A DNA stretch of 64,000 nt from a virus. Both the position numbers and the translations under genes were made by a program. Positions within the stretch are counted from its first letter, which is position 1. Every line of letters begins with the position of its first letter. The stretch spans positions 62,001 to 126,000 of the IMG/VR virus record IMGVR_UViG_3300036770_006893. One strand, given 5' to 3'. A model generated the notes under the pieces. That model did not search any database, had not been told where the DNA came from, and worked only from the letters and a program-made list of their open reading frames with translations. This document shows, in pieces, positions 1 to 64,000 of this stretch.

Positions 1-2574
1 TATGATTCAGCAACAGATTATTGGGTTCCGTCTAGTAGCGGAAATTTTACTAATCTAAATATTAATGGAAATCAAATTCCAATCGGTAGTGGTCTAGCTA
101 ATCATATAGCTTATTGGAATAGTTCTAGCGGTTTAGTTGCTGATAGTGGTCAGCTTTATTGGGATAGTTCTAATAATAGATTGGGTATAGGAATAGATAA
201 TCCAACAAGTAAATTAGAGGTTGGTGGATCAGCAAGAGTTAGTGGGGTTCTTAGCTTATACGATGATGGTGTTTCTGCTTGGAAAAATATAACAGCGGCC
301 AGCAACAACTTAACTTTTGATGGTGTGCATGGTATTTTTGGATTCAGCATAGGCTTAAGAGGAAGTCGCGGTTCCGCTTGTGGAATGGAGAGCAACGCCA
401 CAAATGGATATTTAGCATTAGCTGCTGGAGGAAGTGAAAGAGTTAGAATAGCCACAGATGGTAAAGTCGGCATTGGGACCACGAGTCCATCACACTCATT
501 TCACGTTTCTGGCAGTGGCTTAGTCACAAACGGCTTTTATACAAACCATATTAATGTAAACAACTCTGTACTAACCTCTGCTAATGGCGCATTAGTTGTG
601 AACGGAGTGATTACCACCCAGGGTAGTTCTGTTAGAGGCTCAGATTTTTCTATCTATGGAGATAACAATACTAGAATTTATAAACCCAATGGGTCTACAT
701 TAGCAAGCAGCGTTTCTAACTCAGAATATAAACATTCTTTTGGTTTTAATTCTCTCGGTACGCATTATGATTGGGCAACTATCAATAGTACCGGATTGGG
801 AATAGGAACAACCAGTCCCACAACAGCCCTAGACGTTAGCGGAGTTATAACAGCAACCGGCGGAAATAGCACTGATTGGAATACTGCTTTTGGTTGGGGA
901 AATCACGCAATCGCCGGATATGCTCCATTAAATAGTCCAACTTTTACAGGAACACCATCCGCACCAACAGCAGCTAGTGGAACAAATACTACTCAAATTG
1001 CTACTACTGCATTTGTTAGAACAGAAATCACAAACCTAGTTGATTCGGCGCCAGGAACACTAGACACATTAAATGAATTAGCTGCGGCTCTTGGAGATGA
1101 TCCTAATTTTGCAACCACTGTGACTAACAACCTAGCGACAAAAGTTGCTGGTACAGGAACCACAAATAAAATTCCAAAGTGGGGCTCTTCTTCGGCTTTG
1201 ACAGATAGCATAATTACAGAGGCTAGTTCTGTGTTACAAATTGCTGGCTCAATACAAGGAGCTATTGATAACAACTATCTTAGCTTTGACGCAAATGCTA
1301 ATAGAGTTGGTATAACTAAAAAAGGTGGATTTTTTAGCAAATTTACTTACGGATCATCAGCCGAGTTTGCTATTGCCCAGTCTAACTCTACAGACATTTT
1401 ACCAACAGGAACCTTCACAGACAGATTTATCATTACATCGAATGGTACTATTAGATTCCCTGGGTTGACCAGTAATGGGTTTTTAAAAACTGGTAGTAGT
1501 AATGGTACTTTGAGTGTTGATACAACATCATACCAGCCATTGTTAACAAATCCGGTTACAGGATCAGGAACAACAAATTATGTTAGTAAATGGACAAGCA
1601 GTTCATCCCAGGGAAATAGTATAATATCCGATGATGGAGTTACCTGCGCCATAGGAACTGCTGGAGGAACAAGAGTTCAAATAGCAGGAATTGGTGGGGC
1701 CAATGCTGTTAGTGAATATTTTTCTACTCAATCTAACCCTAGATGGCAAATAGGTAGGGATTTGTTAGGAGGAGGATTGGCAGGTATAGGTTTTGGTATA
1801 GGAACTTCTACTATTGCTGCTGGTGGTGTTGCTATAGGATATGCTGCTAGTAGAGAAATGGGTTTTTACACATCCAACGGATCATCTCTTGTAGAAAGAA
1901 TGAGAATAGACGATGCTGGAAATATTGGGATAGGTACCTCTAACCCAACCGTCAAATTAGATATAGAAGGAAAGGGCAAATTTGGAGAACCAGGATATTA
2001 TGTATATATTGGCAATGATAATCTTGGAAGCGATTTGGGGATATCAACTGCAACTGAATATATAGCAGTTAAAATGTCCGATGGTAAATTCAGATACGGA
2101 GGAGATGGCGGGTCTAACATTGGTATAGTAATCGACTCGACTTATAAAGTCGGTATAGGTACAGACTCTCCAGAATATAAGCTTCAAGTAAACGGTAGTT
2201 TTGGCGCCACAACCAAGAGTTTCCGTATAGATCATCCAAGCAAGCCGAATTATAGTCTAGAATATGGAAGTTTAGAAAGTCCGTATCATGGAGTTCGTTT
2301 AACTGGTCGCGGTAAGATTACTAGAGGAATAGGAGTGGTTGAATTGCCATTCTACCTCAAAGATCTAATTCACAACGACGACACTATAAATATTCAGCTA
2401 ACAAACTATAAGCACGGTAAAACTCTTTATGTTAGCGATATTGATTTAACTAATGATCGATTCACAGTCAAGGCGGATAGAGCCAAAACCCTTGGAGATC
2501 TAGAATTCTTTTGGACTCTAACGGGGGTTCGTAAAGATGTGGATCACCTAGTAGTAGAAAAGGAAAAAATATGA
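1..2574 (+). CDS. Tail fibre / receptor-binding protein, 5' end outside window
   Basis: The reading frame is open from base 1, so the true start lies upstream; at least 857 residues are visible. The protein is rich in Gly, Ser, Thr and Asn and carries five copies of a GIGTxSPxxxLxVxG motif (near bases 181, 468, 795, 1924 and 2150). It also has repeated GTGTTNxxxKW segments (near 1150 and 1565). Such motifs are common in trimeric phage fibres and bacterial adhesins. The C-terminus (from about base 2210) begins with a KSFRIDHPSKP segment, a recurring C-terminal domain in phage fibre proteins. The stop overlaps the next start as ATGA. Role inferred: extended virion fibre contacting the host surface. 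No chaperone or protease domain is evident. The receptor is unknown. Confidence 0.8.
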   Translation, partial: YDSATDYWVPSSSGNFTNLNINGNQIPIGSGLANHIAYWNSSSGLVADSGQLYWDSSNNRLGIGIDNPTSKLEVGGSARVSGVLSLYDDGVSAWKNITAASNNLTFDGVHGIFGFSIGLRGSRGSACGMESNATNGYLALAAGGSERVRIATDGKVGIGTTSPSHSFHVSGSGLVTNGFYTNHINVNNSVLTSANGALVVNGVITTQGSSVRGSDFSIYGDNNTRIYKPNGSTLASSVSNSEYKHSFGFNSLGTHYDWATINSTGLGIGTTSPTTALDVSGVITATGGNSTDWNTAFGWGNHAIAGYAPLNSPTFTGTPSAPTAASGTNTTQIATTAFVRTEITNLVDSAPGTLDTLNELAAALGDDPNFATTVTNNLATKVAGTGTTNKIPKWGSSSALTDSIITEASSVLQIAGSIQGAIDNNYLSFDANANRVGITKKGGFFSKFTYGSSAEFAIAQSNSTDILPTGTFTDRFIITSNGTIRFPGLTSNGFLKTGSSNGTLSVDTTSYQPLLTNPVTGSGTTNYVSKWTSSSSQGNSIISDDGVTCAIGTAGGTRVQIAGIGGANAVSEYFSTQSNPRWQIGRDLLGGGLAGIGFGIGTSTIAAGGVAIGYAASREMGFYTSNGSSLVERMRIDDAGNIGIGTSNPTVKLDIEGKGKFGEPGYYVYIGNDNLGSDLGISTATEYIAVKMSDGKFRYGGDGGSNIGIVIDSTYKVGIGTDSPEYKLQVNGSFGATTKSFRIDHPSKPNYSLEYGSLESPYHGVRLTGRGKITRGIGVVELPFYLKDLIHNDDTINIQLTNYKHGKTLYVSDIDLTNDRFTVKADRAKTLGDLEFFWTLTGVRKDVDHLVVEKEKI

Positions 2575-2756
2575 TAATTTATGTAAATATTGATAAAACT
2601 ACTGGACAAATAACCGTAAACAATGATTTATATCCAGATACTGATGTGGTACAATTCAACCCTAATACTTTAGAACAAACAGATAGCGAAACTAAATTTG
2701 AAATAGCTTTTAATGTTAGTAGTTTCCAAAATCATGAAAATCCAAGAGAATTTTAA
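2571..2756 (+). CDS. Small conserved-looking protein of the fibre operon, 61 aa
   Basis: I do not recognise this 61-residue protein. It starts inside the stop of the preceding fibre gene (ATGA overlap) and its stop directly abuts the next ATG, so translational coupling on both sides supports it as a real gene. It is acidic, Asp/Asn-rich, has no cysteine and no membrane segment, and begins with a short beta-like stretch (MIIYVNID). Position suggests a fibre accessory, such as a small chaperone or a cap on the preceding fibre, but nothing in the sequence proves this. Confidence 0.6.
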   Translation: MIIYVNIDKTTGQITVNNDLYPDTDVVQFNPNTLEQTDSETKFEIAFNVSSFQNHENPREF

Positions 2757-5288
2757 ATGGCTATAAGAACTAGTACACAAAGCGGCAATTTTAATAGTAC
2801 CACTACATGGGGAGGTAATCCTGTTCCTGTTGATGGAGATAGCTTTATTGTTGCTCCTGGACACATTGTTACTATTGACGATGACAGACGCACAACCAAT
2901 GGATTTAATGACAGCGATATTGACGGTAAGTTACATATCACCGGAACAGGCAAGTTACGAATGAACGGTATATTGCTGATAGACAATCCAAGCAACTCTA
3001 ACAATTCTTTCACAGAGGGAGTAACTAGTGCGGGATTTTTTAGAATGGATCCTGGCGCTGTGTTAGAGATCAAGGGCACAAACGCAGATCAGCACAGATT
3101 AGAAATAAATAATGCACAAAGATTAACCTGTGAAATTATAGGAGACAATCCAAATCCTCAGACTACTCTGTTGGCAGATGCTGATAGTAATTCGATATCA
3201 TTGTCTGTAAATGATGCCAGCCAATTTGCTGCTGGAGACTGGATAACCGTATACAAAGAAGAAAGACCCGGAAAAAGTTGGATCTATTATAAAACAGACG
3301 AAGGAATGTGGGTACATGACGTAGATTACCCTAATGATGTTATATATTTGCGACAGTTTGTTAGTCCTCAATCGACTATAGTTAGCACTAGCGGGTCTGT
3401 GGCTGTCGTTAACGATTCTAGTGTGTTTAGAGTTGGTCATAAGCTAATTTTTGGTACAGGGAATAATCGTAACATACTAACTGTCACAAATATTAATTAT
3501 GCTACTAATACCATAACTTTTGATTCTAATATCACCGGTTCAGTTGTAGGATCGGACATGTATCAAACCGGTACAGAAAAAGGACATTTTAGCGGAGACA
3601 ATGTTTTAAGAATATCTGCCACATTAACAGCTGACAGCAACGCTGGATCAAATGTTGTGTCTGTTAATAATATTAATGGATTTAATATTGGTGATATGAT
3701 ACTAATTCCAAATAATGATCCTAATTATACAGCAACATGGGACAGAGTTTGTGATTATACCATAACTAATATTGATACACAAAATAAAACCATAACTATC
3801 GGAGCAGGATACACGAGTTCTTCCCAAACAACGTTGTTAGACAATGTTAAGTCGGGTGGTCTGGTTGTAAATATATCTAGAAACACTAAGGTTATAGCTC
3901 CTGAAGGAACCAGTTATGGAGATGATCAGTGTTCTTTTATTTGGGCTGAGCGCACTAGTAATTTTAACTATACAAGAAGAATCAAAATCAAAAACACATT
4001 GATAAATTTAGGCTCTAATACTAATAGTAATAACTTTGGTTGTATTGGAATAAATGGCGGCAATAGTTTTGACTTAGTTTCTGGTGGTCAGTATACTTTT
4101 GAATTTGAGGGAAATGTTATTTATCCTGTTCGACGACAAACTTATAGTAATAGTGGCTTATTATGGGAACAGCATCAACAAAATTATCGCAACAATATAA
4201 GCTACAATGGAAATAGTCACGGAGGATTTTATTGCTTAGGCAATAATATGGGATGGTTTAATAATCTTATGATTAGATGTCTTGTTGGTTGGCAAACCGC
4301 AGGATTTTATGAGCCGGCTACACATATGGAATATAATTATGCTATTAGAACAGATACTTGCTATGGAGGATCTCAATGGAGGGAGCCTCAAGTATTTTTA
4401 CGCCAATGTTACGGATTATTTAATACCGGAAGACCATTTGGTATGACTTATCGTGGTGGTATATGGAAAATCAGTAAATGTTACTTTAATTATTATAGAT
4501 ATAATGACATCTACTCTGATAGGGGTTTTACTACGCATATAGACAATTCTTATATGGGTAATGATTGGGATGTTACCGGTGAAAATTCATCAATCTTTTA
4601 TAATGACAGTATAGATACTGCACGCTTAGATATTCATCGAATAGAAAGAGGAGACGCTACATCTGGGTTATGGCTAGTTACTAGTCGTAACTTTAAATAT
4701 AATGAAATTATGATGGGTAATTCACTAGCTATAAAATATTATGATTTTAGCGAAAAATCTTGGAGAATACTGCCAGACAGAGATGGAGGTGCGTTATTTA
4801 TGGGAATATATGATACAGTATTTGTGCCAGCTAATAGTCAAGTATTTATAAAAGCTACAATCAAGATGTTTCCTAACAATACCAATTATCCCTATATTTA
4901 TGCTCACAGAATTTTAGATTATTGGGCCGGACAGTACCACAACCTGAACGAAACTACGCTATCTCCCGATAGTCAATATGTAAATGAAGGAATTGGATTT
5001 AGGGACGCTAGCACAAGATTTACTAGCTCAAGTACCAGCAACTATGAAACTAAGACGCTAACACTACCACCCCAATCCTTCAACTATTTGCTCAATATTG
5101 GGGTAATGTGTAATGGAGGCCTTGGTGGAAATTATCGTTTGGGTTGGTGGGAAAAAGATTTAGATATCGCCATATCTAATCCCGACTATATGAATCTACC
5201 ACCAAATATTTTGAACATTACTACCAGTAGATCTATTCCTAGGGTCAGAGCAACCATGAATCAACTTAAAACAATATTAGGTGGATAA
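2757..5288 (+). CDS. G8-domain beta-helix tailspike-like protein
   Basis: An 843-residue protein. Residues ~15-75 read as a G8-type domain: TTTWGGNPVPVDGDSF followed by a GHIVTIDDD strand and a G-rich beta region. G8 domains occur in CEMIP/TMEM2-type hyaluronan-processing proteins and in large microbial surface proteins, usually before a parallel beta-helix. The remainder is Asn/Ser/Tyr-rich with short repeated beta segments, consistent with a beta-helix, and a jelly-roll-like C-terminal part from about residue 640. It lies between two fibre genes and starts one base after the previous stop. Inference: virion spike that binds or degrades a host polysaccharide. I cannot identify catalytic residues, so binding without cleavage is equally possible. 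Confidence 0.6.
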   Translation: MAIRTSTQSGNFNSTTTWGGNPVPVDGDSFIVAPGHIVTIDDDRRTTNGFNDSDIDGKLHITGTGKLRMNGILLIDNPSNSNNSFTEGVTSAGFFRMDPGAVLEIKGTNADQHRLEINNAQRLTCEIIGDNPNPQTTLLADADSNSISLSVNDASQFAAGDWITVYKEERPGKSWIYYKTDEGMWVHDVDYPNDVIYLRQFVSPQSTIVSTSGSVAVVNDSSVFRVGHKLIFGTGNNRNILTVTNINYATNTITFDSNITGSVVGSDMYQTGTEKGHFSGDNVLRISATLTADSNAGSNVVSVNNINGFNIGDMILIPNNDPNYTATWDRVCDYTITNIDTQNKTITIGAGYTSSSQTTLLDNVKSGGLVVNISRNTKVIAPEGTSYGDDQCSFIWAERTSNFNYTRRIKIKNTLINLGSNTNSNNFGCIGINGGNSFDLVSGGQYTFEFEGNVIYPVRRQTYSNSGLLWEQHQQNYRNNISYNGNSHGGFYCLGNNMGWFNNLMIRCLVGWQTAGFYEPATHMEYNYAIRTDTCYGGSQWREPQVFLRQCYGLFNTGRPFGMTYRGGIWKISKCYFNYYRYNDIYSDRGFTTHIDNSYMGNDWDVTGENSSIFYNDSIDTARLDIHRIERGDATSGLWLVTSRNFKYNEIMMGNSLAIKYYDFSEKSWRILPDRDGGALFMGIYDTVFVPANSQVFIKATIKMFPNNTNYPYIYAHRILDYWAGQYHNLNETTLSPDSQYVNEGIGFRDASTRFTSSSTSNYETKTLTLPPQSFNYLLNIGVMCNGGLGGNYRLGWWEKDLDIAISNPDYMNLPPNILNITTSRSIPRVRATMNQLKTILGG

Positions 5289-5289
5289 T

Positions 5290-7173
5290 ATGAGCGATAT
5301 TATTATAACTCCATCTGGCGGAACTATTGACTTCTATCAAGACAAAGGAGCTAGTAGTTTAGCCAAAATAGAGCTAACAAATAGTAATGATTTGGCTTTG
5401 TCTGCTATAAGTGGTAATCTTATTATTGGAGATGCTAGCAGAGATGTTTATATTGGAGATGGAGTTAATGAAGTAGATATAGTATTCGAACAAAACGGAG
5501 AGATAAGATCTTTACCTAATAAGTATATTGGTATTACTGCCGGGCAAATTAATGCAACAGGAGTTAGTGTTAACGGCACTTCGGTGAGCGTTATTGGTCA
5601 TACACATACCTCATCAAATATCACAGATTTCAATTCTAGTGTCAGCGGATTGTTTCCAACTATAGCTAATAGCGGAGATAATCGTATTCTTACCAGCACA
5701 GGATCAACTGTTGGTATCAATGCTGAAAGCAATTTAACTTTCGATAGCTCCGCTCTTGTATTAACCGGTAACTTGAGACTGGGTACTGAAGCAAATAAAG
5801 CAACATTAACTTATACAACAAATGCTCCTAGAGCTTATACTATACCAAATGTTGGAGAAGATGCTAGTTTTGTTATGACCGGCGGCAGTCAAACAATTGG
5901 CGGAGTAAAAACATTTAGTTCTCAAGTAGTTAATACTGCTGGCAATAGTACAACAACAGGTGGGGGCCAAATATATCTCAATGGAGCAACAGGTAATAGA
6001 ATCGATTTTAATACCAATGGAGTAGCCGCTCCGTCTTTTATAACAAGAAGTGCTGGCACTAAAGTAGTATTATATCCACAATTGTCCTCTAATACTGTGG
6101 ATTATGCTTTAGGAATAGAGGGTAACACATTCTGGTCATCTGTTCCAAACAATACCAATACTCAATTCAGGTGGTATGGAGGAACAACAAACATCGCAAC
6201 ATTAACTGGTCCTGGAGTATTTACTATTGCTGGAAGTACTAGTCAAATTAATGTTGATAATTTGCGCTTAGATGGAAATACACTTAGTTCCACCAATACC
6301 AATGGAGGCATAATAGTTGAAACCAATGGAACCGGAGCCTTGCAAAGAGATTCTGGAGGCAATTCTAGGGGCCAATATGCTGTTGATTTACAAAATGTTA
6401 GATCAACTGGTACGATGGTTGCGGCTGGCGATTATAGTGTTATTGGCGGCGGACAAAATAATACCGCTACAAGCTATGGTGTTGTATGTGGAGGTAGTAA
6501 TAATAGCGTTATTGGAAATAATGGGTTTGTAGGAGGAGGAACAAGTAATTCTATTACAGACGGTGGGGCTGTTTCTATAGTTGGTGGATTAGGTAACACA
6601 TCTAGTTCATACTATTCATCCATAGGAGGAGGTTTCTATAACACAGGTAGTGGATATTGCAGTACTATTCCCGGCGGAATGCAAGCAAAAGCATCAAGAC
6701 ACGGAGAATTATCTCATTCTGCCGGCATGTTTACAAATAATGGAGATGCTCAACACACAATCCTAATAGCAAGAAGGTTAACCACAACCGACACTGCTCA
6801 ACTCTTATATCTGGACGGAAACTCCTCAAAAATTACTCTTCCTACACCCAGCTCAACTTTTGATGGTACTATGTGGAATTTTGATGTTAAATTAAGTGCC
6901 TATGGTTCTAGCGCATTTGGTATTAATCAACAAGCTTGTGGATATTGGACTTTTAGAGGAGCTATAGCCAGATCTACTCTTGGAGGCACTAGATTCATAG
7001 GTTCTGTGATTAATGAAAATAACGTAGAGCAAGGTTTTATAGGAGCGGACGCAAGTATAATAGCGAATAATACCGATGGTTCTTTAGATATATCCGTAAC
7101 AGGAAAACTCTTTTGGACCATACGCTGGGTTGCTACTATAGATATTAGTCAGGTGATCAACGGTAATATATAA
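5290..7173 (+). CDS. Tail fibre with YadA-like GGGxNN stalk repeats
   Basis: A 627-residue fibre. I chose the ATG at 5290 over an in-frame GTG at 5281 because TAGGTGG just upstream is well spaced for ribosome binding. The N-terminal half is Gly/Asn/Thr-rich beta sequence with typical fibre phrases (VMTGGSQTIGGVKTF, near bases 5870-5910). Bases ~6420-6700 encode tandem repeats built on GGGxNN/GGxxNS units, resembling the left-handed beta-roll head of YadA-type trimeric adhesins. The C-terminal ~140 residues form a globular tip ending in a TIRWVATIDISQ stretch. The second half is clearly paralogous to the fibre encoded at 8373-9485. Role inferred: trimeric receptor-binding fibre. Confidence 0.75.
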   Translation: MSDIIITPSGGTIDFYQDKGASSLAKIELTNSNDLALSAISGNLIIGDASRDVYIGDGVNEVDIVFEQNGEIRSLPNKYIGITAGQINATGVSVNGTSVSVIGHTHTSSNITDFNSSVSGLFPTIANSGDNRILTSTGSTVGINAESNLTFDSSALVLTGNLRLGTEANKATLTYTTNAPRAYTIPNVGEDASFVMTGGSQTIGGVKTFSSQVVNTAGNSTTTGGGQIYLNGATGNRIDFNTNGVAAPSFITRSAGTKVVLYPQLSSNTVDYALGIEGNTFWSSVPNNTNTQFRWYGGTTNIATLTGPGVFTIAGSTSQINVDNLRLDGNTLSSTNTNGGIIVETNGTGALQRDSGGNSRGQYAVDLQNVRSTGTMVAAGDYSVIGGGQNNTATSYGVVCGGSNNSVIGNNGFVGGGTSNSITDGGAVSIVGGLGNTSSSYYSSIGGGFYNTGSGYCSTIPGGMQAKASRHGELSHSAGMFTNNGDAQHTILIARRLTTTDTAQLLYLDGNSSKITLPTPSSTFDGTMWNFDVKLSAYGSSAFGINQQACGYWTFRGAIARSTLGGTRFIGSVINENNVEQGFIGADASIIANNTDGSLDISVTGKLFWTIRWVATIDISQVINGNI

Positions 7174-7194
7174 AATTTTTACCAAAGGAAAAAT

Positions 7195-7995
7195 ATGAAA
7201 AATTTCTTTTTTATTAGCGGACTTCCACGTTCCGGCAGCACACTGCTTTGCAATATATTGGCCCAAAATGATAACCTATTTGTTAGTAAAGCAACTAGCG
7301 GATGTCATGATATTTTATTTAACGTCAGGAATCAATGGGATAAATTAATCGAGCATCAAGCAGAGGGCGTTAATTACAATCAGCTAAAGCGAGTGCTACA
7401 ACACATACTAAATAGCTATCATTCTACAGAAAAAAATAATATTGTAGATAAGGGAAGAGGATGGTTAAGCCTTATAGAAATGACTGAATTTATTCTGGGA
7501 TATGTTCCAAAAATTATTGTCCCAGTGCGAAACGTTAACGAAATACTAGCAAGTTTTGAAAAATTGTGGAGAAATAGCACTGGTCAAAGTCAATGGCTCT
7601 TTGAGCAAAACGACTATTTCAAAGCTCAAACAATGGAGGGGCGTTGTGATATATGGGCTAATAATTCTCAGCCAGTTGGCTTGGCTTTTAATCGTGTAAA
7701 AGATGCCATAGATCGCGGATTCAAAGATAGGCTATTATTTGTAGAGTTTGACGAGTTAACATCTCAACCCTTTCAAACTATGAAAAAGGTGTATAATTAT
7801 TTAGAACTACCATATTTTGAGCATAATTTTAACAATGTTGAACAATACACAAAAGAAGACGACGAAGGAATACATAGGATCCCAAATTTACATAGTATTC
7901 GTCCTAAAGTAGCTCCCGTACCACATGTTAGCAAACAAATCTTGGGAGAATTTTTAACACAAAAGTATAGTAACCTAGAACTATGGAGAAATTAA
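7195..7995 (+). CDS. Sulfotransferase family protein (PAPS-dependent)
   Basis: A 266-residue protein of normal length for a soluble sulfotransferase. The 5'-phosphosulfate-binding loop is at residues 9-18 (GLPRSGSTLL) and a 3'-phosphate-binding motif lies near residues 110-120 (PVRNVNEILAS), so both cofactor-binding signatures are present. Known family role: transfer of sulfate from PAPS to a hydroxyl or amino group of a sugar, peptide or small molecule. A clear AAAGGAA site precedes the ATG, and the gene sits in the fibre operon between two paralogous fibres. This placement suggests it modifies a virion fibre, a fibre-linked glycan or a host surface glycan, but the acceptor is unknown. There is no signal peptide, so it should act in the cytoplasm of the infected cell. 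Confidence 0.85.
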   Translation: MKNFFFISGLPRSGSTLLCNILAQNDNLFVSKATSGCHDILFNVRNQWDKLIEHQAEGVNYNQLKRVLQHILNSYHSTEKNNIVDKGRGWLSLIEMTEFILGYVPKIIVPVRNVNEILASFEKLWRNSTGQSQWLFEQNDYFKAQTMEGRCDIWANNSQPVGLAFNRVKDAIDRGFKDRLLFVEFDELTSQPFQTMKKVYNYLELPYFEHNFNNVEQYTKEDDEGIHRIPNLHSIRPKVAPVPHVSKQILGEFLTQKYSNLELWRN

Positions 7996-7996
7996 A

Positions 7997-8362
7997 ATGA
8001 GCATATTAGATCGTAATGATGTTCCTAATGCTGTACCGCCAGCAAAAATAGCTGCTGACAGACTAATAAATCAGACAAGAATGACTTATCAACAAATGGT
8101 TCAAGCTTTCAATCAGGGATCAAGAATTTTCTGGGCAAATGGTTTGGGCGCTAGTTCATCGGATATTGCTGCTGAATTAGGAACCGACGCTAGAGAAGTT
8201 TTTGAACTGCACTATAAACTTGGCCAATTAATTGCTAGCGTTAAACCAGAAGCAATTCTTGAAGGCAATTCTTTGGTTGGGAATTTTACTATGAATGAAG
8301 ACGGCACCGTAACAATTATCGACCCTATTTCGGAAGATAATCCAGCTACTCCCACAGAATAA
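7997..8362 (+). CDS. Conserved-looking phage protein of the fibre operon, 121 aa
   Basis: A 121-residue soluble protein of unknown function. It begins one base after the sulfotransferase stop, with a GGAGAAA-type ribosome site inside that gene's end. The first ~95 residues look helical (YQQMVQAFNQGSRIFW, then a segment SSSDIAAELGTDAREVFELH that reads like a helix-turn-helix or small helical bundle). The acidic, Thr/Asp/Pro-rich C-terminus looks disordered. Its position between fibres suggests a fibre-assembly or packaging-associated role. A regulatory role based on the HTH-like segment is possible but weakly supported. Confidence 0.65.
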   Translation: MSILDRNDVPNAVPPAKIAADRLINQTRMTYQQMVQAFNQGSRIFWANGLGASSSDIAAELGTDAREVFELHYKLGQLIASVKPEAILEGNSLVGNFTMNEDGTVTIIDPISEDNPATPTE

Positions 8363-8372
8363 AGGTTAGTTT

Positions 8373-9485
8373 ATGGCCATCGACTATGGATCAAATTCAT
8401 TAACCACCATCTCATCGGTAACAGCTGCTAATGTGAGGTTATCTGGAAATGGTATTTCAGTACTAAATACCAATGGAAATCTCGTAATTCAAAGCAATGG
8501 GAGCGGTGCTTTACAGAGAACCATTTCTGGAAATACAAGAGGATCACATGCTACTGATCTACAAGGCCACAGATCGAACAATGCGCAAGTTGCTAATGGC
8601 GTATTTTCATTTATAGGAGGAGGGGGTAATAATACAGCAAGCTCAACATATTCTTGCGTTGTTGGCGGATACGGTAATACATCTTCTACTGTTGGTGCAT
8701 CTGTAGCAGGAGGCAAGTATAATACTTCTAGTGGCCCGTATTCTTTTGTTGGTGGAGGAAGTAGTAATTTTGCTACTAATGTTGCTACTGTTTGTGCTGG
8801 AGGATTGGGTAATTCCAGTAGTGGGTCGTATTCTGTTGTGTGTGGAGGAGATTTTAATTCTAGTAGTGCATCAAGGAGCTGCGTTTTAGGAGGAGGTAAT
8901 AACGCCAGTTCGGGTTCAAGTTCAACAGTTTGCGGAGGCGTTTTTAATACCGCTAGTGCTAGCTATAGTTCTATTGGGGGTGGATCAAATAATTTAGCAA
9001 CCGGTAATCATAGCTGTGTTCCTGGGGGTTTGTCAGCAGTTGCTTCACGTACTGGCGAATTGGCTCATGCTGCCGGTCCTTTTAGTGAGAGCGGAGATGC
9101 TCAACATAGTATTTTTGTGTTACGAGGCAAAACAACTAGTGGGTCACAAACAACAACATTGGGCTTGGACGGAACCACAACAAGCAGACTAACAGTTGCT
9201 TCTGGATTTATACTATCTGGCACTATTAATATAGTTGGTAGTATAAGTACTGGCGCTAGTGTAGCTAGATATGTTCGTCAATTCACAATAAAAAATGTTG
9301 GTGGAACTACAAGTCTTGTAGGGTCGATTATAACATTGGGAACCGATGAAGCGGCTGGAACCACAATATCAATAACGGCGGATAATACCAATGATGCTCT
9401 TCAAATTAGTGTTACAAGAGCAGCTAGCGAAACGTGGAGATGGGTTGCCGTTGTAGATGCTGTGCAAATGAAATACGGATCATGA
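8373..9485 (+). CDS. Tail fibre, paralogue of the fibre at 5290-7173
   Basis: A 370-residue fibre-like protein. It shares with the 5290-7173 protein a module order of NVRLxGN, SNGSGALQR, a long run of GGGxNN-type repeats (bases ~8600-9010), the segment ELAHAAGPFSESGDAQHS (matching ELSHSAGMFTNNGDAQHT) and a beta-rich tip ending in WRWVAVVDAVQ. The repeat block has about ten units, longer than in its paralogue, while the N-terminal fibre shaft is missing. Inference: a second, shorter receptor-binding fibre or a tip protein that co-assembles with the longer one. An AAAGG site precedes the ATG. Confidence 0.75.
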   Translation: MAIDYGSNSLTTISSVTAANVRLSGNGISVLNTNGNLVIQSNGSGALQRTISGNTRGSHATDLQGHRSNNAQVANGVFSFIGGGGNNTASSTYSCVVGGYGNTSSTVGASVAGGKYNTSSGPYSFVGGGSSNFATNVATVCAGGLGNSSSGSYSVVCGGDFNSSSASRSCVLGGGNNASSGSSSTVCGGVFNTASASYSSIGGGSNNLATGNHSCVPGGLSAVASRTGELAHAAGPFSESGDAQHSIFVLRGKTTSGSQTTTLGLDGTTTSRLTVASGFILSGTINIVGSISTGASVARYVRQFTIKNVGGTTSLVGSIITLGTDEAAGTTISITADNTNDALQISVTRAASETWRWVAVVDAVQMKYGS

Positions 9486-9569
9486 TCATGCAATTAGGTA
9501 ATAATAGGCCTACTTATTGTTTTGGTGTATCATTGTAATTACAGCACTTCTTATAAAGAAAGCAATATA
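9486..9569 (+). promoter_or_regulatory. Gap with imperfect palindrome and shared TTTTGGTGTAT motif
   Basis: This 84-bp gap separates the fibre genes from the neck genes. It holds an imperfect palindrome centred on AGGCCT (about 9499-9517) and an 11-mer TTTTGGTGTAT at 9520-9530. The same 11-mer occurs at 13459-13469 in the next long gap. A TTATAA lies at 9551-9556 but no convincing -35 box is seen at the usual distance. A promoter or regulatory site is plausible, not shown. Confidence 0.25.
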
Positions 9570-10097
9570 ATGGCTAATACTTACTGGGATATAGAGATAC
9601 CAATTATTGTTAGAACCCTAATTAATGATATGGATAATAATCCAACATACAGTGATGATAGAATAAAACAACTCATAGTAGTATCTGCTAATTATGTTAT
9701 TCAAGACGCTATACTATCGACAAGCTACAGTATAGATACTGTTGCCGAAACCATATCCCCAGATCCAGCATCACCATCGTCTAGGGACGGTGTTTTTATT
9801 GGGTTATTGGCCTTAAAATCGGCATGTTTCTTAGATCAAAGCACATTTAGAACCAAAGCTATGCACGAAGGAATATCTGCTGCTTTAGGACCAGCAAGAC
9901 TAAGTGTTGGCGGCAGTCTACAGGGATATAAGACGCTATTGGAAATGGGTCCTTGCTCTATGTACGAAAAACTTATTATGAATAATAATATAGGAGATAT
10001 TAATAATGTAAGAGCAATACTTAGTCCGTTTGTTGGCAATAATTTTGATCCCAGATATCTGACCGGAAATACTTTAAGAGGTCGAGACTTTTACTAA
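9570..10097 (+). CDS. Putative head-tail connector / neck protein, 175 aa
   Basis: I place the start at the ATG at 9570, not at an in-frame upstream codon at 9522, because AAAGAAAG lies just before it and the upstream residues look non-coding. The 175-residue protein begins with a helical segment followed by YSDDRIKQLIVVSANYVIQ, a pattern often seen in small phage head-tail adaptor proteins. A middle region has hydrophobic helices (FIGLLALKSACFLDQ), and the end is basic (TGNTLRGRDFY). It opens the operon stretch that leads to the tail tube gene, which is where connector proteins usually lie. The function is inferred from position and general composition. Confidence 0.5.
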   Translation: MANTYWDIEIPIIVRTLINDMDNNPTYSDDRIKQLIVVSANYVIQDAILSTSYSIDTVAETISPDPASPSSRDGVFIGLLALKSACFLDQSTFRTKAMHEGISAALGPARLSVGGSLQGYKTLLEMGPCSMYEKLIMNNNIGDINNVRAILSPFVGNNFDPRYLTGNTLRGRDFY

Positions 10098-10108
10098 AAG
10101 GATAATTT

Positions 10109-11167
10109 ATGCCAGCCGCTATTCATAATTTCTCAATAGAGTCTGGATCAGACTTTCAAATTACTTTTAGATATTTAGACCTTAATCAAAATCCAATAGA
10201 TCTAACTGATTATTGTGTTTCTTTTCTATGGAGACCTGTTGATGGATTAGGTTCTCCAAAAGCCTTTTCGTCTAGTGAGAATAGTAGTTTGTTTGTTAAT
10301 GGCTATAACCTCACATTAACAACATCTGGCGACATTATAATAGCCATGTCGGCTGCTTTTACTAAAGCAATAAATTGGACGAATGGAGTATATGACCTAT
10401 ACCTTTCTCAAAAATCCCCCACTTTCGCCAAAAAATTTAGACTCTCCACAGGCACTATCACTATACTGCCAAATAATTTCCCTGAATGTGCAACGAATAC
10501 TGCCGGATATTGTGCGGATTGTGAGTCTCTAGCATACGATCCAACCGAACCAGAATTGACTTCCACGCCAACGCCGAGTAACGGATCTGTACCTCAACCA
10601 ACCCCTACTCCAGATACCAATCTCTGTGACTTGGTTTGCGACGGACTAGACCTATATTCTGAGATGTATACTGGCTCATCCATAACAATCGATGACAACA
10701 GCGCTAGCTCTGGAACAATATCAATATCAGATATGCGTGAGATACAGAATATAGAGTTGTTTGTTAATAAGCTAAAGCACCAGCATCCACAAGATTTGGC
10801 TTTTGTATTAGTTACGCCGAACCAGGATAAGATTCTATTGTCTGCCCATAATAAGATATTAAACAATAATATTGTTAATGGATTTAATTTTGTGATCTCC
10901 AATAAGGCTGTTCCTGGAACTTATATAAATAATGTGGCAAATATACCTTACCAAATACCTTATGTTAACATACTAGATAAAAGGTCTTCATATAATTTTA
11001 ATAACGAAACACTATTGGCTGATTTTGACCATCTTATTGGCACCTCACCAAGCGGCGATTGGACATTAATAATTAAAGATGATGACATCGGCACATCTGG
11101 ATCTATATCAGATTGGGGTTTGGTAATAGCATATAAGCCTCCTCCATTTACTATAGATGAAATATGA
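10109..11167 (+). CDS. Virion protein with BppU-like N-domain and proprotein-convertase P-domain
   Basis: A 352-residue protein in three parts. Residues ~1-125 form a beta domain with FRYLDLNQNPIDLTDY and GVYDLYLS strands, a pattern common in phage baseplate/neck decoration proteins. Residues ~148-172 are a Thr/Pro/Ser linker. Residues ~185-342 match the P (Homo B) domain of subtilisin-like proprotein convertases, with LAFVLVTPNQDKILLS in the middle and SGDWTLIIKDDDIGTSGSIS followed by DWGLVI at the end. P-domains are beta-sandwiches that stabilise proteases or bind ligands; no protease domain is attached here. Several Cys at ~131-180 may form disulfides or bind metal. Inference: a surface-exposed decoration that could bind host or environmental ligands. 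An AAAGGA site precedes the start. Confidence 0.7.
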   Translation: MPAAIHNFSIESGSDFQITFRYLDLNQNPIDLTDYCVSFLWRPVDGLGSPKAFSSSENSSLFVNGYNLTLTTSGDIIIAMSAAFTKAINWTNGVYDLYLSQKSPTFAKKFRLSTGTITILPNNFPECATNTAGYCADCESLAYDPTEPELTSTPTPSNGSVPQPTPTPDTNLCDLVCDGLDLYSEMYTGSSITIDDNSASSGTISISDMREIQNIELFVNKLKHQHPQDLAFVLVTPNQDKILLSAHNKILNNNIVNGFNFVISNKAVPGTYINNVANIPYQIPYVNILDKRSSYNFNNETLLADFDHLIGTSPSGDWTLIIKDDDIGTSGSISDWGLVIAYKPPPFTIDEI

Positions 11168-11382
11168 CAATATCCGAAATAACCACAGGAATAGCGTACG
11201 TTTATGCTGCTATACCCAATAATTTTACAATATCATCAATTGATTCTTTATCAAATACAATATCGTTGTCACCAGTTTTAGCTAGTTCGCTAGTAAATTT
11301 AACCCAAGACTCTATTGTTGAAATAGTCCCTAGTCCATCATTAGTAGCAATTGTTTATAATACGAATGACACTAATATCTGA
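11164..11382 (+). CDS. Unknown small protein, 72 aa
   Basis: A 72-residue protein that I do not recognise. The start overlaps the previous stop as ATGA, and its end overlaps the next gene by 17 bases. It is hydrophilic and Ser/Thr/Ile-rich, and reads like a short beta domain (SSIDSLSNTISLSPVLA), similar in style to a tube- or baseplate-associated beta-barrel fragment. There is no membrane segment or cysteine. The tight coupling on both sides is the main support for its being real. Confidence 0.5.
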   Translation: MTISEITTGIAYVYAAIPNNFTISSIDSLSNTISLSPVLASSLVNLTQDSIVEIVPSPSLVAIVYNTNDTNI

Positions 11383-11869
11383 ATCTTTTAAAAACCTTTT
11401 TAACAAATCCATCGACGAGCTCTTGAAAAAGAATGCTCTTACGTCCTTATGTACATTAAAATTTACTAATTTTTTTGTAACTCTTTGTGATAACTGTATC
11501 TATGATAATATATCAAAAAATTCTTCTGGATATTATAATAATATCGGCCCAATACCTTTTGAGTCTGGTTCTGTATGTCCGGTATGTATGGGGCAGGGTA
11601 GTATAAAAAATAATAGTAACGAATACGACACCTATCTTGCTGTAATCTTTGATAGTAAATACTTTATTAATATATCTAATTCTGTTGTAAATATTCCAAA
11701 TTCTTCCATACAAACAATTTGTAGTACCAAAGAACTATCTTTTATATCCACATGTAGTGAGCTTATAGTTAAGGATCACCCAACCAGAATTTATGAGAGA
11801 GCTTCGGAGCCTATGCTGTGCGGTCTAGGTAATTTAGATTATATTATTACTATGTGGAATAAAAAATAA
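11366..11869 (+). CDS. Zinc-binding-type neck-region protein, 167 aa
   Basis: The start is placed at the ATG at 11366, not at an in-frame TTG at 11351; the gene overlaps the previous one by 17 bases. Two cysteine pairs are visible: CDNC at residues 41-44 and CPVCMGQG at 71-78. The spacing and the CxxCxGxG form resemble a DnaJ-type or zinc-ribbon knuckle. After this, residues ~90-165 look beta-rich. The function is unknown. Its place between a decoration protein and the tail tube gene suggests a neck or tail-completion role. The stop overlaps the next start (TAATG). Confidence 0.55.
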   Translation: MTLISESFKNLFNKSIDELLKKNALTSLCTLKFTNFFVTLCDNCIYDNISKNSSGYYNNIGPIPFESGSVCPVCMGQGSIKNNSNEYDTYLAVIFDSKYFINISNSVVNIPNSSIQTICSTKELSFISTCSELIVKDHPTRIYERASEPMLCGLGNLDYIITMWNKK

Positions 11870-12516
11870 TGACTAAAATTAATATATCTTTATTAGAATC
11901 TGACGCACAAATATCGAAACTAATTTTTAAAGAACTAAAAAATAAATTAGAATCAGCGTTTAAATTAATTCCAAATAAAATTTCTTCGCCATTAAAAGAT
12001 ATAGTTTCCAATGCTCTAAAGTCAGAACCAGAATATTCATCTTTAAAATCGGGTAGATTAAAATATGAAATGGGTATATACGACACGTCTTCAGTAGATA
12101 AAGTCATAGATGGTCTAGTAAACACCCTCGATACACAGCTCTCTCCAATAAAATTTACTTCGTCGTCTCTTGTGGGCGGAATAACAATAACTATGATGAG
12201 AAGTAGTGACCTAGGGGGTGTAATTAATAGTCCAGATGCTTATGTTGTTGATAGCTCAAGAGGATATTCTCTACCTTGGTTAGAATGGCTGTTGCTCAGA
12301 GGTAACGAGGTCATAGTTGCTGGACACACAGTTAAAATAGGCCCTAATTCTGCTTCTCGCACAGGCAACGCCCTGATGATTAAGTCAAATGGTAATTGGA
12401 GGGTTCCGCCTGAATTTGTAGGCAATGAACAAAATAATTGGACAACAAGAGCATTATCCGCCACAGAATTATCAATAAACAGGCTTATAGAATCAGCTAT
12501 AAGAGAATCCATATGA
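11869..12516 (+). CDS. Putative tail-completion / neck protein, 215 aa
   Basis: A 215-residue protein with a helical N-terminus (~1-60), a central beta segment, and a conserved-looking SLPWLEWLLLRGNEVIV stretch (residues ~123-140). Then come SRTGNAL and NWRVPPEFVG motifs and a helical C-terminus. I recall similar proteins near the tail tube gene in other long-tailed phages but cannot cite one. The start uses TAATG coupling to the previous gene, and the stop overlaps the next start as ATGA. The likely role is joining neck and tail tube. It is not recognisably a protease or nuclease. Confidence 0.5.
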   Translation: MTKINISLLESDAQISKLIFKELKNKLESAFKLIPNKISSPLKDIVSNALKSEPEYSSLKSGRLKYEMGIYDTSSVDKVIDGLVNTLDTQLSPIKFTSSSLVGGITITMMRSSDLGGVINSPDAYVVDSSRGYSLPWLEWLLLRGNEVIVAGHTVKIGPNSASRTGNALMIKSNGNWRVPPEFVGNEQNNWTTRALSATELSINRLIESAIRESI

Positions 12517-13454
12517 CATACATGTTCCAGTCTGTTACTAGTATTAGTGAAAAACTATTATTTTCGTCTCTCGAAGATAATATTAAAAGTTTTTTGGATT
12601 GGGGCTTTTTAAATATTGGCGGTTTTGTAAATGTGAATATTCCCACATCAGGTATGTCTAATGGAGAGTTTAATCTACTCAAGCCATCACCAGACCCTAC
12701 CGCTAAACCCGGATGCGTTTGGGAGGCTGTAAGAAAAGATTGGGTATGTGAAACTGGTGTTTCCTATAAATCTTCTTCTCCTGTTACTGTTAGTGGTATT
12801 TTTGTTGATAATAATTTCTTGCCATTACCAACAGATAATTCTGGTCCATATTACATCAACTATCCTCTTGGTCAAGTTGTTTTTAGTAGTCCACAGAGGT
12901 CCACAGCTAAAATATCTGTAAGTTATTCATATAGATATATACAGGTATATAAGTCTACTGATTCTATATGGTGGAAAGAATTACAGCAATTATCATATGA
13001 CCCAAACTGGTCAAATACAAATAAGCCAGATTTAGTAATGGTTAATCATAGGGTTCAAATGCCAACTATTATCGTAGAGAATACAGCAAGAACCATACAA
13101 ATACCATATGAATTAGGTAATGTTAAAAATATAATGGGTCAAGATATTTTGTTACATATTTTTGCTGAAAACCCTACTCAGTTAAATTCTATAATAGATA
13201 TTTTATTGCTACAAAAAGAAAAACAGGCCCATTTATATAATATCAATAAAATTATAGAAAATAATGTTAGCTTATTAGATTATCTTGGTAGAAAAAATAT
13301 CAACGGCTTAAATTATGGTCAAATTCTTAGCGACCCCACATACAAAAGCAATGTTTTTTACATTCATGATGCTTCTGTGTCCGAAACCAATAAGATATCT
13401 TCTTCTATATATAATGGTGTAGTGAGATGGCATATAAGAATTTTTCCGATATAG
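12513..13454 (+). CDS. Putative virion structural protein upstream of tail tube, 313 aa
   Basis: The start is set at the ATG at 12513 that overlaps the previous stop (ATGA); an in-frame ATG at 12438 lies inside the upstream gene and would add 25 residues there. The 313-residue protein has a helical N-terminus, a beta-rich middle (YYINYPLGQVVFSSP, then AKISVSYSYRYIQVY) and a mixed C-terminus ending in VRWHIRIFPI. The family is unknown to me. It is the last gene before the 81-bp gap leading to the tube gene, in keeping with a neck/terminator protein. Confidence 0.5.
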   Translation: MTYMFQSVTSISEKLLFSSLEDNIKSFLDWGFLNIGGFVNVNIPTSGMSNGEFNLLKPSPDPTAKPGCVWEAVRKDWVCETGVSYKSSSPVTVSGIFVDNNFLPLPTDNSGPYYINYPLGQVVFSSPQRSTAKISVSYSYRYIQVYKSTDSIWWKELQQLSYDPNWSNTNKPDLVMVNHRVQMPTIIVENTARTIQIPYELGNVKNIMGQDILLHIFAENPTQLNSIIDILLLQKEKQAHLYNINKIIENNVSLLDYLGRKNINGLNYGQILSDPTYKSNVFYIHDASVSETNKISSSIYNGVVRWHIRIFPI

Positions 13455-13535
13455 GTTTTTTTGGTGTATTAATTTTTGGCTTTCCACACGACAATATAAT
13501 TCAAATCAAGTCCAAAAGTATTCTGGAGATAACAC
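13455..13535 (+). promoter_or_regulatory. Candidate promoter for the tail tube gene
   Basis: The 81-bp gap contains a perfect TATAAT at 13495-13500, 35 bp before the tube start, and GGAGA for ribosome binding at about 13524-13528. A T-rich stretch with TTTTGGTGTAT (13459-13469, shared with 9520-9530) lies upstream. No good TTGACA is found at 17 bp spacing, so this could be an extended or phage-factor-dependent promoter. A highly expressed tube protein would be expected to have its own promoter. Confidence 0.35.
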
Positions 13536-14615
13536 ATGGCTACTAATAAAAGAGTTTTCTATGCATGCGAGGCCGTACAACTCCGTCCACTCAACTACGC
13601 AAATGGGTCATATACACCAGCAGGCGACTACCAAACACCACTAGGCGTTCAGAGCGTTGGAATGACCACAAACTTTAATTTAGAAAAAATCTTCACTCTA
13701 GGACAACTAGCTCAATACGAAAGTATTGAAAATAATCCAGAGATTGAAGTTACAATCAATAAAATTTTTGATGGCACTACCCCATTGTATTTATTGTGCA
13801 TGGGCGGCGAAAAATGGAATATTGGCGGCAGTTTAGTGGAACTCAATAATAATAGAGTAGATATGAAGTTTGCGATCTACAAAGATACCACAGACCTTGC
13901 TTTAGCAGCATCTGGCGTATCTAATATGGAATGTACCGGTATGTTTCTACAGAGTGTGACATGGACATTTCCCACTGATGGTAATGCTACAGAAGACGTT
14001 ACTCTTGTAGCATCAAACAAAAAATGGACAGCTGGTACAGCACCTACTGCTATAGGTGCAGAAACTGCAGCTCGTACTATTGTTAGAAGATGGAAATTCG
14101 ATCTCTCGAGCGGTGGAGAAACCTCCACTGTGCTACCAATAGGCGATGGAGGTATGAGGCCCGGATCACCATTAACTAGCGTTACCGTAAGCGCCGACCT
14201 TAATAGAGAGGCTATCTACACCCTAGGATCTTATGAAGTCTACGATAGATCGGTACAATTTCCTATTGAAATTACGTGTGAAATTGAAAGCTTAGCTATA
14301 GACGGTGATTTTATCAATATCGATGAAGTATCTTATGGTTGTGTTGATACCAACTCTACTAATAAGCTCAAAAATTTCCCCATTAAGTTTGCTTTATGTG
14401 GCAAAGATGCCGGAGATAAGTTGATTATAGACCTTGGCAATAAAAATAAATTAACTAGTATTAGTTATGGCGGTGGTGAGGCTGGTGGTGGTAATCTAAC
14501 TATTACATATAGTTTCACAACAGATAATACCCTGATTGTTACTCCTTTTGGAAGTTACGCAGATACTATTGCATGCTCTGTGAATCAACTAACCGGAGAG
14601 AAAATTTGTAACTGA
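13536..14615 (+). CDS. Putative major tail tube protein, 359 aa
   Basis: A 359-residue beta-rich protein (VQSVGMTTNFNLEKIFTLG, EIEVTINKIFDG, FPIEITCEIESL, NLTITYSFTTDN). It is of a size suited to a tail tube protein with an added domain. It is the gene before the chaperone-like genes and the tape measure, exactly where the major tail protein lies in long-tailed phages. It is preceded by the longest upstream gap with promoter-like sequence and a strong ribosome site. No sheath-like gene is adjacent, hence a non-contractile tail is inferred. The call rests on position and beta content more than on a specific motif. Confidence 0.65.
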   Translation: MATNKRVFYACEAVQLRPLNYANGSYTPAGDYQTPLGVQSVGMTTNFNLEKIFTLGQLAQYESIENNPEIEVTINKIFDGTTPLYLLCMGGEKWNIGGSLVELNNNRVDMKFAIYKDTTDLALAASGVSNMECTGMFLQSVTWTFPTDGNATEDVTLVASNKKWTAGTAPTAIGAETAARTIVRRWKFDLSSGGETSTVLPIGDGGMRPGSPLTSVTVSADLNREAIYTLGSYEVYDRSVQFPIEITCEIESLAIDGDFINIDEVSYGCVDTNSTNKLKNFPIKFALCGKDAGDKLIIDLGNKNKLTSISYGGGEAGGGNLTITYSFTTDNTLIVTPFGSYADTIACSVNQLTGEKICN

Positions 14616-14669
14616 TAATTTATTAGCCTTAAAGATATAAATAAAATTAGGACACAAGGATTTTAGCCA
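14616..14669 (+). promoter_or_regulatory. Gap containing T4-late-like TATAAATA
   Basis: This 54-bp gap contains TATAAATA at 14636-14643, the consensus of T4 late promoters, followed by an AAGGA ribosome site before the 39-residue ORF. In AT-rich DNA the octamer also arises by chance; for example, it occurs inside the tape measure gene near 23168. It is noted as a weak candidate only. Confidence 0.15.
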
Positions 14670-14789
14670 ATGGAAGAATTATATACTATTATAGGAAAAA
14701 TGTATGTTGAAATAATCAATATGCAAAAATATATAGAGCTATTAAGATCTCAAAATAGTTCGAAGGAAGAATCTAATAAAAATAACTAA
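14670..14789 (+). CDS. Small ORF between tube and chaperone genes, 39 aa
   Basis: A 39-codon ORF starting at ATG 14670 with an AAGGA site 9-10 bases upstream, ending in TAA at 14787-14789, six bases before the next gene. The predicted peptide is a single amphipathic helix (MEELYTIIGKMYVEI then MQKYIELLRSQ) with a charged, Lys/Asn/Ser-rich tail. It fills the only otherwise empty space between the tube and assembly genes. The function is unknown; a coiled-coil assembly factor is a guess. Confidence 0.5.
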   Translation: MEELYTIIGKMYVEIINMQKYIELLRSQNSSKEESNKNN

Positions 14790-14795
14790 TGATTA

Positions 14796-15839
14796 ATGAA
14801 TAATGATAACGATATAGAAAATTTTTTATATAGAATATTATGTGGATATACATGTTTTGAGTATAATGACGAACAGTATATACTAAAATCACCAAATAGT
14901 GATATTAGATACAGGGCCACTATACTATATAACAAAATTATATCAGAAGAGAAATATCATAATTGGATTCGAGAGGAAAACATCGAAGCCACAATGATAT
15001 CTTCTGGTGTTTGGGGCAGGAATACTGAGGATGTCATAAAGGGATTGTATAAAAGGTTGGATGATTTAAAAATACAACTTTATAAATCGTGGATTATGCC
15101 AAGTCAACAAAAACCTATTAGAAAAAATATTGAACATATAAAGAGAGAATTAAATAAAATTCTATCTATTAAAAATAACTTCTATAATCATACATTAGAA
15201 GGCTACGCTAGCTCTATCAAAAATGAATATATTATATGTCAAACACTATATAAAAATACTAAACTGGTTTTTGATTTTAATAATATATCAAGCTCTAAAA
15301 GCTATTTAGACTTTAATAATATAAGTCAAGAGATAGAAGCTTTAACAGTCAATATATCAGATATCAAAAAATTAGCCAGATCGCCATCTTGGAAGTCCTA
15401 CTGGACTGCTAATAAAAATCACTCGGTATTTTCTGGTCCAGTTTCTGAATGGTCAGAAGAACAGCGACTTTTGTATAAGCTATCTCAAATGTATGATAAT
15501 ATATATGAGCATCCAGAATGTCCAGAGGACATAGTAATAGAGGACGACGATATGTTAGATGGCTGGTTATTACTACAACAAAGAGAAAGGGTTAAGGCTA
15601 AAAAACAAAAATCTTTGGAGCTCAATAATAAAAAGATCAAAGACTCGAATGAAGTATTCTTATTCCCCAAAAGTCAAGAAGAATTTGCAGATGTTATGGC
15701 CCTAAATTCCGATGAGGCTAGATTGGATATTCAAGAAAAAATGAGATTTATAGAGGCTAAGGGCTCAGCTGAAGATAGCGAATTGCCTGATGTTAAACGC
15801 AATATACAATTACAATTAAATGCTCTAAATAAGAGGTAA
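14796..15839 (+). CDS. Putative tail-assembly protein, 347 aa
   Basis: A 347-residue, mostly helical, charged protein without membrane segments. Residues ~230-270 hold EHPECPEDIVIEDDDMLDGW followed by a Gln/Arg/Lys-rich helix (LLLQQRERVKAKKQKS). I recall the acidic EDDDMLDGW type of motif from tail-assembly regions of other large phages. It lies directly after the tube gene and two genes before the tape-measure-proximal chaperone. The likely role is chaperoning the tape measure or tail initiator. No frameshift site linking it to the next gene was found. Confidence 0.55.
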   Translation: MNNDNDIENFLYRILCGYTCFEYNDEQYILKSPNSDIRYRATILYNKIISEEKYHNWIREENIEATMISSGVWGRNTEDVIKGLYKRLDDLKIQLYKSWIMPSQQKPIRKNIEHIKRELNKILSIKNNFYNHTLEGYASSIKNEYIICQTLYKNTKLVFDFNNISSSKSYLDFNNISQEIEALTVNISDIKKLARSPSWKSYWTANKNHSVFSGPVSEWSEEQRLLYKLSQMYDNIYEHPECPEDIVIEDDDMLDGWLLLQQRERVKAKKQKSLELNNKKIKDSNEVFLFPKSQEEFADVMALNSDEARLDIQEKMRFIEAKGSAEDSELPDVKRNIQLQLNALNKR

Positions 15840-15844
15840 AAATA

Positions 15845-16159
15845 ATGAATCAAAAAGAAAATAAATTAATCAAAAATATAGAAAAAAAATTTACAACAAT
15901 TATGATAGGTGCTCTCGCTAGATTCGAAAATAATTTCGGTTATTTGTGGGATGAAAATTCACAAAATGGCGATGACTTTTATAATAAATGGGAAAAAACT
16001 AGGAACGAAATTTTAAATTTTGGCAACAACCAGCTGAGACTTGGAGTAGAAGAACTATACGAATTTTTTATCTATAATAAAAAAATAGGATCATATCACT
16101 ATAAGTTTGACACAAAAAACAGCTATAATAACACCAAACAAGGAGATAATCAGCAATGA
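15845..16159 (+). CDS. Small tail-assembly-region protein, 104 aa
   Basis: A 104-residue helical protein with the phrases MIGALARFENNFGYLW, NKWEKTRNEILNFGNNQLR and SYHYKF. I recall this combination from small proteins beside tail-assembly genes in other phages, without a known function. Start and end are tightly packed: six bases after the previous stop, and ATGA overlap with the next start. It may be a tape-measure chaperone subunit. No slippery heptamer is evident near its end, so it is probably a separate protein rather than the short form of a frameshift pair. Confidence 0.6.
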   Translation: MNQKENKLIKNIEKKFTTIMIGALARFENNFGYLWDENSQNGDDFYNKWEKTRNEILNFGNNQLRLGVEELYEFFIYNKKIGSYHYKFDTKNSYNNTKQGDNQQ

Positions 16160-17073
16160 ACACAAAAACTTTTACCGCTACAGTAAACGACAAAAATATA
16201 GAACTTATGGTTAAAACACCGTCTTTACAAGATCAAAGAGAGGGTCAAAAAATATACAATCAAGCCTTTACGGATGCTATAAAGTCGAAAAGCGTAGTAA
16301 GAGCAAAACTAGATGATTTACTACAAGAACAAGGATTGTGGAATGACGAAAAACAGGCCCAATTCACTAGCCTGCAAAAAGAACTATTAGAGGGTGAAAA
16401 GAAACTTGCTAAAGGAGGCTTTAGTATTCAGGAAGCGAAATCACTAGCTCTTAAAATGAGGCTAATTAGAGAAGAAATAAGAGACTTAATAAGTGTTAGA
16501 ACATCGCTAGATAATCATAGCGCTGAAGGACAGGCAGATAATGCTAGATTTAATTACTTAGTATCTGTTTGCGTGGTGTATAAAGATTCTGGAAAGCCCT
16601 ATTTTAATAGCTTAGAAGAGTACCTAAATAGTTCCGATAACCCTGTTGCTATGCTAGGTGCCCAAACTTTGGCCGGTATGATTTATGGACTAGATAATAA
16701 TTTTGAAAAAACTTTGCCAGAAAATAAATTTTTGCACAAATACAAATTTGTTGACGAAAAACTAAGACTAATAGACAAACAAGGAAGACTAATTGATGCA
16801 GAAGGACGGCTTATTGACGACAACGGCAGATATATCGACGAGCAGGGTAATTATGTTGATAAATTTGGAAACAAGGTGGATAAAGATGGCGAATATGTTG
16901 TTGAGCAGCAGCCTTTTCTTGATGAAAACGGAAACCCTATTATTCTCGAATCGGATAAGCCAAATGATAAAGACGCAACTACTGTTGAGCCCAGTGCTAA
17001 TAAACCATCTGAAGCTAATGATAGCAAGCCTGTTGAAGCAGCAGGAAAAGATGCCGTCTCATCTACTACTTAA
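16156..17073 (+). CDS. Putative tail-assembly chaperone with RLIDxxG heptads, 305 aa
   Basis: A 305-residue protein immediately upstream of the tape measure. The N-terminal ~60 residues begin with a beta/helix unit (KTFTATVNDKNIELMVKTPS) typical of proteins that handle tail parts. Residues ~60-195 are helical. Residues 204-245 are six tandem seven-residue units of the form RLIDxxG (bases 16765-16890), then PFLDENGNP. The last ~50 residues are a disordered Ser/Pro/Glu/Lys tail. Position and size fit a tape-measure chaperone. A strong terminator follows the gene. The heptads could form a stiff beta-solenoid or a calcium-binding rod, since Asp and Gly recur at fixed spacing. Confidence 0.6.
   Translation: MNTKTFTATVNDKNIELMVKTPSLQDQREGQKIYNQAFTDAIKSKSVVRAKLDDLLQEQGLWNDEKQAQFTSLQKELLEGEKKLAKGGFSIQEAKSLALKMRLIREEIRDLISVRTSLDNHSAEGQADNARFNYLVSVCVVYKDSGKPYFNSLEEYLNSSDNPVAMLGAQTLAGMIYGLDNNFEKTLPENKFLHKYKFVDEKLRLIDKQGRLIDAEGRLIDDNGRYIDEQGNYVDKFGNKVDKDGEYVVEQQPFLDENGNPIILESDKPNDKDATTVEPSANKPSEANDSKPVEAAGKDAVSSTT
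16765..16890 (+). repeat. Six tandem 21-bp units encoding RLIDxxG heptads
   Basis: The units read RLIDKQG, RLIDAEG, RLIDDNG, RYIDEQG, NYVDKFG and NKVDKDG, with Asp at position 4 and Gly at position 7 invariant. The DNA units differ at many third positions, so the repeat is held by protein constraint and is not a recent slippage product. Conservation fades toward the C-terminal end. Confidence 0.9.
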
Positions 17074-17104
17074 TCGAGTACTAAAACATTTCTATCAAGC
17101 TGAT

Positions 17105-17141
17105 AAACACCATGCTGCTAATAACAGCGTGGTGTTTTTTT
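17105..17141 (+). terminator. Rho-independent terminator before the tape measure gene
   Basis: A 13-bp stem (AAACACCATGCTG with CAGCGTGGTGTTT, one G-U pair) closes a 7-base loop and runs straight into a stretch of seven T residues. This is the clearest intrinsic terminator in the window. It sits 20 bp before the tape measure start, so it should lower tape measure transcription relative to tube and chaperone genes unless it is antiterminated. Confidence 0.9.
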
Positions 17142-17161
17142 AACTAGGGGAAAGAAACTAT

Positions 17162-20100
17162 ATGGCATTTAATCTTACGGCAGAAATTAATTTACGCGGA
17201 CCCAGCAACATTAGGAACGTTGTTTCTAATATTAGAAGACAGTTAAATTCTATATCTGTTGACGTATCTCCTTCGGTTAGGAACTCAGATATAAGGTCTA
17301 TAGCAACAACTATTAGATCTAGACTAGCTGGTATTAGCATACCAGTGAATATTGCTGCAAGTAGTTCTTCTATAAGGGCTGTGTCTAGAAATATAAGGAC
17401 TGGAATAGGTAACGTAAACATTCCGGTGTCTGTCAATGTTAGCCAAAGAAGCTTATCGGCTGCCAGAAGGGATATCAATGCCCGACTTAATAACATCAGA
17501 GCAAATGTCAATGTCGTTGTTAATCCCGTTTCAGTTAGAAGTGCTGCTGCTCTTAATGCCAATCTTACCAATCTTAATCAAACATTGACTAATGTCACCG
17601 CGTCAGCGACTTCAGCAGCTACGGCAATCAGAGATTTATCTGCTGCTATGAGAGCAGCTGGCGGAGGAGCAAATGCTTTAACCCAAATTAATACTGCTTT
17701 AAATGTTACTACCAATAATGCATCATCAGCAAATGCAAGCATTAGAAATATGTCCGGAGAAATAGAAAATTTCGGAAGACAAGCGGGATTAGCAATTAGA
17801 AGATTTGCCGCGTTCACTACTGTTACATCTGTTTTTTATGGCTTGGCTAGATCTGTACAGTCTGGACTATCGGCATTTATAGAATTTGATAGGCAGCTAG
17901 TTAGAATATCTCAGGTTACTGGGGATAGCTTAAGTAGTATAAAAAATCTTTCTAATAGTATAACCTCTTTATCTCAACTATACGGAGTATCTTCTGAAAA
18001 ACTAGCTGAAGTAGCTGTTGTGTTGGCTCAAGCTGGGTTATCTGCTAAAGAAACTCAACAGTCTCTTGCGTCTTTAGCAAAGACTACACTGGCTCCATCG
18101 TTTGATAATATTAACGATACTGTGGAAGGTAGTATCGCACTAATGAGACAGTTTGGAATACAAAGTAATCAGCTAGAGCAAGCATTGGGTTCTGTTAACG
18201 CGGTAGCAGCAAAATTTGCTGTGGAAGCTGGTGATATTATTGCAGCTATTCAGAGAACTGGTGGTGTTTTTGCAGCTGCTAGCAAAGGCGTAAGCGAAGG
18301 AACCGATGCTCTTAATGAATTTATTTCTGTGTTTACCAGCGTACGAGCCACTACTCGTGAAAGCGCAGAAACAATCGCCACAGGTTTAAGAACTATTTTT
18401 ACAAGAATACAAAGAGGCGGGACTATAGAAGCCCTAAAAGATTTTGGTATTAGCCTAACGGACGTCGAGGGGAAGTTTGTTGGCGCCTACAAGGCTGTAG
18501 AGCTATTGAGTACTGGGCTATCCAAATTAGACCCAAGAGATTTAAGATTTAGTCAAATCGTAGAAGAGCTCGGCGGCTTTCGACAAATTGGTAAGGTTAT
18601 TCCACTTATTCAACAGTTTGCTACGGCACAAGACGCTCTTCGAGTAGCACAAACTGGTGCTGGTTCTTTATCGGAGGATGCGGCAAAGGGTCAATTAGCA
18701 CTCGCTGTGCAGATAGCAAGAGTAAGAGAAGAATTTTTAGCTCTTATTAGAAGCGTTGGCGATACGTCTAGCTTTAGAACTTTGGTTAAATTAGGGCTAG
18801 ACCTGGCCAGCTCTCTAGTCCAGGTAGCAGATGCTGCAAAAGAATTGATCCCGCTTATAGGAGCATTTGCGGCTTTTCGTGGGGCTCAATCATTAACTAG
18901 GTTTGCTGCTGGCTTTGCTGGCGGAATCAGAGGTACTCCAGCAAGAGGTTTTGCTAGTGGTGGTTATGTTCCTGGGTCTGGCAATAGAGATACTGTTCCT
19001 GCTATGCTTACCCCAGGAGAATTCGTCATTCGCAAAAAGGCTGTTGAAAAAATTGGCGTCAGCAGTTTATCTAGATTAAATCGTAATAATGGCGGCCCAG
19101 TGCCCGCTCAATATTTTGAAGATGGCGGACAAGTACAACGGTTTGGCATAGGAGGAGTTGCCAAGAAAGGTGTAAACTGGAAAAATCTGTCTAAAGGCAG
19201 GGGTAAAAAAGGGCCTCGCGGACCACGAGCCAGATTTGATTTACCGCAACCAGGAGATGCAGACTTTGCTAAATGGCAACGTGAAGTATACGCAGAGTAT
19301 GATGCCGATCCTTCCTTGCCAAGAGTAAGAGTAAATGGTATACCAATGCCACCTGAAATCGCCTATGTCAATGAATTGATAGGAGAGGAGATTTTTAGGC
19401 AAAATTTTAGAAGCCGTAAAAGCAAAAAATCTGGCAAGCTTAAAAAAACACCGCTAGGATTAATAATAAGTGCCGCAAAAATGCCCAGAGGTCCACGAGC
19501 ACCAGCTGGTGAGATGGAAAAAATTATGGCTGGATATCAGCAATCTCCTGAGTTTCAGAAAGAAGCCGTCGGGGCAGGATCTTCCTTATTTTCAACCCTA
19601 AAAGGACCATTAGCATCTTTTAAGAAAGGAGGTACTTTTGGTGGTGTGATAGCTCCAGGCTCAGAAAATGCCACAAAGATAAAGGGCGCTTTAGCGAAAC
19701 TACTGAGTCAGTCATCTGGACAAGATGCTACTAAAGCTAAAACAGCACTAGATAAATTCGATTCATTTATAGCTGGTTCAACACCAGAAAAACCTGGACA
19801 CGTCTCCCATTTTACCTGGGCTATGAATCAGATATTCAAGAAAGGAATAGCAACGTTTGGTAGAGGAGGAAGAGCCTCAAGAAGAATGGGGGTTTTTGAT
19901 TTTGATATGACAACTGGAATAACGAAACAAAAAGAAACACCAAGCCTGTCTGGTTTTAGAGATCCAAAATTAGCAGTGCCAGATATACTAGGAGCAACTC
20001 CAACTGGCCTGGTTGGCCTTATGCGTAGATATGGTGCTTCACAAATTCTTACAGCACGATCCGGTGGACCAAGAGGGGAGATGAGAAGAGCTCTCGGCAC

Positions 20101-23100
20101 CTTTTTTAGACGAAGCGGAGTGATGTTACCGCAATCTAACATAATAACCCTCGGCGACCAAGTAGGATCTCTTAGTACAGCAGAGAAAAAAGCTAGGGCG
20201 CTCTATGCTATAGTTAAAAAATATGGAAAAGTTGATTTTTTTGATGACGACACAGCTAATATAGATGCTGCAAAAATGGTTAGGGGAGTAAGCGCCAGAA
20301 AAGTATCAGTAATGAAAAATTTGGGTGGCTTTGTTCAGAAGTTCATGGCTGGCAAAGCCGTAAAAAGAATGCCCGATTTGCCGCCTGATATTAAGGCGCT
20401 AATAACTAGAGAAGCGCGTCTAGGCATAGGCAAAGAAGACCCAGCACTACAATCCGCCTTATTAAATTTGGTAGCTAAGAGAAATAGATCTGTAGGAACA
20501 ACAGAATTAGCTAGTAGACTTGCGGGCTTAATCAAATCAAATCAATTAACTCCACGACTGGCTAATCAAATGCTGTCTACAGGAGGATTAGCAATACCTA
20601 CAGGACCAGGAGGTAAAACAACCATACAAGCATTATCTTTGGAGGCTCTAGGACCAAAAGACACAACCAAATACACAAGAAATATAGGAGGAAGAGAAAC
20701 AGATATTCTTAGAGCTTCTCCAACACCTGATTTATCAGCACGGCTGACTAGAGATTTAGTGCAAGGCACCAGAATAGGCATTGCTAGATTCATACGAACC
20801 GGATTAACAGAATATGCTATGCAGAGTCCAGAAAATAGACGGAGCCTAATTGATAGGGGAATTAAATTTGATAGCAAAGGCAGGGCAATACCCCCTAGGT
20901 CTGCTGTTGATGCTGCTATGTCGCATGGAGATGCTGGTAATTTTTTGGGCCCATTATTCGAAAAGGGAATCATTGGATTGGGAGCACAAGCTGGACCAAG
21001 CCTTCCTGGAAAAGCAGCACCGATAGACACATCAAGAGTCGGAGATATAGTAGCAAGCATTATGAGAGGAGGGGCGCCGATATCCGCTGAACTCCCAACA
21101 GAACTTAGGGCAGCCAAAGCTAAAACACGAGCATCAGCAGGTATTCCTAATATTAATAAAAGAGGATTAGTCAATCAAATATTGAGATTTTTTAAATTAC
21201 CAGGACTAAAGTTTGCGCAAGGAGGACTCGTTCCTGGTGTGTCTTCTTCACGAGCTAGAGAAGCTATATTAGGAAAACAGCTTAGTGGAGTTGAAATGAT
21301 CAGAGCCGCTAGGCGCGCTGGTTATGATATAGAAGAATTAGACAACGGATTGATTAGGTTATCTCGTAATAATAAGACTATGCACACACTGAGCCGACAG
21401 GAGGCGTCTAAGCTTCTGGGTAGTATGACTACTGGTTATAATCTCGGTGGAATGATACAAAAATTTGCTAGGGGGGGGTCTCCAAAAGATACTGTACCAG
21501 CACTGCTAACCCCTGGTGAGTTTGTAATTAATAAGAAGGCTGCTGCCAGACTAGGATCTAGTAAATTACATCGATTAAATAAAGCTGATAAAATTAGTGG
21601 CTTTAACACCGGAGGAGAAGTTGGTCGTGTGCCAACATTTTCTTCTGGTGGTGATGTTCAGAGATTCTTTTTTGGAGGAAGAGCAAGTGCTAGACCAGGA
21701 ACCGAGGCAAATACATCAAATCTTATGATAGCAGGAAATGTGACGACCCAACTTAGAGAGGTCGCTACTGCTTTACAAGAATTAGGCGCGGCTTCGTCTG
21801 CTTCCGCTGATATTTTAAGAAGAGGAGGTAGAATAAGCGTAGAGTCAGCAAATGCTGCTTATGAAGCTGATATACTAAGAATGAGAGTTGCCGGAGCGCC
21901 AATGGATGCTGTAATTCAGGCAGAAACACGTTTGGCAAATATGAGAAGACAAGCTCAGACTCAAGTAGCTGCACAAAGACAATTAGCCGGCGTTGGCGGA
22001 GCGCAACTAGAGAGAGTAGACACAACGGCCCAACAAAATATACAAAGAATGATACAAAGAGCCCAAAACTCTGGGGTTGATCTCAACGAAGCTCAAAGAG
22101 CTAGAATCGAAGATTTAGGATATCGTAGAGCGGCTCAAGCAGGAGGATTATCAGCAGCTCAAACTGCAGGTTTAAGTGGTAATGATATTAGGCAGTTTAT
22201 TAATAGCGCTATGGGAGATCCTAGAACATTCGAACAAATGAACAGACAGTTTGAGGCTAGAAGACGAGCTGAGTTAAACAATCAATATATTGCTGAAAAT
22301 AGATTTGGTGGTGATCGGAGACGTATACTGCAACAAGCGAGTAGAGATGCTGCTGAAGAAGCCAGAATACGAAGACAAACACTAAATCAAACACGAGGAG
22401 CAGCAGGCCCAGGAGGTACTCGTGGACAGCGAATGCAACAAGGTATGTTTGCGGCTAGTTTTGCACTACCCATGCTAGCACAAATGCTTGCTGGAGATCC
22501 TTCCAGAGCAACTAGTGCTGGTGGAGCCGCAATGTCTGCTGGTATTCAGGGTGGTGCTAATGCTTTAGCTTTGGGTACAATGTTATCAAGCCTCGTCCCC
22601 CCAGGACTGCCTCAAGTTTTTGTCGGCGTTGCAACAGCTGCCGGGGCTGTGGCTCAGGGATTTATAGATGCGCGTAATGCGACTATAGAATTTGAAAAAA
22701 ATATGTCAGCTAAAAAAGTGGAATTTGCGATAGCCGACACGGTAAGGCTTTTTGATAAACTGTCTAAAGATATTAAAAATATAGATGTTCAAAACGCTAT
22801 AGGTGATAAGCTAGTAGAAGCCGCCAAAGCCGCAGAAAGATCAATAGAAATTCAATCCAATACAGCCAGAGCATTTTGGATAAATATGATAGATGCTTTT
22901 GCTTCAAACGGTAGAGAAGCAGCACAAAGGGCCCAAATTTTAGAAAAATATGGAACCACAGCTTATTTATCAACAACTACTATAGGCCAATCTTTTATGG
23001 GAGGTTCTGGAACAGCGCAACAAAGAGCTGAACGCCGCAGGTCTAACTTTGCTATGGAAATGGCTCCAGAGCAAGCTAGAGAAATTTCTAGACAATTTTC

Positions 23101-26100
23101 TGAAATAGCAGATAGTTCAAACAAGCTTTTAGAAGAAAAAATTCGTAGTGGATTAAATATTGAGCAGTATATAAATACAGATGAATTTAAGGGTCTTAGC
23201 CAAGCAATAGCACTATCAAATGCCGCTATTGCTGAACAAATTCTCAATATTAGAGCCAGTACTGTTTTGACCCAGGCTCAAAAAACAGCACAAGAAAAAC
23301 TTATTATATCAACATATGCTGAACAAGAAGCGCGTAAAAGAGCAGCTGCAATAACGAGAGAGCTTGAAATAAAACAGGCCCAAAAAGTTGTGAATCAATT
23401 GGCTCGGTCTTTGGATCGTATGTTTGGTAATATGGAACAGGCTATAAATAAGACAAATTTTGCACTAGAAAAAATGAGTCGAGATTTGGATCTGGTTTCA
23501 TCCTCTCTAACCGGACAGGCTAAATTAGGTGAAAGATCAATACAGGCGATTAATGTATTGCAAAACCCTAGAGCCTATGGCTCCGGAGAATTGAATATGG
23601 CTCGCGGTCAAGCTGCTGGATTTTTTGGAGATAGTGGAAATATCATTCGTGGACTATTGACTCTTGGAGATGATATTGAAGCTAATATAATGGGCACTAT
23701 TAATAGGACATTAAGAGATACTAGAGATGATTCTCCTGGTAAAATAGCTATAGCTATACAAAAATCCGTTAAGGAAAAATTAGCAGGGCTAGCTTTACCA
23801 AAAGATCTATCGGATAAATTAGCTCGTGAAGTATCCAAGGCTCTAGAAGAAATACGTAAAGATGGTGAAGACCAAGCGGATTTTACACAGCTGGAAGAAA
23901 AACTACAAGATTTAAACAAAATTATTGATAGTACAACGAAAGCTCAAGACATAGCTATTAAAGCGTTAGAAACATGGCAAAATGCTCTAAATTCATATTC
24001 TTCTTCTATGAATTCTTTGGTCGATCTACAAATAGACTATCAGTCCAGACTAAGAACCAGTAATGATATTCTTTTGGATGGTCAGGCATCATTAGCTAGA
24101 TCTCTCGGTAAAGATATTGGACTGGAGTCTATAGCTAATCGACGCAATTTAAGAATTGCTCAACAAACTGGAGGAGCTACGGCCCCACAGGATATTTTTC
24201 GCAACATAAATAGACTAGAATTATTGAGGGCGCAACAAGAAAACGCTTCGAATGTAGCTGCTCAAAGAGGCCCATCTGGAGCTAAAGATTTTGTAGAAAT
24301 GCAAAATAACCTTAGGTCTACTAATGTTGCACTAAGAGAAAATTTTGATGCGCTAAAAAATCTTGCTGAAAATTCCGATTTAGCATCAGCCGCTCTTAAT
24401 AAGATACAAGAAGCACAACAAAGACAACAGGGAAAAGTTTCTTTTATCGAAAAGCTTGTGACCTCAACACCAGAAGAATTAAGTGGACTCAATCGAGCTT
24501 TCGTAAGACTGCAAAACAATATTAATGGTCAGGTTAATACTATCAATAATAGTGTTGGTGCCCAACGAGCCTATATTGAAGCCATCAGAAGTGGATCCAA
24601 TGCTTTTGAAGCTATGAAGGCTGCGCAAGATGCTTTTGCGAACGAAAGAAGAGAGACTCTGTCGGCTCTAAATGATATACTACCATTTTTAGGAGGAGGA
24701 AATAAAGCAAATCAAATAAGAGCCAATACTTTAGAATCAATGCTAGCTGAGTCTGGTGTTGGTGTCTCTCCTATGTTTCAAGATATATTAAACTCTCTTA
24801 GAGATCCAGAACTAGATCCAGAAACACAAAAAGCCATTGCTCTTTATGAACAGGCCAACATTCTTCAGGTTAAGGCCAACGATTTTCTTGCTCAAATTAA
24901 TCTAAAACTAGGTGAACAAACAGCAGAAGCAGCAGCCAAAGCTATAGCAACGGCTCTTTCTTCTGTGGTGCTAACATTCAAAAATGCTGAACAAGCAGAC
25001 ATAAATAGAGGACTTATTCCACAAAATAGAGCTAAAGGAGGAATAATTTATGCCTCCAAAGGAGTTTTTGCACCAAAAGGAACAGATACTGTTCCAGCGA
25101 TGTTAACTCCTGGAGAATTTGTCGTTAATAAAAATGCTACAGCAAAAAATTTACCTCTATTAAAAAGCATTAATAGCCAGACTCTTAGTTCTGGAGGTAA
25201 AGTAAAGTATTATGCTCGTGGAGGCTTAGTAAGTAGTTACTTAAGTACCAACGCTCAGTCTAGGGACGATTTTCAGCAAACAAAAGACAAATTTCTAGAT
25301 CTTTCTGAAAATGAACAACTATTTCAGGATGTGTCAAAGACATCACTATTTAGATTACCAAGCACATATATCAGAAAACCACAAGCTGGATTACAAACAC
25401 CCAGTAAATCATCTCCCGCAAGAGAAAGATACGATGATCGGCCAAATAAATATCGCTTAAAAGAATTATATTCTAATTCTGGAGAAATACTACCAGGATA
25501 CGTAACTAGTAAAATAGATTTAGGCCCCTATTATTATAGTGTTCCGTCTATGGCTACGGTCGCTAACAGAGAACTAGGCAAGTATTTAGAGCCTGTTAAT
25601 TTGATTCCTGCTGGTATTAAAACCACAATTTTAGGACTAGACTCCACAGATTTAGACATATCGTCTAAAAAATATAGCAAAAAAGATTTTGCTGAATATA
25701 AGAAAAAATTAGAGACGTTAAATATAGAAAGATTTAATTGGATTAACAACCCAGCAAGCTTTGCGCTCAGAGCATTAGAGGGTGTTACACAAGAATATCC
25801 TTCAAATATAGATCCAACCGCTTTAAACAATAGATTTTTTGATCCTAATTCTAAGCAAAAGCTAAGCTCTATCTATCCATCAGATGCAGGTCTCAGAACT
25901 TCTTCTGTTCCTTTTAAATATGCTAAAATTTTATCTGACAACCGATCTGATTATTTCGGTATTACTACTGGTTCAATAGGAACAGAGCCTCCAAATGGAG
26001 ATTTTTCATCTGGCCCCACTTTATCTAAAACAATAGATACAATGTGGGCTAAGGTATGGAATATAGATAAAAATAAAGCTTTGTCTCCACAGAGAGCCAA

Positions 26101-29100
26101 AGATATACTTAACTATAATCGCAAACAATTTAAGCTTATAAATAAAACTGTTCAAGCAGCTAAAGATAATTTTAAAGATATAGAGCTAGAAGATTCTGGC
26201 GAATTAAAAGACTATTTTGAGCTACAGCAGCAGTTGGGTAATCTATATAATAATTTTTCTATATACGAGGACTTTAATAAGCTGGATTTATTTGCAAATC
26301 CGCTATTATCTAATGCTAAATCACTAACAGTATTGTCTAATACTTCTGTTGCTAGATCAGATCTAAAAAAATATATCGAAAACCAACAAGCCCAGCTCGC
26401 TCAAGGAGTCGCCCCAGACAATAACGATAATCCAATCCTTATTGGTCTTAGAGATCCGCTTCCGCCAGATCTACAAGACGCAACCAACAAGTGGGTTAAA
26501 AAAACTGAATTTGATATTTTTTCTAGAGATGGGACCGGCCCAGTCAAAACTTTCCCATTCTTAATTAATGCAGATGCCAGAGATTTAGGCGAGGGTTTTA
26601 TGAAGAGAGCCGCTGTTGCTCTACAGGCCCAAAAAGATGCTATAGAAACAAGCATGGTAATAGATAATAATAAAATGACGCTTACGCTTGGCGCCGGTAA
26701 GAACATAGAGCTCCCCTATTCTGCAACATACACAAAATATAGTGGTCCTTTGTGGGATTTAAACAATAATACTTTTAGTGATGATAAAAATAAACAGCTC
26801 AAAGATTTATTCCTTCCAGATAAGGGTGCTGAAAATTCTATTTTTTCTAGTTTAGATACTAATGGAAGTAGATTATTTAAAAGGGGTGGTGTTTTTGATC
26901 TAAATAATATTCAACAAAGTATACCAGCTGACAATATCAATAAATTAATAGATTTGGTAAAAAATAATTCTGAACAAAATTTAATAGATAAAGAAATACA
27001 AAATATAAAAAATCAATCATCATTAACATTTAGACATATTGGAGATAATCAGGGATCACTAATTAAACTACAAAGAGCTATTGGTAAAGAAGTTTTTGTA
27101 GGCTATTCTCAATTAGCAAACACACCTGTTGATTTTGGAGCGTTTGTTGCTCAAGGTGTTATAGACTATGCTAAAAATTTAAAACAAGAAGCTGGAATAG
27201 CAGCTGGTCGTGCTCAGGGAGCAGATGATCAAGACCGAGTAGTATCAGATGTTCCGATGGCATTGCAACAACTAACAAAAGGAGCATTGAATGTATTTGG
27301 TAGAAGGCCTATTCCAGGTATAGGTCGTGGATGGCTAGCAAATAACATAAGACCGCTTATTGGATTAATGTCTAGACAGGGTCGCGGCAGAGCACCCGGT
27401 CTTACTAACGATCAAGCTAGAGGAGCATCTGCGTATATTAGAGATGTGATGAATAATGTTGGTGGATATGTTAATCAAATATCCGGAAGAGTATCCAATC
27501 CTGTGCTATACAATAGCTTAAAGGATACTTTAATTCTTATACAAGGTGCCTATAAATCATTTGATGCGCTGGCCAGATCAGATAGTGCAGATTTAGCACA
27601 AATGCTGAAATCTAATCTGGATCCAGAATCTATATTCCGTAGTTTTGGTTCTGGTGCTATGCTTGATAGAATAGCCATGAGCGAACTATCTGGCGACTAT
27701 AAGAATATTCTTGGTCAGCAGCTACGTGGGTCAAAGATAGCAACGGTTGGTGATAATGGCGATATTAAGCTACAAGAAGCGGCCAATCTTGAATTTAGAA
27801 ACTATAAAGACTTAATCAAATTGGCCATCAACCCGTATAATGAGTTTTCTTCTGTAAAAACTAGAAGAGGTATTTTTGGTAAGCTTACGAACGATATTTC
27901 TGGTGCTGTTGATAATAGGGGTATGCCTTATTTTGATCCTAACACACTCAATTTCTTATTAACTTCGCTCAATCAGCTAGATAAATGGTATGGTGGTGTT
28001 GGTCCTTGGCTAGGTCAAGACTATCTCTTTGATAAGACCTTAGACCCGGATCCTGCTACACGATCTCAAAAATTCCTGGCTAGTTTGCAGAAGGCCCAAG
28101 GAATATATGAATTATCTAATGTTGCCTATCAAAATCTTGGTGGGGCTGGTAAGTTTGGTCCAGTTTTACCAAATAAAGAATGGTTTCAAAATCGTATAGA
28201 TGCTGGCAACTTTGCTACCGGCGGTATGGTTTATGCGTCCGGTGGAACACTAGTTAACTATCAGCCACGAGGCACAGATACTGTTCCTGCTATGTTAACT
28301 CCGGGAGAGTTCGTGGTCAACAGATCTGCTACAAGAAAAAACCTGCCACTATTACAGCAAATTAATAGCGGTTACTTAGCAGAAGGCGGTATGGCCGAAA
28401 GTGCTGGTGTTAGTAGATTAAGATGGACTCCAGAAGGACGAACACGAGCTATAGAACAAAAGGACACAATCACCCCAAAACTAAACAATATAAATAAAAA
28501 CGTTCTCAATAATTTTACTAGTATTACATCTATTCAAAAAGATATTAAAAATATTAAAGATAGCATAAATAACAATACGCAATCTTTACAACAAACTATA
28601 AGCCTACTAAATATTAAATTTACTGAATTACAAAACCTATCTCAAGCCTTGGCTCCGTTTGTTTATAGTCAGTTACTGGTGGCTTTAAGAAATTTCTGGA
28701 GTAGTTTAGGAACAGCCATTATAACACAGGGACTCGGTAATGGTGCGCCATGGCCTCCTGCTCCGTTTAGCGATGGAGGAATTGTATATGCTAGCAAAGG
28801 ACAGCTCATTAATTTTCAACCAAAGGGAACCGATACTGTCCCGGCAATGCTTACTCCGGGCGAGTTTGTTGTTAATGCTAAAGCAACTAAAAATAATTTG
28901 GGATTATTACAAAGTATAAATAATGGAGTTGGTGGGTATAATAGGGGTGGAGTGGTTTATTTGGAAGATGGCGGCTTAACTCCTGGAGCAAAACAATCAT
29001 TAATAGACTTACAAAATCAAGGATATAATTTACAAGATATTGTATCTGGTAAAACAAGAATTCCTGGTATTATAGTAGAGACATCTAAAAAACAATATGA

Positions 29101-32100
29101 TCCTATGATGCCAACAAAACCGGCCCCAAACATAGAAACATATAGAGAAAATCCAAAATTATGGAACGGATTTAAAGACTCTAGTGGTTTTTGGTGGAAT
29201 AAAAGAGGAGAATCTGTCATAAGCGCATATGGGACTCCCCCAGTATTGCCAAATTTTCAAGAAAGAATGCAAGCATTTGAGTCTATTGTAAGTGCTTTTG
29301 CCGGGGCGGGCGGAGTAGGAGGTGGTCGCGGAAAACTAGCAGATGTTCGTGGCCTGCCTGCTGGAATGCCAATGCAGAGAAACGCTCCCGGACCATTAGG
29401 AACTAAAGTCGCTATTCCATATCTTATTGGTAGACCAAATCCCAATAATGCACCAAGAGCTAATTCAATGGGTCTCACATTAGACGCGATTAGAGATCCG
29501 CTAACAGGAAACTACTACGTATCAGATACTCCCGCAAGAAATATTACTATTTCTGGACGCCAAGGATTACCAGCGCCAAAAACTAGACAAAGAACAAAAT
29601 CACCTCTAGATTTAGAAAATGGTAAAATACCAGATTCTATTACTAATCCCAAATCCAAAGAATTTATGCATCTTGCGATAAAAGAAATGATTGGATATAC
29701 TGAATTCATGAATCTGGTTAAGCTAAAAGTACAAAGATCAGATAGGACATACTCTAGCTTATTAAAATTTTTAGCCTTAGATATATTTCCAAAAGGAAAT
29801 GCTTATGGAGTTGATTCTCTAGATAAAGCTATTTCATTTTTTAATACTCCAGAAGGTATAGAATTATATAATACAAAAATATCTCCAAAAATAGGCGTTG
29901 TTCCAGAGATAGGTGGATATAACGCATCTATAATTAATCAAAATTCTAAAACAGGTGGCGGAGGCATTACAGGAAGACTATTAAAAGAATTATTTCAACA
30001 AAATATATTTCATATTAGTAAAAGATCAGCAAATGTTCCAGACGATCTTAATTCCAGAATGGCGTCGTTGATTCCCCCAACAGCTGGATTGCTATATGAT
30101 GACAATATAGCAAAACTATTATCTTCCGCTGGCGTTACGCCAAAAGTAGATTCGAATAGAGTTAGTTATGTATTTGATGTCGCTGAAGCAGGGAAAGACT
30201 GGGGGTTACTTACTCCAGATCAAAGGGCCCATCTACAACAATTTGCTCCAAAAGCAACTGGCAGCGAATCATCTAATATGAAAAGAGGTCAGCTTAGGAC
30301 ATCATCCAGAGAAAGATTAGGTGATGGGCCGCCTAGCTTATCGAAATTTGGAACAGCCACTCCTAAAAAATCTTTTCACGGATCAGGATCAGAAATTATT
30401 CAAGTAGACCCAATGAAGCTGAACCAGGGTATGCTTGGTGAGGGTTTTTATGTGGGTTTTGATGCTAACGAAGCACCTATTAATTTTTTAAAGATGAGAT
30501 TAGACAGCTGGTTACTAGCTAACAAGCTAAAACCAGGAAATATTACACCAGAGCAATTAGCGCAATTTAAGGGTGGTATATATCCAGTTGATATATTAGG
30601 AGGCATTGATGACTTTTTGGCTGCTGATCAAATTCTAAAAGACAATCCGGCAGCGTTAGCAAAAATAGAAAATATATACAAAGACTTAGGACTAAGAAAA
30701 GTTTCTCTTGGACCAATAGAATATAAAAATGATCCAACGACAGGAAGAGCAAAAGCAGTAAGAACAGAAGGACCGCTTGATCTACCATCTGCCACAGTTA
30801 TGCAGGTTTACGACAATATTCAAAACCAGCTAGCAGCTAAATATGAAACTGAATTTGCTGGTAAATCCAATATTCCTGATCCAAGATTTGAGGCGCTCAC
30901 AAGATCAGCTACAGATATGAGAAATATATTTGTAAAATATGGCATACCCGGATTTACCGATTTAAATAATGCTCGTAGTCAAGGCTCGATGGCAGCTATA
31001 TTTGATTTGAATAGAATTAAATTAGGTAAGGCATATATTCCTGATAAAATACTCAAAGAAATAATGATGCCCATTGATCAAAATACTTATAAAGATATTG
31101 ATGGCGACTTAGAAATATTAGAATCTGTAAATAAAAAGAAAGGAGGTATAATTTATGCTAGCAAAGGCCAGTTTATAAACTTCCAACCTCGTGGCACCGA
31201 TACTGTTCCCGCAATGTTAACGCCTGGAGAATTCGTAGTTAACCGAACGGCCACACAGAAAAACCTACCTCTGTTAAAAGCTATTAATAGCGGTGTTGAC
31301 GGATATAGCAATGGAGGAGTTGTTTATTTAGCTGCTGGTGGCAGGCCACAGCGTACAACTCGAGATAAAAATAAGCTTGATATTAGAGAAATAGATAATA
31401 GATTCAGGTCGCAAATGACCAGTCGCAATGCTCAACAAATGGCCGAGGCCGCCGCAAACAGAGAAGGCAAGCTATGGGTATTCATGGTTAAGACTAGAGA
31501 TAATAATGGCGCAGAAACAACGGGCTTTTTAACAAAGGATCCTAATAACCCCAATCAGCCGGCACCAAAAAATATTCCGCCACAAACAGAATCTTTACTT
31601 GCGAATAGACTAGATGAAATATTTACTCTAAGAGCAAGAAATGAAAAAGAGGCCATGGATGCCTACAAAGAGATGAATGTAGCCGGACTGTTACCTGAAG
31701 TCAAACCAGCCTCAGCTCAACAAGCACTGAACAAGGCTAGAAAAAAATGGATGCAGCAACCACTATATGCCAAGATTTTTGATGAACTAGCTTATCAAAT
31801 TAATTTAGATCGAAATCAATTTAGCATATTTAATCCTGATTTCTTCAATCGAAATGTTAATGTTGATGAAAATATAAAGCCAATTATGGCTATTGTTGAT
31901 AATATGGATCCCAACAACCCCGCATCTGTTGCTTTGGGCGTTCCAGCAATATTAACTAAATTAAGACCAATAGTTCAAAGAATTAATTATTTGCGACACA
32001 TTATTAGAAACAATGAGCAGGCCCTAACAGCAGTTAAGAGTGCGATAGCCTCAGGCCTAAATATAAACGATCCTGCTAATATGAGAAAAGCTTTCGAAGG

Positions 32101-32965
32101 CAATCCTGCTACAAAAATTAATGAGGAACAACTTAATGGCGCCAAGCCCGAATTGGCTGGTGGTGAACAAGTATTAAATAAGCTTGGAACTAATCCTGTA
32201 CTAGCTAATCTTGGACGAGATCCTAGGTTTAAAGAGATAGTATCCACGTTTGGTTATGGTCCAGGAGTGGCTGTATCCACATTTGAGCGCCGTGTAGAGC
32301 AGATGGCTGCTCCACCAAAACTACTAGCCTCTGGTGGTAGAGTTACCTATGCTAGTAACGGACAGCTTATTAATTTCCAGCCACGGGGTACCGATACTGT
32401 ACCAGCTATGTTAACACCAGGAGAATTTGTGGTTAATCGCGAAGCGGCCAATAAGCACTTGTCTCTATTGCAAGCTATTAATAACAATAATTTTGCAAAT
32501 GATTCTGTTTTAACTTTAAGTCGAGGTGGTTTTATTTCCCCAGCATATTTACGTAATGGTGGATCAGCACCCTCTTTGGCCGGTTTATCTGATATGGTAT
32601 CAAAACTTACTCAGAGCATACAATCAGCAGTAGAAACAGCTATAACCAAAGCTTTTGAAAATTCTGAGCTATTGCGATCTAATTCTAGCGATGGTGTATC
32701 TGATAATGGTGCTGTTGTTGATCAAATAGCGGCGTTTACTAGAAATTTGGGAGATTTGGCGAATCGACTAGAGACGATATCTGTACCACCAGAAATCACT
32801 ATACAAGGACGACAAGACATCAATGTTAACGCTAATGGATTACAGGTACTTTCCAGTCTAGACCCATCTATGAAACAGCTCGCTATGAATATGATCAAAA
32901 CCGCATTTGATAATTTGGCCACAAAAAATCCCGGAACTTTAGATTTTAATGTAGACTATCCATAG
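17162..32965 (+). CDS. Giant tail tape measure protein, 5267 aa
   Basis: This gene is 15.8 kb without a stop. Residues ~16-124 are four ~27-residue repeats of an IRxxxxxIRxxL helix plus a PVNV strand. Residues ~225-515 match the TP901-type tape measure core (FIEFDRQLVRISQVTG, AVVLAQAGLSAKETQQSLAS). Seven Gly-rich cassettes carrying DTVPAMLTPGEFVV follow at intervals. Long helical/coiled-coil stretches (residues ~1450-2600) include hydrophobic segments near 1762-1780 and 1817-1836 that could cross or insert into a membrane. Two enzyme-like modules are embedded: HAD-like (~905-1040) and ADP-ribosyltransferase-like (~4395-4630). Known role: sets tail length, chaperoned in the tube, ejected before DNA. 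At ~0.15 nm per residue the ruler could give a tail near 790 nm, less whatever the inserts do not contribute. A GGGGAAAG ribosome site precedes the ATG. Confidence 0.95.
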   Translation: MAFNLTAEINLRGPSNIRNVVSNIRRQLNSISVDVSPSVRNSDIRSIATTIRSRLAGISIPVNIAASSSSIRAVSRNIRTGIGNVNIPVSVNVSQRSLSAARRDINARLNNIRANVNVVVNPVSVRSAAALNANLTNLNQTLTNVTASATSAATAIRDLSAAMRAAGGGANALTQINTALNVTTNNASSANASIRNMSGEIENFGRQAGLAIRRFAAFTTVTSVFYGLARSVQSGLSAFIEFDRQLVRISQVTGDSLSSIKNLSNSITSLSQLYGVSSEKLAEVAVVLAQAGLSAKETQQSLASLAKTTLAPSFDNINDTVEGSIALMRQFGIQSNQLEQALGSVNAVAAKFAVEAGDIIAAIQRTGGVFAAASKGVSEGTDALNEFISVFTSVRATTRESAETIATGLRTIFTRIQRGGTIEALKDFGISLTDVEGKFVGAYKAVELLSTGLSKLDPRDLRFSQIVEELGGFRQIGKVIPLIQQFATAQDALRVAQTGAGSLSEDAAKGQLALAVQIARVREEFLALIRSVGDTSSFRTLVKLGLDLASSLVQVADAAKELIPLIGAFAAFRGAQSLTRFAAGFAGGIRGTPARGFASGGYVPGSGNRDTVPAMLTPGEFVIRKKAVEKIGVSSLSRLNRNNGGPVPAQYFEDGGQVQRFGIGGVAKKGVNWKNLSKGRGKKGPRGPRARFDLPQPGDADFAKWQREVYAEYDADPSLPRVRVNGIPMPPEIAYVNELIGEEIFRQNFRSRKSKKSGKLKKTPLGLIISAAKMPRGPRAPAGEMEKIMAGYQQSPEFQKEAVGAGSSLFSTLKGPLASFKKGGTFGGVIAPGSENATKIKGALAKLLSQSSGQDATKAKTALDKFDSFIAGSTPEKPGHVSHFTWAMNQIFKKGIATFGRGGRASRRMGVFDFDMTTGITKQKETPSLSGFRDPKLAVPDILGATPTGLVGLMRRYGASQILTARSGGPRGEMRRALGTFFRRSGVMLPQSNIITLGDQVGSLSTAEKKARALYAIVKKYGKVDFFDDDTANIDAAKMVRGVSARKVSVMKNLGGFVQKFMAGKAVKRMPDLPPDIKALITREARLGIGKEDPALQSALLNLVAKRNRSVGTTELASRLAGLIKSNQLTPRLANQMLSTGGLAIPTGPGGKTTIQALSLEALGPKDTTKYTRNIGGRETDILRASPTPDLSARLTRDLVQGTRIGIARFIRTGLTEYAMQSPENRRSLIDRGIKFDSKGRAIPPRSAVDAAMSHGDAGNFLGPLFEKGIIGLGAQAGPSLPGKAAPIDTSRVGDIVASIMRGGAPISAELPTELRAAKAKTRASAGIPNINKRGLVNQILRFFKLPGLKFAQGGLVPGVSSSRAREAILGKQLSGVEMIRAARRAGYDIEELDNGLIRLSRNNKTMHTLSRQEASKLLGSMTTGYNLGGMIQKFARGGSPKDTVPALLTPGEFVINKKAAARLGSSKLHRLNKADKISGFNTGGEVGRVPTFSSGGDVQRFFFGGRASARPGTEANTSNLMIAGNVTTQLREVATALQELGAASSASADILRRGGRISVESANAAYEADILRMRVAGAPMDAVIQAETRLANMRRQAQTQVAAQRQLAGVGGAQLERVDTTAQQNIQRMIQRAQNSGVDLNEAQRARIEDLGYRRAAQAGGLSAAQTAGLSGNDIRQFINSAMGDPRTFEQMNRQFEARRRAELNNQYIAENRFGGDRRRILQQASRDAAEEARIRRQTLNQTRGAAGPGGTRGQRMQQGMFAASFALPMLAQMLAGDPSRATSAGGAAMSAGIQGGANALALGTMLSSLVPPGLPQVFVGVATAAGAVAQGFIDARNATIEFEKNMSAKKVEFAIADTVRLFDKLSKDIKNIDVQNAIGDKLVEAAKAAERSIEIQSNTARAFWINMIDAFASNGREAAQRAQILEKYGTTAYLSTTTIGQSFMGGSGTAQQRAERRRSNFAMEMAPEQAREISRQFSEIADSSNKLLEEKIRSGLNIEQYINTDEFKGLSQAIALSNAAIAEQILNIRASTVLTQAQKTAQEKLIISTYAEQEARKRAAAITRELEIKQAQKVVNQLARSLDRMFGNMEQAINKTNFALEKMSRDLDLVSSSLTGQAKLGERSIQAINVLQNPRAYGSGELNMARGQAAGFFGDSGNIIRGLLTLGDDIEANIMGTINRTLRDTRDDSPGKIAIAIQKSVKEKLAGLALPKDLSDKLAREVSKALEEIRKDGEDQADFTQLEEKLQDLNKIIDSTTKAQDIAIKALETWQNALNSYSSSMNSLVDLQIDYQSRLRTSNDILLDGQASLARSLGKDIGLESIANRRNLRIAQQTGGATAPQDIFRNINRLELLRAQQENASNVAAQRGPSGAKDFVEMQNNLRSTNVALRENFDALKNLAENSDLASAALNKIQEAQQRQQGKVSFIEKLVTSTPEELSGLNRAFVRLQNNINGQVNTINNSVGAQRAYIEAIRSGSNAFEAMKAAQDAFANERRETLSALNDILPFLGGGNKANQIRANTLESMLAESGVGVSPMFQDILNSLRDPELDPETQKAIALYEQANILQVKANDFLAQINLKLGEQTAEAAAKAIATALSSVVLTFKNAEQADINRGLIPQNRAKGGIIYASKGVFAPKGTDTVPAMLTPGEFVVNKNATAKNLPLLKSINSQTLSSGGKVKYYARGGLVSSYLSTNAQSRDDFQQTKDKFLDLSENEQLFQDVSKTSLFRLPSTYIRKPQAGLQTPSKSSPARERYDDRPNKYRLKELYSNSGEILPGYVTSKIDLGPYYYSVPSMATVANRELGKYLEPVNLIPAGIKTTILGLDSTDLDISSKKYSKKDFAEYKKKLETLNIERFNWINNPASFALRALEGVTQEYPSNIDPTALNNRFFDPNSKQKLSSIYPSDAGLRTSSVPFKYAKILSDNRSDYFGITTGSIGTEPPNGDFSSGPTLSKTIDTMWAKVWNIDKNKALSPQRAKDILNYNRKQFKLINKTVQAAKDNFKDIELEDSGELKDYFELQQQLGNLYNNFSIYEDFNKLDLFANPLLSNAKSLTVLSNTSVARSDLKKYIENQQAQLAQGVAPDNNDNPILIGLRDPLPPDLQDATNKWVKKTEFDIFSRDGTGPVKTFPFLINADARDLGEGFMKRAAVALQAQKDAIETSMVIDNNKMTLTLGAGKNIELPYSATYTKYSGPLWDLNNNTFSDDKNKQLKDLFLPDKGAENSIFSSLDTNGSRLFKRGGVFDLNNIQQSIPADNINKLIDLVKNNSEQNLIDKEIQNIKNQSSLTFRHIGDNQGSLIKLQRAIGKEVFVGYSQLANTPVDFGAFVAQGVIDYAKNLKQEAGIAAGRAQGADDQDRVVSDVPMALQQLTKGALNVFGRRPIPGIGRGWLANNIRPLIGLMSRQGRGRAPGLTNDQARGASAYIRDVMNNVGGYVNQISGRVSNPVLYNSLKDTLILIQGAYKSFDALARSDSADLAQMLKSNLDPESIFRSFGSGAMLDRIAMSELSGDYKNILGQQLRGSKIATVGDNGDIKLQEAANLEFRNYKDLIKLAINPYNEFSSVKTRRGIFGKLTNDISGAVDNRGMPYFDPNTLNFLLTSLNQLDKWYGGVGPWLGQDYLFDKTLDPDPATRSQKFLASLQKAQGIYELSNVAYQNLGGAGKFGPVLPNKEWFQNRIDAGNFATGGMVYASGGTLVNYQPRGTDTVPAMLTPGEFVVNRSATRKNLPLLQQINSGYLAEGGMAESAGVSRLRWTPEGRTRAIEQKDTITPKLNNINKNVLNNFTSITSIQKDIKNIKDSINNNTQSLQQTISLLNIKFTELQNLSQALAPFVYSQLLVALRNFWSSLGTAIITQGLGNGAPWPPAPFSDGGIVYASKGQLINFQPKGTDTVPAMLTPGEFVVNAKATKNNLGLLQSINNGVGGYNRGGVVYLEDGGLTPGAKQSLIDLQNQGYNLQDIVSGKTRIPGIIVETSKKQYDPMMPTKPAPNIETYRENPKLWNGFKDSSGFWWNKRGESVISAYGTPPVLPNFQERMQAFESIVSAFAGAGGVGGGRGKLADVRGLPAGMPMQRNAPGPLGTKVAIPYLIGRPNPNNAPRANSMGLTLDAIRDPLTGNYYVSDTPARNITISGRQGLPAPKTRQRTKSPLDLENGKIPDSITNPKSKEFMHLAIKEMIGYTEFMNLVKLKVQRSDRTYSSLLKFLALDIFPKGNAYGVDSLDKAISFFNTPEGIELYNTKISPKIGVVPEIGGYNASIINQNSKTGGGGITGRLLKELFQQNIFHISKRSANVPDDLNSRMASLIPPTAGLLYDDNIAKLLSSAGVTPKVDSNRVSYVFDVAEAGKDWGLLTPDQRAHLQQFAPKATGSESSNMKRGQLRTSSRERLGDGPPSLSKFGTATPKKSFHGSGSEIIQVDPMKLNQGMLGEGFYVGFDANEAPINFLKMRLDSWLLANKLKPGNITPEQLAQFKGGIYPVDILGGIDDFLAADQILKDNPAALAKIENIYKDLGLRKVSLGPIEYKNDPTTGRAKAVRTEGPLDLPSATVMQVYDNIQNQLAAKYETEFAGKSNIPDPRFEALTRSATDMRNIFVKYGIPGFTDLNNARSQGSMAAIFDLNRIKLGKAYIPDKILKEIMMPIDQNTYKDIDGDLEILESVNKKKGGIIYASKGQFINFQPRGTDTVPAMLTPGEFVVNRTATQKNLPLLKAINSGVDGYSNGGVVYLAAGGRPQRTTRDKNKLDIREIDNRFRSQMTSRNAQQMAEAAANREGKLWVFMVKTRDNNGAETTGFLTKDPNNPNQPAPKNIPPQTESLLANRLDEIFTLRARNEKEAMDAYKEMNVAGLLPEVKPASAQQALNKARKKWMQQPLYAKIFDELAYQINLDRNQFSIFNPDFFNRNVNVDENIKPIMAIVDNMDPNNPASVALGVPAILTKLRPIVQRINYLRHIIRNNEQALTAVKSAIASGLNINDPANMRKAFEGNPATKINEEQLNGAKPELAGGEQVLNKLGTNPVLANLGRDPRFKEIVSTFGYGPGVAVSTFERRVEQMAAPPKLLASGGRVTYASNGQLINFQPRGTDTVPAMLTPGEFVVNREAANKHLSLLQAINNNNFANDSVLTLSRGGFISPAYLRNGGSAPSLAGLSDMVSKLTQSIQSAVETAITKAFENSELLRSNSSDGVSDNGAVVDQIAAFTRNLGDLANRLETISVPPEITIQGRQDINVNANGLQVLSSLDPSMKQLAMNMIKTAFDNLATKNPGTLDFNVDYP
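18959..19085 (+). repeat. TPGEFV cassette 1 (tape measure)
   Basis: Encodes GGYVPG, then RDTVPAMLTPGEFVIRKKAV and SLSRLNR. This is the divergent, short form without the YAS strand; it lies between the core domain and the region leading to the HAD-like module. Confidence 0.85.
19871..20290 (+). other. HAD-superfamily-like domain inside the tape measure
   Basis: All main HAD signatures are readable: motif I VFDFDMTTG (D913, D915, T917), motif II ILTAR (T964), a Lys-containing helix (STAEKKARAL) near 1004-1013, and motif IV DFFDDDTAN (D1028-D1030). Spacing between motifs suits a compact, uncapped HAD fold. Family role: phosphatase or nucleotidase chemistry through a phospho-Asp. Its substrate is unknown; it may be an active enzyme delivered by the tail or a structural remnant. 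Confidence 0.65.
21468..21600 (+). repeat. TPGEFV cassette 2 (tape measure)
   Basis: Encodes ARGGSPKDTVPALLTPGEFV then INKKAAARLGSSKLHRLNK. It resembles cassette 1 more than the later YASKG forms, giving an early pair (1-2) and a late group (3-7). Confidence 0.85.
25032..25200 (+). repeat. TPGEFV cassette 3 (tape measure)
   Basis: Encodes KGGIIYASKG, GTDTVPAMLTPGEFVVNKNA and LPLLKSIN. First of the late group; it precedes a ~1000-residue unrecognised segment. Confidence 0.9.
28217..28395 (+). repeat. TPGEFV cassette 4 (tape measure)
   Basis: Encodes GGMVYASGGTLVNYQPRGTD then TVPAMLTPGEFVVNRSATRK and LPLLQQINSG. It is followed by a ~125-residue coiled-coil-like segment. Confidence 0.9.
28771..28955 (+). 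repeat. TPGEFV cassette 5 (tape measure)
   Basis: Encodes DGGIVYASKGQLINFQPKGT, TVPAMLTPGEFVVNAKATKN and LGLLQSINNG. It precedes the segment that contains the ADP-ribosyltransferase-like module. Confidence 0.9.
30345..31065 (+). other. ADP-ribosyltransferase-like domain inside the tape measure
   Basis: Residues ~4395-4630 follow the pattern of ART/PolyVal-type mono-ADP-ribosyltransferases: an initial strand KSFHGSGSEI with H4406, then LGEGFYVGFDANEAP with Y4430, and a final VKYGIPGFTDLNN then AAIFDLNRIKLGK strand, the usual closing element of this fold. Known family chemistry: transfer of ADP-ribose from NAD to protein, nucleic acid or small molecules. The third catalytic residue (Glu/Asp/Gln) cannot be assigned by eye. 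It sits between cassettes 5 and 6. Confidence 0.6.
31141..31330 (+). repeat. TPGEFV cassette 6 (tape measure)
   Basis: Encodes KGGIIYASKGQFINFQPRGT, TVPAMLTPGEFVVNRTATQK and LPLLKAINSG. It immediately follows the ADP-ribosyltransferase-like module. Confidence 0.9.
32332..32500 (+). repeat. TPGEFV cassette 7 (tape measure)
   Basis: Encodes GGRVTYASNGQLINFQPRGT, TVPAMLTPGEFVVNREAANK and LSLLQAINN. Last cassette, ~155 residues from the C-terminus of the tape measure. Confidence 0.9.
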
Positions 32966-32974
32966 GATAATTTT

Positions 32975-35900
32975 ATGAATCAACCAATACAAATTTATAA
33001 TAACATAGGCTGTGAGTTTATTCTAGACAACAATAATTTTATTATCGGCACAGCTTTAAAAGGCTATAATACTCTCGATAATAATCATGTGGGTAGTTAT
33101 ATTCCCTATTTAGTAAGAAATATATCTAGAGATCAGATTATAGCATGGGAGATAGGGGTTGGGTTTGTAGAGAAGGCTGATAGTAAGATCATAGTTTCTA
33201 GACATAATGTAATACAGTCATATGGGTCGATTGAGTCCCCCGGACAAAAAAACTTCTATTTATTTGCTAATGCCGATGGCTATAATAGTGGATTCAACAA
33301 CGTTGTTGTTGCAACAAGCGATTTTTTTGCTGGGACATCCAGAGCCTGCTACTTAATAGAAAAAAACGGTATCACTAAAGTCAAACTAATTGATCCAGCC
33401 AAAGCTAAATCTGTAGAACTTCAATTTAAGATTATATCTAGCGATGAAAATAGTGTAGTAGAGATATCTGATGACCACAGTTTTCGCTATGTGTTAAAAT
33501 ATAATCAAAAATATCTATCTATAGTCTCCGATGGAAGTAAGTGGAGGATATTACTTAGTCCATCATCTAATAGTAGCAATATGCTCTCAGCACTATCTGC
33601 CTCAAGCGATTTTTCTATACTTGGTGATCCAGCCGGAGACGATGGGTCATTTCAGTACAAGGTCGGAACTAGTTTTTCTGGCGGTCCCGTATATTTAGGT
33701 TCTGATGATAAGATTCTTTTTGGTCCTGATAGCATAGAATCTAACGCTAAAAGCATTATACCAACTTCTGGTAATTATGACACCATCATTAATAATACTA
33801 AAAATAAATCGGACTTTATTGTTCATGGAAGTGGTGTGCCAGATGGTTATCTACCAAAAAATCTTATTTTCACCTATGATGGTAAGCTTGGATTAAATCT
33901 CCCTTCTGGGGCTAAGCCACAAACTGCTCTTCATATAATCAACAATTCTTGCAGAGAAAGCATCAGGATCGAAAATCTCAGCGACTGTCCAACGCATATA
34001 CCCAACGTCACACTATATCACAAGCCATCTGGTGTTTCTGATGATACTATTATAAGTAAAGTTGTTTTCGCTAGTCGCGACTCCAATAATAACAAAAAGG
34101 ATTATGCTGTACTACAGACAACCGCTCAAAAAGTTGATCCGTCGGATGCTACTGGAAAGTTTGACTTGATTTTGGCGTCCGGATATCAGAGCGTAAACAC
34201 ACTTTCTTCCGATCCGTTGTCTACTGTTTTAGGCTATTTATCTGATTACTATTTGGTTGCTAACAGCACATCTGGTATTCGAATGATAGCACCCAGATCA
34301 AATAATCAAATTTTTGTATCAGATAGTTTAGCTGGTATGTCAGGTGGTATTGTATCAGTTTCTGGAGGTAGTGCTGTAAATATCACCTCCACCGGAACCA
34401 TAAATCTTAATCAAGCCGTTATTATTAACGGTATTAATATTGGTATGCCTTATATTGAACAAAATAAAGTATTAGCAGTTAATTCTCAAGGTTTACTGGC
34501 ACCAGCTACTAATTTCACTATTAATGGCGTAGGATCAAATAAACTATTGACTACTGACGCTAGTGGTGTTGTTACTGGTGCTTATAGTGACGATTCATTT
34601 TTGCTCACAGATGGCGACATAACATGGAGTAAATTTCCTCCTAGACTAGGCAATGTTTGTTTGAGACAAATTACTCCCATAGAAGATTTTCCCGTTAACG
34701 AATTTGCTGTAGGAGATCAGCTAGCAATAGTAACAGGAGTTGCACCAAATCAAGGCACCATATATCGCAATATAACTTCTATAGACAGAACAGATGATCT
34801 TATTAGCTATATCTTATTAGATCAAAACGTTACAACTATTGATTCTACCATATTTTGTTATTCGATCACCAAAGGCGGCGTGTTAACTATTCAGGTTAGA
34901 ACAGAAGACGGCACAGAATCCCAGGCTACTGCCACCATATTAAGCACAAGACCAGACACAAACACAGTGTTCAATACTAAACAAAAAAATATTAATTTCA
35001 CCGTATATGGTATTGAGGACACCCCAGCTCTACATATTATGGCCAAAGCAACTACGGTGCCTGTAAATTCTGGAGTTTATAACAAATTTGCTACTATCGA
35101 TGAGCCATTTGCTAGCATACCGAATCCACTAGGAGTAGGAATAGGTACTTCTCACAACAGTGTTAATTTTGCCAATATCCCTTCTGATTTATGGCTAAAC
35201 AAAGTTACATCTGTTGGTACTAATGGTAAGCCAAGTTTCTACGGCACATATGATCAAAACGGAAATGTTTACGAATGGGTAGAAGACACAAACCCAGCAT
35301 CTATATCGATAAACCAGAATGTTTGCGGTGGCTCATGGAAAACTTTAACTGCTGAGGGTTTGAGGAGTGTAATTTCTACACCAGCTAATTTAGCCTTAGA
35401 AGATGTTGGATTTAGAATATGTTCTAGATATGGTTATTCTGATGATGCGATATCGCCAACCATCGGACTTTCTTTTGTTGCTGTTTCTAATTTAGATAAT
35501 ATAGAAGACAACTCTTTTATATATACAGAATCATACTCTAATCGAGACGAATTAAATCTTCCTCCCGTACCATCATCTATTATTAATTTGGGCAAGGTTC
35601 AGCATCCATATCGCATATCGACATACGAGATTACCAACGCTCAATATATTAAATTTTTAAACTCGGTTAATAAAACTGCTATTTTCGATCTGTATAACGA
35701 TAATATGTCATCCGCTATAGTTGGTGGAATACTGAGGTCTGGTTCTGATGGCGACTATGTTTATACAACCAAAACCAACATGGGCGACAAGCCAGTTGTG
35801 TATGTAAATTACTTAAGCGCTATCAGGTTTATCAATTGGTTGCATAACGGTGCTCCCGATAGTGAAAATTTTGAATTAGAAGATATCGAGGATGGTGCGT

Positions 35901-38602
35901 ATACTATAGTGTCTAATCCTTATGGGACCACAGTATACAAAAACCGAGACCAAAAATACTGGTTGCCAAATTTGAATGAGTGGCATAAAGCTGCTTATTT
36001 TACTCCTGTCGTTAGCGACGCAGAGGCAGATGCCTCCGCAATAATGATTAGGAGAGAGCTGCCTGTTGAAATTTCTAGCGGTAACTTAGCATCATTTAAT
36101 GTTGGTGGAGGTATTTATGCTGATGAGCTAGTAATTGGAACCAATAATGATTCAGTCGGCTCTTTACTATCCACACTAGATGAAAATGGGTCTGGTATTA
36201 CTAGCATTAATTATGGTTATAATAATTATATGTTAAATATAGGACCTTCAGGTGCTATTGCATTAGATTCAGAGACTGAAGATTGGGATGGCGAACACTC
36301 AACATTTATATCTCCCTATCCTACAGAGGGGATACAACTAGCTACCAGCGGAACAATTAAACTTATTAGTCCCGAGTGTGTAAAAATCAGCGGATTATGT
36401 AGCGACCACTTATTTACTAAAAATATAACTTACATAGACCCAGACACCGGTGATCCTATAGAAGGAGGTCAGTTTCCAGGACCAAATGGTGGCTTTATCT
36501 ATAAAGACGTTACAACTGATTTGCCACTAGCATCTAATTTACTTTCTTATGTTGAGGCAGACAATGTGACGGGTATTGTGCTAGCTGGCTCAGAACCAAA
36601 TAATGCTATATATGCAAATAATCTGGGTATTTTATCTAGTTATGAGTTTGTAAGATTTGGCGCTACTGTTGAAGGACTAGATGGAGAAGTGGTCGCTATA
36701 GGTAATGTTGAGGCAACACCTGGCGAAACTGATGGAGAAGGCAATGAGCAGCCTAGTATTCCACTAGTGGTCGAATCCATTAGAATCGGCCCGCCGTTAC
36801 CAGCTTTTTCTGGAAGCATTTTGACCCATAATGGTACGGATCTTGCTGTTTGGCAACCAGCGAATTATATGCGAGCAGATGGTATGAGTTGGAATAGATA
36901 CGAGCGTCGTGCAGTAGAAATACTTTCTGGTAATGTCTTACGATTCTCTAGTCTGTCTCAGTCAGATGGTGGTACTGGTGCTGTAACTAGAGAGGCAATA
37001 GAGCAAGAATTTGGGCTAAATGATACTATTGCTATTTATAATCAGCAAAGAGAAGTAGAATATGTAAAAATAGCAGCTATAGTACCAGTCGGACAAAATG
37101 ACGAAGATATTAGCATTTTTAGTAACGAGGAAGCACTAGAGATAATAGTCTGCCCCAGCTTGCCCGATGCCTTCATAGATAATAGCTTGGTGCCAAATTC
37201 TGATCCTTCTGTATACATAGGTTACGCTTTCTCTGTTGACAAGGGTGCTCATCTCGATATGTCAATAGAGCCCAGCGCCACCAGCAGGTTTTCCTGTGAA
37301 ACAGATGCTGATTTAGAAAATTCGCCGTATGGCTTTAAGCCAAGCACAATAAATACAATAAGTATTCGTCCTGGCACAGATACTTCTTTTAATAAGCTTG
37401 GCGAAGATATCGATTTTGCTATTTATAATTATGTGCAAACGCTTAATGATAGATATGAAGAGGAGCTATTTGCATCAAACAGTCGAGGCAATCCATCTGG
37501 GCTTATTCCAGCACTATATATAGATTCTTTTATTGATTCATCTTTTATTGGCACCATAGGCAGTGGCGTATTTGCTGACAACAAGAGATTATTTGCTTCT
37601 GGCATTATCCCAGACCCTAGTGCAAAAATCACAATAAATACAAAGCAACCTCATATTGTAACATCATTATCTGGTGTGAAAACAGGTCTTATTTATCCAA
37701 ATAGCGTTTTACCTACCGGTAAACTAGTGTCTTCGGAACAAGACATAGCCACATATGCAGACTTGACCATTAACGGATATACATATAGTAGTGGAATTAT
37801 ATCAACAGAAATTGTATTAAAAAACACAGAAAATAGAGAGTATATACCCAATGCTCCTTTGACTATTAATTCGTTGGGTCAAATAGTGTCTATAGTCCCT
37901 CCCCCACAACCCACTATTTCAGATCCTCCAACTAATGTTTCTGGTTTTGCCGCAAATAGTAGTGTTAGACTTCAATGGAACCAGCCAGAAAACACCGGCA
38001 ACACCCCGATTATAGACTATGTGATAGAGTACTCAGAGAATGGAGAAATATGGGAGGTATTTGAACACGACCCATCGGTTGATACCTCTATATTAGTCAC
38101 CGGGTTACAAAATGCCATAGATTATAAGTTTAGAATATATACTGTTAATGAAATTGGAACCAGCGTCCCATCAGAAGCAAGCGATGCTATAAAACCAACA
38201 GCAAATGCTCCTACGCAGCCAACCAATCTTACAATTATAAACAGATCAGAATCACAAATTATTGTGGATTGGGCGATACCTCAGTACCAAGGTCCCACGG
38301 GTCAATCTGTAGTAAATTATATTGTAGAATATGCAAGTTCTGTAAGCCCTCCTGGTCCTTTAACATGGACGACTTGGCCAGAGTTTATAGGTACCACAAC
38401 TAATGTGACACTAACCAACTTATCTTCTGGTCCTACTTACTATATAAGAGTGAGGGCACAAAATTCCATCACTTCAGGAGCTTATGCTTCTATTTTTTCG
38501 GTAGGATCAGATAACGATATTAATCAGCCTGTTGCGCCAGAGCCCGAGCCCGAAGAGGATTGGGATTTTGGCGAAATAGCATTTACAGGAGTATGCTTAT
38601 GA
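32975..38602 (+). CDS. Giant distal-tail protein with split FGE-type domain and two FN3 domains, 1875 aa
   Basis: First gene after the tape measure (AGGAT site upstream). Residues 1-~700 are beta-rich fibre-like sequence with repeated Gly/Ser strands. Two segments then match formylglycine-generating-enzyme/sulfatase-modifying-factor-type (C-lectin-like) sequence, in reversed order: a C-terminal-half pattern at ~735-815 (GNVYEW 763-768, GGSW 785-788, GFRIC 812-816), followed by an N-terminal-half pattern at ~877-1010 (YEITNAQY 884-891, NWLHNG 954-959, then YWLPNLNEWHKAAYF). The enzyme's paired active-site Cys is not seen, so ligand binding is likelier than catalysis. Residues ~1645-1855 hold two fibronectin III domains, then an acidic Pro/Glu tail. 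Inferred role: baseplate or tail-tip protein contacting the cell surface. Confidence 0.75.
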   Translation: MNQPIQIYNNIGCEFILDNNNFIIGTALKGYNTLDNNHVGSYIPYLVRNISRDQIIAWEIGVGFVEKADSKIIVSRHNVIQSYGSIESPGQKNFYLFANADGYNSGFNNVVVATSDFFAGTSRACYLIEKNGITKVKLIDPAKAKSVELQFKIISSDENSVVEISDDHSFRYVLKYNQKYLSIVSDGSKWRILLSPSSNSSNMLSALSASSDFSILGDPAGDDGSFQYKVGTSFSGGPVYLGSDDKILFGPDSIESNAKSIIPTSGNYDTIINNTKNKSDFIVHGSGVPDGYLPKNLIFTYDGKLGLNLPSGAKPQTALHIINNSCRESIRIENLSDCPTHIPNVTLYHKPSGVSDDTIISKVVFASRDSNNNKKDYAVLQTTAQKVDPSDATGKFDLILASGYQSVNTLSSDPLSTVLGYLSDYYLVANSTSGIRMIAPRSNNQIFVSDSLAGMSGGIVSVSGGSAVNITSTGTINLNQAVIINGINIGMPYIEQNKVLAVNSQGLLAPATNFTINGVGSNKLLTTDASGVVTGAYSDDSFLLTDGDITWSKFPPRLGNVCLRQITPIEDFPVNEFAVGDQLAIVTGVAPNQGTIYRNITSIDRTDDLISYILLDQNVTTIDSTIFCYSITKGGVLTIQVRTEDGTESQATATILSTRPDTNTVFNTKQKNINFTVYGIEDTPALHIMAKATTVPVNSGVYNKFATIDEPFASIPNPLGVGIGTSHNSVNFANIPSDLWLNKVTSVGTNGKPSFYGTYDQNGNVYEWVEDTNPASISINQNVCGGSWKTLTAEGLRSVISTPANLALEDVGFRICSRYGYSDDAISPTIGLSFVAVSNLDNIEDNSFIYTESYSNRDELNLPPVPSSIINLGKVQHPYRISTYEITNAQYIKFLNSVNKTAIFDLYNDNMSSAIVGGILRSGSDGDYVYTTKTNMGDKPVVYVNYLSAIRFINWLHNGAPDSENFELEDIEDGAYTIVSNPYGTTVYKNRDQKYWLPNLNEWHKAAYFTPVVSDAEADASAIMIRRELPVEISSGNLASFNVGGGIYADELVIGTNNDSVGSLLSTLDENGSGITSINYGYNNYMLNIGPSGAIALDSETEDWDGEHSTFISPYPTEGIQLATSGTIKLISPECVKISGLCSDHLFTKNITYIDPDTGDPIEGGQFPGPNGGFIYKDVTTDLPLASNLLSYVEADNVTGIVLAGSEPNNAIYANNLGILSSYEFVRFGATVEGLDGEVVAIGNVEATPGETDGEGNEQPSIPLVVESIRIGPPLPAFSGSILTHNGTDLAVWQPANYMRADGMSWNRYERRAVEILSGNVLRFSSLSQSDGGTGAVTREAIEQEFGLNDTIAIYNQQREVEYVKIAAIVPVGQNDEDISIFSNEEALEIIVCPSLPDAFIDNSLVPNSDPSVYIGYAFSVDKGAHLDMSIEPSATSRFSCETDADLENSPYGFKPSTINTISIRPGTDTSFNKLGEDIDFAIYNYVQTLNDRYEEELFASNSRGNPSGLIPALYIDSFIDSSFIGTIGSGVFADNKRLFASGIIPDPSAKITINTKQPHIVTSLSGVKTGLIYPNSVLPTGKLVSSEQDIATYADLTINGYTYSSGIISTEIVLKNTENREYIPNAPLTINSLGQIVSIVPPPQPTISDPPTNVSGFAANSSVRLQWNQPENTGNTPIIDYVIEYSENGEIWEVFEHDPSVDTSILVTGLQNAIDYKFRIYTVNEIGTSVPSEASDAIKPTANAPTQPTNLTIINRSESQIIVDWAIPQYQGPTGQSVVNYIVEYASSVSPPGPLTWTTWPEFIGTTTNVTLTNLSSGPTYYIRVRAQNSITSGAYASIFSVGSDNDINQPVAPEPEPEEDWDFGEIAFTGVCL

Positions 38603-39126
38603 CCAGTAGATTCAAAATCAAGAGAGACATAGTAACCACAAACGCCCCTCATCCTGACCAACTACAGATTGGAGAACTAGCACTTAATGCGGTTACGGGT
38701 AAACTATATACCAAATTAGTTAATGGTAAAATTATTGAATATGTTGGACAGCTAATATGCTATGAACAGACACCGTCCATATCTTTTAGCGACGTGGCTG
38801 GATTTTGCTGTTTCGGTGACCTACTTACTGTCACCGTAAGAGATCTTAAGCCTGCGCCAACATCTTATATTTTTGAAATAGAAGACTTAAGTAATAATAC
38901 TGTTAACTATAGTATTAGTGCCGCAATATATAGCGATTATACGACCTATCCAGACTCTATTGTGGCCGATTTGGCTCCAACACCGATAAATCTAAGACAG
39001 GCCATAGTTCCTATAACACTAAACATACAAGGACAAAAAAATTTGACCGTACTAAAATTTAAAGTTGTTTCTGATAATAATATCGTTGCTGAAAGAACTT
39101 TGACAATAGCCTGTAAGGAATGCTGA
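38599..39126 (+). CDS. Small virion protein with Ig-like Cys-rich domain, 175 aa
   Basis: The start is set at ATG 38599, overlapping the previous stop (ATGA); an in-frame ATG at 38560 lies inside the upstream gene. Residues ~19-40 read LQIGELALNAVTGKLYTKL, a short motif frequent in phage fibre and baseplate proteins. Residues ~55-175 are an Ig-like beta domain that begins near FCCFGD and ends with ACKEC, a Cys-x2-Cys terminus shared with the next proteins. Role inferred: baseplate or tail-tip attachment. Confidence 0.6.
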   Translation: MTSRFKIKRDIVTTNAPHPDQLQIGELALNAVTGKLYTKLVNGKIIEYVGQLICYEQTPSISFSDVAGFCCFGDLLTVTVRDLKPAPTSYIFEIEDLSNNTVNYSISAAIYSDYTTYPDSIVADLAPTPINLRQAIVPITLNIQGQKNLTVLKFKVVSDNNIVAERTLTIACKEC

Positions 39127-39128
39127 TT

Positions 39129-40397
39129 ATGTTTGAAACAATGAGGCTAAATAATAAAAATTGTGAATGCGGAATACCTTTAGGGTTCACTGAGGTAAGA
39201 CCAGCTAAGACCAAACTAGGAGATCTTATAAGCGTACAGGTTAACAATTTTGTTGTCACATTCACAACCCTAGTTGATCATACAATAAAAGCTGGCGATT
39301 TAATAGAAATTGTTTCGGGTGGTACACTAGACTCTGTTTTTGTTGGAAGACATACTATAACAGCCGTTGGTTCTCTTAATCAAAATGCGGCAAATACTTT
39401 TTCCTTTGGGTTAAGAACTCCTGATGTTACAACCACAGAGGTATCCGGTTATGTATATACGGTCCCAAATATAGAGAATAGTGATTCATATGTGATTAAT
39501 TTTACAAAAGAATTATCTATACCAGACAATTCGGATGTTGTTATTACTCCTGAGTCTTATACAATTCAAGGAGGTAATAATTTTATACCGACTACTAGCG
39601 TTAGAATTAGTTCTCTCTATACAACCTCTAGTAAAACAATTATTAAACTTTCTATTACTAATAGTTTTGGCAAGGTCCTATTCACTGAATATAAACAAAT
39701 TGTTTGCTCAAGATCCGCAGACTCTCCATGCGAAATAATTGCTCAAAAGCCTATAGTACCTTCTTTTATTTATCTAAACAGACAAAATAATTGGACATAT
39801 AAAAATAATGGGTTTTTGATTGCGCAATTTATTCCAGATAAAAATCTAAATGGCTATGAGAATATTAAAATTAGGTTGCCTAAACCAGCAGATGGCATAT
39901 TACCAAGTAATACTAACTTTGATAGATTAATTTTTACATATGATCCACTATTAGGTCAAAGCAAAGGTATCTCTAAAGGACAGGTTAAAACAGTAATTTT
40001 AGAAAATCCAATAAGTGCATCTTTACAAAAAAATATTTCTATAGATGAAAAATTTAATAGATTTATCGTATCTTTTTCTGGTATGTCGGTTCAACAATTA
40101 GAAAACCTACAAATAGAATCACTTTCACCAGGAGAGACTCAGACCAATAGGATAACACTTAAAGATGTAGGAGAGGTAGCGCTCTATATCTCTGAACCAC
40201 AAAGCATACCATCTATTATGTTTTTATCTTGGTCCGATACTAATCAAGTAGGCTATTTTTTTGGACAGCTACTATATGATTATCATGTTCTTAATAATAG
40301 CGATATTGTTGTAACTTTTAAAAATAATAATATAGAATATAGAATATCTCCTTTCGTAACCGTCGAGGACTTGTTTAATTATGATTATTCAGGCTAA
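39129..40397 (+). CDS. Baseplate-region beta protein, 422 aa
   Basis: I prefer ATG 39129 to ATG 39120 because TAAGGAA at 39114-39120 is correctly spaced for 39129. The 422-residue protein is beta-rich throughout. An N-terminal NCECGIPLGF and a KQIVCSRSADSPCE segment near residue ~195-208 close an Ig-like domain of the kind seen in the flanking genes. The second half (residues ~210-420) has IKIRLPKPADG-type strands. The family is unknown. The 17-base overlap with the next gene implies co-translation. Structural role inferred from operon context. Confidence 0.55.
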   Translation: MFETMRLNNKNCECGIPLGFTEVRPAKTKLGDLISVQVNNFVVTFTTLVDHTIKAGDLIEIVSGGTLDSVFVGRHTITAVGSLNQNAANTFSFGLRTPDVTTTEVSGYVYTVPNIENSDSYVINFTKELSIPDNSDVVITPESYTIQGGNNFIPTTSVRISSLYTTSSKTIIKLSITNSFGKVLFTEYKQIVCSRSADSPCEIIAQKPIVPSFIYLNRQNNWTYKNNGFLIAQFIPDKNLNGYENIKIRLPKPADGILPSNTNFDRLIFTYDPLLGQSKGISKGQVKTVILENPISASLQKNISIDEKFNRFIVSFSGMSVQQLENLQIESLSPGETQTNRITLKDVGEVALYISEPQSIPSIMFLSWSDTNQVGYFFGQLLYDYHVLNNSDIVVTFKNNNIEYRISPFVTVEDLFNYDYSG

Positions 40398-42129
40398 TAG
40401 TAGCGTTTTAACCTACAAAAGTAGTCAGGTTCTGGACCTTATGCATCCGCCTTCTCCGGACTCGGATAGGCAACTATACTATGATTATAATGCATTTATT
40501 AGTGCTATAGATGCCATATACGCAACTCAAAATAAAGACGGTCACATACCGGTTTTCAGAACAGTATCAAGCTCATCTGATCCGGATATGCTGATACCCG
40601 ACTCTAACAGTACTCTTAAGTTCCTAATTCCTGGGCAATCTTATTTGTTTATTATAAACTCAGACTCTCACCTTCCTTTAAGAATACCAAATCCCATAGG
40701 ATTAAAAGATTTTGTATCTTACGCACCAGAAAACACAACCTATAATGACGACAGCTGCTGTCCAGTTCTTAGCTCTGAAGAAGTAGTAGTTAATTTAACA
40801 CCAGAAAGTGGCACATTTCATAGAATCAGAGCAGATATTCAAAATGCAATAAGTAATGAAATATATAGCTACTCTATATCCCCAGTATATTCAAACTGGC
40901 CAGCTAAACTAAGTCCAACTAGCGGAGAAATAGTCTTAGCTTCAACAGCAAATGATCTTGGTAAAACTAGTGGACATTTAGAAGCAGTTTTTTCATACTA
41001 TCCGTCACTAACGCACGACCTATCTGCGTCAATTCCATACTCCCTCAATAAAGTAGTTGACTCTAATTATTATACAGAAAATATATTTAGCATAATAAAT
41101 TTGAGCATTTTTAATAGTAAATGCAGTGTCTATGACAAAAATTTGATCCTGTCTTGTTCCTCATGTATAGATCCGCATAACTGTCCAACTGTGGAAATGA
41201 TTGCTAGTGGCAACAAAGACAACAATACCAAATATATAATTACTACAGTTAAAAATCTTCCAGATAATAGTAGATTTATGTATAACTTTTCTACCGATTC
41301 GTCTAATTGCACAGCAAATATAACTCCTCTTTCTGGTATTATAGATAGTCGTAACGCTAGCTATGCTATGACACCTTTTAATGCAAATGATTCTGCAGAA
41401 TCAGAATCGGTTATGACCAAGCCATCAATAACCATATATAGTGTTTTTGAACATAGGGATAGCCTAGCGTCAGTTGGTAATTTGTTACCAACTTCCAGCA
41501 TTGTGGCAGACCCAGCAGTTGATACTGACCTATATACCAATTTAATTTTTTCTCTGTATCCTATAGGAAATAATTATTGTAATCCCGTATATAAAAAAAT
41601 GCTACTTGAATGTGAGAAGTGTTTTCCTTCTACAGATTTTAAAACAACCATAAAATTTGATAATCCTGAATATAGAACCACTTTCAGCTCTTTACTTGGC
41701 CCTGGATTTAGATATCCTTCGCTATTTGATGACGGGGTCATTTCTACCTTCAATGGATTGGGTATTACTAGCGATAAAGCAGCTAGCATAAATCGTAGGC
41801 CAAATTGGGAACATAATGCCTATAATAGTGGCTTAGGAGAAGAATGTTGCAGTAAACCTATTAATATTAGTTTACAGATTACAGATGCTGTTTCTGGCGA
41901 GCCATATAGTTATGATTTTTACTCATATCCAGATATAACCATTATTCCCAGAAGCGGCAACTTAAGCTTCGACGAAGGATCTGGTAGTATATCGGTTCTT
42001 GCTTATCTGGACGGTCAAAGAAGCTCGGCGGTTCATGTCGTATTGAATCATAAAAAATCAAATCAAAAAGCTTTTGATGGTACTGTTATCAGATGTCCGG
42101 AGTCTTGGATAGTAGAAGAAGACGTATAA
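40381..42129 (+). CDS. Baseplate-region protein with three Ig-like Cys-rich repeats, 582 aa
   Basis: A 582-residue protein starting at ATG 40381 after a GAGGA site. Three related beta units can be read at ~120-265, ~265-420 and ~485-582. Each starts near a CC or CP pair, contains a P-x-SG turn (SPTSGEI, TPLSGII, IPRSGNL), and the first two end with a CxxC (SCSSC, ECEKC). The pattern also matches the C-terminal halves of the two upstream genes. Inference: a stack of disulfide- or metal-stabilised Ig-like domains on the tail tip. There is no enzyme motif. Confidence 0.6.
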   Translation: MIIQANSSVLTYKSSQVLDLMHPPSPDSDRQLYYDYNAFISAIDAIYATQNKDGHIPVFRTVSSSSDPDMLIPDSNSTLKFLIPGQSYLFIINSDSHLPLRIPNPIGLKDFVSYAPENTTYNDDSCCPVLSSEEVVVNLTPESGTFHRIRADIQNAISNEIYSYSISPVYSNWPAKLSPTSGEIVLASTANDLGKTSGHLEAVFSYYPSLTHDLSASIPYSLNKVVDSNYYTENIFSIINLSIFNSKCSVYDKNLILSCSSCIDPHNCPTVEMIASGNKDNNTKYIITTVKNLPDNSRFMYNFSTDSSNCTANITPLSGIIDSRNASYAMTPFNANDSAESESVMTKPSITIYSVFEHRDSLASVGNLLPTSSIVADPAVDTDLYTNLIFSLYPIGNNYCNPVYKKMLLECEKCFPSTDFKTTIKFDNPEYRTTFSSLLGPGFRYPSLFDDGVISTFNGLGITSDKAASINRRPNWEHNAYNSGLGEECCSKPINISLQITDAVSGEPYSYDFYSYPDITIIPRSGNLSFDEGSGSISVLAYLDGQRSSAVHVVLNHKKSNQKAFDGTVIRCPESWIVEEDV

Positions 42130-42160
42130 TATATTTAATAATTATGTAAAGTATATAACT
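42130..42160. other. Short AT-rich gap
   Basis: A 31-bp AT-only-rich spacer (TATAATATATTTAATAATTATG) contains TATAAT at 42126-42131, which overlaps the upstream stop. No terminator or clear -35 box is visible. The ribosome site for the next gene (GTAAAG) is weak. Confidence 0.2.
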
Positions 42161-42853
42161 ATGAGAATAATTTTTTCAAATTTTGCCGATAGAATTGTTA
42201 AATTGTGCTGCTCCAAATCTAATAATCCAGACCTTCCTCCAGAATGTCTGGAAGATGTTTTTCCCTCGCCTAGTCCCTCCCCAACTCCATCTGTGACGCC
42301 ATCAATCACTCTATCTATTACGCCGTCCATGACACTATCCGTCACGCCTTCTATGACGCCTACGCCATCACCTACCCCAAATGTTGTGTTGCCACCAACG
42401 TCCTATGTTTGCGATCCTTCTGATAATTTTTGCTTTTCTGCACTAGAGCCACTTAACTGTGGCTGTGTATTTAATGCTCCTGAGGTCTATGTTTCTGGAG
42501 AACAGTCCGGTTCGATATGGCGAAGAGTTTCAGTTTCATATAATGGCCCAGATGGTCAGTGCGACAATAATGGTGACTGCTCTATGATCGTCATCCGTGG
42601 TTCTGTGTCAATTAGATATCCTGGTTCTCCGCTATCAAATTGGATCATAGGCGAAAAGGTAGATATGGTATTAGGATACGCTCCCAGCTTTATAAATACG
42701 TTTGGATATATATGTGGCACAACACTAATATCTTCAAACGAGGGTGTATACGAAGGCATAGTCCTTAGGTGTACGCCACCCGCCCAACCTCCTGATCAGC
42801 CAGATCCTCCAGACACATCTAATTTAAGCGTAGTATTTATGAGGGCATTATGA
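42161..42853 (+). CDS. Virion-type protein with Ser/Thr/Pro linker and Cys-rich C-domain, 230 aa
   Basis: A 230-residue protein in three parts: an N-terminal ~35 residues with CC and a basic helix, a Ser/Thr/Pro repeat linker at ~38-80 (units such as TPSMTLSV and PTPSPTP), and a compact Cys-rich beta domain at ~85-210 (FCFSALEPLNCGCVF, DGQCDNNGDCSMIVIRG). A second Pro-rich stretch precedes the end. There is no true signal peptide. Its design (anchor, flexible linker, head) suits a flexible tail-tip decoration. The linker Ser/Thr could be glycosylation sites. The family is unknown. Confidence 0.55.
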   Translation: MRIIFSNFADRIVKLCCSKSNNPDLPPECLEDVFPSPSPSPTPSVTPSITLSITPSMTLSVTPSMTPTPSPTPNVVLPPTSYVCDPSDNFCFSALEPLNCGCVFNAPEVYVSGEQSGSIWRRVSVSYNGPDGQCDNNGDCSMIVIRGSVSIRYPGSPLSNWIIGEKVDMVLGYAPSFINTFGYICGTTLISSNEGVYEGIVLRCTPPAQPPDQPDPPDTSNLSVVFMRAL

Positions 42854-44286
42854 ACATAGTCAATAAAGCTATCCAACAGCTTGGGTTCGGTATAGATGCG
42901 TCGATAAATTCCGTTATGCTTGGATATAAGTATATTGGCGGTATTAAGACTAATAATTTATCTATAGTTTTTAATGTCGATAATAAAAAACCTATTTCGG
43001 AACTGGATCCATCGGAAGTGATTCCACAACAAATTACTATCGATAATGAATTATATATAACGGATGTTATAGAAGACAACTCTCCTATTAAAGCTCTTAC
43101 TTGCTATACTGATTTTGTAAACGAACCCGAGATACTCAAGCTTCAGGGCAATCCCACACTATCAATACCTATTAAGGGAGGTCAAGAAATTGTTCAATTT
43201 CCGACCAAATGGACTCCTTCAGGGGGGTCGTATTCTATTGCTGTTGGCACACTAGGGTTTATGGCTGTTGATAATGAAGATAATCGGCCTGTAGGAGTTA
43301 CTAATGCTCATGTTGCATGTTTTTCGTACCTATTTAACTCTCTAAGAATAGAAAATAGCGACGCTATATCTAATCCATACAATTTATATGAGCCTATAAA
43401 CTGGATTGTTGATAATAATTCATATCCAGCAGGATTAACCGCTAGAAACGGAACCAATATCTTAGCTCCAGCTGACCGACTTGCCACGCGAATCAAGAAA
43501 TATTACCCCATATATAATACAAACATTAATCTTTTAAATTATGTGGATGTTGCTTTGGTTCACCTAAATGGCTCTTATCTTAACAGCAGTTCTTATATGA
43601 TACATTTGCCTCAAGGTGTTCCGGATGTTGGATTCATGACTTTTGCAACAACAGAGGAAATAGATGGTCTGCTGAGCGCTTCACCAAAACCCCCTATATA
43701 TAGCACTGGTCGAACCACGGGTCCTAAGGGATGGGGTTCAACATCCTCGTGTAAACTAGAAATAGACGGATTATTTGTTAGGGTTAACATAATGTTCCAA
43801 GATAGAGATAGGGTTATGGCTGCGCAATACGACGATATTATTAGATTTAGATACGAAGACTACAGTAATTTCCCAATTGCTCCAGGAGATTCAGGCTCGG
43901 CTGTTTTTGCTAATATAGGAGGTCAGTATAAAATAATTGGTCTAGCATTTGCTGGTAATTCTGGTAGTTTAACTAATCCTTCTACGAGTACGCATTACGG
44001 CTATGCTTGCAGAATAGACCGAATAGCCCAATTAATGAATATTAGACCTTGGGATATTTCTTATAATCCAAATTTTAGTGAATTAAATACTACTAATTTT
44101 GAGGTGTACTCAAGACCATTTATAGATGGTGGTGTAAATGATATTAGTGCTACAGTCAATAACAATACTTATTTTAATGTTGGCTTAGCAAATACTAGTA
44201 ATTTTGTGTTATCAAACCAATACAATACAAACACAGATATTACTAATATTAGGACCCTATCAATAGATATTTCTGATAGCATATAG
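42850..44286 (+). CDS. Trypsin-like (chymotrypsin-fold) serine protease, 478 aa
   Basis: A 478-residue protein starting by ATGA overlap with the upstream gene. The chymotrypsin-type triad is intact: H154 in GVTNAHVA, D233 in YVDVALVHL, S348 in PGDSGSAVF, with the usual order and spacing. Residues 1-~100 form an N-terminal beta domain, and ~405-478 an extra C-terminal Asn/Thr-rich beta tail that could attach it to the virion. No secretion signal is present, so it is expected in the cytoplasm or on the particle. Possible roles, not distinguished by sequence: maturation of tail proteins, or digestion of host surface protein at the tail tip. It lies among baseplate genes, far from head genes. Confidence 0.8.
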   Translation: MNIVNKAIQQLGFGIDASINSVMLGYKYIGGIKTNNLSIVFNVDNKKPISELDPSEVIPQQITIDNELYITDVIEDNSPIKALTCYTDFVNEPEILKLQGNPTLSIPIKGGQEIVQFPTKWTPSGGSYSIAVGTLGFMAVDNEDNRPVGVTNAHVACFSYLFNSLRIENSDAISNPYNLYEPINWIVDNNSYPAGLTARNGTNILAPADRLATRIKKYYPIYNTNINLLNYVDVALVHLNGSYLNSSSYMIHLPQGVPDVGFMTFATTEEIDGLLSASPKPPIYSTGRTTGPKGWGSTSSCKLEIDGLFVRVNIMFQDRDRVMAAQYDDIIRFRYEDYSNFPIAPGDSGSAVFANIGGQYKIIGLAFAGNSGSLTNPSTSTHYGYACRIDRIAQLMNIRPWDISYNPNFSELNTTNFEVYSRPFIDGGVNDISATVNNNTYFNVGLANTSNFVLSNQYNTNTDITNIRTLSIDISDSI

Positions 44287-44304
44287 CTTATAGTAGGATA
44301 AAAT

Positions 44305-46440
44305 ATGACAATAAATAATGATCCAAATATATTTTTTGGAGCTCAAAACAATGGTGGTACGCGACTTGCTCCTCCTGTGCCTGTTAGTGTTTTCTGGGGA
44401 GACGCTAAGATATCCGATATTACTGGCCCAACTCCATTTGTGGATATTAGTAACAGAATAAACTTATCATCTAATGGCACACCAGAATCTGTAACTTCAA
44501 CCATCACACTTACTGGTAAAATTCTTAGAGCTACTGATTTTGAGTGGGAGAATCCAGAAGAGGGTCAAGACAGAAGTGTTTCAGATAACAAAGGTATTTC
44601 TGGCACTCTAGAAGCTGTTCAGGGACTAGAGAAACTTTTTAAAAAATGTCCTATTAATGACTTTAAAATAAAATGCTCTAATCCAGACGTAGAAATGTAT
44701 GTGGCTTCTGGAGCAAGACTTGTGGATCTTTCTTTTTCTAGAACAGAAAATAATTGGGGTAAAACCGTTGATTTTACAATATCTTTAGAAAAAACATCTT
44801 CGGTAGATGATGATCCAACAGAAAATGTTACTGAGCGATCTGAAACGTGGTCAATAGAGCCTCTTGATGAAACGGTATATGCTAAATTTATTACCAAGTC
44901 TAATTTGAGGAGTGAGTGGTCCAACCCGAATATGAAGCCAGTAGCACCTAGCATAAATAACACAGTACCACCAGGAGCTGTTGGTGCTCAAGGCGCAGGA
45001 TCTATGGATTTACAGATCTTATCTGTTCCTCAATTTAGAATAACAAGAAGATTATCCGCAAAAGGCATTTCACCTCCAATTACTCCAAAATGTGAATGCA
45101 CAACAAATCTTGATGGTTCAACAACATGCACAGAGCCAAATCCAAATATTAAGCCATCCAAGCCGGGTGATGGCTCGTGGCTATCTGCTAAGTTATGGGT
45201 CGATCAAAAACTAAACGATTTATTTAGTAATAGTCGTCCAACAGGATTACTTCCGTATTTTACAATTCGTAGACCAACAAGCCCAGATATGTTTGGTCCT
45301 TTTCCAAGTACGTACTTATATGACCATAATAGGTCTATTAATATAGATATCAGTAACGGAACATACGAAGCTACGGATACATGGCTAGCTATGCCAACAG
45401 GAATGCCGTATATAGAGACTTATACAGTTGAAACATCAACTAGTTTAGAGATGATAAAAACTGTTAGGGTGGCTGGTAGTGTACAAGGATTGAGTATTGG
45501 TAATATAGATATCATGGACGGCGGAACTACTGTTGCAGGCGCAGCCATATTTCCAACAGGAATGTCGCCAACTGGTAATACGCCCCCAGGCGAAGGGTTA
45601 ACTTTTCCTCCACAACCTGGTATTAATTTGGGATACAGTTTACGAGACGCAATGAGCGGAAGCATAAGAGCATATAATTTGCCAGATGTTGGTAGCAACA
45701 TTATGAGCGCTAATACTCAAATGTATAGCAGTAAATATATAAACGCTTTGAGTGGATGGTTACATGATATTAAGCCGTATATGTACAGACGAGCTAGTAT
45801 GGCCATGAATAGCGCAGATAGAAAACAGCCGTACGTACCAGCCTATGAAACCAATCCTCCTAAGGTTCCTGAAAATCCTATTTACGCAACAGAGTCTTTA
45901 TTAAGTGTTATACCAGTATCAACAACAGAGGGTCATGATCCTAAAAAAGGAACAATATCGTTTACTTATGAGTATAATAATAAATTTAATGTAATTAGTG
46001 GTGTTATTAGTGAAAATATCACCATAACCAATGATGGCCCAGCAGATACTATAGCCGAAACCCAGGTTCCAGGCAGAGAATTGGGCCCAATTATGACCAA
46101 AACTGGCACAACGGCCACTAAAAAAACAATTAATATAGAGGTAGTAGTTATGACTCCAACAGGAGTAGAAGGATTTTTTGTAAATAATCCATCTTGCCCA
46201 TTATATACTGGTGGTTATATATATACTACGATTAATAAATTGATTGAGGGATACAAGCCGTTCGGAATAGCACAGGATGTTGCTTTATTTGGAAGATATG
46301 CTCAATCTAAAAATCAATTTGGCCAAGCATATAAAACTTCCGATCAAGATACTTGGACGCCAACACAAGGAAGATATAATAGGACCGTTAGTTGGATATA
46401 CCAGCAATGCTCTAATCAGCGGTTTTATTTGGATCATTAA
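44305..46440 (+). CDS. Putative distal tail / baseplate structural protein, 711 aa
   Basis: A 711-residue protein preceded by an AGGAT site. The N-terminal ~180 residues are beta-rich (VSVFWGDAKISDI, VTSTITLTGKILRA, LEKTSS) and resemble a tube- or Dit-like barrel. The middle has a Cys-containing loop (CECTTNLDGSTTC, near 264-276) and Gly/Pro-rich segments. The C-terminal third ends with NRTVSWIYQQCSNQRFYLDH. It directly precedes the hub-like 2,077-aa gene, whose first residues share the phrase GAQNN with it. The best guess is a distal tail protein linking tube and hub. Confidence 0.5.
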   Translation: MTINNDPNIFFGAQNNGGTRLAPPVPVSVFWGDAKISDITGPTPFVDISNRINLSSNGTPESVTSTITLTGKILRATDFEWENPEEGQDRSVSDNKGISGTLEAVQGLEKLFKKCPINDFKIKCSNPDVEMYVASGARLVDLSFSRTENNWGKTVDFTISLEKTSSVDDDPTENVTERSETWSIEPLDETVYAKFITKSNLRSEWSNPNMKPVAPSINNTVPPGAVGAQGAGSMDLQILSVPQFRITRRLSAKGISPPITPKCECTTNLDGSTTCTEPNPNIKPSKPGDGSWLSAKLWVDQKLNDLFSNSRPTGLLPYFTIRRPTSPDMFGPFPSTYLYDHNRSINIDISNGTYEATDTWLAMPTGMPYIETYTVETSTSLEMIKTVRVAGSVQGLSIGNIDIMDGGTTVAGAAIFPTGMSPTGNTPPGEGLTFPPQPGINLGYSLRDAMSGSIRAYNLPDVGSNIMSANTQMYSSKYINALSGWLHDIKPYMYRRASMAMNSADRKQPYVPAYETNPPKVPENPIYATESLLSVIPVSTTEGHDPKKGTISFTYEYNNKFNVISGVISENITITNDGPADTIAETQVPGRELGPIMTKTGTTATKKTINIEVVVMTPTGVEGFFVNNPSCPLYTGGYIYTTINKLIEGYKPFGIAQDVALFGRYAQSKNQFGQAYKTSDQDTWTPTQGRYNRTVSWIYQQCSNQRFYLDH

Positions 46441-46482
46441 TGACTAATTAGTACGCGCAATCATCACAGGAAATACTTTTAT
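46441..46482. other. Short gap before hub gene with small palindrome
   Basis: A 42-bp gap with a perfect 10-bp palindrome ACTAATTAGT at 46442-46451 and an AGGAAA ribosome site. No promoter hexamers are seen. The palindrome is short enough to be chance. Confidence 0.2.
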
Positions 46483-49400
46483 ATGAGTAATACATGCCCA
46501 GGCGCTCAAAACAATTCTGATCAGGTTATTCAAACATTATTTCTTGGCGCATCAGTACTATCTTATAGTGTTAATATAGGGTGGGGAGGACAGCCATCAG
46601 TACTTAATGTGGAACTAATTAATGATGAACAGCCAGCAGCGTGTGAAGCAGACAATACGTCTCTTTTTCCTAACTCTAGTTTTGGACCAGACCATTATTA
46701 TACATGTGTTGGTGATGCTTGTTATATAGATGAGCGAGGTCGAACATATAGCCGCAATAACAGACCTCCGCCGCTTAAAAAGATGAGACCGGGCAAGTTA
46801 TATTTTTACTTCGAAAACGGCGAGATAAAATCTCAATATTGGAAAGATGGTGATCCGGGATTTTTTGGAGATTATACCTATATAAATAAAACGGGCGCCT
46901 ATACTAAAGACTTGGCGTCATCCTATGATATTATAGGCTCTCCTGTTGTTTTTGTATTAGATAGTTTTGTATTTGCTGGTATAGTTCAATCATGGGAAAA
47001 AAATCCTATAACTCGCACATACACCGTGACCATAGAAGGACCAGATAGTTTACTAGAAAATAGCTGGATAATTTTAAGAGATTATGGAGGATCTATTTTT
47101 TCGTCTACTGGAAGTTCTTTGGGTGCTCCGCTACCTTATATTGGACCATTAGCGCAAAATAATGGGAAAATAGCAGATGGAAATATTCATAATGTTTTTA
47201 ATGTATATGGATTTTTAGAATCTTTCGGAGTTGATTATTATGGAGGATCAAACGCTACCGAAGACGGAATACCATATTCATCGATTATCGACGCTTTATC
47301 TGTGCTAACTTCAATAGAGGGCAATCAAGCTGCTGCCGTTAACATATTGAATAATCTTAATAAAAGAGCATTTTCTCCATTTGGCAGAATTTTATCAAAA
47401 CCTATTGTTGATTTGGATTTGAGCGTAGCCACAATGGGAAATTTTGGTGTGGTGCCCAGTCAAGTCGATGATCTTAATATCAATCGAAGTTTTTATACGC
47501 TAGATTTATCAGAACTCCCAATCTTGGATAACTCATTTAGAATGTCTGGAGACGTAGTTAGTATCATGGACTTTATTCGTAGCTTAACTGCTGTATCGGG
47601 CAAAGATTTTTATACGCAGCTTCTGCCAGTATCAATCAACGGCATTTTGCATAATATAATTAAAGTAAAAGTTATTGATCGTAATATTAGACCAGCAGAT
47701 AATCAGATATCTTTAACCATTAATTCATTAAAAACAGCCGGATATAAAGTCAATGTAAATAGCCTAGGTAAAGAAAAATCCGATAGTAGTTCGTCCAAGA
47801 TTATGTATGTCGGAGCTAAACAAGAAAGATTATACCAGGCCAAAAACTATAGATTAGGATTTAGACAAACAGCATATGTATATGATCCAGCACTAAATAA
47901 ATTTGTGGATTTTGACTTTTTAAACGATTTAGGAAAAGTTAGATATCCTAGTCCATATTCTACTAGAAACACAGCGATATCTAGCTCGGTTAATGGTACT
48001 TTTGCCACAAATGTCTTTAATCAAATAGAAAACATACGCTTACGCATAGAAAGAGTAGTTCCAGAATCTATTGATAATATTTGGACTGACACAGAGGTTG
48101 GTGGAAGTGATCAGGTAAAACACTGGAATTATTCCCCATCTATAAGAGCAAATCTAGTTTTCAACAGACTGGACAAACAAAATCAAAGATATATCCCAAT
48201 TTATATGGATACCATTAGTCCATTTTTTGGCTATGTTATGGACGACCAAGCCAATGTTAACACAGGCAATGCCTCCAATAATTTTCGCAAAATTCGTCCA
48301 GTTTGGTTTGATAATTTAACAGGTCAGCTCGCAGTAGTTATTAAAACATCCGAACTTCCACCCATCACTTTGGGCTCTAGTTCTCTATTTAGAACAGCTA
48401 GTTTACAAACCATTCTTCCAAACGGGTCTGTGCTAATTACAGAAACAGAAATTCGAGCAGCTATGAGTGGTTTCGATTCTTACTTTACTTATTGTGATGC
48501 TAAGGCCGTTGCTAATAAGCCGCAACTATATCTAATGCTGTTAAGCGCATATTACCATGCTAACCCTGCTTTTGCCAATAATAGGGGCGGAGGCGTTGGT
48601 TGGGCCAGAGGCACCAACGGGTCAATTATTCCTTTTTTACCGCCAGAAAATATATTTGCCGAAGCAAACGTCGCTAATAATTTAGGATTACCGGGTAATC
48701 CACAATCCGCACCGACCTCTATTGGATGGTCAGCTTTAATTGATGATAATTTTATTAAAGACTTGATGACAATTTGTCAATTTATAGCTAATATTGGTAA
48801 TAGCTTTTATGGTAAAAAATACATGGTTAGAATAGGAGGAATTAATTCATACAGAGATACCACGGCTTATCTAAACGGATCTACTCCGTATATCATCAAT
48901 GCTTCTACTTATTTGCCTAACAGTACTGAGCAAATAGCGGTATTTCAAGGTGGTGGAAAAATATACTTTAGCTCAGAGCCATGTGATAGCGCGTGGGAAG
49001 AGCCGGGAAATATAATTGATGATAGTTTTGTGGTTGGTGGCGCAGCATGGTATAACCTGATTAATGAACAAGGTAAAATTCCGCCGCTTTTAGGATATAA
49101 TGCTAGCGACAATTACGACTCAGAAGCTATGAGGCTTTGTTTAATTAGTAAAATAATGCCCGGCGGAGTATCCCGTACTACTAATGCTAATATTGCTCAA
49201 TCCGCTCTATCTTCTCTAGACCCTAGTGCCAGTATGCCAAGAACATTGGGTTATAACTATAGTAATTTTACTTATTTAGGATCTTTCGCTAATCAGTCTA
49301 CCGCTCTGAAAACAGATACTAGTTACGGAAATATGGTTAGATTTTTTCTCACTGCTGGTACAGGATCTTGCTCTAAAGATAAGTTTATTTATCCTTCGAT

Positions 49401-52400
49401 CAATGTTAGCTCATTAAATAAAAATGATTTTGTTATCGTTAATACAAATAGCTCAAGAATAAATGCTTTTGGAGACACTATTAGCCCCGGCAATCGAAAC
49501 ACAATATTACCACCCATTTTACAACCAAATCTTCAATTAGCCCCTGTAACCAACCCTCAAGGGATGGCCAAAAAATTATTTGTAAAAGCACAAGCTGATG
49601 AAATGGGATTCATGGATCCTCTTAATCTAAGAGATCCTAGAATTATTTTAACCTCTCCTGGAGTTGAGCTAAATCCAGTATCTCTCATTTTTTCTGTGGA
49701 TCCTACAAGAACAGTTTTATGTAATGCGGCCGTAGAGGATTTGTTAGTTTATTTAAAGGCTGTGCCAGGACCAATTCAAGACAAATCATTTATAAATCAT
49801 TTACTTAGACAAATTAGGGGTTATGATGCATTTTCCAATGTTTATTTGAATCCTCAAGGAAATGCTTTGGTTGGAGCTCTATTTGGCGGGAGCTGGCCAG
49901 CTATGGCTTATAATAATAACGTAACAACTCAACATGCTCAAATAGCCCCAAAAGCAGCCCATCCTTATTTTGCCGCTATACCCATGAGATTAAACCAGTC
50001 GTGTTATGGACCATGGACAAACTACCCATATTTGATTCGTTCAGAAATTTTTAGTGATGGAATTACTAATCAGTTAGCGTCTTATAATTCTGAATTAGAT
50101 TATCTTAATAGTCAATTAAATAGTCCTCAATTATCTAATTTAGATAGGAAAGAAATTGCTAGAAGTATCAAAAGAATTGGTCAGTTAATTAACCGCGCTA
50201 ATACCGCTCGCAATAATGTTTCTAGTGGTGCGGCTATAGAAAATTTAGTTGGTGGGGTTAAGGTGCAAATAGAGCCAGATTTTGTTCCTTGGAATTATGG
50301 AGGCATGGCTTTTCTAGATAAGGTGGTTATAGGATTTATAAATAGTAACACTGATTTTAGGCAAATATTAGAGACAGCACAAATACAAATTAATAGCGCT
50401 CCAATATTTGGTATAGGCGGCGAATTTATGTATACAGATCCGGATTCTATAACAGGATCAATTCGCTTTAATAATGAGGCCTATCAGGTTAACGTTATTC
50501 CATTGCAGTATGAAGATGTAAAAGCTAATCCTTCGTCTACACCTATAAATATTCCTATTGTAGGAAATCCAATTTATCTTCCGCCTATAGGGGGTACTAC
50601 ATATACCAAAATCAACGTTACTTATAATGTTATAACTCTACTATCGCAAAATAGAACTGGTATAGCTCCCATTATTACTAATATGTCAACGAGGTTCGAC
50701 ACTTCTGGATTTAATACCACATATACGTTTCGATCATATGCTAGAAAGTTAGGATTGTACTCTAAACAGTTCTCTGATAGGCTAAAAAACAGCGTACAAC
50801 AGTCGCTACAATTGAACAAAACACTATTTTCACTAGATAGTGGTATCAGAAACTCTAAAAATATTCTGGTGCAAAATAGAATAAACGAAAGAAACAACGA
50901 CCGATCTTCTTATTCAATAGAGTCATTAAGAAACAGTAAGCTCTTCGGCACCAGCCCCACTGAAGTATTCATAGGCTCCGCACAGGGATACCTTCCTTCT
51001 GTAAATATCATCGAAAATAGAATATCTATGGCGTTTGCTAATAGAACACCAAACGGAATGCCGAACGGTGTCACTACGTCACCGCTTTCTATAAATGGTC
51101 AAGACCCTGGTGATATTGCAGTTAATCCTAAAGATGTTGGTGGTCTAAGTAAAAAATACAGACACAGATCATGGGTAGGGATGTTCCAGCACTGGGAAAC
51201 CAAAACCGAATTACAAGAAGGATATGAAGAAAAAGCAGCTATGAGCCTAGATGGTTTATTATCTCCTGTGTCTTTTTATCCAACACCCAATAATTCAACA
51301 TATGCGATGTTGCCATATCCAAAAATTAATGGGCGATCAATGTGCCCCTGTTGTAGAGGTACTCATTCTGTAACCCAACAAGTTGGAATAGGTAATCAAT
51401 TATCTAATCTAACAGCCCCATGTCCATGTTGTTCGCGAGGTATGCCCTCTATTGTGTTTGCGCAAAACGTTCCTGCTGATATTGGAAGCGGAGTAAGTGG
51501 CGTAAACGCCATGAATCTACAGCCTGTGGTGGTTCCATTTCCTGTGTGGCGCAATGCTCATGCTCAGCCGCCTTCTAGTGGAGAAAGACAAAGACATAGT
51601 ATAAGAGTAGTTGGTAGAAATTGGTTGGCGCCATTTGATGCCCGTAATGGAATGTCTTTAGATATAGATAAAAACAAAGAAGTTTTAATAGATCCTTTGA
51701 ATAATAAAATTGTAGAGAATGGGGCTGGGGTAAACAAAGACTTTCATGTGGCCGATATCGGTATGTTCCATGCGAACGGTGGATTTTATCTAAATAATCA
51801 TAGGTTTTTTGCTTTACGAGGGCCGCTGATGCTTCACGGCTGGGGATACGACATTTCTGGATATCCCGTGCCGAATGAAGCCGACGAACCAGATCCACAA
51901 ACTATGATCAGTAACCTACCAAAAAGATTCAGATTAACAGTATCTGGCACAAATGACTATACTCAAGACGGTGCTGTTTTTGCAACCCAGGCGCCTTATG
52001 GGCTCGGAGATATTATAGGCAAAGGGTGGAAATTCTCCGATGGGTCGTGGACCAGAACACCATCTAAATATTTTCATGTGAATTGGGGCGAGCGCCCTGA
52101 TTTATGGCCTGTTGGTCCTATTGACTTAAGATGGGATGCTAATCGCAGAGTGTGGACCGCCGGTGGCGAGGGTGGTTGTCCAGAGCAGTTGCCGCCATTC
52201 ATAATAGCGGATACAGATGATCCTGCGCTATTGTCTGAGTTCACTAAGTTGCCAAAGAGCGAATGTCCTTACAAGCTAATTTATATTACCCTAGAGGAGG
52301 ACATGATAAAGGAACCAGATTATGATGAAACATATCCTGTAAGAGGGTTCATTGACGATATACAGTATTCCAAGGAGCCACTACCCAATAAAGCTAGAAG

Positions 52401-52716
52401 ACTAGTATTTGTCAAAGATCGATCTGGATATACTGCTCCTAGAGCAGCTAAGTTATTATGTAGATATGATAAAGATACGGGCTTTTATGAACCTGTATCT
52501 AAACAGTCTTATTTTGTATTTGGTACAATAACTGGTGGAAATAATGCGGTTGTTGATTTATCTTATATACAGGGTAAGCACAGAGGTAGTAATTTTCCAA
52601 CGCTAAATATAGTTTTTGATAATACTAGATTCAAAATGAATATATCTGCAAATAGCAGAGGAATGTTTTATTATGAAAATGGCACATGGGTTTTGGTAGC
52701 AAAAAATGATAACTAA
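46483..52716 (+). CDS. Putative tail hub / tail-associated giant protein, 2077 aa
   Basis: Residues ~15-45 (FLGASVLSYSVNIGWGGQPS) and the following beta units have the style of phage tail hub N-domains. Residues ~380-530 include VVSIMDFIRSLTAVSGKDFY, a helix-strand pattern often found in hub/gp27-like folds. Long beta-rich regions follow. Helical segments around 1190-1235 and 1420-1500 break the beta pattern. Residues 1621-1624 and 1647-1650 are two CPCC clusters, likely a metal site. The C-terminal ~400 residues are Trp/Gly/Pro-rich (HVNWGERPDLWPVGPIDLRW). The stop overlaps the next gene by 11 bases. Inferred role: central hub of the baseplate, possibly membrane-contacting. No lysozyme or peptidase motif was found. 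Confidence 0.6.
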   Translation: MSNTCPGAQNNSDQVIQTLFLGASVLSYSVNIGWGGQPSVLNVELINDEQPAACEADNTSLFPNSSFGPDHYYTCVGDACYIDERGRTYSRNNRPPPLKKMRPGKLYFYFENGEIKSQYWKDGDPGFFGDYTYINKTGAYTKDLASSYDIIGSPVVFVLDSFVFAGIVQSWEKNPITRTYTVTIEGPDSLLENSWIILRDYGGSIFSSTGSSLGAPLPYIGPLAQNNGKIADGNIHNVFNVYGFLESFGVDYYGGSNATEDGIPYSSIIDALSVLTSIEGNQAAAVNILNNLNKRAFSPFGRILSKPIVDLDLSVATMGNFGVVPSQVDDLNINRSFYTLDLSELPILDNSFRMSGDVVSIMDFIRSLTAVSGKDFYTQLLPVSINGILHNIIKVKVIDRNIRPADNQISLTINSLKTAGYKVNVNSLGKEKSDSSSSKIMYVGAKQERLYQAKNYRLGFRQTAYVYDPALNKFVDFDFLNDLGKVRYPSPYSTRNTAISSSVNGTFATNVFNQIENIRLRIERVVPESIDNIWTDTEVGGSDQVKHWNYSPSIRANLVFNRLDKQNQRYIPIYMDTISPFFGYVMDDQANVNTGNASNNFRKIRPVWFDNLTGQLAVVIKTSELPPITLGSSSLFRTASLQTILPNGSVLITETEIRAAMSGFDSYFTYCDAKAVANKPQLYLMLLSAYYHANPAFANNRGGGVGWARGTNGSIIPFLPPENIFAEANVANNLGLPGNPQSAPTSIGWSALIDDNFIKDLMTICQFIANIGNSFYGKKYMVRIGGINSYRDTTAYLNGSTPYIINASTYLPNSTEQIAVFQGGGKIYFSSEPCDSAWEEPGNIIDDSFVVGGAAWYNLINEQGKIPPLLGYNASDNYDSEAMRLCLISKIMPGGVSRTTNANIAQSALSSLDPSASMPRTLGYNYSNFTYLGSFANQSTALKTDTSYGNMVRFFLTAGTGSCSKDKFIYPSINVSSLNKNDFVIVNTNSSRINAFGDTISPGNRNTILPPILQPNLQLAPVTNPQGMAKKLFVKAQADEMGFMDPLNLRDPRIILTSPGVELNPVSLIFSVDPTRTVLCNAAVEDLLVYLKAVPGPIQDKSFINHLLRQIRGYDAFSNVYLNPQGNALVGALFGGSWPAMAYNNNVTTQHAQIAPKAAHPYFAAIPMRLNQSCYGPWTNYPYLIRSEIFSDGITNQLASYNSELDYLNSQLNSPQLSNLDRKEIARSIKRIGQLINRANTARNNVSSGAAIENLVGGVKVQIEPDFVPWNYGGMAFLDKVVIGFINSNTDFRQILETAQIQINSAPIFGIGGEFMYTDPDSITGSIRFNNEAYQVNVIPLQYEDVKANPSSTPINIPIVGNPIYLPPIGGTTYTKINVTYNVITLLSQNRTGIAPIITNMSTRFDTSGFNTTYTFRSYARKLGLYSKQFSDRLKNSVQQSLQLNKTLFSLDSGIRNSKNILVQNRINERNNDRSSYSIESLRNSKLFGTSPTEVFIGSAQGYLPSVNIIENRISMAFANRTPNGMPNGVTTSPLSINGQDPGDIAVNPKDVGGLSKKYRHRSWVGMFQHWETKTELQEGYEEKAAMSLDGLLSPVSFYPTPNNSTYAMLPYPKINGRSMCPCCRGTHSVTQQVGIGNQLSNLTAPCPCCSRGMPSIVFAQNVPADIGSGVSGVNAMNLQPVVVPFPVWRNAHAQPPSSGERQRHSIRVVGRNWLAPFDARNGMSLDIDKNKEVLIDPLNNKIVENGAGVNKDFHVADIGMFHANGGFYLNNHRFFALRGPLMLHGWGYDISGYPVPNEADEPDPQTMISNLPKRFRLTVSGTNDYTQDGAVFATQAPYGLGDIIGKGWKFSDGSWTRTPSKYFHVNWGERPDLWPVGPIDLRWDANRRVWTAGGEGGCPEQLPPFIIADTDDPALLSEFTKLPKSECPYKLIYITLEEDMIKEPDYDETYPVRGFIDDIQYSKEPLPNKARRLVFVKDRSGYTAPRAAKLLCRYDKDTGFYEPVSKQSYFVFGTITGGNNAVVDLSYIQGKHRGSNFPTLNIVFDNTRFKMNISANSRGMFYYENGTWVLVAKNDN

Positions 52717-55700
52717 AACTAGAGAAAATTGTGTTTTTTACGATAAGCATTTTTTAGATGATCTACAAGGATATTCTTTTGTAGAAGAAAACGGGGCGGC
52801 GTTTATACTTTATGATGATAATACCAGACTACCCGTTACGATTAACTCTAATATTTCTAGTATAATATCCTCTGAATACGCATCTGTGCCAAATCGCCAA
52901 AAAGATGTCTGGTATCCCGTTTTTTTAAACCTTGCCAATAACAAGATAAATTCCAGGTTCCTATTCAAAGGTTCTGTACAACCATATATTAATCTTGGCA
53001 TAGATGAAGCAATATCCTTTCCTGGCAAGTTTAGGAGCTGGTCTATCATAGGTTCTTCTACAATGTCGTGCGACTGGCATATTTCTGCTAGCGTATCTAC
53101 GAATATCTCAGAATATGGACTACTATGTTGGATTCAAGATTCTAGCAGAAAAGTGTCGGATATTAAAATTGACGACATACCAGTTGGCGCTATGTTTAAA
53201 ATAAAATCTTTTATCTCTTATGTTATCGAGGTTGTTGTAAATGGCATAAAAAAGAAAAAAACAATATCTATATCACCAAGCGATGTTTTGTATAAAATAG
53301 ATAAAGATAACTTACAAATCATTAATAATGGAGAGATTAGATTTAATCTAGGTAAATTTAATTTTTTAGATAAAAATAAAGCTTTTAATTTAAGCACATA
53401 CTTAGAGTACAATTATCCAAGAGGCAGCAGCGAACCTGAAGCCAGATACAACGAAAGAATCGATTTGGTGAGGTCAAGAATTTTTGGCACATTAAATTCT
53501 GCAACGACTACCACAAATATTATTAGCAATAGCACAATATTATTTATACCAAAAGGTGATGTATATAGTTATTTTGAAGATACACAAACCAAAGCCATAT
53601 CGAGAATTGCGTCATCAACATACCTATCGGCCACACTGCATCAAGAATATAGAGAAATATATAATATCCTTACCATAAATCAACAAAAGATAAATGGCTC
53701 TGCTTTAAAAATTTCTCAGGTTAAATTATTACAAAAAATAGCTATGTTTTTAGCTTCTTATCCTCTTATAGATAGAACTACTATTAGCATACTATTATCA
53801 GAACAGGCTCAAACTATTATTAATGACTTTATTAATTTAAGCGTTGGTAATAATGTACCAGAAGAGACACGACAATTAAAGCTAGCCTTAATCAAGATAT
53901 CTGAACTATTTAAGAACTTGTCTTCTAACATAAAATATAATCAAAATACATCAGGATACTGTTTTTCTACTACAGATATTATTAAAAATTTAATAGGCAA
54001 ATATGGATCATATCTAAATATAGGATCTACAAATACTACACTATCATATACGCCTAGGCTCAAATATGGTCCACATGTGAAAATTAACCAAGATATTATA
54101 AGTAAAGTATCGACTAGTATTAGTAATGCGGTAGTTTACAATAATTTTGTGTCTCAAATAGGCCCATTCACCCTACAATCAGCTATAACTGCTAATCAAA
54201 CTTATTTTTCCGTATATGATACTAGATCTAGATCTCCAAGAGTTAATATTCCTCTATGGGATATCAATAAAAGAAAAATTTTGAACATAACATCAAAATT
54301 TACTGCTGGGGATGATTTTATCATAAACTATGATCAAAAAATTAAGGAAATTGGTAGTGGGGACGAAATACAGTTCAGAATGGATGTCAGAGACCTAGGA
54401 TTGCAAGATGAATTGATTCCGGGTGAAGATTCACAAATATTATGGTCACGAATATCTGGACCCGACTGCCTTAGGTTCAGCGACAGCAATAGATCATTTG
54501 TCAGAGGTATAAATGGTGGGTTTATAGGAAATTTAGATTTAAAATATCAAGACTCTACGGTGCCATATCCTACGCTTTTTATTAAAAGTATAGGTAAGTA
54601 TATTTTGAGGCTCAAGGTATCTAATTCATTTGGCGTATTTTATGATCGCGTAACACTATATGTTGTTAATGCTAATGGTGAGTATGCCCCCGGCCAACGC
54701 CCACCATTGCTTAACAAGGCGACACTTGTGAATATAGCCCCAACTAATGGGATAGTTTCTATATGTCCACACCTTAGAGAATTCGCAATAGGTAAACAGG
54801 GTATTTTTTGGCCTATATATTCTGATCTTAGTACTTTTGATACGGTTACCAATCCTTATGGTAAAACGGCATCGTTTGGTGGAGATCTAAGAAAATATGC
54901 GTTTGATCTCGGTTTAGATGCTAATGGTAAAAAATCTATTATTAATACCCCAGTGCCTTTATCGCTATCATACATACCAAATAATACTAAAATGCAAATT
55001 AGTCGCATTATATTATCTCATATGATGGATAATAATAACGAATGCTATAATTGTGGATCGTTTTTTAAAACCATAATAGATAATAAGGGATTTACGCTAG
55101 ATGTTGATTCTTCATTTTTTCTAACAGATGAAAATAACGCTAGAAAAGAATTCAATTACCCACAGGATGTATCTAGTGACTATACAAAAATAATTAGTTA
55201 TGGTGGGTATTCTCCTAATTTAATCAACAACGATCTCGGAATATCTATACCTTACCACCCTTCCCCGAGCAGCATACTACCCAATATTACCGGGATGGAA
55301 CTAACAAACGACTCTTTTCCCGAAGGCAGACAGGTTCATTTATGCCATCTTAAAAGAGTTGATGCTGAGAAACCAATGGTTTTTGAAAAGGGTTGCTTTC
55401 ATCCTTCTTATGGATGGTTACCTAACAACAGAACCACAGACCCTAGATATAGGCCGTATATCAACAGCCTATATAATAATTTTATTAATAAAACAGCTGT
55501 AATTAATTTTAAACCAGAATATCGTAAAACTTTTATATTTAAGGGTCCTGGTTTCTTTTATTTAGATAATGCTAATTCAGATATTGCAAATCCAAATCAT
55601 ATAAATACACCAAATATTTATTTTAGCTCGATAGAACTTAGACTGGCCGAAGAAGCTCAAGAATGCTATGGTGTTGGTGATTTACCGTGCTCAGAATCGG

Positions 55701-58700
55701 AACGAGCAGAAAAAGAAAGAGAGGAAGTAGCCGATCAATATCCGCATCTTGGATATAGAACCTTTAATATAACCAGAATTTCTCAATTCAATAACCAAGA
55801 TGAATTTGCGTCTTTTTTAAACGTAGAACCAGCCGATGCATCTCCTAGCGAAGATTATTGCACAGCCCAATCGGCTCAAGCATATGAGGCTGCTTATGTT
55901 TTTCCTAGAAAGGGTAAGTATTTACCAGACAACCAAAGATCTAATGTGCGAAGATTTAGTCGAGATATACTTCAGGCTAAAATAGAAGATATAGAAGTAG
56001 AAATTGCTTTTATGAATTATGTGAACACAAAAAATTTGATTATTTGGTTAGACGTATTGCCCTGTGCTGGTATTACGGAAAAGCTGTATCCTAGAAAAAA
56101 TAGCGATACTCAGGACGGGGCTCCGGCACGAGATAGATGGAGTCACATATCAAAAAACCTTAATAACTCTATCTATTTTACGCGATACGATAGGACTAAG
56201 GCCAAGATCGACTCTATGCAAAATGGTCCATTAAAGTCTTATTTAAAAGCATTATTTGAAATGAATGATAATCCAGATCCACGGCAGACAATTTTGGGCC
56301 AAACAAACTCTATCAGTATTCCAGACTCGGACACCACAATAACACTAGACCCAACAGATGAGAGCTTACCAAAAAGTCCAATATTTAGACTATATCTATT
56401 AAACCAGGAGCATATAGAAGGAAACGGGTTTAATTTTAGCATAAAATTTTCTGATTTAATCCATAAAAACACACAGCCTTTTGACAGTAACAACATAGCT
56501 GAAAACATAGACCCCTCTCTGATAAAGGCAGTAGAAAAAGACGGTATAGTACACTTACTGCCAACGCTATCTCCATTTGGATATAGCGATAATGATATAA
56601 ACTTTTTTAGACAGATCATACAATCAAATAATCTTCATACACTAAATAATAGATTCGCTAAATTTTCTGGTATGGATCTATTTACTGGAGCTGAAGATAA
56701 ATTGGGTTTTGGTAGAACAAAATTCAGTTTGGGTATAGCCGTATTGAATCCTAGTGATATGATGTCCGTTTCTGATAATGTATATGCTCTAGATCAAAAA
56801 ACAAATACAGACTCTAGTATAGTGAAATCTACAGCCGATTTATTAAATAATAGTATTTGTTGCTGGAATCTAATTTTACACATAAATACTAATGGATCTT
56901 CTAGGTTTTTGCCATCTGATATATTGGGAAATATACAGTATTACCAAATAGATCCTAAGATATATGGATATAATTTTATTGCTAATTTTGACAACAAGAA
57001 ATACTTATTACCGCCGGTCAACATAAATGCACCCTATGGATCGACACTAGATCCAGAGATTTGTAGATATTCGAAAGAAAAACTAAATGCCCCAAAATAC
57101 AATCCTGTCCCATTTAGTCCCTTTCCTTTTCTTATTGTTAATCCCCAGGCTTCATTGGTTGGAGCTCTAGCGGAAATAGCTTCTGTTGATGCGCAGCTAG
57201 ATCAAATGAATAGAGAATTTTATGATTATTTTAGAGATCTTCGATATGCTAGACAAGCAGAATTGTTTTTCAATAATCTATATGTGTCTAAATATGATAA
57301 ATATGCTATGGGCGGTTCCGACAAGGCTTTATTAAGCGTTAGTTATGATGATACCGCATGGTATATGCTAGAGGCCTCAATATTCAAATATGGTAATTGT
57401 CCAATTGTAAAAAAACGTAGATATAACTACATGAAATTAAATCATGTGGTTAATAAGTCTATGTCAATTTTTCCATTTTCTACTATCAGTAAATTAGACG
57501 ATATCATAAATGAAGACAATATTAAAATCATATCAATTCCACTAACATCTCTATCAGAAGCGACTTCTTTGAGATATGAGACTATTGAATTAGCAAAAGT
57601 CAATTTAGACAATCAAGTAGTTGCTCTGCAGCAACAGATTGATCGAATCGTAGCATCCAATCCGACATCGCCAACATTAGATCAGCTATATATAAGATTA
57701 AAAGAGCTGGTGCTTTTGGTCTCTTTGCATACCGAAACTATGCAAAGTATAGGAGCAAAAATCAAAAAATTTGATATAGTACAAATTAAAAAAACTATAA
57801 TTAACCAGGCTAGAAACACTAGTCATAACGCAACTCTCGCCGGTACGTATATCGTCGATGAAAATAACACTTTGGTGCCCATATCTACTGTTCCAGGGGT
57901 TATACAGTACAATAAGCTAATCAGTGTTCTTAAGACATCCTCATTATTAGACTTTAGTTTTAATCTCATACCGAATCCAGACCCAGAAGAACGCATAGAT
58001 ATTCCTTTTATTCTATCTAATAAATTAATATCGCTAAGCGGATTAATTCCATTTCATTTTTTCGATAAAGATAATGACGTAGTAACGATTAGATCTAAGT
58101 ATGATCTAATTAATGAGCTTAGGTCACAAAATAGATTAGACGAAGCCGATCAAATATTACAAACAATCAAAACTGCTCAAAAAGCACTAGAGTCAGAAGA
58201 AAAAAAACCCAATCCTGATCCAGAAACAATAAAAAGACTTAAGGAATCTCTATGGCTTGCAGAAAATATATTGATAGATAATAAAATCATAGCTAAGGGC
58301 TACACGTATCTTAAGGGTTCGTATAAAACGATACTGGAGCTACAAAATCCTATAATTGGCTATGCTATATCTAAACGTCCTGCCGATACTAATAGCATTA
58401 TCATATATGATGCAAAATATACTACGGTACAAGATTCTAAAACAATGCCAGCTAATATGTGGGGTCTTACCACGTCCAGCAATTCTACTATTTTAAAAGA
58501 TAGTGCTGTTGAATCAACAATATCAACTTTTGGTGAAGGATCGTATGGAACTGGATCTATGTTAGTTTCTCCTCCAACTATTTCTAGAAAAAAGATAGAT
58601 AATTATGAGCAACCATTAAATGAAAGACTTGGTATTGATTTTAATTTTAAAACACAAACAGTTGTTGCAGATTTCTATGACAAAAATCAAAATTTAGTAT

Positions 58701-60202
58701 TGAAAGATTTTATAGATGCAGTAATTGGTTATAGTTATAGTAACATAGAGATGGCCAATATAAGAAGCGGAGATAACTATATTGATCTTAGTACAAAAAA
58801 AATAGCCGCTTTATTCAATAAAAGCCCAATTTTCTTTAGAGACACAAACGACATGGCTTTTATGAATTTAAAGTTTGAAAAAGCATTACCTCAAAATATT
58901 CCTGACTATGGTGAAATAGAATTAGACATTAGTCTAGATTTTGGTATGCCTATCTACAAATTAAATTCTACAGACTTAAGTATTATTAACAGCAGATTAT
59001 CTGTTTTGCTTCGAAAGCGCTCTATAAGACCCAATTGTCAGACAAACAATCCAAATCTTGGTCAATGTCTACAAAACTATTGGACAGGCGTAGATCCTTC
59101 GTCCTTGTTTATCAATGATCTTTATTTCTATTTAGAAAATATAAATTCTGTTAGAGAGAATGTTAGAGAACAAAGAAAAAGCATAGCTACTGCTAGACTG
59201 AGACAACTATTAATAGAGATGAATTTTATTCTATTTTATTGTGACGCCGGGCAAGCTGTAGCAAATATATCTAGAGACGAAGACAGCCCTCCTTCATTTA
59301 GACCGTCGCCTTCTGTTAATATCGGGGTACCAATCAATAAGATAGAAATCTCAACAGAAAGTGATGGCTCTCTATCATTTAAAGAAATATATTATGCTGC
59401 TAATGACTATTGGATAAATATAGATCCAGAACAATCATGCTCTTTAGATAGATCTGCTATGCCAAAAATTTTGCTTAAAACAGAATATACATGCCAAATG
59501 GTCAACGATTACTTGTCTTCCGATATGCGAAACATATGTCCCAAAAGCGCGATAAATATTATAAATGGAATAGATGAAAGTATGGAAAATAATAGCACTA
59601 ACTACATATATAGATCGTCTACTAGAGAAATAAATAGACAAAAATCCTTATATCCTAATACTATATGGCCAGTTATAAACCCAGATGGTAGCGTTACAGA
59701 TGGTGAGACTCTTGTGGTTGATCGAAGTTTTTTCATAAACGCTTATGGAAAAGAAAGAAATCAATTGGTAACATCAAGAGAAACATATGTTCTACCAAAG
59801 ATATTTACTCCCAAAACACCGCCAGATGGACAAGTAGGCAATAAGGTTAAAAATATTTTTAATTTGGACAATATAAATAACCTCAAGGTAAGATTTAGAA
59901 GAATACCAAGAAAGCTTTCTAAGATAGACACTCATCATGAAAAATACAACCCTAATGAATTTGGCCAACTTACAAAAAGCTTGCTCTCCGGCCCTGGCGG
60001 CCCATTTTATCCAGATCTTCAATTCTGGTATTGTATTAACACAAGGACGGGATCTTATATTGATCCCCCTAAATACTTTAAATGGTTGAATGAAATGATA
60101 TTTAGGGCTTATTATGGCAGTATAGACGGTGCCGAGCACAGAGGGTCCAGTTTATCGTCTAGCAAGGAGTACTTCGATTGGTTGCCATATGACTACATGT
60201 AA
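52706..60202 (+). CDS. Giant baseplate-region protein with PKD-like domain, 2498 aa
   Basis: A 2,498-residue protein, with an 11-base overlap with the hub gene. Residues ~555-655 are a PKD/Ig-like domain (ILWSRISGPDCLRFSDS, then GKYILRLKVSNSFGVFYDRV). Residues ~970-1000 carry a charged helix with two Cys (ECYGVGDLPCSESERAEKER). A coiled-coil-like helix pair lies at ~1630-1690 (LDNQVVALQQQIDRIV), and another charged helix at ~1800-1870. The C-terminus is basic and aromatic, ending SSSKEYFDWLPYDYM. The family is unknown to me; size, position and lack of enzyme motifs point to a structural scaffold of the tail tip. The end overlaps the next gene by 14 bases. Confidence 0.6.
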   Translation: MITKTRENCVFYDKHFLDDLQGYSFVEENGAAFILYDDNTRLPVTINSNISSIISSEYASVPNRQKDVWYPVFLNLANNKINSRFLFKGSVQPYINLGIDEAISFPGKFRSWSIIGSSTMSCDWHISASVSTNISEYGLLCWIQDSSRKVSDIKIDDIPVGAMFKIKSFISYVIEVVVNGIKKKKTISISPSDVLYKIDKDNLQIINNGEIRFNLGKFNFLDKNKAFNLSTYLEYNYPRGSSEPEARYNERIDLVRSRIFGTLNSATTTTNIISNSTILFIPKGDVYSYFEDTQTKAISRIASSTYLSATLHQEYREIYNILTINQQKINGSALKISQVKLLQKIAMFLASYPLIDRTTISILLSEQAQTIINDFINLSVGNNVPEETRQLKLALIKISELFKNLSSNIKYNQNTSGYCFSTTDIIKNLIGKYGSYLNIGSTNTTLSYTPRLKYGPHVKINQDIISKVSTSISNAVVYNNFVSQIGPFTLQSAITANQTYFSVYDTRSRSPRVNIPLWDINKRKILNITSKFTAGDDFIINYDQKIKEIGSGDEIQFRMDVRDLGLQDELIPGEDSQILWSRISGPDCLRFSDSNRSFVRGINGGFIGNLDLKYQDSTVPYPTLFIKSIGKYILRLKVSNSFGVFYDRVTLYVVNANGEYAPGQRPPLLNKATLVNIAPTNGIVSICPHLREFAIGKQGIFWPIYSDLSTFDTVTNPYGKTASFGGDLRKYAFDLGLDANGKKSIINTPVPLSLSYIPNNTKMQISRIILSHMMDNNNECYNCGSFFKTIIDNKGFTLDVDSSFFLTDENNARKEFNYPQDVSSDYTKIISYGGYSPNLINNDLGISIPYHPSPSSILPNITGMELTNDSFPEGRQVHLCHLKRVDAEKPMVFEKGCFHPSYGWLPNNRTTDPRYRPYINSLYNNFINKTAVINFKPEYRKTFIFKGPGFFYLDNANSDIANPNHINTPNIYFSSIELRLAEEAQECYGVGDLPCSESERAEKEREEVADQYPHLGYRTFNITRISQFNNQDEFASFLNVEPADASPSEDYCTAQSAQAYEAAYVFPRKGKYLPDNQRSNVRRFSRDILQAKIEDIEVEIAFMNYVNTKNLIIWLDVLPCAGITEKLYPRKNSDTQDGAPARDRWSHISKNLNNSIYFTRYDRTKAKIDSMQNGPLKSYLKALFEMNDNPDPRQTILGQTNSISIPDSDTTITLDPTDESLPKSPIFRLYLLNQEHIEGNGFNFSIKFSDLIHKNTQPFDSNNIAENIDPSLIKAVEKDGIVHLLPTLSPFGYSDNDINFFRQIIQSNNLHTLNNRFAKFSGMDLFTGAEDKLGFGRTKFSLGIAVLNPSDMMSVSDNVYALDQKTNTDSSIVKSTADLLNNSICCWNLILHINTNGSSRFLPSDILGNIQYYQIDPKIYGYNFIANFDNKKYLLPPVNINAPYGSTLDPEICRYSKEKLNAPKYNPVPFSPFPFLIVNPQASLVGALAEIASVDAQLDQMNREFYDYFRDLRYARQAELFFNNLYVSKYDKYAMGGSDKALLSVSYDDTAWYMLEASIFKYGNCPIVKKRRYNYMKLNHVVNKSMSIFPFSTISKLDDIINEDNIKIISIPLTSLSEATSLRYETIELAKVNLDNQVVALQQQIDRIVASNPTSPTLDQLYIRLKELVLLVSLHTETMQSIGAKIKKFDIVQIKKTIINQARNTSHNATLAGTYIVDENNTLVPISTVPGVIQYNKLISVLKTSSLLDFSFNLIPNPDPEERIDIPFILSNKLISLSGLIPFHFFDKDNDVVTIRSKYDLINELRSQNRLDEADQILQTIKTAQKALESEEKKPNPDPETIKRLKESLWLAENILIDNKIIAKGYTYLKGSYKTILELQNPIIGYAISKRPADTNSIIIYDAKYTTVQDSKTMPANMWGLTTSSNSTILKDSAVESTISTFGEGSYGTGSMLVSPPTISRKKIDNYEQPLNERLGIDFNFKTQTVVADFYDKNQNLVLKDFIDAVIGYSYSNIEMANIRSGDNYIDLSTKKIAALFNKSPIFFRDTNDMAFMNLKFEKALPQNIPDYGEIELDISLDFGMPIYKLNSTDLSIINSRLSVLLRKRSIRPNCQTNNPNLGQCLQNYWTGVDPSSLFINDLYFYLENINSVRENVREQRKSIATARLRQLLIEMNFILFYCDAGQAVANISRDEDSPPSFRPSPSVNIGVPINKIEISTESDGSLSFKEIYYAANDYWINIDPEQSCSLDRSAMPKILLKTEYTCQMVNDYLSSDMRNICPKSAINIINGIDESMENNSTNYIYRSSTREINRQKSLYPNTIWPVINPDGSVTDGETLVVDRSFFINAYGKERNQLVTSRETYVLPKIFTPKTPPDGQVGNKVKNIFNLDNINNLKVRFRRIPRKLSKIDTHHEKYNPNEFGQLTKSLLSGPGGPFYPDLQFWYCINTRTGSYIDPPKYFKWLNEMIFRAYYGSIDGAEHRGSSLSSSKEYFDWLPYDYM

Positions 60203-60581
60203 TTTCATAAAAATAGGCTTAAATTTAGCCACTTGTATAAATTGCGGAATGACTATAGAAATTAATGATAGTATAGAAGATATGCCCATATTTCCGTGTG
60301 CTGGTCCCATAGTAGATCCATTAAAAGCCGACTTGTCTGATGCTGAAATCATTAAAGCTCAGGCCTTAGAATTAAAGCCAGATGGTCTGGATTCATCAAA
60401 CATGTGCTCGGAGGACCAGATTTTGACTAGATACAAACAATGTGGTGAGTGTGATTTTTTTGACCACAATACATGCACTAAATGTGGATGCATATTGGTT
60501 AGCAATAAAATATATATGAGTAAGCTTGCTTGGAAAACAGAGCAATGCCCTATAGGTAAATGGGGTCCTATATCAGACTAA
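60189..60581 (+). CDS. Zinc-ribbon protein ending the structural operon, 130 aa
   Basis: The start is set at ATG 60189 (14-base overlap with the giant upstream gene); an in-frame upstream codon at 60129 would add 20 unlikely residues. Cys pairs occur at 4/16/19, and a dense C-terminal cluster at C85, C88, C96, C99, C101 and C120, in the pattern CxxC...CxxCxC...CPIGKW. This ending occurs in small DUF6171-like phage and bacterial proteins of unknown function. Zinc or iron-sulfur binding is likely. It may be a virion-assembly or regulatory factor. It is the last plus-strand gene, and its stop overlaps the stop of the opposite-strand gene. Confidence 0.7.
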   Translation: MTTCNFIKIGLNLATCINCGMTIEINDSIEDMPIFPCAGPIVDPLKADLSDAEIIKAQALELKPDGLDSSNMCSEDQILTRYKQCGECDFFDHNTCTKCGCILVSNKIYMSKLAWKTEQCPIGKWGPISD

Positions 60582-60898
60582 TCCTTTTTCTGATATTTGT
60601 GCCATCCTTTATTGGGTAAATAATTGCCGTTGTCGTCTTTACGTTTTGGAAAAAGAGTACCGCCCTTTTTGTGTTGACCAAAGGCCAGAACAGCTCCACA
60701 GTCAGCGCATCTTAATTCATAGTAATCATTTCCGTCCACAGATCTTACAACAAACTTTAAATTGGTGCTTCCACAAAGACCGCATTTTTCTTCAGAAAAA
60801 ATTTCTTGAATTAGCGCAAGCTCTTTGAATATTTCTTTCTGCCCAGCTGCTTCTAGTTCGAACGATAATTTATCATTTGCTTTATAAATTACTTTCAT
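60578..60898 (-). CDS. Zinc-binding protein, likely recombination/replication-associated, 106 aa
   Basis: A 106-residue protein with one four-Cys zinc site: C39, C42, C64 and C67. It has a helical N-terminus and a basic C-terminal tail (KKGGTLFPKRKDDNGNYLP). It begins 3 bases after the stop of the annealing-like gene, so the two are probably co-translated. I recall similar small zinc proteins next to recombination genes in other phages. A role as a DNA-binding partner is plausible but unproven. Confidence 0.6.
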   Translation of the reverse strand: MKVIYKANDKLSFELEAAGQKEIFKELALIQEIFSEEKCGLCGSTNLKFVVRSVDGNDYYELRCADCGAVLAFGQHKKGGTLFPKRKDDNGNYLPNKGWHKYQKKD

Positions 60899-60901
60899 AA
60901 A

Positions 60902-61627
60902 TTACTTCCATTCTTGGGTATATCCGATTAGGTTATCTGATATGGAACTAGTATCTTGTTGATACTTGGACAAATTTCTGATTACACTAACCGCATCTTG
61001 GTGTGAAATACTGTATATATTTTTACTGTCTAGGCCACTAGATTCTAATAGCTTAGATATATTTATATTAAGTCTTTGTCCTATAACGTCAATGAAATTT
61101 ATTTGATTATTTGTGATTTTATTGACAGACCCAGAATCCGGATGATCCTCTACTGTATCTACTATTTCTTCAGCGGCCACCACCTTCCTTAGTCTTAGGG
61201 CGCGTCTTAATGCTCTACCCTCCGCTCTTGTTTCAGCTACTGCTACAGGATGATTTCTATATACTTTATCACAATTTCCCCAATAGACATCAGCAGCCCC
61301 ACTAACTGATCGATGTCTAATATCTTTATCTATAGAGCTATCATTAAGAATATAATCAAGCCTATACACTACCGTAGCTCTTTTCTCATTATCCGGAGAT
61401 GGAGACTGAACCACATCCGTCAATATGCTAATAATGGAACAATTTAATACGGACTCAAAGATACGCCTCAATCCATCTGTGGTCGGATTGCCTTTGATTT
61501 TTTCGTCATCAGACAACTGAGACAAAACGTAATCGGTCCAAGATACATCAGAAATATCTGGTTTTTCCAAACTCATTTCTTGTTGTTCTGTTTGTGGTTC
61601 AGGTGTGTCCTTTTTTAATCTTGGCAT
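60902..61627 (-). CDS. Putative Rad52/ERF-like single-strand annealing protein, 241 aa
   Basis: A 241-residue protein. Residues ~85-150 contain RATVVYRLDYILND, a VYWGNCDKVYRNHPVAV segment and AETRAEGRALRRALRL (131-146). The last is a helix pattern seen at the end of the core domain in phage single-strand annealing proteins. Residues ~170-240 (ITNNQINFIDVIGQRLNI, then ISHQDAVSVIRNLSKYQ) resemble the small C-terminal domain often attached to RecT/ERF/Rad52-type proteins. The N-terminal ~30 residues look disordered. Known role of such proteins: pairing of complementary DNA in phage recombination and replication. It starts at TAATG overlap with the upstream endonuclease gene. Remote similarity only. 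Confidence 0.45.
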   Translation of the reverse strand: MPRLKKDTPEPQTEQQEMSLEKPDISDVSWTDYVLSQLSDDEKIKGNPTTDGLRRIFESVLNCSIISILTDVVQSPSPDNEKRATVVYRLDYILNDSSIDKDIRHRSVSGAADVYWGNCDKVYRNHPVAVAETRAEGRALRRALRLRKVVAAEEIVDTVEDHPDSGSVNKITNNQINFIDVIGQRLNINISKLLESSGLDSKNIYSISHQDAVSVIRNLSKYQQDTSSISDNLIGYTQEWK

Positions 61628-62415
61628 TATTTATCCTCTATGGTAAATGAAGAAATCTGTTTATTGTTATTCTGTATCTCATCTATCGTACTCAGCAATT
61701 GCTGTAAAATGTTTTCAGCTCTAGTAGGAGAAAAGTCCTTATATTGTTTTATTCTAATAATATTCCATCCTTTTCCCAAAATTAATCCTGATTTTTTATT
61801 ATCGTATGCTTTATTTTTTTTTAACGAATCCTCACCCCAAACCGGAGCAAAATGAGACGGTCCATCAACCTCTATAGCTGTGTTAATAGTAGGGAGAAAA
61901 AGGTCTATTTGCAACTTGGTATTTGTAAGAATTTGTTCTTTATGAAAGTCTACTCTATAGCCCATTTCTATTAGTTTTGTCAATAAGAAGTTTTCTAATT
62001 TAGAGCCAACCTTACTAGCCTCCCTGACTGCTTTATTAGCCATCGATAACAGCTGTTCTTTTTCGTCCTCTGTTTTTAAATTCCATGCCGCTCTAGCTTT
62101 AGATTTCCTGTCTTTTATCTCTTCCTCCGATAACTGGCTCCAAGACTTAAGAACAGAATTACCAATTGAACGTTTAGTTGCTTCGCTTCTCTTACGTCCT
62201 TTGGTTGGGTGTGTGTGTTTTCCTGTGACAAGGGCGTTTTTTTGCGCCTCAGATTTATTGCGTATATTTATTTTTAAACGTATGGCATCTCGTCTAATTT
62301 TATTAGCATATGTCCCACATGCCTCCGCGATGTCTGCAAAACTTTTATTTTCATCAATATACAGTTTTTTGATTAACTTTTTCTTTTCCTCATCACCCAG
62401 CTGATTGTATAACAT
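61627..62415 (-). CDS. HTH/NUMOD3/Vsr-like endonuclease (homing-type)
   Basis: A 262-residue protein. Residues ~1-50 form a helix-turn-helix (SFADIAEACGTYANKIRRDA). Residues ~66-90 form a NUMOD3-like DNA-binding motif (GRKRSEATKRSIGNSV). Residues ~137-228 form a PD-(D/E)XK/Vsr-like nuclease domain with E141, D171 (LQIDLFLP), E182-x-D184 (AIEVDGPSHF) and a closing strand GWNIIRIK. The combination is typical of free-standing phage homing endonucleases of the Vsr/EDxHD class. It sits in a minus-strand operon between a glycan-related group and the annealing-like gene, overlapping both neighbours. It is probably a mobile DNA-cutting gene, though a repair nuclease is possible. Confidence 0.7.
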   Translation of the reverse strand: MLYNQLGDEEKKKLIKKLYIDENKSFADIAEACGTYANKIRRDAIRLKINIRNKSEAQKNALVTGKHTHPTKGRKRSEATKRSIGNSVLKSWSQLSEEEIKDRKSKARAAWNLKTEDEKEQLLSMANKAVREASKVGSKLENFLLTKLIEMGYRVDFHKEQILTNTKLQIDLFLPTINTAIEVDGPSHFAPVWGEDSLKKNKAYDNKKSGLILGKGWNIIRIKQYKDFSPTRAENILQQLLSTIDEIQNNNKQISSFTIEDK

Positions 62416-62869
62416 TGATTATTTCCTCATATGAGAACTTGTTGATTTTATTGACACGTAATGATGGCCAGCATATGTTATATATGTTTTTTACATCATC
62501 ACTAGTTGATATAATATGTAAATTATTTTTTTCAAACAGTTTTTTCCATAAAGTATATTCTGTATATCCAGAAGCCCATGGTGTCTCATTAGTATAAAAA
62601 AATACGTTATGCGCTTTTGGAAAACTATTAGATAGCATTAAAGACATAGTATCAAATATAACAATATTACCATCAAAAAACTTACTATGGCTTATAGGCA
62701 TAAGAGGGATGTTCATATGAGACGTCATAGACGAAGAGCAATTAAATATGCAAATATTGCTCAACGGATTATGGTCTATAAAAGGTCTTATTTCTGATAT
62801 TAGGGCAATGTGTTCAGCAGACTGATTGAGGTATAGGCATATGAATGCTAGATCTTTTGTTAGTTTCAT
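62393..62869 (-). CDS. Unknown protein beside glycosyltransferase-like gene, 158 aa
   Basis: A 158-residue alpha/beta protein (FICLYLNQSAEHIALI, GNIVIFDTMSLMLSN, AHNVFFYTNETPWASG). The alternating strands and a TNETPWASG loop resemble one half of a GT-B glycosyltransferase, the N-terminal domain. It overlaps the next gene upstream by 4 bases (ATGA) and the endonuclease by 23. It may form a two-chain enzyme with the 62866-63600 product, but no nucleotide-sugar site can be shown. Confidence 0.5.
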   Translation of the reverse strand: MKLTKDLAFICLYLNQSAEHIALISEIRPFIDHNPLSNICIFNCSSSMTSHMNIPLMPISHSKFFDGNIVIFDTMSLMLSNSFPKAHNVFFYTNETPWASGYTEYTLWKKLFEKNNLHIISTSDDVKNIYNICWPSLRVNKINKFSYEEIINVIQSAG

Positions 62870-63600
62870 TTTACTATCTTTTCTAGAAAATCCTCTATAT
62901 CTACAGGACTAAAACTATTTGTGTTTTTGTTTATTGTGAGAGTCTCTGCGTCTAATATGACGCAGCCACAGGTATATGCTTCAGCAACATAGGACTCATA
63001 TTTATTTGACACAAAATATTTGCAATTATTTAAGATATCATTTTTGTCTAGTTCTGTAAGCATTCCGAGATTTTGAGGATGCTGTATAGATTTGTTATTA
63101 AATAATAAAAATTTACTATCTTTTGTTTCTGGATATAGATGTTTTTTTATATGTTGTGGAATCTCACTATCCTCATCCAAAAAATATGCTATCCTATCTA
63201 TTCTGTTGTAGTTTTCGTTGTTCTTAGAAGTAAATAAATTTTTGTTTATACAATAATCTGGTAGTACTAGAACATTGCTGTATCGCCGAAACTCATCATG
63301 GTCTTGGGGGTGTAAAATGTGTTTAGCCTTTTTAATATATCTAATAGCATCTTTATTGATTTGTGATCTGCTATGATATATAAACGCTTTTGTCAGTATG
63401 TCACCATATTCGCCCACAAACTGTATGATTTCGTTAGAAATAAAGGAACTATCAAAGATGTAGGCATTAGCACTAATCTTATGATGTATCTCATATAGAT
63501 TTGTAGGTTTGTCTATGAATATTTGAAATTTTGTGCTATTTATGTGTTTGATAGCACTCAATATTCTGTTGTCTCTATCAGACAAAAATACTTTTATCAT
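62866..63600 (-). CDS. Glycosyltransferase-like (GT-B C-terminal pattern) protein, 244 aa
   Basis: A 244-residue alpha/beta protein. Residues ~185-230 read GMLTELDKNDILNNCKYFVS then YESYVAEAYTCGCVILDAET. The helix-strand ExxxCGCVILD pattern is like the nucleotide-sugar-binding end of GT-B glycosyltransferases, where a Glu before a Gly-Cys/Thr-Pro loop contacts the donor. The N-terminal half has Rossmann-like strands (YIFDSSFISNEII). Known role of the family: sugar transfer, here possibly to phage DNA or virion or host glycan. It is short for a complete GT-B enzyme, so a partner (the 158-aa gene) may supply the other half. Confidence 0.45.
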   Translation of the reverse strand: MIKVFLSDRDNRILSAIKHINSTKFQIFIDKPTNLYEIHHKISANAYIFDSSFISNEIIQFVGEYGDILTKAFIYHSRSQINKDAIRYIKKAKHILHPQDHDEFRRYSNVLVLPDYCINKNLFTSKNNENYNRIDRIAYFLDEDSEIPQHIKKHLYPETKDSKFLLFNNKSIQHPQNLGMLTELDKNDILNNCKYFVSNKYESYVAEAYTCGCVILDAETLTINKNTNSFSPVDIEDFLEKIVK

Positions 63601-63997
63601 AAAAGTTTTTGACCCTTTTTATATCGTCTAATGTATTAATTTTGTAAATATTCTTTGTATTGCGAATAGCTATTGGTTCTATATCTATATTATTATTTAT
63701 TAGCAGGTTTACAAGCTCAAAAATATACAGATGATCTAATTTGTATAGTTTAGATAATTTTTGGATCGATTTAATTGTCCTGTTGTTCATAAATATGCAT
63801 TCAGACCATTGGTGTTTCAGGCCGTAAAACAGATACTCAACTTTTGTGGGATCTTGTATACCTATAGAGAAACCATCTTTATTTTTTGGTAATACGAACA
63901 GTGCTGTTTTTTGTGATATGGGTAATTTTTCTTTTAAGAGAACACCGTTGTTGATAAGTAAAAGATTTGATGGCTTTTTTGTGATTATATAATGCAT
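63578..63997 (-). CDS. Unknown phage protein, 139 aa, start near window edge
   Basis: A 139-residue protein beginning at the ATG at 63997, three bases from the window end. The frame is open to the edge, so the true start may lie outside. It has a beta-strand N-terminus (HYIITKKPSNLLLINNGVLL), a DGFSIGIQDPTKVEYLFYGL segment, and a helical C-terminus with LSKLYKLDHLYIFELVNLLI. The family is unknown. It overlaps the glycosyltransferase-like gene by 23 bases, so it belongs to the same operon. Confidence 0.45.
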   Translation of the reverse strand: MHYIITKKPSNLLLINNGVLLKEKLPISQKTALFVLPKNKDGFSIGIQDPTKVEYLFYGLKHQWSECIFMNNRTIKSIQKLSKLYKLDHLYIFELVNLLINNNIDIEPIAIRNTKNIYKINTLDDIKRVKNFYDKSIFV

Positions 63998-64000
63998 CAG

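What the first reader, a model, noticed from the sequence alone, without database searches (positions are those of the whole stretch)
30345..31065. ADP-ribosyltransferase-like domain embedded in the tape measure
Residues ~4395-4630 show the strand-helix order of ART/PolyVal domains (FHGSGSE, GEGFYVGFD, a closing FDLNRIKLG). Tape measures enter the host before DNA, so this could be a pre-loaded effector that modifies host protein or nucleic acid at the first moment of infection. That would be an unusual delivery route.
Basis: partly seen in the sequence, partly recalled or inferred. Interest (0 to 1): 0.75.

Follow-up and report, generated by a model that had tools for sequence, protein, structure and literature searches.

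The report
ART-like domain in phage tape measure
A giant phage protein that normally only sets tail length carries a small ADP-ribosyltransferase-like enzyme domain, and about a third of related phages carry such domains in the same protein, suggesting that these phages may use the tail's inner protein to bring enzymes into the bacterium before their DNA.

Summary
The motifs lie in one unbroken 5267-aa tape measure (TMP; 17162-32965) of a 224-kb phage record. Standard libraries see nothing in the domain (Pfam, PHROGs, NCBIfam, PDB), and AlphaFold with three sequences is inconclusive (pLDDT 59 and 48). Profile comparison is positive. The domain family (window plus two relatives) matches known polyvalent-protein ADP-ribosyltransferases (ARTs) over the H-strand and Y-strand (score 40.3; best of 150 column shuffles 20.4), and no other part of the TMP does. 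H4406, Y4430 and D4615 are conserved; dN/dS is 0.10 against 0.20 for the whole TMP. A glutamate found in several relatives is missing here, so activity is uncertain. The close homologue family is narrow (3 records), but ART domains recur. Of 46 distinct TMPs of this group, 14 carry one or more: histidine-type in 7 and Alt/VIP2-type (PF03496) in 9. They sit in variable cassettes on a conserved backbone studded with a repeated DTVPAMLTPGEFV motif. Best reading: the TMP doubles as a cargo polyprotein whose ART is released into the host early. Delivery and activity are inferred, not shown. I found no published ART inside a phage tape measure.

The parts
17162..32965 (+). Tape measure protein, 5267 aa, single open frame
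   Evidence: ORF and translation; PhageMin_Tail PF10145 E 4e-23; PHROGs tape-measure families E down to 3e-23; relatives with ORFs of similar length in other assemblies
17759..18721 (+). Conserved N-terminal backbone block (aa 200-520)
   Evidence: 59-80% identical to the other 13 tape measures in the alignment; at least 405 related contigs in IMG/VR
30365..31066 (+). ART-like domain, aa 4402-4635, with H4406, Y4430 and D4615
   Evidence: Profile comparison with polyvalent ARTs; homologues G017 (75%) and G001 (25%, E 3e-11); dN/dS 0.096
29039..30301 (+). Unidentified segment just upstream in the same cassette (aa 3960-4380), 91% identical to G017
   Evidence: Pairwise identity and lower dS (0.49 against about 1.4) than the rest
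31142..31261 (+). Repeat unit GGIIYASKGQ...GTDTVPAMLTPGEFVVN that closes the ART cassette (aa 4661-4700)
28775..28891 (+). Repeat unit GGIVYASKGQ...GTDTVPAMLTPGEFVVN that opens the ART cassette (aa 3872-3910)
18989..19030 (+). PGE repeat motif copy 1 (aa 610)
21488..21529 (+). PGE repeat motif copy 2 (aa 1443)
25085..25126 (+). PGE repeat motif copy 3 (aa 2642)
28277..28318 (+). PGE repeat motif copy 4 (aa 3706)
32393..32434 (+). PGE repeat motif copy 7 (aa 5078)
19892..20341 (+). HAD-like segment in another variable cassette (aa 911-1060; VFDFDMTT, ILTAR, FFDDDTAN)
   Evidence: Motifs by eye, no Pfam support; same module in G017 and L165; other DFDxT segments in L032, L034, L178; dN/dS 0.086

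Best explanation
The segment is a divergent ART-superfamily domain of the histidine type used in polyvalent proteins (H strand 1, Y strand 2, D strand 5), with an insertion of about 90 residues. It is one exchangeable cassette in a mosaic tape measure. The tape measure is packed in the tail tube and discharged when the phage binds its host. The cassette would then fold in the host envelope or cytoplasm, possibly after cleavage from the backbone, and ADP-ribosylate a host molecule at the first step of infection. Shown: the domain, its profile similarity to known ARTs, conservation under purifying selection, and recurrence of two ART clades in this protein family. Inferred: catalysis, delivery, release and target.
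For: hhalign against 12 polyvalent ARTs: score 40.3 against a maximum of 20.4 in 150 shuffles; only this region of the 5267 aa responds. The polyvalent-ART HMM run on 56 tape measures ranks the homologue in G001 at the same domain third (E 7.6e-4) behind two other HG-type cassettes (5.4e-5, 1.8e-4); the best of 560 shuffled or reversed controls is 0.011. H, Y and D invariant in all three homologues. dN/dS 0.096 in the domain against 0.198 overall. PF03496 ARTs above Pfam's cut-off inside tape measures of relatives. ART-like cassettes in 14 of 46 distinct tape measures. Tape measures are discharged from the tube before DNA in SPP1, and pore formation is proposed (PMC8718954). Injected ARTs are known from T4 Alt and predicted for polyvalent proteins (PMC5512222).
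Against: No Pfam, PHROGs, NCBIfam or PDB sequence hit for the window's own domain. AlphaFold models too weak and no significant fold match. Profile match limited to about 28 residues. The Glu of E-x-M, present in G001 and several known relatives, is Gly/Ser in the window and G017. A folded 25-kDa domain would not fit a tail tube a few nm wide, so it would have to be unfolded or removed. No data on ejection for this phage.
Confidence: 0.55

Rival explanations
1. The domain has ART ancestry but is no longer an enzyme; it is a structural or binding spacer in the tape measure.
For: Loss of the Glu of E-x-M in the window and G017; long insertion inside the fold; narrow distribution of this version (3 records).
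Against: H, Y and D retained and strong purifying selection (dN/dS 0.096); at least two other ART versions in the same protein family keep canonical motifs (STS and E-x-E; HG and GxGFY).
Confidence: 0.25
2. The cassettes are cut out of the tape measure before or during tail assembly and act in the producing cell or as separate virion proteins, so the tail is not their delivery route.
For: Tape measures of near relatives vary from about 2000 to 7737 aa, hard to reconcile with a fixed tail length; a trypsin-like protease is encoded in the same tail cluster (42850-44286); folded domains would not fit the tube.
Against: No processing site shown; a cassette meant for the producer cell has no need to be fused to the tape measure.
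Confidence: 0.15
3. The resemblance is convergent motif similarity and the domain has another fold.
For: No library or structure hit for the window domain; closing strand unsupported by profile comparison.
Against: Profile score twice the best shuffle and located uniquely in the tape measure; ARTs of two clades in variable cassettes of relatives.
Confidence: 0.05

Closest known systems
ART domain of polyvalent proteins (Tox-ART-HYD2 clade; prototype Roseovarius Plymouth podovirus 1 vRNAP, CBX87992.1; PMC5512222)
   Same: HG[ST]G first strand, Gx[FY] second strand, terminal strand with Asp; embedded in a very large virion protein with several domains
   Different: Carrier is a tape measure, not a head-packaged vRNAP-type protein; insertion of about 90 aa; E-x-M glutamate absent in the window; below detection by Pfam ART-PolyVal PF18760
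T4 Alt / VIP2 type ARTs (PF03496)
   Same: Injected-ART concept; this clade itself sits in tape measures of 9 of the 46 related proteins
   Different: R-S-E active site, different clade from the window's H-type; Alt is a free head protein
Tape measures with peptidoglycan-degrading motifs (mycobacteriophage TM4; SPbeta yomI transglycosylase)
   Same: Enzyme domain inside a tape measure; yomI is among the nearest isolate relatives of the backbone (about 26%)
   Different: Those act on the cell wall; an ART needs NAD and so points to the cytoplasm
Tape-measure-related effectors of Streptomyces contractile injection systems (Sle1, Tme; PMC13277306)
   Same: Tape-measure-like scaffold carrying a variable effector domain that is ejected
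   Different: Not phages; no ART reported there; effector at the C terminus rather than internal cassettes

Membership tests
Polyvalent-protein ART (Tox-ART-HYD2) | Profile similarity to known members | tested here: met
   hhalign 40.3, prob 82%, E 1e-5 with controls; over about 28 residues only
Polyvalent-protein ART (Tox-ART-HYD2) | His in strand 1 | tested here: met
   H4406 in FHGSG, invariant in 3 homologues and aligned with the known ARTs
Polyvalent-protein ART (Tox-ART-HYD2) | Tyr in strand 2 | tested here: met
   Y4430 in GEGFY, invariant in 3 homologues; aligned with F/Y of the known ARTs
Polyvalent-protein ART (Tox-ART-HYD2) | Asp in strand 5 | tested here: inconclusive
   D4615 invariant in 3, but strand 5 aligns to known ARTs only by eye; the preceding Glu is lost in the window
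Polyvalent-protein ART (Tox-ART-HYD2) | ART fold | tested here: inconclusive
   AlphaFold pLDDT 59 and 48; no significant fold match
Pfam ART-PolyVal PF18760 | Match to the model | tested here: not met
   No match at E <= 10 in the own record or seven relatives; controls rang only below cut-off
ADPrib_exo_Tox PF03496 (Alt/VIP2) | Match above cut-off in the window | tested here: not met
   None in G000; met in relatives' tape measures
Phage tape measure | TMP domain, size and place in the tail cluster | tested here: met
   PF10145 E 4e-23, PHROGs tape-measure families, downstream fn3 minor-tail-like protein
Polyvalent (injected, multi-enzyme) protein | Several effector domains in one virion protein delivered to the host | not testable with these tools
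   Multi-domain: ART plus HAD-like motifs; two ARTs in L150, L028 and L161. Delivery needs experiment
Functional ADP-ribosyltransferase | NAD-dependent activity | not testable with these tools
   Needs biochemistry

The most novel reading that the evidence does not exclude
In a large uncultivated phage lineage the tape measure is a general cargo carrier. A conserved backbone studded with DTVPAMLTPGEFV repeats holds exchangeable cassettes (ARTs of at least two clades, HAD-like and others) that travel in the tail tube and are released into the host before the genome, making the tape measure a tail-borne counterpart of head-packaged polyvalent proteins.
Probability: 0.45. Interest if true: 0.88.

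Novelty: new variant of a known kind. Interest (0 to 1): 0.72.

Why it matters
Injected ARTs are known from phage heads (T4 Alt, polyvalent proteins), and tape measures are known to leave the tail first, but no paper found here joins the two. A survey of phage domain mosaicism could not confirm genuine recent mosaicism in tape measures (PMC10684548). Here mosaicism with recognisable enzymes is visible across 46 proteins. If the cassettes are delivered, these would be among the earliest-acting phage effectors, and the tail tube, not only the head, would be a protein delivery route in ordinary phages. It also poses a testable physical question: how enzyme domains pass through a tube a few nanometres wide.

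Tried and rejected
Library searches of the window domain (Pfam, PHROGs, NCBIfam, PDB sequences): nothing useful. tblastn against isolate phages with the window, G001, L144, L151 and L153 domains: no convincing match. Scans of viral and bacterial genomes for relatives of the domain: only G017 and G001. Profile of the trio on 50 further records: nothing; this version is rare. Two AlphaFold jobs with three-sequence alignments: low confidence; Foldseek against PDB and viral models gave no significant hit (the best viral match, E 2.4e-3, prob 0.96, TM 0.26, is a fragment of a large unnamed protein; not used). A profile that included G001's own domain gave prob 96.6% but is circular and not counted. 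ART-PolyVal PF18760: no match. Phage_sheath_1: no match in the record, so a siphovirus-type tail is likelier but not shown.

Full report
What is there. The window is bases 62001-126000 of a 224,357-base virus record from IMG/VR. ORF 17162-32965 encodes one unbroken 5267-aa protein with a PhageMin_Tail domain (E 4e-23) and matches to several PHROGs tape-measure families. It is followed by tail-type genes, including an 1875-aa fn3 protein. No Phage_sheath_1 match was found in the record.

Direct tests of the domain. Pfam, PHROGs, NCBIfam and PDB sequence searches give nothing useful. The nearest homologues are in the tape measures of two other records: G017 (75% identity over 270 aa, E 5e-138) and G001 (25%, E 3e-11, in a tape measure of more than 6800 aa). 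In the three-way alignment H4406, Y4430, D4600 and D4615 are invariant. AlphaFold with these three sequences gave mean pLDDT 59 (window) and 48 (G001), with no significant Foldseek match for the better model, so the structure test is inconclusive.

Comparison with known ARTs. Iyer et al. (PMC5512222) define the ARTs of polyvalent proteins by His in strand 1, Tyr in strand 2 and Asp in strand 5, with the vRNAP of Roseovarius Plymouth podovirus 1 as prototype. I took that domain and relatives from phages, plasmids and IMG/VR. An HMM of 12 such ARTs, run on 56 tape measures of this group, has as its three best hits L153 (E 5.4e-5), L150 (1.8e-4) and the G001 domain at its first strand (7.6e-4). 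The best of 560 shuffled or reversed control sequences scored 0.011 (controls made). Comparing the window trio with the 12 ARTs by hhalign gave score 40.3, prob 82%, E 1e-5, pairing KSFHGSGSEIIQVDPMKLNQGMLGEGFY with QLYHGTGSRFEQFDVRKVGKNLKDKSGLF. In 150 column shuffles the maximum was 20.4, and among windows tiled over the tape measure only those overlapping the domain exceeded 15. The closing segment (GIPGFTD...SMAAIFDLNRIKL) resembles the ART ending (GYDGAV...EYVAFDPEQIVI) by eye only.

Catalytic state. H, Y and D are kept. A glutamate two residues before a methionine in the last strand region (GEIMVV in the prototype, GEPMVS in G001) is Gly/Ser in the window and G017. Whether this matters is unknown. 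The domain is under purifying selection (dN/dS 0.096 between window and G017; whole tape measure 0.198), so it is being maintained. These ratios come from pairs with high dS and are approximate.

Recurrence. The tape-measure backbone has at least 405 related contigs in IMG/VR. I extracted 56 tape measures, 46 after merging near-identical ones; some are truncated by the 20-kb stretch taken. Conserved blocks alternate with variable cassettes. Alt/VIP2-type ARTs (PF03496, above Pfam's cut-off in L028 twice, L144, L151, L161, L162 and L176) occur in nine distinct tape measures when a local HMM is used, including L146, L150 and L157. A search of whole records gave PF03496 in 9 of 50, 6 above cut-off, in ORFs of 3437-7737 aa. 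Histidine-type ART-like cassettes occur in seven: window, G017, G001, L150, L153, L161 and L178. Together 14 of 46 carry one or more; L150 has both types side by side. The Alt/VIP2-type copies keep STS and E-x-E, but their first motif reads LYSG or similar in place of the usual arginine motif. The sample came from a similarity search, so 14 of 46 describes this set, not a population frequency.

Anatomy of the cassettes. A repeat, GGxxYAxxG...GTDTVPAMLTPGEFVVN, punctuates the proteins. The PGE core occurs 163 times in 56 proteins against 0 in shuffled ones, and 7 times in the window. The window's ART lies between copies at aa 3891 and 4680 and ends about 26 residues before the second repeat unit. 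In L150 and L153 the H-type cassette also ends just before a repeat. The segment before the window's ART (aa 3960-4380) is 91% identical to G017 with a low dS (0.49 against about 1.4 elsewhere), which suggests recent exchange between the lineages. Other cassettes include HAD-like segments (motifs only) and EF-hands.

How it probably works. Established for other phages: the tape measure fills the tail tube, and in SPP1 it is discharged before DNA and may form the membrane pore (PMC8718954); tape-measure-related proteins serve as ejected effectors in Streptomyces contractile systems, where the globular domain is proposed to refold after ejection (PMC13277306). Inference: the ART cassette travels with the tape measure, folds in the host and uses cytoplasmic NAD to modify a host target, as T4 Alt does from the head. 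Enzyme domains of two different ART clades in the same structural protein argue for selection on the activity, not on tail length. Open problems are passage through the tube, tail length in relatives whose tape measures differ more than threefold, and release from the backbone; a trypsin-like protease in the same cluster (42850-44286, below Pfam's cut-off; PHROG protease E 9e-9) is a candidate, nothing more.

Novelty. Text searches for tape measure with ADP-ribosyltransferase found no description of an ART inside a phage tape measure in the titles, abstracts and passages read; the polyvalent-protein paper does not mention tape measures. Only open-licence papers were searched. I rate it a new variant of a known kind: a polyvalent-type ART in a new carrier.

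Noticed in passing
window 19892-20341 (tape measure aa 911-1060): HAD-like segment with VFDFDMTT, ILTAR and FFDDDTAN in another variable cassette; same module in G017 and L165, different DFDxT segments in L032, L034 and L178. No Pfam support.
   Followed up: partly
tape measure repeats at aa 610, 1443, 2642, 3706, 3891, 4680, 5078: Repeated DTVPAMLTPGEFV motif (163 copies in 56 tape measures) at cassette borders; could be a linker, a recombination site or a processing or folding signal.
   Followed up: partly
L150 aa 1871-2010 and 2043-2184: Alt/VIP2-type and histidine-type ART cassettes in tandem in one tape measure.
   Followed up: partly
records G025 and G027: Tape-measure open frames of 7737 aa carrying a PF03496 ART, the longest tape measures seen here.
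   Followed up: no
window 7195-7995: Sulfotransferase-family protein (PF13469 E 1.4e-14) upstream in the tail region.
   Followed up: no
window 32975-38602: 1875-aa fn3 tail protein with an FGE-sulfatase domain (E 2e-11) and a purple acid phosphatase N-terminal domain (E 3e-9).
   Followed up: no
window 10109-11167: Protein ending in a proprotein convertase P-domain (PF01483 E 9e-8), which I would not expect in a phage.
   Followed up: no
variable cassettes of related tape measures (alignment A2): EF-hand domains in two cassettes (best E 2e-9).
   Followed up: no
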